A stretch of DNA of 64,000 nucleotides. It comes from Styela clava. Taxonomy: Eukaryota; Chordata; Ascidiacea; Stolidobranchia; Styelidae. The position numbers and the translations under genes were made by a program. Of this stretch, positions 1 to 64,000 are shown one piece after another (position 1 is the stretch's first letter; each line of letters opens with the position of its first letter). The notes under the pieces were generated by a model. The model had not been told where the DNA came from. It made no database searches and saw only the letters and a program-made list of their open reading frames with translations. The stretch is from positions 2,976,001 to 3,040,000 of the forward strand of contig NC_135259.1 in NCBI RefSeq assembly GCF_964204865.1, given 5' to 3'.

Positions 1-149
1 GTAGCCATCTTTGGCACCAGTCGTCCACCTGTAGAAATGGTAAGTGTTAAAATGAATTTGCAGAAAAATAACGAAAAAGCATATTCTGCCCACTCACCCA
101 CATCCGAGATATAGCAGTGAAATTTTATATTAAATGTGAATGCAAATAC

Positions 150-3100
150 CTATCAGTTGTTTTACACTGTTTGTCGTGCTTCTGTTGCCTTTCCCCGTGG
201 CCGTCACCTCAAAATTGTAATATCTTCCACTAAGAAAATATTCAATCTCAAATTTGGTTTTGTTGAAATTTTTCCCTCCTTGTTTATACCCAATTGATAG
301 ATTTTGTTTGTGGAATTCGTCAAATACATGAACGTGGTAATGTTCAACAGCTCCCATGGATTGAGACCACTTGACATGAACGTTTTTTTTATCTTCAATT
401 ACCTCAATTGTCGGCTTTGTTGGTCCTGCGTGAAATTAAAAAAAATATTTCAGAAATTGTAGTTGCCTGATTTTTTAATGTTCTGAAGTCGTTGTAAATA
501 TCAAAACTAACTGTGCATATACAGGCAACTTCGGCACACCAAATTAGTTACAAATATTTCAATCCAATGATTGTCATCGCCACAATTTTAGTCATTGATT
601 TGAAAGCACAATCGGAACAAAATTGATACTAATTTTTCAAACACTGGACTCTCGGACGGTGTGACCTAATAGTCGCAGTGTTTTGGCCTAATCATTCTAA
701 TAAGCTATAATGTAATGAATTCCACGTAACTGAATGACATTAAACAAATGCAGGTATGCTTTCATTGCTCGTAAGTAGTCTTGAAATTGTTACCAAGTTA
801 AATCATATCATTTTTTGTGAAAAATAAAAGCCTACAAACCTAAATGTTTGAGAGATTTTATGAAAAATGTGTTCAGTTACTATTCAAACAAGGAGAAAAG
901 CATATCTAACGAAACCAAATCACTCGAAAAAAAAATTTCTTTGACGTAAGAGTGCTCAGTTGTTTCTGCATCGATGTCTTCGTAAGTTGTTTTAATGTTA
1001 ACTGTGTAACATTTTCCCAAATTGATTGGAAATGTGTGTGTTTGTGTATTCTCCAAGAATGGCATAGAAAACATCATATAGCCAGCTTCTCGAACATCAA
1101 CATTATATTGAAGAATCTCAAAGTCTCCTGACTCATCGCAGTTGTCTGGGTTATCCCATATTACAGTGGCCTGCTCGCCAACTATTTCGTCAGTGATCAT
1201 CAACATTTCTGTATTATGTGCTTTGACTGAAGAAAATGAATCATTGAAAAATATATTTGTCGTAACATTAATTCAACAATTTACTTTACAATGATACAAT
1301 TCAAGTTAGAAGCATAAGTAATATTTGAACTGAATGTTTATTAAGTGCTATTATCATTCCGTATGAATATATATATTTGAGTATGCCTGCTATTGATATA
1401 TACTCGGTATCGATATCTGATATTGGTAAATAATGAGTGCGAACGTTATTAGTACATAAAAATGGCTCTTTCTATTCGTACAACGTAAAAACTTTATATT
1501 TGCATGTATGTAATTTTGTAACTACTGCAGGTCTACATAAATATATATCTTTTTTTAAACAAAAATATGGCGCGAAATAATGCTGAAAATAATTATCTGT
1601 GACGTAGAAAATAATATTAATTGCTTTGAAGAATTGTACTTACTCATATTTTGACTTTTGATTTTTATGGTTTGACTGTTGTCTGAAGAAAGAAAAAAAA
1701 TATTACATTCTATACTTGAATAGAATATATTAAAATGTCTAACATCACGTAGTGAAACAACACGAGCGTAGGAACCAGACACAATTAACTGCCGTTTCCA
1801 ATGGAATGCCTTCTCAGAAACTAGAAATTAAAAAACAATTTGGATTTTATACGCTGACCTAATTACCGACTTATTCATACACTGGGAATATATAAACGTA
1901 AAAATGATGAAGAATTAAGGAAATAGGAATTAACATACGTTCGTAAATTAACTTAAATTATAAATGTATTATATGATTAAACAAAATTGTTACACTCAAA
2001 AACCTTCTACAATTTATTCATTTTTAAATAATTTTAGCAATTCAATATTTTTTGAATGAAGAACTGTTGTAATAATTTATAAAGTTTAAGCATTAAGTAC
2101 CTTTCAACTCACGCTATTGTGTTGGGTTAACACAATTTTTAATTCATGATAGGTCTCAAGTATAATAAAAGGTATACTCACTAGCAAATTGTGCATGCTC
2201 GAAATTGAATACGGATTGTTGTCCTATATCGGCAAAGTTTGCAAATTTTCCGGGTGTATTTTTTCCTGCATGTAGGGAAAAATTTGAAAACAAAATCATT
2301 ACCAAACTCTTCAGATATATCTTACAATCGGAGGAGAAAACAGCTGATCGCGCCCACAAAGCAAGCGGTGTTAGTGGTTCGCCCTAACATCCAGTCATCC
2401 ACACACGTATATTTCACAGAAATAGTGGTATATATATTAATGTTTCATTTGCAAGACACAAGACAATTACGTTCTTTCATTTTTCATTTCTCTATTGCAA
2501 TCTTACTACCTTTGCTATATTACCTTCAATTCACTAACTTTTTTTCTTCAATGTGAACGAATTTTTAGTTTTTTCGATGAATAAATACTGATAATCTTAA
2601 ATACCGATTTGCATCAGATAGATTTTGACTTACGTGAATGGGTTGTTACGGTATTTGTTTTGCATCCGATGGTACTCTGCGGGTTGTTGTTTTCCTTATG
2701 AATGGCATGTACTAGAAATTGATATTTTGAGTCGCTTTTTAATCTCTTCATGATTACAGGAGAAAAGGGACAAGTTTGTTTTCTAGCTTTTCCTATATTT
2801 GGTATAGCCACGACTTCATAGTAATCCGGCTTCTCCTGTGGTTCATCCCAATTCACAATTGCACTACGCCGCGGGTTCATAATGTTTATCTCTGCCGTTG
2901 GATTGATCGCAACCGTCGGGCCACCTAAAAATAAAAACATACCCCAAATTAGAAATGAGCCCACCCACCCAGGGGGCAGGAGTGAGCAACCTTTTTCGGC
3001 TCGCTTGCCAAAATTTAACAACAAAATTCACCCGCGTGCCGACCAAAATTGAAAACAACGCTTTGCTACTTTCAAAGCAAAAATACACAATATTAAACCT

Positions 3101-4487
3101 TATAAACAAGTACAGACGGAAAACATCAGTCCGGCAAATAGATTTGATCACTTTTCTTATTCCATATGAGTGAGACTTCTGCTGCTGTATTACCGCTGAT
3201 AGGGTTTATATTACATTGGGTTTATATTTTGTAACTTTCAGAGAAATACACGAACTACTGGTTTCATATTTCAGGCTATTCCTGTTACGAGAACTGATAA
3301 AGTTCATAACAGAGAACAGAGATTCACGGGCATAATATGTCAATGAAAACATGGAGAGTAATGCAGTTGCAAAGTTTTTAAGACACAGGAATGGCATCCC
3401 AATCACACAATAGTTCGTTTTCTGCACTTTTCTCTTGTATTCCCTTCCCTAATCGCTTATAGTTCTTTCGAAATCAATTTATAACAGTAAGTTAGCAAGT
3501 AACTCTAACCAACATGCGCTGTACAACTTCATAAATCAAGCAAGGGTGGCACAGACAAACTATATTACGTAAGAATGTAGAAAAATGAATCAGGTCCTGA
3601 TTCGAACCTAGGTAGGTTGCCGCCAATGTAAGTATATTATATCCTCCAATATCGTATTAACGCACTAGGTTTGCCGACTTTGGACGGTGAGCGGGACCCT
3701 GATCAAAGTGTTTTTGGATTGTAGTAGCCCCGTGAGACATGTTTCATGATTTTTCTTGCCCTTTTCACTAAAAGCGTCTCCCTGATATCTTGGATAAACA
3801 TTCCCGCTGAAATCCTATATCTTTGGTGTAGGTACCAACTTGGCGATAAAGTTACGCGATAAAAGTGAAAACCAAAGCAAGAATGCGGCATGCTATTTCG
3901 TGTCTGCGAAAGGAGAGTTTTTTTAATGGATATGCAATGAATTACTGCCTGAACTTACCTATCACGAAGACATTCCAGTTCGATTCTTGGAATTCTTCGC
4001 CAGGTCCATAAGTTTGTAGTTTAACTTCACATACCTGACCATATCGTAATCGCTCATTCATATTTACTTCATAACGGCAGTCACCAGCAGAAAACTTTTC
4101 GTGAATGACAAGAGGATTCCGATCTTTTGCGTTTCTTACAAGCAAAGAATATCCGGTGACTCCGTATGTTATTTTCCAGGTGAATGAAATCCTATCACCA
4201 TCGCAAGCCAATTCCACCATTGTTCCTAATTAAAAAATAGACGAAAATAAAAGCAGCAAAGGCTAAAAGAAGTCACAAAAAAAACGTAACATATACTAGT
4301 CGAATTTAATTATGTTGGCTAATTACCTTCCTGATTTTGAAAATCCATCAGCACATTGTATACGAAAGCATTGCTAGCTAATATATTTATGGAAGCTTCA
4401 CTCAAAAAATATGATCTGCAATCGATTGAGCAATTCTGAGTCACATCGTATATAGAAAATATATTCTGGCCATGTACATTTATACGT
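150..4487 (-). CDS. Fibronectin type III-rich protein, seven internal exons (partial)
   Basis: Exons read on the minus strand: 4327-4487, 3959-4225, 2634-2924, 2182-2265, 1644-1820, 924-1226, 150-425. All joins agree in frame, and every junction between these exons is phase 1, the pattern expected for shuffled extracellular modules. Exons 4225-3959, 2924-2634, 1226-924 and 425-150 each encode about 90-100 residues with the FnIII pattern: a strand-B V.W (VIWDNP, IVNWDEP, VHVKW), a central Y.V strand (ILQYNVDV, HYHVHVF) and a late Y.F/Y.V strand (CYTVNIKTTY, YNFEVTATG). Exons 4487-4327 and 2265-1644 encode other, beta-rich segments that I cannot name. The product is probably an extracellular or cell-surface protein. 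The gene continues past the left edge. The first exon is not identified: exon 4487-4327 needs a phase-2 donor upstream. The donor at 923 (GTGATT) is weak; it was chosen because it keeps phase 1 and avoids the stop just downstream. Function unknown. Confidence 0.68.
2978..3430 (-). mobile_element. hAT transposon relic with transposase C-terminal fragment, inside a FnIII-gene intron
   Basis: On the minus strand, 3206-3427 encodes about 70 residues like the C-terminal dimerisation region of hAT transposases: a run of leucines and phenylalanines, then LFSVMNFISSRNRNSL and a late SLKVTKYKPN. This resembles the ESLFSxMNxIKSxxRxxL pattern of that superfamily. The low-coordinate end shows a hAT-like terminus, CAGGAGTGAGCAACC, near 2978. 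The second terminus was not found and the fragment is degenerate, so this is a dead copy. The frame is recognisable only in this C-terminal piece. Confidence 0.5.
3650..3890. repeat. Interspersed repeat copy 1 (partner at 54345-54530)
   Basis: This stretch is recognisably similar to 54345-54530, sharing blocks such as GTTTTTGGATTGTAGTAG, ATGATTTTTCTTGCC and GATAAAGTTACGCG in the same order and orientation. Just to its left (3598-3625) the minus strand contains GGTTCGAATCAGG, which resembles a tRNA-type B box, so a tRNA-derived SINE is possible. No A box was convincing. It lies in the FnIII-gene intron between exons 4225-3959 and 2924-2634. Confidence 0.45.
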
Positions 4488-4489
4488 CT

Positions 4490-5516
4490 ACAATAAAAGT
4501 GTTGGTGTGTACGGGTGTAAACAGACAAATCATTAATAGCTTCCGTATTTTGTTTTATTCTAATCTCTCGCTAGATATGAGATTTGGTCAGTTTTACAAC
4601 GTCACAAACGGTTTTCAATGTATAAAAAATACTTTTCAAAGCTAGATCTAAAAATCCTTTGCTTTGATATATAACAAATCTGAACTAAAGTTCATGTCAA
4701 TTAGGCGACTAACTGAACAAAGCTCGCCAATCCACCACAGGAACGCATTTCATAACTGTACAAGAGACTGGAACAAATGTGTCGTTTTGTCGATGTCTTT
4801 ACGGTTCGTTCCATTCAGTTGGCGGTGTAATGTGTCAGAGCGTTATTTTATCTTTGCCCTATCATGCGTAATATAATCTAGTTTTGGATTATGTGGCCTT
4901 TGTTACCCTTGAAACAATGCTGAATAAAAATCATTGACCGGTACTTTCAGGTCTTCGGTTTTAAATGATTTTGCCACTTCAATTATATGCATAGCTTTGC
5001 TCACGGCATTTTGAAAATTTCTCCTCGACGATCTTGGAACTATTTATTTGTAAGTATGTTGTTTTTTGTGTAAGTATCGCGATGTATTTTCAATCAGAGA
5101 GAGAAGGCTCTGGCACTGGTCGTCATATTTTGTTACCATGTGCCAGCTTAAAGGTCAACTTTATGAGCTCCTGGGGTTTACAAACAGGGATGGTCAACTT
5201 TGTGATCCACAAAACCTTATAGCATATTACTCTTAAATCATCGTAATGAACGGAGCGAAGACATATATCACCTTGGACTTCCCCACGGTAAAATGATTGT
5301 ACTCGACCAAATCAGCACATCATCGCCAATCTCGTATATATGCCAAGATCAAAACATTCAAGAATAACACATCAGAGAATACAACACCAACAATACAAAA
5401 GTGATGACAACGCATCAAAAGTCAGACATTAATTTTACAGCTGATCTCAAGTATCGATTAGCGAGAAAAACATCAATTTTCTCACCTTAGGAGCTTTCGC
5501 GCTTTTGTCTCACTAG
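4490..5516. other. Intergenic, no gene recognised
   Basis: This lies between the first recognised FnIII exon (minus) and the myosin light chain promoter (plus). The missing 5' exon of the FnIII gene might be here, but no signal-peptide-like exon with a phase-2 donor could be supported. Short open frames here have no family resemblance. Confidence 0.4.
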
Positions 5517-5608
5517 TATAAAACTCACAGGTTGGGGAGAAGTGTCATCCAGTTAGCAAAGAAAACATTCTAGAGGAAAGCAACAAATACTATTCCTAAT
5601 ACTAAACT
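5517..5608 (+). promoter_or_regulatory. TATA-box core promoter and 5'UTR of the myosin light chain gene
   Basis: TATAAAA lies at 5517-5523, 86 bases before the start codon. A transcription start about 25-32 bases downstream (around 5545-5550) would leave a 5'UTR of about 60 bases. A focused TATA promoter suits a strongly expressed muscle-type gene. The spacing is an inference, not mapped. Confidence 0.5.
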
Positions 5609-7147
5609 ATGGTAAGTACTATACAAGTCCATGGGTTACTCGTATCTGACGATGGCTAAGGCGGTCTGATGGACTTACTTTCGTTGACGCAATTTGACAG
5701 AGTTGGGCTATTGGTCATATGTTCGTTCATACACGAAGCATGATTCTAAATGATAATTTTTGATTGAGAAACTGTCAGAAACATAGGCTCGGGCGTTTAG
5801 AAACAAGAAAAATTGTACAGAATTATTCGTGCAGAAAAATGAATTGAGTGTTCATAATAAGCATTGCATAACCTCGGAACTTAGACGCATGTGTGTACCT
5901 GCAACATAGAATACTATTAACTTTAACATTTTATGATTTTAGGCTGCTGTTGAATTCTCCGAAAAAAAGATTGAAAGTAGGTATCATCTAATACTGAACC
6001 AAGTTTTGATTTTTTAAGTATATTCATTTCTAAGTGTGAGAATTTAATGAAGTCATGAGCTCTTTAATAAAATATGAGGAAGCGTATAATGTATTTGGCT
6101 AGATATTTCAATAACTCTATTTACTTATTATACGCATTTGATTGAAAACACAACATAAAATCAGAGAATGATTTTTATTTACAGACATCAAAGAAGCTTT
6201 CGAGCTTTTTGATACAACTGGCGATGGAAAAATATCATATCATCAGGTCGGTGATGTTACCAGAGCTATGGGGGAAGATCCAACTAACGAAGACGTTACG
6301 AAATTTATGGGAAATCCGTCTGCCGATGGTATATTTACCAAAGAACATTATTTACTTCTTATTATTATGTTTATATTTGTTGCTTTTAATAATACAGGTT
6401 TTATTTGCGTGGTGAAGTAAGCATACACGTCCGAAATACCGTCAAATGATTTATTTTTCATTATAATTTTATTTTTTTTATTTCAGACCTGAAAACAAAA
6501 CGAATAACAGTTGAGGAATTTCTTCCAATTTTTCAAAAAATTATCCAAGAGGGACAAAAAGGAACATTCGAAGATTTTGTGGAGGGATTGAGAGTATTCG
6601 ATAAAGACGGCAAGGGAACAGTAATGGGCGCTGAAATTCGACATGTTTTGACAACTTTGGGTAAAGCCGTACACAACTGAGAAATCAGCACCTTTATAAA
6701 ATAATTCTAGCTAATTAAGTAAACAATTTGTATGTGTAAGGCCTTTATACTACTAGCACGGCATGGTCAACAACAGACATGATTGGCTAACTACAGTCTC
6801 TTCTCATATCTTACTCTCTATTTACATATATTTGTATAATATCAGTTTATTTCGTCGTTATTTAAGGTTTTGCGAGATAATAGCTTAAATTTACATTTTT
6901 TTAAATTTACTAGGAGAGAAACTGACATCGGCTCAGGTCAGTTTGATGATGAAAGGACAGGAAGACAATACTGGAGAAATGAATTACGAAGGTAAATATC
7001 TTTGACAACTTTCAAAATATTTTGTTCTTCAGTAATCTAATTAAATTAGGCGATCTTTACAACTTTCCAAAAAAAAATTATTTTAATCTTTATATTTCAG
7101 CTTTCAGCAAATTTTTACTTTCGGAAGGAGAACCTGAAAAGAAATGA
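5609..7147 (+). CDS. Myosin essential (alkali) light chain, complete
   Basis: Six coding exons: 5609-5611, 5943-5976, 6185-6328, 6487-6660, 6914-6991, 7101-7147, giving 159 aa. The first exon codes only for the initiator Met before GTAAGT, a structure familiar in calmodulin-superfamily genes. The protein has the EF-hand fold of MYL1/MYL6-type chains: [18 protein letters not shown] near the N-terminus, the diagnostic linker [15 protein letters not shown], then [36 protein letters not shown], which closely follows vertebrate MLC1/3, and a C-terminal MNYEAFSKF. It lacks the long Ala-Pro N-terminal extension of vertebrate MLC1. The role is to bind the IQ motif of the myosin heavy-chain neck in the actomyosin motor. 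Loop 1 ([10 protein letters not shown]) and loop 3 ([10 protein letters not shown]) look partly canonical, but calcium binding is usually lost in this family. The call is secure; muscle versus non-muscle isoform is not decided. Confidence 0.93.
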
Positions 7148-7236
7148 AGCTAAAAAATCCAGGCTATTGATATGTTCACAACTCGACTTTCCTTCAATAT
7201 CCTTACATGCAAATTGATTGCTTCATAATTTTCTGT

Positions 7237-7242
7237 AATAAA
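7237..7242 (+). terminator. Polyadenylation signal of the myosin light chain gene
   Basis: AATAAA lies 90 bases after the stop codon, the first such hexamer in the 3' flank, followed by an AT-rich stretch. A short 3'UTR of about 110 bases is inferred. Confidence 0.6.
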
Positions 7243-7259
7243 TAGAATATATATATATT

Positions 7260-8352
7260 ATGTGTATATGTGTTCTAATCTAAACAATATGCCAGAAAAT
7301 GAGTTCACTACGTTGGTCAGCAACCATGTTGCTTCTTATCAGAACTGTCCCATTAGCAGAACCTGATTGGAGAATACTTTTTAACAAAGGGCAGGGGGTA
7401 TAAATTGACTGCCGTCATTTCGATTGGGAAAATGAGTACACACTAACAACAGATTTTTACTCATAGTGCAATAGCATCCTCTTGTCATTTCAATCCTCAG
7501 CGGCTCGAGTGGCAACGGAACTCCCGACCTACTTTCTGACTTGACGTAATGTCATGTGCTCAATGTATAAACCAATGGTCTGTAACCTTCTTACACCACT
7601 GACTGATACCATTAAAGACTCACAGGCCTGATCTAAATATTGCAATGAATGCAGATAAACATGCTGTTTTGGTAAAAAAAAATTTTTTTTTGTAGCGAAA
7701 CTAGCGATTGCCTAAGTATATACGATTAGCGCAAAAGTGACAGAAGCCTACAGATAAATTGAGAATGTGCCATGGGAAGTCTCGGCTCTGTCGTTGGAAG
7801 CACAATATATATTGGACAAACAGCCCGGGCAGATATTATATAATCACTCGAATTGTAGGTCAAGTTTAGCCGGTTTATTACAAATACATGCTTTTCATAC
7901 AAAGCTCAGCTGGTCTGATTATATTTATTGTAACTTACCTGAACCCCAGCCATTGGCCCATGTGTGAGTTACTGGCATCGCATGGCATCTCTGGTATTAT
8001 ATCATTATTATCATTTTTGTTAACTTTAATGCGAATAAGTTAAATTTAACGTCTAACTTTTGCTCCTGACAGCATGATCGTTGACACTGATGGTGTCGGC
8101 GCAAGTGATAGCACTATTAACATAAAAATGTGACTATATTTTTGGCGTAATACTGTGTTTCTTGAATCTAAGGCTTACCCTGAAAATAAGATCTAGCATG
8201 AATTTTCATCCTCGGTCTAATATAAGAACGTATAGTGGTTGATACCTGGTAGTGGGTAGTTATGACGTTATATGGTCAGGTTGAAGGGAAATAAGTTGAA
8301 TGAAAAGTCCGCCGAAACTTTCAAACCCAGTGACTTGCGAGACATTCTAAAG
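7260..8352. other. Intergenic, no gene recognised
   Basis: Between the myosin light chain gene and a hAT element. Contains an A/T homopolymer near 7675-7690. No exon with recognisable protein or convincing splice sites was found on either strand. Confidence 0.4.
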
Positions 8353-9927
8353 CAGTGTTTCCCAACCCTCATTGAGACCGCGGACTGTTTGAATGAGTCC
8401 GCAACGAGCCAGAAATTCACTGCGGGCGCAAAAGTTTTTGCAAAACTTTACCATCAGCCAAGTTACGATTTACGTTAGAATTTACATAAAACATAAAAAG
8501 CATGTTTATTCACATAACATTAGTCGATTCAATATTTACTGGATACTGAGCAGGGCTGGGCATATATTCAACTATTAGAATAGCAATTTACTATTCGAAA
8601 ATTTGGTAAAGGTGACGCGACAGGTCACTTTCGCGTCGCTTAATCAAACGATTGGATTTCATAACTCACATGCGGATTTCCGACGAACACACGCGTGGAT
8701 AGATTTCTCGCGCGCTTGAGCAACTAGGTATCAATGGTGGTAACCTAAATTTTCTTAATTGAAAAGCGGCAATACTAAAAATAAAATGAATAACACCATA
8801 AGTTTTGTTTTAAAATGGTCCACAACAGATTAAAAACGCTTTTTTATACATTGCAAATCGCAAAATTTCGGGGGCTACTGTAGTATACTGTAGTAATGGC
8901 TTTTCCCCTTCGGATTATTTTCTTTACTGTCTCCACACTGGTACGTACAGTACTGAAGCGCCCGTAAGTGTTGTACAAACAGCTCAGATTTGTCGAATTC
9001 ACAAAAATAGGAATCAAAACAAAATATAATCAGGCACTTCACCACGCATTTTTGTGTCCACGGATTGTCATGATATTTCCTGAGTAGTATTGCTTTTATT
9101 TAGTCAACACAACCGCGTATTAAAATGATCACAATTAAATTAATATTAAAGCAAGGCGATGAATAATTTTTTTGATTTACCAATATATATACTTTGATTA
9201 TATTTTTATTAAATACTAAATCAAGTTGTACTTACTGGGAATTTATAGCAGGTAGTAGAAATTTTGTAACGGCGATAACAAATTCACAAGATCGCAAAGA
9301 AATATGTATCAAAACTAAATATAATCGGGCAATATATTCCCATATTGGTGCTCCCGAAGTACGCGAACCAAGATGGCGGACATCGGAACGTAACATGGGT
9401 AACAGGTTGGGGTCAGGCCATAATTTTTTTCCAATTTTCCTTATTTTAGTCCTATTATCAGTTCGAAGACTAGCCAAGAGCCTCCCGTAGTATTTATACC
9501 TAAAATTATGGCCTAACCCTAACCTAGTACACATATTACATTCCGATGTCCGCCATCTTGGTTCGCATACTTCGGGAGCCCCCTCATATTATTATGTTCG
9601 CAGAGAGCGGTGGCATTTTAAAGAAGTAATGCTCTCATCTTGTCATAAGTTGACGCGACCGCGAGTGACCATGAACACAATTAAATTAAAATAGAGAGAA
9701 ATTTTAAATTCTGGTCGTTGTCGTGGATTTGATTATTGTGGGACAGAAAAGGCCATTTATACACTAATTGCGACGAATTTCCGATTTTGGAAATCGTTAA
9801 AATTCTGTTGTGTTTGGTCTTATTACTTTTCACACCGAGTACATTTGCAATAAACGCACGTTGAGTCCGCAAAGGTTTTCACCAGTGAGAAAAATAGTCC
9901 GCGACCAAAAAAGGTTGGGAAACGCTG
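8353..9927. mobile_element. Non-autonomous hAT element with perfect 8-bp target duplication
   Basis: The element starts CAGTGTTTCCCAACC and ends GGTTGGGAAACGCTG, i.e. inverted termini differing at one or two positions. It is flanked on both sides by TTCTAAAG (8345-8352 and 9928-9935), the 8-bp target duplication expected of hAT transposons. It is 1575 bp long, and no transposase-like frame is visible, so it would depend on another copy for movement. A foldback MITE is nested within it. Confidence 0.85.
9347..9584. mobile_element. Foldback MITE nested in the hAT element
   Basis: It has about 45-bp inverted arms: GCTCCCGAAGTACGCGAACC.. at the left and, read in reverse, GCTCCCGAAGTATGCGAACC.. 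at the right, each continuing into AAGATGGCGGACATCGGAA. CATATT flanks both ends (9341-9346 and 9585-9590), a possible short target duplication. Total length is 238 bp with no coding capacity. Superfamily not assigned. Confidence 0.75.
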
Positions 9928-9935
9928 TTCTAAAG

Positions 9936-12238
9936 TAAAGGGCGAGCCAATTTTTAGTGGTTTATAGTAAGTGGTTATTAATTTTAAAACGTATTGTGTA
10001 GTAAAGTAAATATATGTATGGATTTCAGTATTACTTGTATATTTCGAAATCTATAAATTCTCCTGTTTATACCTTTGTATTTTAAGATTGAAATAAAAAT
10101 ACATCTTCGAGAACATTATCTAGTGTCATATTTTGGAGTCAAAATCCGAATAAGCCCCCATCCTATTTTGAGGAAACTGACTGACTGGGCTTATACCTAG
10201 AAATGGTTCATTTCGATGCTTGTTGTTGTCACTGTTGCTGTTAGAATGATTGTAAACTTGCTCTATTTGCTATAGTGAATTGTAGGCTATCATAAACATG
10301 CTATAAAACATATACTATGTACTATTGATGTGACTAATAAGCCCTACACAACCCCCATCAGCGGTTTACGCGTGATCAGCAGATCCCTTTTATTTAGTAG
10401 CTAAATCCAAGGCTGTATAAGACTGAGCGGCACACAAAACGGAATGGCAAACGTAAACAGGTAAAACTCAGTGAACTGAAAATGGACCAAACTAATTATA
10501 AGTAATTCAGAGTAATAACCATAGCAATCAAATGAAAAGTAACGAAGAACCAATTAAACAAATTCAAACAGGAAGGAACGCACAGCATGCAATGTCGTTG
10601 GGAGTAAGACTATAATTTCTTACTAGTTCATATTGAGAATTGACACTTGGGTGATGTGATGAGGTTTTATAGCGACTTGTTGAGATTTTGAAACTTGTCT
10701 TTGTCACTATGAATGTAATGCGGAGATAAAAATAGGCGGAGACAGTATGTTCCCCAGCTTTTCATTTTAGGTGGGGGTGTTTTGAAATTTAGGGGATGGT
10801 GAATATTTTGTGAATCATAAAAATTGGTTACGTATTTGGCAAACGATCTACACCAGGGGGTTCCAAAAGTTGATTAATCGCGGACCAAAAATTGGCACGG
10901 CTGCGGCTGGGGTTCAGGGCGCACTCAAGCGCCCGGAGAAATTTTTCAAAAAATAAAGGCATTAAAATAGGCTGCAAGATTGATTTTAGATCACTTAGAT
11001 TTTAGAACACCTAGCATCGCAGTTTGTTATGTAATAAAATTAATAATTATAATTGTTAGGCGATAGAATACCCGAGGAATATAAATAACAAGCACGACTT
11101 TCAACAATAAATTTGCAACTTATAGTGACTAATGAAGTTACTTGTTGAACTAGCATGCGGCCCCGTATAAATGGCTACTTGTGGCTTGTTTTGTTACATA
11201 AAAAACAGGGACGAGTCTCAACATCGACCAAAAGCTTTTGTTCTCCTTGCGTTTAAAGCGTTCCCACGTCGTACTACTCGGGGGTTGTTATATTTCATCT
11301 CATCGTTGACCAAAAGCGTTTATTTCGCCTATGTTTACAGCGTTCCCGAGTCGGAACAATATGAGTATTTTGCATGGGTCACAGCTTTAGAGGAATCAAT
11401 GTTTTTTAGACTATTCAAAATGTTGAGAAGTTTTACAAATCTAACATTATATAAACGTTTCTATTAATTACCTATGTAATGTCATCATAATAACAACATT
11501 ATTCCTCATTTGAAACTTAGGTCTGCGATTTCTTCACTCGGTATCATTTGCTTTCCTCTATAAATACGGCGCAAACGGTAAGCCTACTACTAACGCATGT
11601 TTCACTGGCGTTTATCATTTGGATGAATATTGAAAGTTGAGTTTAGAAGAAACGATCACTATACAAACTACACAAAACTTCTCTAATATATCAGGTAGTC
11701 GATGTAACCATTCAATGTGTTTTTCTATTAACAATATTCATTCTTCAAGTTCATTATCGATATCTTATCACACTTTATGCTATAGTTCTTCCAAAATTAA
11801 GGAAAGTTAACGATAATATGAAGTTATACTAAATACTAAATAGAATCAGATTCCGAAATATTCGAATCGGAACATTCCGATTCGGAATTCGATTCGAAAA
11901 TAAAATATTCGAAACTTACACCCCTAGCTTGGGTAGACGGAGGATGGAAAGGTTACTTTTATGTCAGGAGAAATGACTTCAAAAACTTGCAGCATATATT
12001 CGCGGAAAAAATTCCTCTCAAACAAACGGGCGATTCTTTTTAGCGATGTTGCGGGCTACAATATGACAGGCCAATAACGTAGGTTCACTTTCATTTAATA
12101 TTTCTTTGAACATGTTTGTTTGACGTTTGTATGAATTTAGCAATAAATTAAATTTTGAAATACAATGCGTCGACTCAAAGGTTGCTATTATTGAGGAAAA
12201 TATCTAGGAGAGCTTACACGATGACTCTGTCCTCTACG
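9936..12238. other. Intergenic with hAT-like end fragment; no gene recognised
   Basis: A hAT-like terminus, CAGGGGGTTCCAAAAG, begins at 10854 but its partner end was not found. At 11850-11920 there is a cluster of short TTCGAATCGG-type inverted motifs ending near ACACCCCTAG, which looks like another transposon end. Open frames here have no recognisable family. The region stops at the left edge of duplicated copy A. Confidence 0.4.
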
Positions 12239-12239
12239 A

Positions 12240-14720
12240 CCTACGTGATATTATTTTCAAGGCTGTTGTGTTGTAGGATATGAAAATGAGCTATTTAAAA
12301 AAGGCGACCGGTAGCCTACATAAAATCAAATGGATATCAATGATCTGTCACCACTTATACAAATGTCCACATACAAAATAGTATACCGCACAACAAGAGT
12401 TTAAAATGCCAAAGCAGGTGTAAACTAATGCCAATCATGAACAAGATCGAAAAATATTTAATGAAAAAAGGCGGAGGACGACATACGAGTGAGTCCCAGG
12501 CTGACCTACGGTTGTATCGGATTTTACTGACAACCACAGCGTGATAAGATAGAACGCCGTGTAAACGTGCTGGCTTCGTTTTTTAAACTGGAAACGGATG
12601 TAATTCACGCGAATATCTGTGTGGTTCATTAAAATAGAAGTGAGTTGATAAGATATATTTCGTTAACCGTCACCTCCTGGGGACATAGCAATAAAAAAAA
12701 GTTAAACAATTGCGAAATGAATGATAACATTATACATACTGTTGTCACCTTAATTTGAGAGGATCATTACTCTTGGTATATCGATTAAAAAAACGCAGGT
12801 CGTTTCAAAACGGTTTTGTAGCTGTAAGACGATAAAAGGCAAGTAAAGAAAGAAGGATAAAAGTAAAGCTGAACATAGGATTGGATCGGTGCTTCACAAA
12901 CGGTGAGGTGCGCCCCTCATAGGGGGCGTAGACAATTTTTAAGGTGGCGTGAAGCGAATTAAGAGAAAAAAGATTTGTTAGATTTGATCTTGCCTGCTTT
13001 ATTCGGAATATTTACATTTCTTATTTTGTCAGCAAAAAACAACTACTTACGTTCCGTCCACGCATTTTCAACGTGTTTTTGAATAAAACATACTTTCGCC
13101 TTACTATCTGTTATTGTTAGCTAGTTCTTTTTGAGGTGAACTTTAGAACCACTGGATTAGATTGGTTAGCTTGATAAAATTATTTAGAGGCTTGAATTTG
13201 TTTTGTAGTTTTTATGCCGTCCCAATCGCTTTACCGCTGGTTGCGTTGGTTTTTTACGCAATTTCTCTTCTGCCATCATACGACATCATGCGACATCATG
13301 GCGACGTCTTTCGCGACAACTTGGCGCCGAGTAATCACACTTTTCGCTTTTTCGGTTCCGAATCATCGCGAATGCGCTCCATCAGACTCCCAAAATTCAG
13401 AAAGCTAAAAATTTGCACGCGTGTTTTTTTTTGTTCTGCATGCTTTTCCTGATTAATATGACCTGCACGACGCGACGCTGCAGAGTTACGTGTTGCAGAA
13501 ACATCTTCGAGGCCTCGTTTGCAATCTTATATTGGAACAAAAAAGCAGCAAAATTTTCACTGGAGTTGATTTTGTTTGTACATGATTTGACATGTACATG
13601 TTTTTTATGCGAGATGTTTTATGTGCGCCTGTCTTACGCATAATGGGTGCCCAACAGCACTGCATTTCATTACGCAAATATATGATATATATTTTAAATG
13701 TTCCACCCATTTCAACTTTTGGCCGGCACATTATTTGATAGTTTTACTTTGTGTGAAGTGTTTTTAAGTGTGTCTTGTTTTATCTAGAAGCCCCGACATT
13801 GCGATATATTACGCAAATATATGTTATTCTTTTCTGTTCCGGTCATTTCATTTCTTGCCAGTCCGCGAGTACACTTAATTTAATTTTACGGGTCCGCCAG
13901 GGTAGAAAGGTTGGAAATCACTGGTTTAAAACACATTCCCCAGTTTACAGGCGCCCACTTGCGAAATCACCCATAAAATGAGCACTAAAAATTTTGCGAA
14001 AGTAAAGCATAGAAAGAATTTTTGCGGCAGTGTCTTCGATGTAAAAAAAGAATGCACAATGAACCATAGTATGTTTAACCGGAACGTGATAAATCTTAGT
14101 TTGCAGGTTATTTTTCTTTAAAAGAGCCGCATGAAATCGTGGCAAGAGGCATTCGCATGCGTGTCGCGGGTTGGCCGCCCCTGGTCTACGACAATGCAAT
14201 AATCGAGATCAATTATTCCCAATGAATCAGATGTTTCTTCAAAATACCAAATTCATTTTTATTTTTTCTGACCTTTGCCCTCATTACATTTTAGCTCAAA
14301 ATTAGATTTTTTATTGTATGTGAACAAAAATCATAATGTAACTCTACTGAGTAAAAAAATCGCATATACATTATATCTTCTCTACAAAAAAGGCAAAGTT
14401 TTCATAAAATCATTTTAATTTCGATGATTTAGATTAGCTATATTCAACTGCAGGGTTTAATTTATCACTGGAGAGGAGGATTTTGCCTGCATGTATAGTG
14501 AATTTTGCAAGTGAGAAAGTACAAGTTTGCCACCTAACAGTTCATAACTTTGTTGGAATTGTAGCGCCCTTTGTTGCGAGAAAAGACGTCATGCTGAAAC
14601 TGAGCCCAGTGCCAAGCTTAACACGATCACAAATACGATACCTTTTATCGGGAAACATTTCCGTAAGACTGAAAACGTATGCTCCAGAGATTAGCAAAGT
14701 ACGGAAATAGTTGACATGTG
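12240..14720. mobile_element. Patchwork of hAT-derived ends in copy A left arm
   Basis: No gene is recognised. Transposon-like ends are visible: GGTGCTTCACAAACGGTGAG near 12892, the reverse-oriented terminus CAGTGATTTCCAACC (complement, about 13908-13924) and the reverse-oriented CAGGGGCGGCCAACCCGCG (complement, about 14166-14185). The stretch near 13990-14030 resembles 24680-24735 inside the copy-A-specific hAT element. Element borders overlap and could not be resolved. The same patchwork recurs at 29425-31905 in copy B. Confidence 0.5.
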
Positions 14721-14725
14721 ATTAA

Positions 14726-15682
14726 TTAATGTTTTCCAATTTTGAATATTCGTATATTTGTTAAGATATATAATACGACGACAAGAATCAAGTACAGATA
14801 GAACTGTTGAGTATATGTTTCGAAGACTGATGAATATATGGAAACATCTATGAAAGAATGATTAGAATTAGCAAAATGAAACCAATCAGAAAGTTCAAAT
14901 GACATATGTGGCATAAAGGAGATTAGGAGAGTTATTTTAGGGCAATATTCCTGATACGGGGTTTCTATATTAATTCATTCGATTATTTCAGGAAATTTCT
15001 GCTTCAATACATCAAAGTTCCAAAGCCGTACGTTATTAATGATTAAAATTTTATAGGTTCGAATATGAATTGTATTTAAATTTGTGGGTAGAACGTTTGA
15101 TATGAAAATTATCTTTCGGTCATTGACTGTACTAGGGGCTAGGGCTGGTAATTTCAGTGAAAACACTTTAGGGTGGAATTAACCCGTGAACCGCAGCATG
15201 GCGTTTGACATAACAAGTTAGAATTTTAGTTGGTAACGCCATGATGGTTCGAAGTAATATCGCGTGATCTTACCCTAGTATTGCTCGAAATTATTCACGG
15301 ATCGAGATAGTGTCATAGTCGCTCTACTGCAAGGGATATGCAGCGTACTTTTAGTAAAACCCGATTTCATTATTAAATGTCATTTATGTGACAAAACTTC
15401 CAGTGTTCGATGTACAACTTCTACTTTGATATATCATAAGGAACAGCATCAACTGCGATCGGAAGATATAAGCTCTATCAGCTTGTCAGATTGTATTCAA
15501 CACGACCGGAAATTTATTAATTTAAAGCGTTCGTCCCTACTTCCTGAAGAATATCGATATGCTAATATATTTTTGTGGCAGTATGCGCACTTTTTTGAAT
15601 GACATTGAATAATCGCTCTTGCAATAAAATCGTGAACAATATATTCTGACCGGAAACTGATTCGAAAAATTATCATTTTCAA
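14726..15682 (-). pseudogene. Unrecognised coding-like relic, copy A
   Basis: On the minus strand two open pieces lie in the same order as in copy B: 15682-15497 (about 61 codons) and 15166-14975 plus 14914-14726. Copy B reads the last two as one 146-codon frame. Here a single TGA (minus) interrupts it where B has TTA. The C-terminal piece contains a hydrophobic stretch (FYLYLILVVVLYILTNIRIF) that could be a membrane segment. I do not recognise a family. Stops between the two pieces argue for a relic, not a working gene. Confidence 0.25.
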
Positions 15683-15863
15683 ACTTTCATAATCAGCAAT
15701 ACTAGTACTTTTGTTTTTTACATTATTGGGTGCTACCCAATAAAGTTGTACAAGTAAGTACGAAGTTGTACTGGTAAAAGTTACAAGTATTATAGACTAC
15801 TTCCAACAGTTTGTTTTGCATTTATATCAGCATATAATTAATTGTGCCTGAAGTGATCTATAA

Positions 15864-16672
15864 CAGGGGTGGCAACACGTCTCGAGCAGTCGATCGCGTC
15901 TGATGTTGAGTGAATTTTATTGAAATACCCTCCAAAATTGCCTCGAACCAGTTGTGTGTTTTACAACAGGAAGAATACAGCCCGATAAAGCATATTACGT
16001 AACAAATGCAAGTTTTTCCGCTGCCGAGGTTTAAAAATTAAGTGACGAATATCGCGTGTCTAGACTGACAAACGTTCCTACAATAACTTCTGCAGTATAC
16101 GAAAGTCATTGTCTCACTCCAAGAGTAGTGTGATAAATTTTATTCGCAATGGTAGCAGTGGCATCAAAATGCCCAATATGTTATAATTCTAAGCAAGCGA
16201 TGAATCGCATTTGGAAAAAATTGTAAATTAGATACTGAAGTTTGAGCAGTCATGAAACATTCATAATTTGAGAATATTTATTTTTCGCTGTTCGGATAAT
16301 ACATGAATACCTGGCAAGGTTTCTTGAAAAATTTTCAACACTTACGACTAAAAATTAAGCACGCTTATATCTGAATTGTATGATTTGAATAAATCTTAAT
16401 TAAATAAATATTCAAACATTTACTCTGGGTACAATTAAATAATCAAATCAACAACTTAAATGGAACATGAAAAGTGCAAATTTTGTGTCGATTTTAATAA
16501 TAATGTCCCAACAAAGCCTTCTTATTGACAGCGGTGTGTGCGTGTGTGCAGTTATCTGCATATTATTCAGTACCCATTCGTTTTTGTGTATGATCTTATT
16601 ACCGATCAGTCGATCGCGATCTATTTTGAAGATTTTAGTCGATCGTGGTCGAAAGCAAGTTGGCCACCCGTG
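15864..16672. mobile_element. Non-autonomous hAT element, copy A
   Basis: Left terminus CAGGGGTGGCAACACG; the right terminus reads CACGGGTGGCCAACTTGC in reverse. In copy B the right end is CAGGGGTGGCCAACC and the flanks are ATCTATAA / ATCTATAT, an 8-bp target duplication with one mismatch. Both ends carry GATCGCG/CGATCGCG subterminal motifs. The copy B version (33052-33912) is about 50 bp longer. No transposase. Confidence 0.7.
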
Positions 16673-16678
16673 ATTTAT

Positions 16679-16882
16679 GGTTCCATTACATTTGAACCCA
16701 CGTACATTTGAACCCATGACAATTGCACCTGTATGCTATTGCACCTATGATTTTTTTTTCTGTTTCACGGATAGTTAAACCCATACTAACCCTAACCCAT
16801 GGGTTTTAGCACCCGCATATAGATTGAACCCGTGGATATACGCATGGGTTCAAATGTACATGGGTTCAAATGTACGGTCACC
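16679..16882. mobile_element. Foldback MITE present only in copy A
   Basis: It is flanked by perfect 9-bp direct repeats GTGATTTAT (16670-16678 and 16883-16891); copy B has a single uninterrupted site. Inverted arms of about 38 bp contain repeated ACATTTGAACCCA units; the centre has TTGCACCTA and AACCCTAACCC-like motifs. It is 204 bp long. It sits exactly on the right end of the hAT element at 15864-16672. Insertion therefore post-dates the duplication or was lost precisely from B. Confidence 0.8.
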
Positions 16883-17059
16883 GTGATTTATATCATTGTA
16901 ATTAGGCTTTTTTTTTACGCGGGAAGCCTGTTAAAGCTGCACGCAGCTCTAGTTGAAATTGAATTTGGTTTAAATCAACGTTTCATTTAGAATTACCGAC
17001 GGTCTTGTATAGTATTCATAATATATAATATAAATAAACGTCACAACACTTCCCCGAGT

Positions 17060-20000
17060 ATGAATCTGAAAAAGATTTTTATTCCGTATTTTCTGGTGTC
17101 TATCCAGCTGGCGTATGTTACATCATCTGAGCAGGAAAAACAGCAACAGAAAAATGATAGATATCAAGTTTTCACAACAGGTGATTCATGTCATTTACCT
17201 CAATTTAGAACGGACAATATTATAGATATTTGTTTCATCAGGTTGTGGAAATTGAATGCACACTTCAATATCTCTTACACCATTAAAACAATTTGTATAT
17301 TGTTGTAAAAATAAACAAAATGACTAAAGTTCTATATTGCATTCGATGAATCATAAATTTAGTTGATCTTTATCTGTATTTTTAGGCATTCAGGGTAATA
17401 TCGTTGGAGAAGTTACGTCAGAAGCGGGAATTTTTTGGGGAATTCCATTCAGTCAACCACCGGTAGGCAATTACAGATGGAAGAAGCCAAGACCATGGAG
17501 AAGGTTCACAGATAACTTCTGGAACGCTACCTATAAAAGACCTGGCTGTCCCCAGGATTGCCCCTATAAAAGAGGACGCAAATACCTGTGTGTTTTTGAG
17601 GTAAATCATGTATTCGTACTTTTCCTACTGCATTGGTGGAATTACCTATTGGTGAAAATTTCGCCAGAAGGAATATTTTTTATGGCGTAATCGAGTTTCT
17701 TGAGTTTGTGCGGAATCGGGATTCTAATAGGCTATAATGCTATTTATTGAGTAACATAATTTGAAAATGCAGCCTCATGCTAAATGGGGTACTTAGATGA
17801 AAATTATAATTATTTGAGATATTCGTCAAATAATGTGATTCTTCAGTACTTTAAATATTGACTACGTGCTTTGCATGACGCCATGCTTTGCGGACTATCA
17901 ATCTATAGATTTGTATATGGCATTTCATTGAAATCTAAATTGCAAACACTCTGAACACTGCACCAAGAAACAAAATTTAATTTTGCAAAAATATTTTGTC
18001 ACAAATAAAAAAAAATGCGATTACTATTCTAGACATCAGAAGATTGTCTATACTTGAATATTTGGATACCAAGAAGAATACTTGCCAAGAGGGATAACTC
18101 TACCAATATAAAAAGACATCATTACGTTATAAACGACGATATTAAAAACAATAGAAACGAATCATTAGCAGTGATGGTGTATTTTCACGGCGGAAATTTT
18201 TTACATGGCTCTAGTTCACAAATTATATACGACGGTCGATTTCTGGCACATAGAGGAGATGTCATTGTTGTAACAGCTAATTACAGGTAATTGTTACGAG
18301 TTTTTCTGTCTGACTTTATCTTGCGAAAGCGTGATCGATTTATGGTGTTTTCAACTATCAAATAAAATAGCGTTACAAAAATGTAAGAAATAACTGAATA
18401 TTCACACGTCACTGGCTTGAAAAATAATGGCATATACCATGTTGTCAAGAAAGATATATACCCACAACCGGCGGATGAGGGATTCACATACTGCAACAAT
18501 TCTTGGATGAATAATGTGATTAGATAGATCAGGGGTGGGCAAATCACGGCCCGCGGGCCGGATCCGGGTCACCGAAGTGTTTCATCCGGCCCATCTCTGC
18601 TGCCTGCTGAAATTACGACTGTAGTTTTTATGGATATAAATTCCCGCTCAAAATATTGATGAATATGACGAATCTTTGTCCAAAATACATACTACAATTT
18701 TCCCTGTATTATCCACACCTGAAAATAATGGGCAAAAAGGGCCACATATACCTCGAACTTACTCATTCGGAATATTTCCGTCATTCTAAAACTCTGGCGT
18801 CTCTCCCAAGACTAGAGTTTAGACCCGCAAATTAAGTTTTTTTTTGGAAAGCTTCAAGTACTGTTTTTGCAATGCCGCAATACATGTGTTGTTTTCCTTC
18901 TGTCCAGTACATCAATTTTAGTAGCTAAATCTGATTCTTCTGTGTACACTCACGTCACCTGCTAACATTCCAGTGTTATTCAATGAATCTCTTGCAGCAA
19001 ATACCTATTGAAATACACCAGTGAAACGAAAAGGCAGGCGATTGTTATCGACGCCTGTTATTTGTAAATAAACTATTTTTCATTAATAATTTCATCTTGA
19101 GTTTTAAACATCCGACCCAGTAATCATGTCTATTATCTGTAAGTGGCCCACTTAGAAAAGTAATTGCCCACCTCTGGGATATATAGATAAAGCCTATCCC
19201 GCGCGTAACACAGTGAAAATTTTGTGTTCATTTCTCAAATCTGATAATCTATAACACAAAATTGTTACTACGTGTCAAATGTATGGAACCTGAGTTATAG
19301 GGGCCTATGATAACGTACAACAAGAATTCATTTTTATGAAAAAATTTATTCATTCTCCTTAATATTAAATGTAACGATGCATGTCATAAAAAAATAACTA
19401 TACCCTTTTGTGCTACAGACTGGGGCCCCTTGGATATCTTGTGCAAGGAGAAGGTGATGATGCAGCTGTTGGTAACTACGGGGCTTGGGACATTATTATG
19501 GCTCTGAAGTGGGTCCAGCGTAATATTCAGTATTTTGGAGGAAATCCAAATAAGGTATTCAATAGTTTTACATTTTATTGGCAGATTTGTTTATTTGAAA
19601 AAAACTTGTCGCTGATTGAACAACTTATTCATTGTATGACTGTATTTAACTAACGAATCCGATAATAAATTACCCTGGTTTATGGTAGTTGCACCCACTG
19701 ATGTTATCACAAAGCAACTGTCAATGACATTCTGGTTTTCACAGGTAACAGCTTGCGGACAAAGTGCCGGAGCTGAAGTCATTGGTATATTATTGACCAC
19801 GTCATATGGTGATGGGCTTTTTCACCAAGTCATAATGGAGAGCAATCCTCTATCTGTTCCATATAGGAATATGTCTTCTGCAAAAGAATTTGGATCACAA
19901 TTCGCTATAAAAGCAGGTTGTAATCCTCATGATATGAAGTGTCTTCGAAATACGTGAGTTTTTTAAGATATTTCAGTAAGATATTTAGTAATTTATATTT

Positions 20001-21955
20001 TAAAGAAAAATCGTAATAACAATGTATTTATTATTTCAGAAATGTTTCGAAAATAGTAAAGGCTTCTGTTGGAGTGCCGTTCGATTTATTCAGCTCAGAA
20101 AGTATACTACTGCAAGCTCAACAATGGAGTCCTGTCATTGACGGCAACTTGTTGTATGAAAATCCAATAAGTATATTTCAGCGGGTAACTATTTTCCTTA
20201 AAACTTAATGAATATGAAATAAAGTAAATGCGAATTATTAAAAAAAAAAACATCCAAGAACAAGTCAACATTTTATAAGGTAGAATGAAGGGAAGCTGCC
20301 GGTGTATTACTCACGGAGGATAGTTTAAAACAAGTTTAAAAGTACCAACAGTTTTAAAGATAACTTTAAACACAACTATGATTCGTTATTCTTCAGGAGT
20401 TGCTTTTCCCATTCAACTTTTTTTTTTTAATTTTTAGGGTGATTTCCGAAAGGTTCCCATGATTATAGGAGGAAATACTCATGATGGATTTCAATATGTC
20501 AAACTTATATTCTCAAGCAAGGTTTCGCAGTTTGTTTATCAATTGGCTATTGATGCGATACTTCGCGAAAGAGCAAATGTATTGTTGGATATATACCCAC
20601 CTAATGTAAGTTAATTATCTGAGCTGTTCCTGCTGTCGTATAGTTGTTAAATACTGAACCTAGCCATATTTTCGTTTTAATAAATTTGCCTGTTATGCTC
20701 TCCTGAAACCATAGATCAAAACTCTTCAATGTTATATCAGTCAGTGCAATCCGTCTTGGTTAGTTTGAATAATATAAACTTACTTAATTCAGTTTGATGT
20801 TTACGAATTATTAGGTAGATTGAATATAAAGTATTATTACAGGATTTGTTGACTTAGCGCCAAAATCAATGACAATCAATTATCGTAGCTTAAATTGAGA
20901 TAAAACAGTAAGCAAAAATAAAATAAAAATGATAGTAAACATAGCCAAACATTTGTTTCACTTCAGTGCTGCGACAACACAAATGAAGTAAATGACATTA
21001 TAGCGGATTATGTGTTTCAATGTCCTGCAAGATTGTTCTCCCATGTTGCGAGTAAAGATTCTTGGTTCTACGTGTATAATGGAACATTACCCTTCAAGGT
21101 AACTTGTAGTGAACAAAACGTCAATAAAATTTGCTGATTATGTTTCATGACAAATCAAAGAAGCGGGTAAAATATAGGACAGTATGATTCTTGTTGCATA
21201 TTATATAAATATAACCTAAAATGAAAATTCTCGTCCATTGTTTACACACCCGATTCAGCTTTACGTACAATACTTTAAATAAATTTAACATGAACGAATT
21301 TATACCAATTCACAGTCAGTGTGGGCATTCGAAGAATGTCGTGATAGAGCTTGCCACGGGGCGGAAATCGCCTCAGTATTTGACCCATCGCCGATGATGC
21401 CAGATTATAATGAACCAGAATTGCAATATAAACTTGCCCATCGTGTACAATATTATTGGAGTAATATGGCTAAGCATGGGAATCCTAACGGAAAACATGG
21501 AGAGGTAATAGATTGTAAAATGTTATCATTCACCAATGATATTTTGAACCCTGAAAACATCCAACATTACATTATCGTTAGTATGGAATGATCCTACAAA
21601 ATAAGTAAGTATTGGAACACAGCATGCATGTTCATTCAGTCTACCAATAAATTTTTGTTTTGAGATAAATTTTCACGATTATTTTTCTCCGAGTCCAAAA
21701 TTGATTAGCACTTTTCTATTATTTCTACGGATGCATAATGTATTTTCATTCATTCAATTAACCTCTTTCAAATGCATTCAGAATGAAGCTGTAGTGAAGG
21801 AATATGACATAATAAACTGGGACAGATTTCAAGAAGACGATGAACCAGATTACAAATCCATTCTATTTACAGATCGAGGAGAAAGAATTGAAACAAATTC
21901 AATGAAAAGTAAATGCAACGTCTGGGATGAATTGAATATATACGCCATGTTATGA
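17060..21955 (+). CDS. Secreted type-B carboxylesterase/cholinesterase-like protein, copy 1
   Basis: Ten exons: 17060-17180, 17386-17600, 18033-18286, 19419-19554, 19745-19953, 20040-20184, 20438-20605, 20967-21098, 21316-21504, 21782-21955, giving 580 aa, the usual family length. Residues 1-23 form a signal peptide ([15 protein letters not shown] core). Family landmarks in order: [14 protein letters not shown] (about 55), EDCLYLNIW (115-123), oxyanion-loop HGGNF (164-168), nucleophile elbow GQSAG (Ser249), acid region GGNTHDG (Asp376) and HGAE (His474). The conserved disulfide pairs are visible. Two departures: the acid is Asp where most members have Glu, and the third Gly of HGGG is Asn. 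The Trp of the cholinesterase choline site is absent, so acetylcholine is unlikely to be the substrate, which remains unknown. A loop of about 25 residues is inserted before the HGG strand. It converges on the sulfatase remnant downstream. Confidence 0.92.
18530..19176. mobile_element. hAT MITE in carboxylesterase intron 3, copy A
   Basis: Left end CAGGGGTGGGCAAATCACGG followed by GC-rich CCCGCGGGCCGG; the right end reads CAGAGGTGGGCAATTAC in reverse. 647 bp, with no coding content seen. It is also present at 35461-36102 in copy B, so it pre-dates the duplication. Confidence 0.7.
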
Positions 21956-22923
21956 TATATACAAATATATATATACATATATTATTCGTTGAATTTATAC
22001 GATAGAATGTTTTATATATATATATATATGTTGTCATATTGATTAAATATATTTTGACTCAACTTTACTCGCATATAAACAAGATATTCTTTGTTATCTT
22101 TAAGTATATATATATATATATATATTAAATCAAGTACTCAAATACAGATTTGAATTGAGTCATTTTTTGAACGATCCCTCTTACAGCCAATTAGCTCATA
22201 TGAGCTTCTTCATTGACCACTTAACTGCTAATTTAACTGCTTATTTGGTCATAATGTAAATACTGGGTTAATACCTTCCATTTGAATGGGTGAGAGAAGT
22301 CACAATCGTAGTGGCCTCTTAAAATACAAAGTTTTTTTTTCAATATGACCGATTTGAGAACAGCGTGTCATGACAATTTCGTCGCTCAGACGGAGGTCTC
22401 GATTCTGTCAATTTCTTTCAGCAGATGAATAAGATAAATCCGAGTTCACATACCTTTTTCAGCATAGTTTCTTCTTCGTAACGTTAGGACTCTATCATAC
22501 GTCGTCTTTCTGTCCAGAATAAACACCCCTTACCTCCAAAACACCTTGTGAGCTGCTGAGCGTAGATTATAAAATATGGGTTGTAGCGTTGTTCACAAGA
22601 TGTCGCTCCATCTCGCGACACCCCGACCTACTATATTGTTAATATGTTGAAATACCATTAGTGTCAATTGTTTGCCATTAAAGCTACACTGACGGGGCGG
22701 TCTCCAGACTGTACTGATATACTCAGTCACAGTTTTATTCAAATAAAAAAATACGAACAGAAAAAAAATCTTGCAGCCCGTTTTAAGATATCCCCCACTT
22801 CTTATGTCACAACGGTAATAAGGACGGACAATGCCGACACGAAGGTTACGATCCGAAATGCGATGAATTTTGATATTTGGTTTGCAAATTTACCCCTATA
22901 ATTTTACCAAACGTCCTTTAGCT
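21956..22923. other. 3' flank of carboxylesterase copy 1, TA microsatellites
   Basis: TA-dinucleotide runs lie at about 21962-21985, 22013-22029 and 22108-22126; they are shorter in copy B. No canonical AATAAA lies close to the stop; ATTAAA occurs about 85 bases downstream. No gene recognised. Confidence 0.5.
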
Positions 22924-25046
22924 CAGTGGTTCCCAAACTTTTTTGACCATCGCCCCCCTAAAGTAGTTTATGCAACTTCATCGCCCCCCGGCACTACAAA
23001 AAAATATACAGTCAGAAACGAATATATTACAGACCAAATAAGAAGACAAATAATAGTTTATGGTGTTTTTTAATGAAATAGATGAGCTTGGTGTTCTTCA
23101 GCGAGTTATTTATTATATCTAAAATTACCCCGTTTACTGATGGAAAGGTGATTTCGTTGTTTTAATAGCAATAGTAGCACGGCTGAAAACCCCTTTTTCA
23201 CCATATAATAGATCGAAAATGAAAGAATCCAGGGTTCTACCACCTCAAAAACCGCCGTGTACTCTTGCCTTATAGCATTTCACTTTCTAAATTCACCCCA
23301 TTTCACATTAAAATAATAAAAACAAAGTTAATTTTCCCAAACTTATAATAATGATTTTCGTACATCTCATTCATTCGTACAGCCTGATGACCTGCACCAA
23401 AATATTTCGGAAAAATTCATCCCTGATTCCTCATCCTATCACGGCCTCCAGTCCGATCACCATTCCACAATTAACCAGCCATTTGTTTTTGATTCATTGA
23501 CTCGGATGTGGAAGAAGCCGTGACTGACTATCGGCTACGGCCCAGGGGTCGGCAAGTTTTATGTCGCTCGCAGAACAAAATTCAGGGTTGCTAGTCTTTT
23601 GCGGGTCGCATATATTTTTTGGAAGTTAAAAACGGAACAGCACGCAAAAACTGCGACAATTCGTGAACTCAACTCAGTCGTCTTATTAAAAAAATATTAC
23701 AATGATATTTAATGTGACACTGTCTCGTTGCTGCATCACGCTGGATAGCTTTACGACGCCAAGATTGAAACATTTTCTAAATGGGCACCACCAAACCCAC
23801 TTCTTTGCTTGTTCTTTGTAATGTTCATTTTCGAAAATAATGATTTGCACAAATATGTACTTCCAAACATCGAAGTGAATATTTTCGCATGATTTGTGAA
23901 ATTTTGATAAATATTTTCTCTCTAAGAAGATACATTCTTACAAAAATTAAGCAGTGATGAATCTCTCGATTAGAATATGAATTTTATTTTCTTATTGCTT
24001 CGCAATATATTCGAATATTTACTGCGCTATTGAACCCCTGCACTCAGCATCAATTTTTCTGCGTGTTTTCATTTGTCTAATTATAATTACATTGTAGGCT
24101 CGTTAAACGAGTGGCTGTTCACTAGATTGTTAGGATATAGTATAATTTAGTCTAAACGTGTCTCACGATAAATTCTGTTACGTAAAAAAATGTAATTTAC
24201 TCCTCGAGCGTAGATTATATATGAAAAATTTTCATCGTCAAAACCGCCGTTTGGATATTTCCCCGGGCATAGACTTCCTTGTTTACTTCGTGACATTGGC
24301 CAATCAGCAAGATGCAAAAAAAGGGAACAATGCCCCCTTTCGCATCCGCTCAGGCGCTCAGACACTCTCACTCAGACAGATTTTCAGGCGTGGTCGTGAA
24401 CACTACCTCATTTTCGCATTTTTGAATTATATTCGTTAGTTTTTAGTTGTTTTTCGGAAATTTAAATATAAATCAAATAAGTCAATGATTACTTTGCCTT
24501 TCCATGAGTTTCAGTTTAAATACAGCAATCAAAAATTAGTGTAGAAATAGCTGTGATAGACTAGGCTAAAATTCTTTATCGGTACTTTTAAAAAACAGAT
24601 TGTTGAATGGTGTGTATTAGAATGATAGTTTGAAACAAATACCCCGTTTTAAAGGCAACAACTCGCGAAACCACTCTTAAAATAAGCCCCGAAACTTTTA
24701 AAATGGTAAAGTATGGGAAGAATTTTCCGCAGTCAAAGGTCGGGGAAAGGTCCATTCAGTGAATCGTCCAGGGCCAGATTATTTTACTCCGGCCGTATTT
24801 TGCCGACCACTGGGATACGCAAACTACCTTACCTTACTGCGAAGACGAGACCAGAAATCCATTCGCGTGTGAATATCGCCCACATGATTCAAGCCTGCCA
24901 ATGCACACAGAGTACAGAATTAAGTGCGCCGAACATAAAACAGGTTTCGCGAAATCGCCCCCCTATCGCCCCCTTAGACTTTTTCGCCCCCCTCTGTATC
25001 GTTTTCGCCCACTGGGGGGCGATATCGCCCACTTTGGGAATCACTG
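22924..25046. mobile_element. 2.1-kb hAT element present only in copy A
   Basis: Starts CAGTGGTTCCCAAAC; the right end reads CAGTGATTCCCAAAG in reverse. Flanks are CTTTAGCT and GTTTAGCT, an 8-bp target duplication with one mismatch; copy B has the clean empty site CCTTTAGCTGATG near 39841. Both ends are rich in CGCCCCCC-type motifs. It is 2123 bp with no transposase-like frame visible. The left 220 bp is closely similar to the junction fragment at 29197-29424, and the interior is distantly similar to 53490-54010. Confidence 0.88.
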
Positions 25047-26844
25047 GTTTAGCTGATGATCACGCGATACTGACCCTGTTTATCTGACTGAGCGTGCAAT
25101 TCTGCAAGAAAAAATAAAAGAATAAAAATAAACATCGATGTCCACGGTGATGCGACATGCGAGGCACTGGGAACTGGGGAAATATAGCTCACTAAAATTA
25201 GGATGATGACCAAATCTTAGTGGCTTGAAAAATAAAACATCAAAACGCGACTCATGATTTCAGTGTTCACAAATTTCAGCAAAAGGAACGTGAAAATTAA
25301 CAAAACGTAGAATTTTCGAATAATTTTTAACAAAACTATTCTAATGCCAAATGCCATAAAAAAGACTAGTTTATAATAACAGCAACCAAATCGTAATTAT
25401 AACTCAGACGTTACTATGTTTTAACCCATACCTATAATTATATAAATAGGTATCTGTACAAAATTTTGAAATATACAAAGACAAAAACCATCTGTAGTAC
25501 CATTCTTCTGGACCACCGCAAGTGAAACGTTCAAAACAGAAAAAACGACTCAAATAGATTTCCAGCTAACATGGGTGGCGCACGATTTTTCACTAAATGT
25601 GTCACACAATATATCAAAATATAGTATATTACAATTTTATAGAAGTTCTAGGAAATACCTACAGATGTTCCACGTCAGATTGCGGTTTCACGATTATGTT
25701 TAATGATAAGAAATTCAACAAAATATAAATCAGTGAGCACGTATTTGGTTTTATGATGAGTTTTTTGCAACAATACGATCTCTTAAATAACGTAAGATTT
25801 GTAAACAGTAGGAAGTCTGCTAATGTTATTCCTAAAGCATGCTTCATTCATCTTGGCGTAATAGATAGGTATTTGAAAAGAAAACTGAAAGCTTAAAATC
25901 ACAAGAAACTGTGTAAAATATCCTTGTTGTGTCTCTTCACTATTTTCTCACTTTGACAAAACTATACGATTAAGATATTTTACTTCCTCACGCTTTGATT
26001 CTCGTAATAACCCAGCTTCACTTTTGAACAATAAGTTTTGTTACTATTATTATCACTTTATTATTCTTTATCTAAAAGTCGATATCGGAATTTCGATCTT
26101 CACCCAAACTTGGAATGCTAATTCTGTTTGTTTATAGTTGCTCATTCAATACAACAGCACAGTATAGACTCAAAAATTGATAATATAGGTACTTACCTAA
26201 TAGCAAGTCACAATATTTCAAATATAAAATCGTCGATCGTATATGGGCCGACGAGCCGCTTATTTTGCTTACAATTTCATACATTACACGAGTAATCAAT
26301 CGAAGCGCTCAATACCTAAAGTTTATTGGGAAATAAAATTTAAAAAGCAAAAGTATCTCGAACATTCAAAACCACAGACGAGAAAACACTACTTCGTACA
26401 AAGACGTACAGTGTAAGAACTTTATGAAAGCCTATAAAATATTGAAGACGTCTCAGATGTGTTTACTGTCATAAAATGTAAAAAGAAACAGTTGGTTAAA
26501 CTAGTATTTGGTGAATTCAGTTCTAGAAAACTTCTACAACGCTTAACAATCATCAATGGGTTCTATAATGTGTGGTGCATTTGCTACATTGGAGTTGCAT
26601 TTCTTTTCTTAGAATTTTGTACACAAGCATTCGCCGGGCGAGATATATGTTATAATACAACAAAATAAAATACCTACTGTGTTAAATCGTGAGCTTTTCG
26701 ATATAAAAAACTGTGAAATACTAGCTGTCTTTGTTTCTTTCTATACGTCCAACTACTCGAAGTACTTGAAATTTAAGGGTGAAAATTGATAGTAGTTTTG
26801 TAAAATTAATACTACAGATCAAAAATTTCTTCATCACTAAATTG
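25047..26844. other. Intergenic between carboxylesterase 1 and sulfatase remnant
   Basis: AT-rich sequence matching copy B 39849-41657. No gene recognised; short open frames are not conserved in a way that suggests coding. Confidence 0.45.
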
Positions 26845-28971
26845 TTATTCCTCGTTATAGTTGCATTTGCATAAAGGTGGGTTACAGCATGGAGCATCGT
26901 TGGTATATGGTTTGTCAATTTCTGATTCTACGGCCAATATACTCGCATTGTGAGCTTGTACCTGTTGAACAACCAATTTTAACACTTTCTGATATCTTCA
27001 CTTTCTGGATCCAACGGAAATGATTCCTGGGGATCTTTCTCGATGTCATATATGAGTGGTATATCTTGCTTCGAAGCTTTAGTTACTATATCGTAAATTG
27101 CATCTTGAACAATTGAACTGGTATAGTCGCAACGAATCATTTCATCAAGTTTCTCCATAATATCCACTGAATTAAATATCCAAATTATTTTCTACTCATA
27201 CAACATTTCAGATACGATGTTATTAGCATTTGTACGAAAGAGTGTGGACATAAAAAATCGAATCCACAAATCGATTTCAATTGTTCAATACTTCGAGATG
27301 ATAAAAGCCCATTACCTTTTTTTCTCTGGGCGTATGAGAACCGATATTTCACCTAAAACTTTGCTGTTATATTTGAATTAAACAGGAACATTTCAACGTG
27401 CTTGGCCGCGGATTGACTAGGATCGACGACGCGGGCCGCAAACCAACAAATTAGGTACAAAATTGATATTTAAGACAGCATAAAAACTCTCGTCCGTTAG
27501 TCGTGCGCAAAAAGCTGATTTGTTAACTTTCATTTTTTTTTAAATTGCTGCTAATTATTTCACAAGCCTTCAACATAAACTATATAATAAAGCTTCCTTC
27601 AACGAAATGACGCAAGGATTTCGTAATCATCTCACTTACGGCAAAGCTTGCTTTCACAAGTCTTGTTTGCTCTTCACAAGTTTTGATGATTACATATGAG
27701 AAAAAAAATTGTTGTTTCATCAGTGAAAATTTTAATGGCGATACCTTTTCGTGACGAATTGTTTTACTATAGATATGGTATTTTCCCTGTGTAATGAGCC
27801 GTAATATCGTCGGATGTTGTATCATGTTCGAACAGCGATAATTGCGCAACATATGAAACACTGAACCTTGTTATTATAATTTCACACAAAACACAGATCC
27901 TCCCATTTCTCATATACTCTCAATATTCTGTGCTCTTCCAAACATTCACGCTCCATGGATGCATGCACATATGCAGAATTAATGGATCATAACTGCACAC
28001 TTCAAGTTCAATGATCTGACCGAAACTTGTTTATTTCGTCACAATAAGAACCAAATGAAAATTATTGAATTTACAGTTTAACTATTAATAAAATATGAAC
28101 ACGATCAAACTCATAGTTGACATCGTACTATTTTAGTTTTTTTGGGGAAAAATCTAAATCACGACGCGGGCCGCAAAAAATTGCTTTGAGGGTCGCATGC
28201 GGCCCGCGGGCCGCGTGTTGGAGACCCCTGGACTATGTCATTATTGATATAAATGCTAGATATATATTGATATAAATACTATAATTCAATGACATTAATT
28301 TCCGTATCTTACCTGCCAATCGGAATTTATAAAAATGAATTTTGTACTGTTGATGCCTGGCGGCTGTTAGTACGCCGCTATGGTAAAAGAACAAGGTTTC
28401 ATCATTAGATTCTGATTTAAGTCCTTTGATAACTTCATCATTCACGTGGCCATCTATGGTTAAATTATGACGTTCGATGTAGTTGGAACCTATATTGTTT
28501 TTGCATTTTTTAGTAAGATGAATGAAAAATAATTAAGTTAAAAACAATTCAGTTAAAATTAAAAATTAATTGCATGCACTAAATTCTGAATCTATATTAT
28601 TATTATACTGATTATTTAAAACAATATTTTGTCCGAAGTAAAAATTAGGTTTTCAACTTTTGAATTACCTGCTATTTTTAAAACAGTTGGGAAGATGTCC
28701 AATGAACTAAGAACAGCGTCACTAACAATACCAGGCTTTATAGTTCCAGGCCACCAAGCCACGGCTGGTATTCGAATTCCTCCTTCCCACGTGCTTGTTT
28801 TCCCGCCTCGAAATACGCCAGGAGATCCACCGTCTCCACATCCGTCCAACTTGGGTCCGTGATCAGATAGAAAAATTACTAGGGTTCGTTGCTCCATTTT
28901 CAGATCAATCAGTTGGTCCATAATTTCATTAATTGAAGATCCCATTTCATTGACCATATCACCATATATTC
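26845..28971 (-). pseudogene. Arylsulfatase A-like pseudogene: 5'-truncated, frameshifted (copy A)
   Basis: Minus-strand exons 28669-28971, 28313-28489 and 26845-27166 correspond to exons 5, 6 and 7 of the complete gene at 41658-47824. Exons 1-4, which hold the metal-binding Asp pair, the CTPSR active-site cysteine and GKWHLG, are absent: the duplication ends at 29193, in the intron before exon 5. Exon 7 is 322 nt against 323 nt in the intact gene. One base is missing near 26990, so after PLDPESE the frame shifts and stops quickly, removing about 40 residues including the CCNP motif. Exons 5 and 6 remain open. It cannot encode an active sulfatase. A truncated transcript is possible but not suggested by anything seen. 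Confidence 0.88.
27428..28230. mobile_element. hAT MITE in last intron of the sulfatase remnant (copy A)
   Basis: The right end reads CAGGGGTCTCCAACACGCGG in reverse, followed by GACTATGT. The left end is altered compared with copy B (42258-43062): copy A begins directly with GACGCGGGCCGC, so the original terminus was lost or replaced. Confidence 0.6.
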
Positions 28972-29094
28972 CTTGAAATTAAATGAAATAATATGCATTT
29001 GCTCAAGCGGCCTTTCCCGCTCAAAATTATTACAACTTTGATTGTTTTTATACCAATAAAACTGAAGTGTAAATGAGAGTGCTTACAAATTATA

Positions 29095-29193
29095 CATGGT
29101 GTCTCAAAAGTAAGTATACACTTCAAATGTTGATTTGTCTTTCAGTTACTCATCCTAGAGCTATCATTTCTTCAGAAAACATAGTATGGATAA
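29095..29193. mobile_element. Truncated mariner-type end at the right edge of copy A
   Basis: ATGGTGTCTCAAAAGTAAGT follows a TA and matches the left end of the complete element at 43933-44522. The match breaks at 29193, where three unmatched bases lead into the hAT fragment. The remaining 490 bp of the element are missing here. Confidence 0.75.
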
Positions 29194-29196
29194 CTG

Positions 29197-29424
29197 ATCA
29201 CCTTTCCATCAGTAAATGGGGTAATTTTAGATATATATAATAAAAAACTCGCTGAAGAACACCAAGATCATCTATCTCATTAAAAAACACTATAAACTAT
29301 GATTTGTCTTCTTATTTGGTCTGTAATATATTCGTTTCTGACTTTATATTTTTTTGTAGTGCAGGGGGGGCGATGAAGTTGTATAAACTACTTTAGGAGG
29401 GCGATGGTCAAAAAAGAACCACTG
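29197..29424. mobile_element. hAT end fragment at the duplication junction
   Basis: Read in reverse it starts CAGTGGTTC, continues TTTTTTGACCATCGCC, and matches the first 220 or so bp of the 22924-25046 element with only scattered differences. The inner end breaks near ATCACCTTTCC. Its outer terminus CACTG (plus strand 29420-29424) is followed immediately by the first base of copy B. Confidence 0.88.
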
Positions 29425-29425
29425 A

Positions 29426-31905
29426 CCTACGTGATATTATTTTCAAGGCTGTTGTGTTGGAGGATGTGCAAATGAGGTATTTAAAAAAGGCGGCCGGTAG
29501 CCTACATAAAATCAAATGAATATCAATGATCTGTCACCACTTATACAAATGTCCACATACAAAATACTATACCGCACAACAAGAGTTTAAAATGCCAAAG
29601 CAGGTGTAAACTAATGCCAATCATGAACAAGATCGAAAAATATTTAATGAAAAAAGGCGGAGGACGACATACGAGTGAGTCCCAGGCTGACCTACGGTTG
29701 TCTCGGATTTTGCTGACAACCACAGCGTGATAAGATAGAACGCCGTGTAAACGTGCTGGCTTCGTTTAAAACTGGAAACGGATGTAATTCACGCGAATGT
29801 CTGTGTGGTTCATTAAAATAGAAGTGAGTTGATAAGATATATTTCGTTAACCGTCACCTCCTGGTGACACAACAATAAAAAAAAGTTAAACAATTGCGAA
29901 ATGAATGATAACATTATACATACTGTTGTCACCTTAATTTGAGAGGATCATTACACTTGGTATATCGATTAAAAAAACGCAGGTAGTTTCAAAACGGTTT
30001 TGTAGCTGTAAGACGATAAAAGGCAAGTAAAGAAAGAAGGATAAAAGTAAAGCTGAACATAGGATTGGATCGGTGCTTCACAAACGGTGAGGTGCGCCCC
30101 TCATAGGGGGCGTAGACAATTTTTAAGGTGGCGTGAAGCGAATTAAGAGAAAAAAGATTTGTTAGATTTGATCTTGCCTGCTTTATTCGGAATATTTACA
30201 TTTCTTATTTTGTCAGCAAAAAACAACTACTTACGTTCCGTCCACGCATTTTCAACGTGTTTTTGAATAAAACATACTTTCGCCTTACTATCTGTTATTG
30301 TTAGCTAGTTCTTTTTGAGGTGAACTTTAGAACCACTGGATTAGATTGGTTAGCTTGATAAAATTATTTAGAGGCTTGAATTTGTTTTGTAGTTTTTATG
30401 CCGTCCCAATCGCTTTACCGCTGGTTGCGTTGGTTTTTTACGCAATTTCTCTTCTGCCATCATACGACATCATGCGACATCATGGCGACGTCTTTCGCGA
30501 CAACTTGGCGCCGAGTAATCACACTTTTCGCTTTTTCGGTTCCGAATCATCGCGAATGCGCTCCATCAGACTCCCAAAATTCAGAAAGCTAAAAATTTGC
30601 ACGCGTGTTTTTTTTTGTTCTGCATGCTTTTCCTGATTAATATGACCTGCACGACGCGACGCTGCAGAGTTACGTGTTGCAGAAACATCTTCGAGGCCTC
30701 GTTTGCAATCTTATATTGGAACAAAAAAGCAGCAAAATTTTCACTGGAGTTGATTTTGTTTGTACATGATTTGACATGTACATGTTTTTTATGCGAGATG
30801 TTTTATGTGCGCCTGTCTTACGCATAATGGGTGCCCAACAGCACTGCATTTCATTACGCAAATATATGATATATATTTTAAATGTTCCACCCATTTCAAC
30901 TTTTGGCCGGCACATTATTTGATAGTTTTACTTTGTGTGAAGTGTTTTTAAGTGTGTCTTGTTTTATCTAGAAGCACCGACATTGCGATATATTACGCAA
31001 ATATATGTTATTCTTTTCTGTTCCGGTCATTTCATTTCTTGCCAGTCCGCGAGTACACTTAATTTAATTTTACGGGTCCGCCAGGGTAGAAAGGTTGGAA
31101 ATCACTGGTTTAAAACACATTCCCCAGTTTACAGGCGCCCACTTGCGAAATCACCCATAAAATGAGCACTAAAAATTTTGCGAAAGTAAAGCATAGAAAG
31201 AATTTTTGCGGCAGTGTCTTCGATGTAAAAAAAGAATGCACAATGAACCATAGTATGTTTAACCGGAACGTGATAAATCTTAGTTTGCAGGTTATTTTTC
31301 TTTAAAAGAGCCGCATGAAATCGTGGCAAGAGGCATTCGCATGCGTGTCGCGGGTTGGCCGCCCCTGGTCTACGACAATGCAATAATCGAGATCAATTAT
31401 TCCCAATGAATCAGATGTTTCTTTAAAATACCAAATTCATTTTTATTTTTTCTGACCTTTGCCCTCATTACATTTTAGCTCAAAATTAGATTTTTTATTG
31501 TATGTGAACAAAAATCATAATGTAACTCTACTGAGTAAAAAAATCGCATATACATTATATCTTCTCTACAAAAAAGGCAAAGTTTTCATAAAATCATTTT
31601 AATTTCGATGATTTAGATTAGCTATATTCAACTGCAGGGTTTAATTTATCACTGGAGAGGAGGATTTTGCCTGCATGTATAGTGAATTTTGCAAGTGAGA
31701 AAGTACAAGTTTGCCACCTAACAGTTCATAACTTTGTTGGAATTGTAGCGCCCTTTGTTGCGAGAAAATGCGTCATGCTGAAACTGAGCCCAGTGCCAAG
31801 CTTAACACGATCACAAATACGATACCTTTTATCGGGAAACATTTCCGTAAGACTGAAAACGTATGCTCCAGAGATTAGCAAAGTATGGAAATAGTTGACA
31901 TGTGA
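29426..31905. mobile_element. Patchwork of hAT-derived ends in copy B left arm
   Basis: Counterpart of 12240-14720, nearly identical over about 1.9 kb. It carries the same transposon-like ends and no gene. Open frames of up to 96 codons are identical in the two copies, but so is the non-coding sequence around them, so this says nothing about coding. Confidence 0.5.
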
Positions 31906-31909
31906 TTAA

Positions 31910-32870
31910 TTAATGTTTTCCAATTTTGAATATTCGTATATTTGTTAAGATATATAATACGACGACAAGAATCAAGTACAGATAGAACTGTTGAGTATAT
32001 GTTTCGAAGACTGATGAATATATGGAAACATCTATGAAAGAATGATTAGAATTAGCAAAATGAAACCAATCAGAAAGTTCAAATGACATATGTGGCATAA
32101 AGGAGATTAGGAGAGTTATTTTAGGGCAATATTCCTGATACGGGGTTTCTATATTAATTAATTCGATTATTTCAGGAAATTTCTGCTTCAATACATCAAA
32201 GTTCCAAAGCCGTACGTTATTAGTGATTAAAATTTTATAGGTTCGAATATGAATTGTATTTAAATTTGTGGGTAGAACGTTTGATATGAAAATTATCTTT
32301 CGGTCATTGACTGTACTAGGGGCTAGGGCTGGTAATTTCAGTGAAAACACTTTAGGGTGGAATTAACCCGTGAACCGCAGCATGGCGTTTGACATAATAA
32401 GTTAGAATTTTAGTTGGTAACGCCATGATGGTTCGAAGTAATATCGCGTGATCTTACCCTAGTATTGCTCGAAATTATTCACGGATCGAGATAGTTTCAT
32501 AGTCGCTCTACTGCAAGGGATATGCAGCGTACTTTTAGTAAAACCTGATTTCATTATTAAATGTCATTTATGTGACAAAACTTCCAGTGTTCGATGTACA
32601 ACTTCTACTTTGATATATCATAAGGAACAGGATCAACTGCGATCGGGAGGTATAAGCTCTATCAGCTTGTCAGATTGTGTTCAACACGACCGGAAATATT
32701 ATTTCCGGTCGAAAGCGTTCGTCCCTACTTCCTGAAAAATATCGATATGCTAATATATCTTTGTGGCAGTATGCGCACTTTTTTAAATGACATTGAATAA
32801 ACGCTTTTGCAATAAAATCGTGAACAATATATTTTGACCGGAAACTGATTCGAAAAATTATCATTTTCAA
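31910..32870 (-). pseudogene. Unrecognised coding-like relic, copy B (146-codon frame)
   Basis: The minus-strand frame 32350-31910 encodes 146 residues with a C-terminal hydrophobic segment at about residues 118-137. A second open piece lies upstream at 32870-32670. The upstream end of the longer frame (LPALAPSTVNDRKIIFIS..) and NNVRLWNFDVLKQKFPEI look protein-like, faintly like a leucine-rich-repeat tail, but I cannot name it. In copy A one substitution stops this frame. Either a decayed gene, or a chance frame. Confidence 0.25.
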
Positions 32871-33051
32871 ACTTTCATAATCAGCAATACTAGTACTTTT
32901 GTTTTTTACATTATTGGGTGCTACCCAATAAAGTTGTACAAGTAAGTACGAAGTTGTACTGGTAAAAGTTACAAGTATTATGAACTACTTCCAATAGTTT
33001 GTTTTGCATTTATGTCAGCATATAAATAATTGTGCCTGAAGTGATCTATAA

Positions 33052-33912
33052 CAGGGGTGGCAACACGTCTCGAGCAGTCGATCGCGTCTGATGTTGAGTG
33101 AATTTTATTGGAATACCCTCCAAAATTGCCTCGAACCAGTTGTGTGTTTTACAACAGGAAGAATACTTTACAGTACTTTACACGCGCAAAATACAATATA
33201 CACATACAGTATTTGAGTCTGGGAAAGCCCGATAAAGCATATTACGTAACGAATGCAAGTTTTTCCGCTGCCGAGGTTTAAAAATTAAGTGACGAATATC
33301 GCGTGTCTAGACTGACAAACGTTCCTACAATAACTTCTGCAGTATACGAAAGTCATTGTCTCACTCCAAGAGTAGAGTGATAAATTTTATTTGCAATGGT
33401 AGCATCGGCATCAATATGCCCAATTTGTTCTAATTTTAAGCAAGCGAAGAATCGTATTTCGAGAAAATTGTAAATCAGATACTGAAGTTTGAGCAGTCAT
33501 GAAACATTCATGATTTAAGAATATTTATTTTTCGCTGTTCGGATAATACATGAATACTTGGCAAGGTTTCTTGAAAAATTTTTAACACCACTAAAAATTA
33601 ACGCTTATATCTGAATTGTATGATTTGAATAAATCTTAATTAAATAAATGATGAAACATTTACTCTGGGTACAATTAAATAATCAAATCAACAACTTGAA
33701 TGGAAAATAAAAAATGCAAATTTTGTGTCCATTTGAATAATAATGTCCCAACAAAGCCTTCTTATTGACAGCGGTATGTGCGTGTGTGCAGTTTGTTTGC
33801 TTTTATTCAGTACCCATTCGTTTTTGTTTATGACCTTATTACCGATCAGTCGATCGCGATCTATTTTGAAGATTTTAGTCGATCGCGGTCGAAAGCAGGT
33901 TGGCCACCCCTG
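33052..33912. mobile_element. Non-autonomous hAT element, copy B
   Basis: Left CAGGGGTGGCAACACG; right reads CAGGGGTGGCCAACCTGC in reverse. Flanks ATCTATAA / ATCTATAT. About 50 bp near 33170-33220 (TACTTTACAGTACTTTACAC..) are absent from copy A. Confidence 0.72.
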
Positions 33913-34027
33913 ATCTATATCATTGTGATTGAAATTGAATTTGGTTTATCTTAACGCTTTATTTAGAATTATCGACGGTCTTGAATAGTATTCATAATAT
34001 AAATAAACGTCACAACATTCCCCGAGT

Positions 34028-37000
34028 ATGAATCTGAAAAATATTTTTATTCGGTATTTTCTGGTGTCTATCCAGCTGGCGTATGTTACATCATCTGAGC
34101 AGGAAAAACAGCAACAAAAAAATGATAGATATCAAGTTTTCACAACAGGTGATTCATGTCATTTACCTCATTTTAGAACGGACAATATTATAGATATTTG
34201 TTTCATCAGGTTGTAGAAATTGAATGCACACTCCAATATCTCTTACTCACACCATTAGATCAATTTGTATATTGTTGCAAAATAAATTAAAATAAACAAA
34301 AAGCCCAAAGTGCTATATTGCATTTGATCAATCATAAATTTAGTTTATCTTTATCTGTATTTTTAGGCATTCAGGGTAATATCGTTGGAGAAGTTACGTC
34401 GGAAGCGGGAATTTTTTGGGGAATCCCATTCAGTCAACCACCGGTAGGTAATTACAGATGGAAGAAGCCAAGACCATGGAGAAGGTTCACAGACAACTTC
34501 TGGAACGCTACGTATAAAAGACCTGGCTGTCCCCAAGATTGCCCATATAAGAGAGGACGCAAATACCTGTGTGTTTTTGAGGTAAATTATGTATTTGTAC
34601 TTTTCATACTGCATTCGCAATTGTTGAAAATTTCGCCAGATAGTATATTTTTTATGGCGTAATCGAGTTTCTTGAGTTTGTGCGGGATCGGGATTCTAAT
34701 AGGCTATAATGCTATTTCTTGAGTATTATTAAAATTATAATTATTTGAGATATTCGTCAAATAATGGGATTCTTCAGTACTTTAAATATTGACTGCGTGA
34801 TGACGCCATGCTTTGCGGACTATCAATCTATAGATTTGTATATGGCATTTTATTGAAATCTAACTTGCAAACTCTCTGAACACTGCACCAAGAAACAAAA
34901 TTTAATTTTGCGAAAATATTTCGTCACAAATAAAAAAATGCGATTAATATTCTAGACATCGGAAGATTGTCTATACTTGAATATTTGGATACCAAGAAGA
35001 ATACTTGTCAAGAGGGATAACTCTACCAATATGAAAGGAGATCATTACATTATAAACAACGATATTAAAAACAACAGAAACAAATCATTAGCAGTGATGG
35101 TGTATTTTCACGGCGGAAATTTTTTACATGGCTCTAGTTCACAAATTATATACGACGGTCGATTTCTGGCACATAGAGGAGATGTCATTGTTGTAACAGC
35201 TAATTACAGGTAATTGTTACGAGTTTTTCTGTCTGACTTTATCCTGCAAAAGCGTGGTCAAATTATGGTGTTTTAAACTATCAGATAAAATAGCCTTACA
35301 AAAAAGTAAGAAATAACTGAATATTCACACGTCACTATGGCTTGAAAAATCATGGCATACCATGTTGTCAACAAAAATATACACCCGAAATCGGCGGATG
35401 AGGGATTCACATACTGCAACAATTGAATGTGAATGTGATGAATATTGTGATTAGATAGATCAGGATTGGGCAAATCACGGCCCGCGGGCCGGATCCGGGC
35501 CACCGAAGTGTTTCATCCGGCCCATCTCTAATGCCTGCTGAAATTACGACTGTAATTTTTTTGAATATTAATTTCCGTTCAAAATATTGATGAATATGAC
35601 GAATTTTTGTCCAAAATACATACCACAATTTTCCTTGTTTTATCCATACCTGAAAATAATGGGCAAAAAGGGCCACATATACCTCGAACTTACTCATTCG
35701 GAATATTTGCGTCGTTCTAAAACTCTGGCGTCTCTCCCAAGACTAGAGTTTAGGCCCGGAAATTAAGTTTTTTTTAGAAAGCTTCAAGGACTTTTTTGCA
35801 ATGCCGCAACACATGTGTTTTCATTCTGTTCAGTACATCAATTTTAGGACTTAAATCTGATTCTTCTGTGTACACTCACGTCACCTGCTAACATTCCAGT
35901 GTTATTCAATGAATCTCTTGCAGCAAATACCTATTGAAATACATCAGTGAAACGAAAAGGCAGGCGATTGTTATCGACGCCTGTTATTTGTAATTAAACT
36001 ATTTTTCATTAATACTTTCATCTTGAGTTTTAAACATCCGACCCAGTAATCATGTCTATTATCTGTAAGTGGCCCACTTAGAAAAGTAATTGCCCACCTC
36101 TGGGATATATAGATAAAGCCTATCCCGCGCGTAACACAGTTAAAATTTTGTGCTCATTACTCAAATCTAATGATCTATAACACAAAATTGTTACTGCGTG
36201 TCAAATGTCTGGAACCTGAGTTATAGGGGCCTATGATAACGTACAACAAGAATACATTTTTATGAAAAAATTTATTCATTCTCCTTAATATTAAATGTAA
36301 CGATGCATGTCATAAAAAAATAACTATACCCTTTTGTGCTACAGACTGGGGCCCCTTGGATATCTTGTGCAAGGAGAAGGGGATGATGCAGCTGTTGGTA
36401 ACTACGGGGCTTGGGACATCATTATGGCTCTGAAGTGGGTCCAGCGTAATATTCAGTATTTTGGAGGAAATCCAAATAAGGTATTCAATAGTTTTACATT
36501 TTATTGGCAGATTTGTTTATTTGAAAAAAACTTGTCGCTGATTGAACAACTTATTCATTGTATGACTGTATTTAACTAACGAATCCGATAATAAATAACC
36601 CTGGTTTATGGTAGTTGCACCCACTGATGTTATCACAAAGCAACTGTCAATGACATTCTGGTTTTCACAGGTAACAGCTTGCGGACAAAGTGCCGGAGCT
36701 GAAGTCATTGGCATTTTATTGACCACGTCATATGGTGATGGGCTTTTTCATCAAGTTATAATGGAGAGCAATCCTCTATCTGTTCCATATAGGAATATGT
36801 CTTCTGCAAAAGAATTTGGATCACAATTCGCTATAAAAGCAGGTTGTAATCCTCATGATATGAAATGTCTTCGAAATACGTGAGTATTTTAAGATATTTC
36901 AGTAAGATATTTAGTAATTTATATTTTGAAGAAAAATTGTAATAACGATGTATTTATTATTTCAGAAATGTTTCGAAAATAGTAAAGGCTTCTGTTGGAG

Positions 37001-38879
37001 TGCCGTTCGATTTATTCAGCTCAGAAAGTATACTACTGCAAGCTCAACAATGGAGTCCTGTCATTGACGGCATCTTGTTGTATGAAAATCCAATAAGTAT
37101 ATTTCAGCGGGTAACTATTTTCCTTAAAACTTAATGAATATGAAATAAAGTGAATGCGAATTATTAAAAAAAAAACATCCAAGAACAAGTCAACATTTTA
37201 TAAGGTAGAATGAAAGGAAGCTGTCGGTGTATTACTCACGGAGGAATAGTTTAAAACAAGTTTAAAAGTACCAACAGTTTTAAAGATAACTTTAAACACA
37301 ACTATGATTCGTTATTCTTCAGGAGTTGCTTTTCCCATTCAACTTTTTTTTTTAATTTTCAGGGCGATTTCCGAAAGGTTCCCATGATTATAGGAGGAAA
37401 TACTCATGATGGATTTCAATATGTCAAACTTATATTCTCAAGCAAGGTTTCGCAGTTTGTTTATCAATTGGCTATTGATGCGATACTTCGCGAAAGAGCA
37501 AATGCATTGTTGGATATATACCCACCTAATGTAAGTTAATTATCTGAGCTGTTCCTGCTGTCGTATAGTTGTTAAATACTGAACCTAGCCATATTTTCGT
37601 TTTATTAAATTTGCCTGTTATGCTCTCCTGAAACCATAGATCAAAACTCTTCAATGTTATATCAGTCAGTGCAATCCGTCTTGGTTAGTTTGAATAATAT
37701 AACCTTACCTAATTCAGTTTGATGTTTACGAATTATTAGGTAGATTGAATATAAAGTAATATTACAGGATTTGTTGACTTAGCGCCAAAATCAATGACAA
37801 TATTATCGTAGCTTAAATTGAGATAAAACAGTATGCAAAAATAAAATAAAAATGATAGTAAACATAGCCAAACATTTGTTTCACTTCAGTGCTGCGACAA
37901 CACAAATGAAGTAAATGACATTATAGCGGATTATGTGTTTCAATGTCCTGCAAGATTGTTCTCCCATGTTGCGAGTAAAGATTCTTGGTTCTACGTGTAT
38001 AATGGAACATTACCCTTCAAGGTAACTTGTAGTAAACAAAACGTCAATAAAATTTGCTGATTATGTGTTCATGACAAATCAAAGAAGCGGGTAAAATATA
38101 GGACAGTATGAGTCTTGTTGCATATTATATAAATATAACCTAAAATGAAGGTTCTCGTCCATTGTTTACATACCCGATTCAGCTTTACGTACAGTACTTT
38201 AAATAAATTTAACATGAACGAATTTATACCAATTCACAGTCAGTGTGGGCATTCGAAGAATGTCGTGATAGAGCTTGCCACGGGGCGGAAATCGCCTCAG
38301 TATTTGACCCATCGCCGATGATGCCAGATTATAATGAACCAGAATTGCAATATAAACTTGCCCATCGTGTACAATACTATTGGAGTAATATGGCTAAGCA
38401 TGGGAATCCTAACGGAAAACATGAAGAGGTAATAGATTGTAAAATGTTATCATTCACCAATGATATTTTAAATACTGAAAACATCCAACATTACATTATC
38501 GTTAGTATAGAATGATCCTACAAAATAAGTAAGTATTGGAACACAGCATGCATGTTCATTCAGTCTACAAATAAATTTTTGTTTTGTGATAAATTTTCAC
38601 GATTATTTTTCTTCGAGTCCAAAATTGATTAGCACTTTTCTATTATTTCTACGGATGCATAATGTATTTTCATTCATTCAATTAACCTCTTTCTAATGCA
38701 TTCAGAATGAAGCTGTAGTGAAGGAATATGACATAATAAACTGGGACAGATTTCAAGAAGACGATGAACCAGATTACAAATCCATTCTATTTACAGATCG
38801 AGGAGAAAGAATTGAAACAAATTCAATGAAAAGTAAATGCAACGTCTGGGATGAATTGAATATATACGCCATGTTATGA
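34028..38879 (+). CDS. Secreted type-B carboxylesterase/cholinesterase-like protein, copy 2
   Basis: Ten exons: 34028-34148, 34367-34581, 34956-35209, 36345-36480, 36671-36879, 36966-37110, 37363-37530, 37890-38021, 38240-38428, 38706-38879. Every exon has the same length as in copy 1, and the product is again 580 aa. The signal peptide, HGGNF, GQSAG (Ser249), GGNTHDG (Asp376) and HGAE (His474) are all kept. Replacements cluster in the signal peptide, in the loop before the HGG strand (for example RILVKRD for RILAKRD), in DGILLYEN for DGNLLYEN, and in KHEE for KHGE. Splice sites are intact, so both paralogues should be functional. It converges on the complete sulfatase gene. Substrate unknown; the Trp that marks cholinesterases is missing. 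Confidence 0.92.
35461..36102. mobile_element. hAT MITE in carboxylesterase intron 3, copy B
   Basis: Counterpart of 18530-19176. The left end here reads CAGGATTGGGCAAATCACGG, with two changes in the terminus; the right end reads CAGAGGTGGGCAATTAC in reverse. Confidence 0.7.
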
Positions 38880-41657
38880 TATATACAAATATACATATAT
38901 TATTCGTTGAATTTATACGATAGAATGTTTTATATATATATATGTTGTCATATTGATTAAATATATTTTGACTCAACTTTACTCGCATATAAACAAGATA
39001 TTCTTTGTTATCTTTTAGTATATATATATATATTAAATCAAGTACTCAAATACAGATTTGAATTGAGTCATTTTTTGAACGGTCCCTCTTACAGCCAATT
39101 AGCTCATATGAGCTTCTTCAATGACCACTTAACTGCTAATTTAACTGCTTATTTGGTCATAATGTAAATACTGGGTTAATATCTTTTATTTGAATGGGTG
39201 AGAGAAGTCACAATCGTAGTGGCCTTTTAAAATACAAAGTTTTTTTTCAATATGACCGATTTGAGAACAGCGTGTCATGACAATTTCGTCGCTCGGACGG
39301 AGGTCTCGATTCTGTCAATTTCTTTCAGCAGATGAATAAGATAAATCCGAGTTCACATACCTTTTTCAGCAAAGTTTCTTCTTCGTAACGTTAGGACTCT
39401 ATCATACGTCGTCTTTCTGTCCAGAATAAACACCCCTCACCCCCAAAACACCTTGTGAGCTGCTGAGCGTAGATTATAAAATATGGGCTGTAGCGTTGTT
39501 CACAAGATGTCGCTCCATCTCGCGACACCCCGACCTACTATATTGTTAATATGTTGAAATACCATTAGTGTCAATTGTTTGCCATTAAAGCTACACTGAC
39601 GGGGCGGTCTCCAGACTGTACTGATATACTCAGTCACCACTTTTCGAAAATTTTTATTCAAATAAAAAAAATACGAACAGAAAAAAAATCTTGCAGCCCG
39701 TTTTAAGATATCTTCCACTTCTTATGCCACAACGGTAATAAGGACGGGCAATGCCGACACGAAGGTTACGATCCGAAATGCGATGAATTTTGATATTTGG
39801 TTTGCAAATTTACCCCTATAATTTTACCAAACGTCCTTTAGCTGATGATCACGCGATAATGACCCTGTTTATCTGACTGAGCGTGCAATTCTGCAAGAAA
39901 AAATAAAAGAATAAAAATAAACATCGATGTCCACGGTTATGCGACATGCGAGGCACTGAGAACTGGGGAAATATAGCTCTCTAAAATTAGGATGATGACC
40001 AAATCTTAGTGGCTTAAAAAATAAAACATCAAAACGCGACTCGTGATTTCAGTGTTCACAAATTTCAGCAAAAAGAACGTGAAAATTAACAAAACGTAGA
40101 ATTTTCGAATAATTTTTGACAAAACTAGTCTAATGCCAAATGCCATAAAAAAGACTAGTTTATAATAACAGCAACCAAATCGTAATTATAACTGTGACGT
40201 TACTATGTTTTAACCCATACCTATAATTATATAAATAGGTATTTGTACAGTTAACTTTTTTCAAAATTTTGAAATATACAAAGACAAAAACCATCTGTAG
40301 TACCATTCTTCTTCGTGGACCACCGTAAGTGAAACGTTCAAAACAGAAAAAACGACTCAAATAGATTTCAAGCTAACATGGGTGGCGCACGATTTTTCAC
40401 TAAATGTGTCACACAATATATCGAAATATAGTATATTACAATTTTATAGAAGTTCTAGGAAATACCTACAGATGTTCCACGTCAGATTGCGGTTTCACAA
40501 TTATGTTTAATGATAAGAAATTCAACAAAATATAAATCAGTGAGCACGTATTTGGTTTTATGATGAGTTTTTTGCAATAATACGATCTCTTAAATAACGT
40601 AAGATTTGTAAACAGTAGGAAGTCTGCTAATGTTATTCCTAAAGCATGCTTCATTCATCTTGGCGTAATAGATAGGTATTTAAAAAGAAAACTGAAAGCT
40701 TAAAATCACAAGAAACTGTGTAAAATATCCTTGTTGTGTCTCTTCACTATTTTCTCACTTTGACAAAACTATACGATTGAAATATTTTACTTCCTCACGC
40801 TTTGATTCTCGTAATAACCCAGCTTCACTTTTGAACAATAAGTTTTGTTACTATTATTATCACTTAATTATTCTTTATCTAAAAGTCGATATCGGAATTT
40901 CGATCTTCACCCAAACTTGGAATGCTAATTCTGTTTGTTTATAGTTGCTCATTCAATACAACAGCACAGTATAGACTCCAAAATTGATAATATAGGTACT
41001 TACCTAATAGCATGTCACAATATTTCAAATATAAAATCGTCGATCGTATATGGGCCGACGAGCCGCTTATTTTGCTTATAATTTCATACATTACACGAGT
41101 AATCAATCGAAGCGCTCAATACCTAAAGTTTATTGGGAAATAAAATTTAAAAAGCAAAAGTATCTCGAACATTCAAAACCACAGATGAGAAAACACTACT
41201 TCGTACAAAGACGTACATTGTAAGAACTTTATGAAGACCTATAAAATATTGAAGACGTCTCAGATGTGTTTACTGTCATAAAATGTAAAAAGAAACAGTT
41301 GGTTAAACTAGTATTTGGTGGATTCAGTTCTAGAAAACTTCTACAACGCTTAACAATCATCAATGGGTTCTATTAATGTGTGGTGCATTTGCTACATTGG
41401 AGTTGCATTTCTTTTCTTAGAATTTTGTACACAAGCATTCGCCGGGCGAGATATATGTTATAATACAACAAAATAAAATACCTACTGTGTTAAATCGTGA
41501 GCTTTTTGATAAAAAAAATTGTGAAATACTAGCTGTCTTTGTTTCTTTCTATACGTCCAACTACTCGAAGTACTTGAAATTGAAGGGTGAAAATTGATGG
41601 TAGTTTTGTAAAATTAAATTAATACTACAGATCAAAAATTTCTTCATCACTAAATTG
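38880..41657. other. Intergenic between carboxylesterase 2 and arylsulfatase
   Basis: TA microsatellites are shorter than in copy A. It includes the empty site (about 39836-39848) corresponding to the copy-A hAT insertion. No gene recognised. Confidence 0.5.
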
Positions 41658-44600
41658 TTATTCCTCGTTATAGTTGCATTTGCATAAAGGTGGGTTACAG
41701 CATGGAGCATCGTTGGTATATGGTTTGTCAATTTCTGATTCTACGGCCAATATACTCGCATTGTGAGCTTGTACCCGTTGAACAACCAATTTTAACACTT
41801 TCTGAAATTCTTCACTTTCTGGATCCAACGGAAATGATTCCTGGGGATCTTTCTCGATGTCATATATGAGTGGTATATCTTGCTTCGTAGCTTTAGTTTC
41901 CATATCGTAAATTGCATCTTGAACAGTTGAACTGGTATAGTCGCAACGAATCATTTCATCAAGTTTCTTCATAATATCCACTGAATTAAATATCCAAATT
42001 ATTTTCTACTCATACAACATTTCAGATACGATGATATTAGCATTTGTACCAAAGAGTGTGCACATAAAAAATCGAATCCACAAATCGATTTCAATTGTTC
42101 AATACTTCGAGATGATTGAAGCCGCTATAAAAGCCCATTACTTTTTTTCCTCTGGCCATATGAGAACCGATATTTCACCTAAAACTTTGCTGTTATATTT
42201 ATATTTGAAGGAACATTTCAACGTGCTTGGCCGCGAATTGACTAGGATCGACTATGTCGGGGGTCTCCAACTCGAAATATGTCGCGAGCCACTTTTAAAA
42301 TTTAGTCGTGCGCGAAAAGCTGATTTGTTAACTCTCATTTTTTTTAAATTGCTGCTAATTACTTCACAAGCCCTCAACAAACACTATTAAATAAAGCTTC
42401 CTTCAACGAAATGACGCAACGATTTCGTAATCATCTCACTTATGGCAAAGCTTGCTTTCACCGAATCTTCACAAGTTTTGTTTACATCTGAGAAAAAAAA
42501 TTTTCTGTCTCATCGGTGAAAATTTTATTGGCAATACCTTTCCGTGACGAATTGTTTTAGTATAGACATGGTATTTTCCCCTGTGCAATGAGCCGTAATA
42601 TCGTCGGATGTTGTATCATTTTCGAACAGCGATAATTGGGCAACATATGAAACACTGAACCTTGTTATTATAATTTCACACAAAACACAGATCCTCCCAT
42701 TTCTCATAAAATATTCTGTGCTCTTCCAAACATTCACGCTCATTGGATATAGCGTATTGGGGTACTACTTTATAAAAAGTTTATAATAATCTAGTTTTGC
42801 ATTTTTCCGATAACTGCACATATGCAGAATTAATGATTCATAGCTGCACACTTCAAGTTCAATGATTTGACCGAAACTTGTTTATTTCGTCACAATAAGA
42901 ACCAAATGAAAATTATTGAATTTACAGTTTAACTATTATTAAAATATGAACACGATCAAACTCATAGTTGACATCGTACTATTTTCGTTTTTTTGGGGAA
43001 AAATTTAAATCACGACGCGGGCCGCAAAAATTGCTTTGAGGGCCGCGTGTTGGAGACCCCTGGACTATGTCATTATTGATATAAATACTAGATATATATT
43101 GATATAAATACCATAATTCAATGACATTAATTTCCGCGTCTTACCTGCCAATCGGAATTTATAATAATGAATTTTGTACTGTTGATGCCTGGCGGCTGTT
43201 AGTACGCCGCTATGGTAAAAGAACAAGGTTTCATCATTAGATTCTGATTTAAGTCCTTTGATAACTTCATCATTCACGTGGCCATCTATGGTTAAATTAT
43301 GACGTTCGATGTAGTTGGAACCTATATTGTTTTTGCATTTTTTAGTAAGATGAATGAAAAATAATTAAGTTAAAAACAATTCAGGTAAAATTGAAAATTA
43401 ATTGCATGCACTAAATTCTGAATCTATATTATTATTATACTGATTATTTAAAACAATATTTTGTCCGAAGTAAAAATTAGGTTTTCAACTTTTGAATTAC
43501 CTGCTATTTTTAAAACAGTTGGGAAGATGTCCAATGAACTAAGAACAGCGTCACTAACAATACCAGGCTTTATAGTTCCAGGCCACCAAGCCACGGCTGG
43601 TATTCGAATTCCTCCTTCCCACGTGCTTGTTTTCCCGCCTCGAAATACGCCAGGAGTTCCACCGTCTCCACATCCGTCCAACTTGGGTCCGTGATCAGAT
43701 AGAAAAATTACTAGGGTTCGTTGCTCCATTTTCAGATCAATCAGTTGGTCCATAATTTCATTAATTGAAGATCCCATTTCATTGACCATATCACCATATA
43801 TTCCTTGAAATTAAATGAAATAATATGCATTTGCTCAAGCGGCCTTTCCCGCTCAAAATTAACATTATTACAACTTTGATTGTTTTTATAACAATAAAAC
43901 TGAAGTGTAAATGAGAGTGCTTACAAATTATACATGGTGTCTCAAAAGTAAGTATACACTTCAAATGTTGATTTGCCTTTCAGTTACTCATCATAGAGCT
44001 ATCGTTTCTTCAGAAAACATAGTATGGATAAGTAGTAAAATTTAGGTATTGTTTGCATTTTTCATCGACCCACAGAATGACAAGGACATTAACCCAAGAA
44101 ATGAGGTGCAAAATTGCTGTTTGGCAAGAAGCATAAGGCAGTAAGGCAAACTCAGCTCCTCTTTAACAGTAAATTTGGAATTAACTTGGCTCTTAACGTT
44201 TTTCTTAGAGCGTCCGCTCCTTGGTCTTCCTGAACTTTGTGCATCAACTGCAGATCCAGTTTCCATAAATTTACGATGAATTGCATGAATTGTTCGTCGT
44301 ATAGAAGCCGAATTAATTCTAAATTCTCTGTTAAAGAGGCGCTATGTTTGCCTTACTGATTTATATGCCTATTGCTAAACAGCAATTTTGCACCTCATTC
44401 TTGCGTTAAACTCCTTGTCATTCTGTTGATAAAAATGCAAACAATAGATATGAACGCTCTATGATGATTACCTGAAAAGCAAATAAAATATAAAAGTTTA
44501 TACCTACTTTTGAGACACCCTGTATATATATAATTTAGTGTATACAACCAATATGTCATAAAAAAATAACGTGAGGAAAGACATCTCAATCTTTATCATA

Positions 44601-47600
44601 CTGTTTTGTGAAATTTACATAAGAGTGACACCCTCACCTCTTTTCGACTTTCCGAGGAACTCCGGACTGGCAAACAGCGCCGTATGCGTTTGTGGGAAGG
44701 AAAACAAGAAGAAAAAGGGATTGTTTTTATTCGTATCGATGAAGTGTTTTGCATCAACCACAAGCCGTTTCGTTAACGTTGTTAGATTGATTGGTTGTTC
44801 AACGATAGTATCGTTTCGATATAAAAAACAGCTTCTCATTTGACGTACGCTGTACTGAAAATTGAATTGAAACAAAAGGCATTTTCATTCGAAAGAGACA
44901 TGTTTTATGCGCACCTTCTTAACGCCAGTTTGATGCCAGTCAATAAACACTATATCAAAATATGGTCTGTGGTTTCATTAAGATCCCAAATCGAAGTTTT
45001 AATGACTTGTCTATTCCAGATAATTAAATAGTGTTTCATATTCATGGAATCATCTGAAACAATTAATTACGTATTTTTTAATAATTCATATTATAGTCGT
45101 TCTGGTACCCCACGACTTTCCGACGTTTCATTAAAAGGACACAAAATACATATGCATAGCAAATGATATCATACCTTTTCCGGATTGCATGTGTCCGACA
45201 CTGTATGAGGAAGAATCGTACCAACATAATCGAATCCATGATTGTGCGGTAAATAATATCCATCTGTCGAACTATTCTTGTTTATTCCTGAAAGGCAAGT
45301 AACAAATTTGTAATATCAAATACAATATTTTTTTCATTTCTATAAAATTTGCTATCCAGCCTCATGCTACACACGGTACTGGAATATATTTGTTGGTCTT
45401 TAAAAACAAGCAACAAAGAAAAATCTGGCTATGTAGTATTCACTGTGTAGAAAACGCTTTGAAATAAGCGTTTGGAGAACGTTCTTAAAATGTACTTAAT
45501 GATTCTTATATCATAAAAACATTTTGAATAAATAAATAATATGAAAACTTGGGAATCTTGATTTGAGTATACTGTAACTTCTATTAAAACCTTTATTTAA
45601 AGTTTCCTAAAAAAAAAATTCAATAATAAATATCTAACAGTATATAAATAAAAAAAATATGCACTAATGGCTTGAATTGAATGTTTTTCAATATGAAACG
45701 AGTGTTTAGTTCATATTATCTGGCTTAAAAATAAACGATAATAATTTAAGTAATGCGTATTTTACCGCATTTGTGTAATCTATACTTGAAAGTTTCCTAC
45801 TGACATAATAAAAACTTGTGGATATATATATTTCTTCCAATCGTAATGGCTGAATATGATCAAAGCTAAGATCTTTGACATACATTGTAAGAGCACGTTT
45901 ATTGATCATCGCAGATAAATTTCCGTTTACCTAGATGCCATTTTCCAACCATTCCAGTAACATATCCAACATCTCTCAAGGCTTTTGCTATAGTAATCTC
46001 TCTGTGTGGCAATCCTCCTGATGAAGATGGTAGAAAAACGCCGTTTTTGCCAAAAACTCCGGTGCGTATGGGGTATCGTCCTGGAATATGAAAAAAAGTA
46101 TAACATATTTTTGAAGTACAATTATATTTTCAGGGACCTTTATAGACATAAATGTACGTTTAGGAAACCAGATAAAACCTAGTTAAATAATGGCATATAT
46201 ATATGCGTGTGTGTTTTCGGATAGTATAGTCGCAGATAAACAATCGAATAAAACAATCTGAGAATAGCAGAATCAGATATCGTTTAACCAAATTTTATAC
46301 CAGTAAAAAATGTAGGGCGCCTTGTTGCGATATGCCAGTTTTTTGAATATTAAAATGGCAATGGTCGTTTATCTTAAAAGAAAAAAAAAAATTATAGGCA
46401 CTGATAAAGCGAAGAACCTTCTGGCCAATTGTTTTTTCGCACTTGAATGCCGTTTATTACAATGATAATTGTTATTGTCGCAGGCCTGTCCTCGAGGATA
46501 TTTCAACATTTGTTTGTAAGTGTACCCGCCTTTCTCAATTCGGATATGTCAGACTTATCCCGAAGCTTTCAACATATAGATGACAATATCTAACGATAAC
46601 ATAACTTCATCAATTTAGGTTCATTACATATTAGAATTGACTTTCTTACATCAGCAAATTATCTTTGCGCATATGCAAAACGAAAAATAGCAAACCAACA
46701 GTTGAAAAAATTGGTATTTACACGTGCTTATAAAAGTAAAATATTTAACATATAATTCTGATGATCATATAATTATAGCCATAGTATATCATTGGAGTTC
46801 TAACGACGGCGTCCGGAATTTTTGTGTCTGTTTCTCATTTTGTCTGGGCTTGAACTTCTACGCTATCAGAAATAATAGCATCAATTGATCATTACTTGAA
46901 TCTTCAACTAACAGTTAGGGTTACGTGAAACTAACTACCTTTCCTTGCTCTATGCCTTTGCGCAGATGGATCCGTATGCGTATAACGCAAGGATGCTATA
47001 GCAGGAGTAAAAATACCTATTCAATTCAAGAGTCTTGCTGCACACGAACACAAATATATTTCTGTAACGTTTCGTCTGACCGAGGTCAGACTTCTTCAGA
47101 CAAGCATTTTACAACTATGATCTTTTACAACTTAAATCTTTGCTGCAAATTAATTTATCAAAACAACATATTTATGTTACAATCATTTCCGAAGTTCGTT
47201 TACGGTCCATAAACAATTTTACTGGTCTTCTGAATAAAAATCGAACCACTTTGGGAGAGCATGAGACAGACTTCAATACTGGTTAAATTGCTAGAAACGC
47301 CGCTGGAGTAAGTCTTCATAGTGAGGAAAAAGAAATTTTTCAGAAAAAAATATTGGAGTATGAATAAATAGCCACATGACTTATTTTAAACCCTCAATGA
47401 TCGCTGACCGTTATTAACGTTAGCGTTAGGTATTTTTTATTTGCAGAAATTAGAGGGGACGTGAAGGTTTATTTAAGGAGGCGTGTCAAAGAAAATTTGA
47501 AAACCGAGGTTTCATCATCTAACCTGTTAGAAGGGCTGCTCTGGAAGGGGTGCAAATTGGAGAGGGTGTCGACAGTTGAGTAAATTTAATACCCTCTTGG

Positions 47601-47824
47601 GCCATCCTGTCAACGCCATTCCATTCCTGTGTTGGGTGTCCGTATGTCTGGAAGTCAGCGTATCCAGTGTCATCTGCATACATTATTATTATGTTCGGTT
47701 GTTCTTGGCTTTCGTTGTAGTTATTCGTCAGGATGAAATAAAGACTTACAGCAACACTCATGCAAATGCATATAGCAAAAGTCACTACAATTACAATACT
47801 CCCAGTAGACGGTTTAGACAACAT
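41658..47824 (-). CDS. Arylsulfatase A-like sulfatase, complete, membrane-anchored
   Basis: Seven minus-strand exons: 47524-47824, 45931-46080, 45175-45287, 44638-44854, 43501-43803, 43145-43321, 41658-41980, giving 527 aa (mammalian ARSA is about 507). It would hydrolyse sulfate esters in the secretory/lysosomal route after formylglycine formation. Residues 9-32 are a single hydrophobic segment (signal anchor or uncleaved signal). Active-site elements: Asp51-Asp52 (ADDTGYAD), Cys91 in [11 protein letters not shown] as the formylglycine site, Lys147 and His149 in GKWHLG, His245 (PQTHTALF), Asp297-His298 (SDHGP; ARSA has Asp-Asn here) and Lys318 ([10 protein letters not shown]). The C-terminus has [16 protein letters not shown] and CCNP, as in ARSA. 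Exons 5-7 lie in duplicated copy B and exons 1-4 in unique sequence. Natural substrate unknown. Confidence 0.92.
42258..43062. mobile_element. hAT MITE in last intron of the arylsulfatase gene
   Basis: Left end CGGGGGTCTCCAACTCG; the right end reads CAGGGGTCTCCAACACG in reverse. Both sides are flanked by the perfect 8-bp repeat GACTATGT (42250-42257, 43063-43070). 805 bp, non-coding. Confidence 0.85.
43933..44522 (-). mobile_element. Mariner-type element with transposase N-terminal fragment
   Basis: It is flanked by TA on both sides. The termini are ATGGTGTCTCAAAAGTAAGT (left, after one base) and, in reverse, CAGGGTGTCTCAAAAGTAGG. Similarity between the two ends extends inward over nearly 200 bp, including GCAATTTTGCACCTCATT-type blocks near the centre. 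The centre (minus strand, about 44345-44080) encodes a helix-turn-helix-like piece, [17 protein letters not shown] then [17 protein letters not shown], typical of the DNA-binding N-terminus of mariner-like transposases. The catalytic domain is absent. It lies in sulfatase intron 4 and spans the right border of copy B. Confidence 0.75.
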
Positions 47825-50800
47825 TATGATTGTTGGAAGTTTTGTTACTTTTAACTTTGCTATTTATCCTGTAAGAAATTGAACTGATTTTTTTAAATTT
47901 ATTTTCTTAACAAGGGGCAATTTTTCGAAATGCTTGATAATCTTCGGAGACTCTAGCTTTAAATGGAAACACCCTATCGAAACAAACCCTAGGAAGCTAG
48001 GCTACCCAGTATATTTATACACAGGAAAAAATACATGGTTCACAATATAATATGACTTAAAGTGGCAATAAATCTGTTGTCTATTTTTATGACATCGAAA
48101 TAATAGGTATTTGAGAAAGTCAATATTAATCTGGATGAAAAAATCCAGGTCATATGGGCATCCACTATTTGCGCACTGTGTTCAATTTGAAACATATCTT
48201 TACAACCGGAATTTTTGACGTCCGTTTTTTATATACGTATTATGGAAGGTTATAGGACTTTTTACGACGAAAATTTCGGTAGCATAAACTTTTGAACTTT
48301 AACTGAAAAATATTTGACGACTACCTTTGATAAATAATAAGCGTAACATTATCGAGAGCTTAACTCTATGAGAGACACAAGTGGCAACAGATGTAAAATA
48401 GTGATTTTTCATAATGTGCTACAATGCAAGTAATGAACAATTGTGTCAAAAGGTGGAAGTGGTAAATGCAATGGAAAGCGTGAATGTACATTTGTTTACT
48501 AACGAACTTATAATAAGTAACATTTAATGGAAAAGTCACATTGGTTTCTAACTTGAATCAAAAATGATATTCCGATTTTGGACGGAGATCAAAAATGTGT
48601 TTTAACCGCAAATCGTAGTCATCACTGTTGAGGTCCCCATAAAAAATGTGGTTTTGCTTCCCGTGGCGTTTAATTCGAACTAAAATCTGTTTTTAATAAA
48701 CGTGTGTCAGGGGTTGTTGATATTCGTTTAAAGGTGGTTTTGTTTTTGATATTTGGTCAAAACAAGGTAACACGCACTAAGTCAGAAACTAATGAGACTG
48801 ATTATTGAGCAAAAAAGTGTCAAAAGCTATACTGAGATTATAATGAATCATGGTATAGCATTGCGCGTTAATAAATACCGATTGGCTCGAGACTTGAAGA
48901 AGTTCATTTCAATACAATCAGGAAAACGGTTGTGAGGTAGTAGTGAATTCCACATAACTGGGGGTTCTCGGTAAAACCTTTATGCATAAATTCATTTCTG
49001 TCTGGTATGTACGGTGACAAAAAAACGGAGTTCGGAGTTCTGACGCTAATTGGAAGCCAGTCAAAGTTTTGTATTCATTTTCGAATATGAATCTAGGAAG
49101 TTTTGTCACAAACTGGGTTTCCTATCGCAGTACTCGTTATGTTGGCCAATATCATTTGGCAGTATACAATGCTGATGTATTGTATACACGTCCATATATA
49201 CGTCCAGTATTAATCGGATTTGATACACGTATAGGGGCTACGCGAGATATTCGTTTACTTTCTAAAATACTAACTTGGCTAATTCTGTAAGTGTTCAAAG
49301 AAGCAATCTAACATCTAAATATGGCAACAAGAAGGTAGTTCAAATATGGCATGATCTATAAGTTCTAATAGATCATTTTCATTTAATTTTATAATTTTTT
49401 GTGGGCCTTTTATTGATCACTTCTGTTCCATGTTTGCGTCAAACTTACAATGAGAATGATATGATATCTAAAATTGTGTGATTCCTTATTTTAATATTTG
49501 GGAATACCCTTTTACACCTCGATTAAGTTCGTAATGCTGAACATAACAGTGAATAAGTTATGCAGATTAGTGGTACAATGTCTAAAGTACCGAAGAGAAT
49601 TCCGATATATCTCACTATTAATTATATATGAGAAGAGAACTTAATGTAGTCATCAAAGCGCTCGCCCGCTTTCTTGTACTTTGTGGTTGACTCTTTTCTT
49701 CGCAAAGAGTAATGCCCGTAGTAAACTGTAGTCCCCGAGCAGAATGGAAGCAGCGTTTCAATTCTTTGTCATGCATTTCATTGTCAATTGAAATTACTCA
49801 ATAGCTCGAACCTCTGGTGCGATCCAGATATAAATATGAATTTGTAAATTAACTCTTTCCACATGGGCATGACTGGAAAAATTATTCGAAACATTTTTAG
49901 ACGAAATTTATTTCCCACTACCAGCGATTTTGGTCTATTGCAGACCTATGAGAGGTCTTATCATAAATCTAAAGGCATGGCCATGACTAGAAGAATCATG
50001 TAGATCCTTCTTAGGTCAAACTTTTTTTCTTCCGCCCCCAGTCACGCTTCAGTGGTTTCTGTTCACATCTCGAGAATGGTAATAGATAGGGGTGCTATAT
50101 TTGTGTCAACAAGGTAATTGAAGTGAAGTTTACGACAAAAAATTATTGTCACGGTTGAGTGATCACGCACCTTAAAATTGATTACTCACTCCTATTAGGA
50201 GTGATCAGTTTATCAAAACAACCCGATGGACTAAAGGCGTCGAGGGCAACGCCCATTCGTCGGCGCAACGATTTTCGTTTTCGTACATCTATCAAACACC
50301 CAACTGAGCCTCTTCTTTTCACTTCATCTACTTTTCCTTATTATTCCCCGCGCGGAATGGAAATGAAAAATGCATACAATACCTAAATTTTACTACTTAT
50401 CCATACTATGTTTTCTGACGAAATGAACGCTCTATGATGAGTACATGAAAAGCAAATCAAAATTAAAAGTGTATACTTAATTTTGAGACACCCTGTATAT
50501 GTAGTGAGGCAGGACCAGGCTGAATAAGTCAGTCAAAAAGATATTTGCCCAACATCGATCTTCTGTCATGACTTAAAAGCTCTCGTGCGGAGTGAAATTC
50601 CTCAAATACAAAGCAAAGAACGCACAGCATGCGAATCCCACTGGTTCACAGTGTGGATTGTTAGTTGGGTTGGTAGTTGGCAGTACCCCTTGAAATTAAT
50701 ATTTTGAGGTCTCTAAACATGTGGATCGCGTAGAAATCTAAATAGGCAGATGCGCTTACTCAAGCAGTTTTCTGCAGTTGAGGTTTGCATGCTGTTGCAT

Positions 50801-52148
50801 GGAAAAATAGAGAGAAATCTGCTGTACCAGGGCAATGAAACTATATGGGTTTTGTCCTGTTACTGATCTTCTACAGTCAATGCTAACTTGCTTCGAGGGT
50901 GAGTTGCCTATATCAAGCATTGATCAGGTATCTGGAATAATCGAGGTTTGCTTCAGAAATCGAGGCAAGTTCCCGAACGGATTAACCGGAATTGCAAAAT
51001 TGTTGTACATCATAAACAGAACAAAGCAAATTCTTTCTCTATTATATGATATTTGGCTTCGGTGGGAGATGTGGTTTTGAAAACAAGGGCGACTAGTTTC
51101 GCTAAGTGTTGCAGCGCTTGCGTACTCGATGGCTCTCGAAAAAAACGTTTTATCATCTTTCACATTACTCAGCCATTTTAAAACAAGATGTTGTGTAAGT
51201 GATTCGAAGGCGTTCACAACAGAATCAGAAATTACAAATCGGCCACACTTGATCAAGAGGCGAATTTTCGAGGAAAAATTAGGTTTCCACTTGACATAAT
51301 AATGCAAACACCTCTGTTGAGTATCATTCATTAAGTTCTATCCAGTGAATACATCAGTGAGCAAATTCTCAACCAAACCAAACATTGGATCGTAGCTTTA
51401 GCTAAGAATTTTAATGCAGTGCAAGAAGTCTCACGCATTTTTCAGACAAGCGTGTGGTGGGGTTTAAATATTCTGGAATTAGTACTCGTACTTGTACAAT
51501 TCAGTTTTATTTTTTGCGTTCAACAAGCATGTAGATAGAAGTATTGGAGAGAAATTTAATTACAAAAGCATAGTCATTAAAATGGGTAATCGATTAATGG
51601 CTGACACATCGCACAAAACCTGACGATATATATTTTCGATAGACCTGACTCCTTCATAGCTCTCGTCCGAAAAGTGTAAAGTAGCCCTTCTAGACATCGA
51701 TAAGTGCCAAATCCAAAGCTCTCAATTTTGAAGATTCTCTCGATTGTATCACCAAATTTACTTCAATTTGTAACGTAAAGACAACTTTCCGGTTTCCCAC
51801 TCAAGCTTATTATTAATTGATAGATTGCATCACACAATTTCACATCGTTTATCACTGTTGGATTTGATACTGCAACATATATTTGTCAATTAAATAGCAA
51901 ATACTTCCATTTCCTCTACGATCATGAAGATATTTACGATTATGAGTCTCCTTTGCATAATTCCACTTGCGTATTCTTGCGATTTCTTTCTGTTACTAGG
52001 ACAAAATCATATTATAGAGTGTCATCATTAAGTAATTCAAATACGTATGATAAAACTTTATCTGGTATTGCGTTGTCCACTATATCATTTTCCGCTTGAT
52101 ATAACGTGATTGAATAATGCTTCAAATTGTTTCGAGCTCGTTGCTGGT
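47825..52148. other. Intergenic, no gene recognised; small repeats
   Basis: Upstream of the sulfatase gene, so its promoter should be just above 47824; no TATA element was convincing. It contains a mariner-type end fragment at 50385-50510. The minus-strand frame 51331-50924 (135 codons) has no recognised family, and its surroundings look repeat-derived. Confidence 0.4.
50385..50510. mobile_element. Mariner-type end fragment
   Basis: The right end reads CAGGGTGTCTCAAAATTAAG in reverse and is followed by TATATG. About 120 bp match, in opposite orientation, the left end of 43933-44522, including CATAGTATGGATAAGTAGTA (reverse). The other end and the coding centre are missing. Confidence 0.6.
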
Positions 52149-52302
52149 TGACTTCACGTATACCTGACCATATCGCAATCGTTCAGTCATATTTACTTCA
52201 TGACAGTCACCAGCAGAAAACATCTCGGGGATGACAAGAGGATTCTGATCATTTGCGTCACAAGCAAGGATTATGCGGTGACACCTAGTGTTAATTTCCC
52301 GG
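52149..52302 (-). pseudogene. Relic of a fibronectin-III exon
   Basis: Clearly similar to exon 3959-4225 of the FnIII gene over about 150 bp: shared blocks include TACCTGACCATATCG, CATATTTACTTCAT, AGTCACCAGCAGAAAAC and GATGACAAGAGGATTC. Differences include a 2-nt insertion and two 3-nt deletions, so the frame is broken. No flanking FnIII exons are seen nearby. It is a dispersed exon copy or the last trace of a decayed paralogue. Confidence 0.72.
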
Positions 52303-53489
52303 TTCTAATATTATATTATGCAACTTGGAATAATTATTTCATTGTATTTCATTGTATTGTTTTCATTGTACACGATTTTCATTGTACACGAAATGCACCT
52401 ATAGATCGTTTTGTTAAGTTGTTGTTGTTGTTGATAGTATTCCTCTTAGTATTTTTTTCTTTGCTACTTGTTGTTGTTGTAAGGAAATCGCTTTTCTCTT
52501 TAATTACTGGACTCTTATTTTTTTAAATTTTAAGTGGTTAAAGATTGTTGTTGCTGCTACAAGGCTATTATTCTTTATTTCAAAAATTTCTGCGAGCTCT
52601 AGTCTATGAGACTCATTTTGAACTTTGAACTTTTGTGTGATGATGCCATCGAAATTAAAAATAGCTGCAAAAGAATTTTTCAATATTGGTGTGGCGGTTC
52701 CTCGATTGCGTTTCAGTAATCTGGTGGTAAGCGAAGTCTGGAGTTTTTGATAATGAAGACTACCTGTACTGTAAAAGACTTTATACCACTTCGTTTTAGT
52801 CTTCGTGTTCATATATTTGAGCATCTCTCTTGCATTATTGTCTATTGCTGGTATTTTATAAGTCACTATCACACGATTTTTCCTATACCGATTGCGTTAA
52901 TTATTATTAGGGATTTATTCGAAAAGAATTGCTTTAAACAATTGTTTTAAATCAAGTTATATGGCTGTAATGTTCGATTTATTTGTATTAAATAGGTCGA
53001 AACTAGAACGAGAAAAATAAATGTAAAAACGTTCCTTATTCGCAGTAAACTCTTTGAAACGCCACAAATGTCGACGACTTAACCATACTCGCCTTCTCAA
53101 GCTGTATCGCAATTCGTCCACAAACTTGATTGGTGGAGGAAGGCGCAACCAATAAGCCATTACGTGAACTTTCCTGCGATGGCGAAGAGTCCAGCAATCT
53201 TCTTGCACATTGTCACATATCTCATGGGATTCGAACACGGACCGGATATACCATTAGGTAAGGTGGGCTAAAATCAATAAATCTCGAGGGGAATTGCTTG
53301 TTCCGGAATAATGCCAGTTTAGAACTTTATAGATCTCATATTTTTCATTCAGGTTAATATTTCTTGTTTCAACTATTTGCAGTTTAAAAGATTAAAAAAA
53401 AGAAATACATTGACCGAATAAATGAATTTGTTGTATAGCTTTGAAAAACTTGACTGAACATTTTTTACCGTAATAATGCTTTTGTGTTA

Positions 53490-54010
53490 TGAAACAAAAT
53501 ATCGATATAAAAGTATATATAAATGTTTCCCCGAACATCAATTTCCTTGTTTATTTCCGTAGCAATTACAAATCAGAAATAAGTTATCAAAGACGTAACA
53601 ATTGGAACTTATGCCGCCACTCAGACACTTCTTCCGCTCAGACAGGTATTCAAGCGTGGTTGTTAACATTGCCTCTTTTTGGTAGTTTTTCGTGTTGTTT
53701 TCCAGTTTTTAGTTGTGTTTTTAAAAAATAACTATCAAATAACTTAATTATCGTTGTGTCCTCTGAGGACCTTTAGTTTAGTTACAATAATCAAAAATTG
53801 ATACCGCAAACGTTGCGATAGACTAGCCTAAAATTAGCTATCAGTACCTATTAGTATCATTATTAGTATCAGTACCTAGCGGCACGTGGTTTCTTGTTTT
53901 AAATAAAAATGAACATGTGAGCCATAGTTTGTAAACACCGACTCTCTAAGACAGCGTTAAAAATTTGCAATGATAAAGTATAAGGAGAATCTTTTTCAGG
54001 GGCCATCTTT
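53490..54010. mobile_element. Diverged relic of the copy-A hAT family
   Basis: It shares ordered blocks with 24240-24740 inside the 2.1-kb hAT element: TTTCCTTGTTTA, CACTCAGACA.., TTCAAGCGTGGTTGT, TTTTTAGTTGT, CAATCAAAAATT, GATAGACTAG and AAAGTAT.GGAGAAT. No termini were identified. It is an older, decayed member of the family. Confidence 0.55.
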
Positions 54011-54344
54011 TCGGGGAAACGTCCATATTACTTCATCTAAGCAGCAATCAATGTAGCCATCATTATATCTGATTTTTACTATGCCAGTTCTCACTAAAAA
54101 CAAGTATTATAATGTAGGGTTTTGTGGTGACATGACGTTTTGTATGTATGTATTACTTGTAGCTAAAATTTTGTAATTCAAGCAATTTTAAAACGTGCGT
54201 GCGATGTCATAATACCTAAATTTGAAAGTTTATTATTACGTCATAACAGATTAGTTTTAACGTCAATTAGAATATCGCAGGGTGTCTCGTCGTCTAAATC
54301 CAGCCCTGAATCGACCCTACGTAGATTGTTGCTGATCCAAGAAT

Positions 54345-54530
54345 TTTTTCCATTATTCTATTAACGCCATTGTTTTGCCAAATTTAGACGATGGGCAGGT
54401 CTCTGATACAATTGTTTTTGGATTGTAGTAGGCCCGTAAGCCATGATTTTTCTTGCCTTTATTACTCGAAGCGTAGCTAACGATAAAGTTACGCGGTGAA
54501 AGTCAAAGTAAAAAAGTTTTCTGACATTTT
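54345..54530. repeat. Interspersed repeat copy 2 (partner at 3650-3890)
   Basis: See the partner entry. The shared order of blocks and shared orientation indicate an interspersed repeat rather than a local duplication. Here the TRNA-like B-box flank is not obvious. Confidence 0.45.
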
Positions 54531-56710
54531 TGAAACTAATATTCTGGCAGCATTTGCAGCTGCCAAAACACAACATTTTGGAGTTGTTTCACGGCGATGC
54601 AGGGGGTATTTCCATAAAACATATAAAAGATATAGAAAAATTTTGATTTAAAACAATCCATTGTTTTGTTGTGACATAAATGAAAAAAATAATGTTAATG
54701 CATATTGCGCCACCCACCGTATATTTTACATTAATTTTGTGTTATTGATTCGTTTATCAAATGCATTGTCCACTTTAAGGTACATCAGGTATGAAGCTCC
54801 CTCCATTCAACAAGACCGTTAAAATATTAACAAATATTGGCATATAAATTACAAATTTCTTCATCAATTAACATTATTGCTGACCACTGACTGAGAAAAT
54901 GAAATAAACATCAATGCGAATGTCAATAGAACTGACGACAGCGTTCCATCAACGGGAATTACATCATAATTTGTTTGTCACTAGACAACCAAAAAGCTGT
55001 CAAGTAGCCAAGATTGATGCGCAATAGGAATTTCGCCCACACGACAGGCATCACTTCATGCTTCCAAGGATTTATGAAAATATAACTAAGGTGTAACCCA
55101 ATAGCCAAGATCAAAAAGTATAACTCTGTGATTCCGTTTTATTTCGTTTCCAATAACAACAACAATTCACCAAGACACAGCCTAATCGAATTTGTAGCAC
55201 AAAGCGCAATTACATAACATTCATAGCTGATATTTTATAATCGAGAAATTGAGGGCGAAGAAATATTAAGACCAATGGACGCATATATCAGTTGTAAATA
55301 TAGCACACAATCATATAAATGAAGGCGTGGATAACTATAGTGACATTGCTAACGCTTCCTCGACGTTCCATTCAAATAAGAATTCCATTACCAGATAATA
55401 CAGGCTGTCTAACTTATTTATTTACGTAAGAGACATGACTTAAAAGAAGCTGTCATTGTGTGATACATCAAAGCCTAAACAAGACGAAGGTAATGTATTC
55501 ATGGCCCATGGTCGCCCGATCTGATTAAAATCCTGTGGAGCAAAACATTTATCAAGGGCGATACGTGTTATCTTCAGCACTCGATGCCAACGCGCAGCTG
55601 TCACTGCACAGTGTCATACGCAATTTGCATGCATGCTATGTACGGCATTCGTAAGCCCAGGGGAGTAGTCTCATCTAGAAGCATTGTCGTTTTCTCTGTT
55701 CTGCAATGAATGAAGTTTTTGAGATCATAAACAAAAGAATTAGAAATTCTTTGTTATAAAAGAAAGAGTCTTCATTATGAAAAGTATGTTTGACTTTGAT
55801 ATGGTATTATGTTAAGTCTCCACAATGGGTCTATCGGTATAATGTTGTTAATCATTCGGTGTTATTATATGGTTGTCGAGTTCTCTCCTTGTCAGTATAT
55901 TATTGCTTGTATCCCGTTGGAGATATCATTTAGTCATATACTTCATTAGAAGTGATTAGGTTTGGGTGTTTCGATAAATAGTGAAATTTGTTTAGTAGTT
56001 TTTCAGTTATTTTGATTCTAAAAAGTCGAAAATCTATTGTAATGAGTAATGACAAACAATTGATACGATTTTGATATACGGAATTTCACAACATTTGTTG
56101 ACAGAAAAAATCTCAACACTAAAGTTCAGAATTGACTAAGTACGAGAATAGAGAAATTCTTTTAGGTTTAAAAATTAAAGAAATGGCAAAATATACCAAT
56201 TGAATAGCAACGGAAATTAGACGTATTGGCAACAATATATATTTAGTCTATAAGTAATCAAGTAAAATTATTTTTTTTTCGTACATGAAATACGAGTAAT
56301 TTAATTTTACTATTAACTATGGCCTGTCATCTACCATGTTTGAGGTGAATATATTTAGATACAGGGATAAGCAGTAGTTTATCATAATAAAGAAATTGTT
56401 TGATAGAGCATTACGTTTTAAGGTTAAGATGTGCCATCAATCATGAATATTAAGAAAACGATAAACCACAAAGCAAGTTTTTTTCAAACGAGAAAGTACA
56501 CTTCATATTATAGGTAATCTTGTTGAGACGAGAGGTATACAGTATATACAGTTTGCTGGTGCGTTAGTGATCTACTGAAAAACAAGTTTACCATTTTTTC
56601 AACATGAAATACAGATCCCGATTATTTGTCTACTAAGATCATACTTAACAAATAGGTATTTTGAGACTTCTATAATTTTGGTTGAAAGTACATTATCTGA
56701 GAGAAGCAGT
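54531..56710. other. Intergenic upstream of the four-repeat protein gene
   Basis: No exon recognised. Additional 5' exons of the downstream gene could lie here; a possible acceptor TAG/GTATTTTG is at 56653-56655, and the frame of the first recognised exon stays open upstream of the chosen ATG. Confidence 0.35.
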
Positions 56711-59700
56711 ATGTCGTCACCGACAGCGAATTTGGAACCTACTGACTATCAAACTCATGAACCCGAACGCACAGAACTAAGATCGGATACTTTGCGACGA
56801 AACTATGGAGATGTAACACCGTATGGAACGCTTCCCAAACAAGGTTCTTGTGAAGATCATGACGATGCTGATCAGATTGAGCGAGATGAGATAGGTCGAC
56901 TATCGCCTACGAAAGATACTGCTACTCGTCGTCACGTTTCTCCAACTATGGCATCATCAACTGGAACCATGAGATCATCAGGATCCCAAGGAACAACTTT
57001 AAGAAGATCGAAGGGTGGGTTTTATACTCGCTCGGAAGAAGAAGCCGCGCCCATGCAAAATCTGGGATATATCGATTTTATGCCTAAAAAGAAGCACCAA
57101 TCCATTCAAGCATCTAAAAACTACCATGGCTTTTCGTAAGTAATTTTCCGTTTGATTTCATACGAATATTTGATTTGAGTATTTTACTAAATAGCTAATT
57201 GTTGTTTGTGCTATTACAAAAATAAAAATTGATAATTTTATGAAAACTATATATCGTTGCGGTAACACAAACACACATGTAATTGAAGAAGGATTAGGTG
57301 AAAACCTCAAACATATAAATTGTTGGTAACGATAATACCCAAATTGTAGAATCATGATTGTCTTAAATCTGAGTATGCATTCCACGTTCAAGGTGCTTTT
57401 CATACCTCTTCAAATATGCCTCCAACGTTTATAGTTCTAAACAAAAATTAGCAAAAATTTATAGACAATTTTATCACGTTGAACTTTTGTATTTGAAGTA
57501 TTTATTGACAATATCTGTCTAGTATTAGCTAACATAAACCAGTCGGTATTGTTAAGATATTTCGAATTTCTGTACGTGTTTTCACCAAGTTTTGCCATGA
57601 GGTACACCTTTTCGTTCATCTTGTTTTTATATTTTTATAGTTCGTGCGTAACAGAAGCTAATAAATTCTTGGAACAGAATCCACATATTCAAATAAAAAA
57701 TTGTGAGAGTTTGTATCAAAGATTAGATCACAATCACAGAGTCAATCCCGAATCAACAACATCACATGATCGATCCTACGTTATAGGATTGAGGTGAGGG
57801 TTATAAGTTTAGTATTTTGTTTGTCAATTGTAAAGCTAGAAAGCGCTCAAGTGATGAAAACTAGGGTCAGATTGTGACAGAAAACGATATCGAAGATAAT
57901 ATTCCCACGTATTTATTATTTCGGTACATGTAGCGCCATGAACCAATCGAGCGAAACAGTACTGAATTTCTTTTAACTTACTACTATATACCGACTATCA
58001 TTGAATATATCAGAGTAGGTCATTTTGCACATTTCAAAATTAATAATTTTAACTTTCAATTTACAACTATTTCCATTTTTGTTGTTTTATATGCTGCACA
58101 ACCGAATATTATGCTATTTATTATTTCAAATCTTGTAAAAAATAGAGGGTCTTTCAATACAGAATGACAGACGTTATCTGCCAGAACAACCAAGCAAATC
58201 TGCCATTTGTCAGTGTCTTTTTTAATACCTAAGTCCTAAAGGATTATCATAAATTACATTTGCATTGCTAGGCTCTGGTATAGTTTGCCTGAAGTAACAG
58301 AAAACGAAGTTTTTGTTGCACCCGAATCAATTGCACCATCAGATGAAACTCAAACAACGTCAGTACCTACGACGTCATCTTCCCAAAGCTCGGATACTCA
58401 CTCGAACAAAGAGAGAAATGCTAGAAAACTCTGCTACATGAACATTTTACCTGAGAGCACAAACAAGGATAAAAATACAACTACCATGCCGAAACATCGA
58501 GATCGACCGCCTTTCACTGGCATAAAAAGTACGCTGCGAAAATTGAACGAGGCAATATCTAAAAATCAGATAACGGGTAAGCTGTCTATATGTCATTCCT
58601 AATAATTTCGTTTATTTTATATTGTGTAAAATGTACGATATGAAGCAGGCGCAGGGATTGCATGTTGTTAGACATCAAAATTATACCCAGTCCATGCCTC
58701 CGAAAACAAATAACTGGCTAACTAATCCTATACCCGACCTGGACTGGTAACCGGACGAGCGGCCGTGGTTCGCCATAGGATTAAGCCGTCCCATCGGCTT
58801 TCCTCTCCCCCGGGATAAATATGTAATTCCTATCCTAACCGTGACTGTGAGCAAACTGTGTGGCTGTCTTCAATAATAGTTTAAGGCAGGGGTGTGCAAC
58901 CTGCTTGCAATGCCCTAACAGCTATAGTTTGTGCGAAAGAACAACGAATGTCATAAGATCAATAATCAAAGTTTTGTGCCTGCCACTACTAGAAAGCCTA
59001 TGTTAAATAAAAGTGCGGCCCGCGGTTTCACACAGTTATGTGTATCTGGACTACTTGTATTAACCGCACCGCCGCGACAGCACGGTATATGTGTTATTTT
59101 TTTTTTTACATAGGTTAACAAAAAACGCTTGCTGTGCTCGTTCAGTCCCTCGTGGACTCCGGTCCAATCCAAAAAGGCATCGCAATTTGGCTTGTGGCTA
59201 ACACATCTTGCGTTCAATAACAAGCCATGCGAGTTTGTTTGTTTTCATATTATTTGGATGTAGAGAGTACAGTTTCAAAGTATAAATAGTTCCAAACAAG
59301 ACTCATTTTATGAGTTAGGATTTTAAGTTTGATTTTTCCCAAAGAAACATAATTTGACAGATTGACAAAAATTTGTAAACCACACGCTCATTCTTGTCTT
59401 TAGTCAAAAACAAAATTGACATAATCGATGTTTTTCTCGAGTCTTACATTTGTCAATTAGTAAGTTGTTTCCCAGAGAGACAGCCACTTCAAAACTTTGG
59501 TTAACATGTCACGTCTGTAAAACAGATAACACAAATATTAAAAATAAACGTGATCTTTTTTGATTGGCCAGCTTTTAACCTAGAATGAATGCCAAGACCT
59601 AAACTGAATACGCTGAATTTAAGCTTGATAGATTTGGGGATAGATTATACACTCAGTCTTTAAGCAAAAATGAACTCGCCGATGACAACAGCTGTAACTA

Positions 59701-62136
59701 TCGTAATTCCGTTTTCATAGAGCATTTTGTTTCAACATGTCTTTCAATACCCACACACCTATACGTGATATACCAAACCCACAAAGACCCCCAGACAAAT
59801 ATACAAAGTTGTCTAGCAACACTTCTCTCTGGTTAGATGATGATAAAGGACCTTCATCTCGAGTGCAAATATCTGTTTGCAATTTGCAGCACGTTGCAAC
59901 TTGAGTTATAGTTCATTAGCTGTATTCTAAATTAAACAGGCAACATGGGACAAATAACAGTAATTAGGCATTACTCTTTCGCGAATATCTAATGTGATCT
60001 GATCACCCTACCACGATCCCTGAAACCTTTATATATAAAAGTAACGTACAGGTTATTTGACCATACCAATCAAAAATATATTATCACATTATGCTAGGTC
60101 ATATAATCAACATCGAGTCAATACCAATCAACTACTCGCATGCTTTTCGTGATGCTGGAGATTTGGATCCTGACCACGGATATTGGTGTCTGGATTATCA
60201 CGGAAGATGGAATTTTTTCATCATCCGAGTTTTCTACATCGAAGATAAACAGGTCACGGGCGAATATGACATTGGTAAGCTATGCCATATTTCGATTGTC
60301 CTGAAGTCCGGTTGACTTGTTTCTTTCCGAATTGATATATTTCTTCGTCTTCCAAATCAATGCGGTTATACCATATCATCCAGAATGAGTAGATATGCAT
60401 TTTAATTTACATATCTAAATCTCCAGAACAAAATTCCGATTTTTTAAATTCAATGAATCTATGACAGACTTTCTGGTTTCCGAAATTTATACCTCATTTT
60501 CAAAGTTGCCCAATTAAAATAATTTCAAACAGATCCGATTCATAAATGCATTAACTTTACCAGGATTTGAAGACTTTTCACCGTCTAAAACAAAGCAGGG
60601 TGACAATGTTTCGTTTTCCGGATTTTCGTCTTTGAGTAAAAAAGCAAGCCGTTGGCTGTCAAGTGAACCCGGAATCTCTATCGTGGGTTCTCAAGCCATT
60701 GAAATCCCTTTCAATCAGAAGCAAGAAGGTAAGAGTAAGAATGCTGGTGTAAGAGCAATTGCTGTTTTAACATTTAGCAAATATAGACATAGAGAGAATA
60801 CTCTCAAACTGTCAGTTCTTTACTTGCAATCGAACTTCATGTTGGAAGAGCCTGAATTTCCATTAGCGATGTTTGAGCTTCCTAATTACTCCATCTATAA
60901 ACATTTAAAACCTATTCTATTTATCACTAATAATAATTGAGCTGTGCTATAGCGTATGTCACTATACGTCCATTCAGTTTAATACATTGTGATTCCTGGT
61001 GCAATTTTATGAGAATAGATTCAAATAAAATTGCCACTTGACATAGAGATAACCACCAACCAAGATACAAAAAATATTTCCATACCTAGAGCAAAAAGCG
61101 TTCAACACAAGCTGCTCGTTCTATGAAACATCAAAAATAAGTGCTCAGTTACATACACTGAAATTCCTGCGAATATGGTTCGCTCGTGGTGAAAGACAGA
61201 CTGTCCAGTCGTCATCTTCGGAAACACAGGTATATTTTAAAATTTTTACTGAATTTCAATCACTTGATAAAAATATTATTAGGGTTTAATTAAGAATCTT
61301 GCCAGGAATATAAACTTATTTAAATTCATACAGATTGCTCAAGAATCTCCCCATCCACCTCTGTCTAGAACATTTAGACCGGGAATAGCGATTCGCACTG
61401 TTCTACCCTGCCAAATCACTACAGCAGGTTGTTGTGGAATACGAAGGCCAATTTTTGCAACTACTGAGGATACAATACAAAGAATAAATGAGTGGATTGC
61501 TATTACAGGTACATTTTTTCACTGGCTGTGTATCGAGTTTTGTTAATATTTATATATATATTGTGAAATCATCATTACTATCCCACTCATCTTTAACATT
61601 TTAGGCGAAATCGCGTTTTTTGTAGTTTACATCTACAAAAACTAATGTATTTCTAACTTGCACCTATACAATGACAAATATTTTTGGGTGTCTTCTAAAA
61701 CATATTCTCGCCTCACTTAAGGTTGTTTCATTTTTATTGGCATTTTAGTATATATGTATATATCGCTGGGAATTTACTTTCGCGTGAATAACCGAACTAC
61801 AATCCAACACTTCTTCAATTTACACCGCAAACATCTAAATCTTTATTCAAACGTGTTTAAGGTGCTGATGTCATTTGCGTCCAGACTGACAATATCGAAA
61901 AATGGAGAGGACAACAATGCCAACTAGGGAAAGATTTTTCTGAAAAAACATACAACAAAGCTGACTATTCAAGCGCAGTTGCCGCGAATTCAGTAGAATA
62001 TAGATTGGCTGCTCTTAGAATCTTCATTCGCGCTGATTCACAAGGCAAATTTCCAGAGCCGGAAACAAAAGAATTACTGGGCGCTCCAAAGCCAGTAGAA
62101 CCTTGTTGCTGTTTTGTAGGCTGTGCTGTCATGTGA
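56711..62136 (+). CDS. Unrecognised 604-aa protein: four repeat modules and a CAAX C-terminus
   Basis: Eight exons: 56711-57135, 57641-57793, 58272-58576, 60098-60274, 60564-60728, 61090-61229, 61334-61508, 61862-62136; all phases agree. Residues 1-140 are Ser/Thr/Arg-rich and probably disordered. Then come four imperfect modules, each a short helix, a strand with I-x-I or V-I, and, after a variable loop, a hydrophobic strand of LR-[LI]-W type: EANKFLEQNPHIQIKNCES..VIGLRLWYS (147-197), LNEAISKNQITGHIINIES..FFIIRVFYIE (about 284-330), ASRWLSSEPGISIVGSQA..KFLRIWFA (381-440) and INEWIAITGADVICVQT..LAALRIFIRA (506-571). The C-terminus CCCFVGCAVM has a CAAX box (CAVM; terminal Met favours farnesylation) with upstream cysteines that could be palmitoylated, suggesting a membrane-associated intracellular protein. 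I recognise no family. Start ATG is the first in the frame, but an upstream exon is possible. Confidence 0.8.
58681..58850 (-). repeat. SINE-like GC-rich repeat in intron 3
   Basis: This GC-rich block stands out from its AT-rich intron. On the minus strand it reads CCCGGGGGAGAGGAAAGCCG, then GGCTTAATCCTATGGCGAAC and CCGGTTACCAGTCCAGG. I have an impression of similar repeats in ascidian sequence, but cannot verify it. No element borders or target duplication found. Confidence 0.4.
58887..59225. mobile_element. hAT-like end fragment in intron 3 of the four-repeat gene
   Basis: Begins CAGGGGTGTGCAACCTGC at about 58887 and contains the GTGCGGCCCGCGG motif common in these elements. The opposite terminus was not identified; the right limit is approximate. 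Confidence 0.5.
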
Positions 62137-62715
62137 GCACAATTGATATAATGGTGCCCATGTTCGTGACATTTAGTATGCATTCACCGACGTCAATGAT
62201 ATTTTGCATATCAGTTCATATTTACTGGCCGCACAATTCGATACCACATGAGCAATAATAGATTCTTTTCAATGCTTTGTGTTTTGCACGATCCCTAATG
62301 TCACGTAACATGAAAACTACAGAAAGCCCAGTTTATGGGGAATTTTGAATATTGCCGAAAGTATGTTTTGTACCATTGTGCCCGATATTGTTTGGTCTGT
62401 TTTCATCCCAGCCCATAACAATGCTTTCCAAGCTAAGTGTTGTCAACTTCAGTCGCCTTGCTCAGTACGTAAAAAGTACGATTAATGGTGTTAGGAAACA
62501 AAATATTAATGTAAAAAGCCATTCGGAATCTTAAACAAATTTTGATAGACTAACCGTTGATATAATTTAGAATAGGTTCATGTTTTTAATGTTTTGATAA
62601 ATCTCAGGTGCTCTATTTTTGTGTTATGTGATTAGTCTTTTTATGTAAATATTTGCTTGACAATTATACCAGAATATAATTCTTGAAGTTTGAATAAAAG
62701 AAAACCAATTTAAGA
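62137..62715 (+). other. 3'UTR and polyadenylation signal of the four-repeat gene
   Basis: AATAAA at 62693-62698 is the first hexamer after the stop codon that is followed by a plausible cleavage region. A 3'UTR of about 570 bases is inferred. Confidence 0.5.
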
Positions 62716-64000
62716 CTTTGTAACTAGTTTATTTTTCAATAATCTACGAAACTGGATTGACGATACAAAATTTGAGGTAAAAAATATGTGAACAATACTG
62801 TGCGAACTGAACTTATGAAATGAAAAATAATACCGTATGCAGAATTAGAGAGTTTCTTCAAAACAATGGACGGTTTCTCAAACGACACGATTCTATAGTG
62901 ACAAATCCCATCGGTTTTTCACAACATTCGTAACCAATGTGGCATGGCTTTGTACACACATATATACAGTACATAAATATGTATGCACTACTGATAGACT
63001 TAAAATTACACTACCAAAGTAACATGCTATGCATAAAAGACGTTGCATCCTCTAGCTAGGCCTAGAATATTTAAATTAGGTGCAGGTTTTGATAACATTT
63101 GATGTCGTTCGTAACACATACTCAACTTTAAATTTATGTGTATTAATAGATTATGTGTCTACTTTAATTTTTGAACTATTCGAATCAACACTGATGAGTA
63201 AGCATGACGACGAACAGTATAAAAAACTAAATGTAGACGAATAAATATATTAGAGGGAGGGACAGCGAAGATTCCGTTTTACATAGAGAAAACATGAACA
63301 GAATTCAAAGTAAATTACTGTATATATATTTGACTGTTTGGTTGATATTGAGTTATGTGGCTCAGTAAACAAGGCCAATGAAGGTTATCGATGCTCGTGA
63401 GCCACATTTTTCAAAGAAAACATTCAGCCATTCACGTTTGGAAGATTATAGATTAAATATGTTTATTATTCGTACCAATATTGTTTTTTTTCTCACTCAG
63501 TCTGAACAAAACAGTATAATGGACTGACTACCTTACAGTATTTGTAACGATCAAGAACGGAAATCTTTTTCATGGCGGGGTATGTTGTACGGAAAATCGC
63601 CGTACTGGTGCCATCGCATCTTTATTTAAGATAGCCTTTCTAGTAGTCGCAGGCCCAAAAAAATTGTTTCTTTTTGTTATTGATTTTTCGGCATTGTTAG
63701 GTGTCCGTGCAGAAATGGTGAGTTAAAACGCATGAATTTCTAGAGAAAACTGCTATTCAAATTTATTGTCACACCGACTTTAAACGAATTCTGTGAGAAA
63801 CGTTTTTATAACATGGTGTATTTTGCAACATGATTTGCTAGCTAGTTTTGCTAATATGACAGTGGCACTCAGGTACTGGTATAGGGTTTGCAACGCAAAG
63901 GGATTGGAATTGCTCCCACGTACCAGATTCACTGAACTAAAAACTCGTTTCGCGGGCACACCATCCAAAATTGGCACTTTTCCGCGGGCCGCACAATTTT
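62716..64000. other. Intergenic right edge, no gene recognised
   Basis: AT-rich. The last 50 bases (CGGGCACACC.. CCGCGGGCCGCAC) look like the start of another hAT-type end running off the window. No exon found. Confidence 0.35.

Follow-up and report, generated by a model that had tools for sequence, protein, structure and literature searches.

Does the gene at positions 56711-62136 (+) of the window, the whole 64,000-nucleotide stretch of Styela clava DNA that was analysed, encode a repeat protein of a kind not yet described, and would such a protein be held at a membrane by its C-terminal end? As had been claimed, eight exons join in frame to 604 codons plus a stop (1815 nt), with GT donors and AG acceptors at all junctions and phases that agree, and the gene is a real protein-coding gene, as a predicted spliced frame. 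The GC content of the joined exons is 0.42 versus 0.34 for the introns (exon 2 alone, 0.346), with values of 0.466, 0.458 and 0.337 at codon positions 1, 2 and 3. Judging from composition, residues 1-115 are probably a disordered, Ser/Thr-rich N-terminus. Ahead of the first ATG, in the 5' direction, the reading frame stays open as far as 56579, as it might if the exon model were partly wrong, with missed 5' exons or an alternative 3' end that would place the N-terminus or the tail outside the mature protein. We regard such an error as very improbable, since all junctions are canonical and consistent in phase, the alignment of the two repeated units described below passes through exons 1-3 and exons 4/5-7, and exon 8 contains the end of module 4, so that the tail and a repeated block lie in one exon. 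The features of the gene are listed in Table 1.

Table 1. Exons, modules and C-terminal features of the gene, in window coordinates
Feature	Coordinates	Strand	Content or basis
Exon 1	56711..57135	+	Residues 1-141 and part of 142; holds strand-like block LGYIDFMP of module 1
Exon 2	57641..57793	+	Helix and subsequent part of module 1 (A-type), up to GLR
Exon 3	58272..58576	+	End of module 1 (LWY), a linker and the beginning of module 2 until phase-1 intron after ITG
Exon 4	60098..60274	+	Remainder of module 2 (B-type), IIRVFY block, opening residues of module 3
Exon 5	60564..60728	+	GFEDFSP block to helix of module 3 (A-type)
Exon 6	61090..61229	+	Remainder of module 3, including FLRIWF block
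Exon 7	61334..61508	+	Start of module 4 (B-type) until phase-1 intron after ITG
Exon 8	61862..62136	+	Remainder of module 4 with ALRIFI block, then linker, CaaX tail and stop codon TGA
Module R1 (A-type), residues 117-201	57059..58296	+	Exons 1-3; module alignments
Module R2 (B-type), residues 245-345	58426..60249	+	Exons 3-4; module alignments
Module R3 (A-type), residues 351-444	60265..61196	+	Exons 4-6; module alignments
Module R4 (B-type), residues 471-574	61379..62043	+	Exons 7-8; module alignments
Tail CCCFVGCAVM (CaaX box CAVM and three more cysteines)	62104..62133	+	Translation
AATAAA, possible polyadenylation signal	62693..62698	+	557 bases past stop

The pattern [LI]R[LIV][WF][YFI] is present exactly four times in the protein, at residues 192, 337, 435 and 565; for this motif, which was picked after inspection of the protein, 20000 shuffles gave one copy in 95 cases and more than one copy in none. 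Each module also carries an upstream block that was absent from the segments first proposed (LGYIDFMP, LCYMNILP, IGFEDFSP and IAIRTVLP), with counts of 14, 0 and 0 of 300 shuffles at widths 6, 8 and 10. Among the elements that the initial annotation had ascribed to every repeat, the LR-type block was recovered in all four modules (2, 4, 13 and 19 of 300 shuffles at widths 6, 8, 10 and 12), as was a helix block (2/100, 0/100 and 0/100 at widths 12, 15 and 20), and the 'I-x-I/V-I strand' block taken alone was at chance level (252, 88, 142 and 75 out of 300 shuffles for widths 6, 8, 10 and 12). When the R1 and R3 segments were reversed as a control, the counts were 8/100 at width 15 and 0/100 at width 20, and therefore the four-way motif signal comes mostly from the two pairs; division of the protein into blind quarters gave 2/100 at width 15 and 6/100 at width 20. 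A structure model of exon 2 only (51 residues, no alignment; mean pLDDT 68) contained helices at 2-12 and 21-34 and no strand; an alpha/beta fold common to the four repeats is at most putative.

The segment borders first drawn gave unconvincing results, with 36, 109, 236, 388, 787 and 906 of 1000 shuffles reaching the real score in the six pairwise alignments and 53, 2, 56 and 262 of 2000 in the leave-one-out profiles of R1 to R4, and they were set aside for modules extended upstream, the form in which alone the repeats are clear. With the extended modules, for which shuffle counts are optimistic because the borders were set after viewing, the local alignment of R1 with R3 scored 73 (0/20000 shuffles), and that of R2 with R4 was weaker, with a score of 40 (74/20000). 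The alignment of R1+R2 against R3+R4 (score 78, z 9.5, 0/1000 shuffles) was collinear over both modules, stopping at the common intron. The self-profile check that had failed to convince with the original segments gave 12, 0, 0 and 19 of 5000 shuffles for R1 to R4, and the same profiles reached only 0.6, 11.9, 5.1 and -0.5 bits when searched against the whole sequence, in which the modules used for training had been masked. Because modules 1 and 3 and modules 2 and 4 align and R1+R2 is collinear with R3+R4, the plan of the protein is, as far as its sequence indicates, A-B-A-B, with a two-module unit duplicated (1 like 3, 2 like 4).

The kinship of A with B is a weaker case. Sequence kinship beyond chance, the mark of a tandem repeat, was found for R1-R3, R2-R4 and unit versus unit, and was less marked for A versus B: global alignments of R1-R2, R2-R3, R3-R4 and R1-R4 gave 2, 72, 48 and 347 of 2000 shuffles, and local alignments of the same pairs gave 314, 148, 1465 and 692 of 2000. 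R1-R2 is thus the sole A-B pair to stand out, in global alignment only. If A and B were unrelated domains, there would have been a single duplication only, and the protein would be a two-repeat, not a four-repeat, protein; the three A-B pairs that are weak globally and the four that are weak locally agree with this, as does the chance-level strand block between helix and loop. We nevertheless consider it doubtful that A and B are unrelated, given the [LI]R[LIV][WF][YFI] motif common to all four modules, the upstream block whose P lines up in each of them (0/300 at the two larger widths), and the global R1-R2 alignment. Derivation of the A and B modules from one older module is therefore likely, and the four repeats of common descent that had been claimed are better described as a duplicated A-B unit than as four equal repeats.

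A further argument for common descent had been drawn from the phase-1 intron that follows ITG in repeats 2 and 4. This intron is real: introns 3 and 7, both in phase 1, interrupt the codons of Gly295 and Gly514 just after 'IT'. Its evidential weight is below that claimed, because random intron placement gives the same phase within three codons in 2.8% of cases, a 3-residue gap is required to bring the two introns into alignment, and the G of 'ITG' precedes the donor and is partly a splice-site feature. The common intron fits the duplication.

The protein had also been described as belonging to no known family. In Pfam, no match to the whole protein, the segments first proposed or the extended modules reached a curated cut-off; the lowest E-value, 0.012 for Arteri_GP4 with the extended modules, corresponds to 16.1 bits versus a cut-off of 27, and other rows for the whole protein and the first segments were likewise below the cut-off, where one was shown. 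Pfam rows named after arteriviruses and lincosamide enzymes were discounted on this ground. NCBIfam listed nothing for the four first segments, PHROGs gave a best E of 0.013 for the four extended modules, and no PHROGs or Pfam family matched more than one of these modules. The whole protein had no match in the PDB, and the four rows obtained with the extended-module profile (best E 0.25, an oxidoreductase) were judged chance. By eye only, the order of a helix, an I-x-I/V-type strand and a hydrophobic strand resembles that of Cse60-type small spore proteins; no such family appeared up to E 10 for any module in Pfam and NCBIfam family scans. Residues 144-604 had no match in phages; viral contigs yielded 18 pattern matches for R4 and 1 for the whole protein, none confirmed, and prokaryote contigs yielded 54 for R1, 0 confirmed. 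Plasmids gave 115 records for R1, 114 of them from rhizobial genera; the best 20 of 115, all with E 0.3 or worse, were also judged chance. In the part of the literature covered on similar proteins, the tail and the box, no such protein was among the matches listed. The claim thus holds at the curated cut-offs of Pfam and NCBIfam, with nothing convincing from the PDB, a scope that excludes eukaryotic protein collections and makes 'undescribed' a tentative label.

An ordinary explanation is that the protein changes fast and belongs to a family widespread among animals, databased as 'uncharacterized protein' without a Pfam model, in which case nothing would be new in kind and at most the two-unit layout may be lineage-local. 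We give this explanation serious weight, at somewhat less than an even chance. Module 1 (LGYIDFMP ... GFSS...AN.FL...P.I.I.N.ES ... GLRLWY) is reminiscent of unnamed invertebrate and fish proteins, and common motifs on a constrained plan are the expectation for an old family. Searches of the animal's own genome with R1 and exon 8 argue against it: apart from its own two places, R1 hit just two sites at chance level (E 0.8 and 3.6), one of which, read for open frames, showed no recognisable module by eye, and exon 8 found itself only, at E up to 0.001.

The protein does end in CCCFVGCAVM in the joined translation, as had been reported, with the CaaX box CAVM as residues 601-604 at the protein end and 4 of the protein's 15 cysteines among its final 10 residues (hypergeometric P 5e-5). 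Passages of PMC11152559 describe boxes ending in M, other than CAVM, that are modified by human FTase, and name lamin B CAIM, N-Ras CVVM and K-Ras4B CVIM; CAVM itself, which is of this type, was not found in the main text of that paper. The linker preferred ahead of the box is small, flexible, preferably hydrophilic and about 11 residues long, according to passages of PMC1175975; in terms of this model, PKPVEP is largely polar and CCCFVG, which adjoins the box, is not. Hydropathy indicates no membrane span or signal-peptide-like start, because the best 19-residue value is 1.29 and the mean of the first 40 residues is -1.38 (hydropathy only). Lamin B, N-Ras and K-Ras4B, which are farnesylated peripheral membrane proteins, share the C-terminal C-a-a-M box with this protein, which lacks a membrane span by hydropathy; it differs from them in having no GTPase or lamin domain by Pfam and in the Cys-rich, hydrophobic residues immediately preceding the box.

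In H-Ras and RhoB, which are CaaX proteins with dual lipidation, extra cysteines lie close to the CaaX cysteine. Additional cysteines a few residues from the CaaX cysteine are likewise present here; unlike in H-Ras and RhoB, they are three consecutive residues, four to six ahead of that cysteine, and the rest of the protein has no match to a family of this type, as far as tested. CAVM is a plausible predicted farnesylation signal, and palmitoylation of the tail cysteines is a prediction that is plausible only. Were the box fortuitous, the protein would be soluble and all work would be done by the modules; we hold this to be improbable, given the closeness of CAVM to the tested farnesylated sequences, the clustering of cysteines at the C-terminus and a hydropathy profile with nothing that contradicts a cytosolic protein.

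Taken as a candidate for lipid attachment, the protein would comprise about 115 N-terminal residues, probably disordered, followed by two copies of a unit of about 200 residues, each an A-type and then a B-type module of about 85-105 residues. The putative module plan is a strand-like block ending in P, an F-x-G helix, a strand-like block and an LR-[LIV]-[WF] strand-like block. Cys601 would be farnesylated by farnesyltransferase, the last three residues would then be cleaved off and the new end methylated, at least one of Cys595-597 may be palmitoylated, and the protein would be located at the inner membrane face. Because no catalytic motif was recognised, the modules would most likely function in binding, as surfaces of a scaffold or adaptor attached to the membrane. 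We infer that a lipid-anchored intracellular scaffold is the most likely nature of the protein; the full description, an intracellular, membrane-bound scaffold or adaptor with a disordered N-terminus, two A-B units and a CaaX box, we put at just short of an even chance. More tentatively, and on balance unlikely, the A-B modules may be an undescribed animal domain, in no library, whose pair was doubled and given a dually lipidated tail, yielding a four-copy membrane scaffold.

Either way, the result is modest pending relatives and structure. If the family is already databased without a name, its value would lie in a clear definition of the modules and their duplication history. Should the modules prove to be a domain not yet described, a single model of it could put a name to many animal proteins called 'uncharacterized' and could hint at a membrane role for them.

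The eight exons proposed in the initial annotation (56711-62136) were borne out, joining to 1815 nt, or 604 codons and a stop; every intron runs from a GT donor to an AG acceptor, and the intron phases, in order, are 2, 2, 1, 1, 1, 0 and 1. GC content is 0.42 in the joined exons versus 0.34 in the introns, and 0.337 at the third codon position of the joined exons; an AATAAA lies 557 bases 3' of the stop codon. Position 56711 is the first ATG of the open frame of exon 1, and the gene may have further 5' exons. When the protein was compared by tblastn with the window (C13:2976001-3040000 of the 376.6-Mb genome), the eight significant matches were its own exons, and the remaining matches had E values of at least 1.1. 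Intron 3 (58577-60097), at 1521 bases, is much longer than the other six introns of the gene and has a GC content of 0.381 versus 0.20-0.33; this greater length and higher GC suggest an inserted repeat element.

Elsewhere, the window holds a large tandem segmental duplication (12238-29193 and 29424-44031, pieces 91-99% identical), of which the first copy contains carboxylesterase-like and sulfatase-like exons by Pfam and the second near-identical open frames. Two minus-strand open frames, 130-435 and 2614-3027, resemble fibronectin type III domains (Pfam fn3; E values 1.2e-5, just above the cut-off, and 9.1e-5, just below it) and possibly belong to one receptor-like gene. Short inverted repeats, 84-91% identical, lie at 43929-44065/50363-50499 and 44047-44191/44306-44446; amid them, the open frame 44042-44341 resembles a transposase start, a reading for which Pfam gave no support.

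The protein had been described as four equal repeats, each with a helix, an I-x-I/V-I strand and an LR-[LI]-W strand. In this form the repeats were unconvincing: in the six pairwise BLOSUM62 alignments, 36, 109, 236, 388, 787 and 906 of 1000 shuffles equalled or exceeded the real score, and leave-one-out profiles of the same segments gave 53, 2, 56 and 262 of 2000. The motif [LI]R[LIV][WF][YFI], picked after the protein was seen, is present in all four segments and absent from the rest of the protein; among 20000 protein shuffles, 95 held one copy and none held two.

Our data point instead to an A-B-A-B plan of four extended modules, R1 and R3 being A-type and R2 and R4 B-type. R1 and R3 align with a score of 73 (0/20000 shuffles) and R2 and R4 with a score of 40 (74/20000, or 2/20000 for the part up to the ITG motif, a stretch picked after alignment). 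R1+R2 against R3+R4 scores 78 (z 9.5, 0/1000), and this alignment runs collinearly, starting in the first module's upstream block, which precedes the helix, and ending at ITG in the second. Judged from these alignments, duplication of a two-module unit is demonstrable and is the simplest history of the plan. Kinship of A with B is weaker than this duplication: for R1-R2, R2-R3, R3-R4 and R1-R4, respectively, 2, 72, 48 and 347 of 2000 shuffles were recorded in global alignments and 314, 148, 1465 and 692 in local ones.

The intron said to be shared by R2 and R4 supports the duplication, introns 3 and 7 both being phase 1 and splitting Gly295 and Gly514, but adds less than was thought. When introns were placed at random with the gene's own mix of phases, 2.8% of trials put the same phase at most three codons apart and 0.4% in one column; measured from a shared Asn, the two introns lie three codons apart, a difference that a gap in the alignment removes. 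Each of the gene's four phase-1 introns interrupts a codon for Gly or Glu, whose first base is G, and splice donors favour G just before GT; the G of ITG is therefore partly a splice feature.

An ungapped motif search that placed one site in each segment picked out a block of 15 residues beginning upstream of the originally proposed helix (YHGFSSCVTEANKFL, FTGIKSTLRKLNEAI, FSGFSSLSKKASRWL and FATTEDTIQRINEWI; 0/100 shuffles at widths 15 and 20, 2/100 at width 12); with the width set to 8 or 10 it settled instead on the LR block, the region of the motif above (11/100 and 3/100). A second block, N-terminal to the first, carries an aligned proline (LGYIDFMP, LCYMNILP, IGFEDFSP and IAIRTVLP; 14/300 at width 6, 0/300 at widths 8 and 10). 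By itself the LR block gives a modest signal (2/300, 4/300, 13/300 and 19/300 for widths of 6, 8, 10 and 12), and the block that follows the helix (QIKNCESL and its equivalents) does no better than chance on its own (75 to 252 of 300). With R1 and R3 segments reversed, the search still gave 0/100 at width 20 and 8/100 at width 15, and with the protein cut into blind quarters 2/100 at width 15 and 6/100 at width 20; because of these controls the four-way repeat claim is tempered. Module borders were fixed after viewing, and the shuffle counts for the repeats therefore flatter the claim. With the trained modules masked in the full protein, R1 and R4 are weak, given their scores.

Extended modules, with leave-one-out profile results (shuffles reaching at least the real score; best stretch in the full protein with trained modules masked)
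Module	Residues	Shuffles of 5000	Best stretch (bits)
R1	117-201	12	0.6
R2	245-345	0	11.9
R3	351-444	0	5.1
R4	471-574	19	-0.5

The proposed helix-and-strand fold, modelled for the exon 2 piece of R1 only (51 residues, no alignment; mean pLDDT 68, pTM 0.41), agrees in its first helix, but its strands were unsupported: helices were placed at 2-12 and 21-34 with zero strands, but in a piece that extends neither to the upstream block nor to the LWY end.

No Pfam family reached its curated cut-off for the whole protein or for any module, and NCBIfam gave no family for the four original segments. Six PHROGs families each matched only one of the four modules (best E 0.013), the PDB gave no match to the protein and four chance-level rows for the module profile, and in the phage, plasmid, viral and prokaryote collections no relative was confirmed for the pieces of the protein used as queries. 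Within its own genome, exon 8 had no match but itself up to E 0.001; R1 matched its own two locations and, at E 0.8 and 3.6, two more. Module 1 appears to resemble unnamed invertebrate and fish proteins. By sequence comparison the gene is unnamed in the libraries searched, a set distinct from the eukaryotic protein collections, where relatives may exist.

The last 10 residues of the protein, CCCFVGCAVM, contain 4 of its 15 cysteines (P 5e-5); by hydropathy the protein has no membrane span and its N-terminus is hydrophilic. No mention of CAVM was found in the main text of PMC11152559. In PMC1175975 the linker before the CaaX box is described as preferably hydrophilic, to which CCCFVG before CAVM is a poor fit. 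Farnesylation of the tail is likely, and palmitoylation possible.

Taken together, the gene is real-looking and tidy, with a demonstrable internal duplication, and the steps of the proposed mechanism that the sequence shows are the spliced open frame, the unit duplication and the CaaX sequence. Most likely, a lipidated tail would anchor the protein at a membrane's inner face, a modification and a location that we infer, and the N-terminus of about 115 residues would be flexible; the A and B modules would then most likely be displayed as binding surfaces, giving the protein a putative scaffold role.
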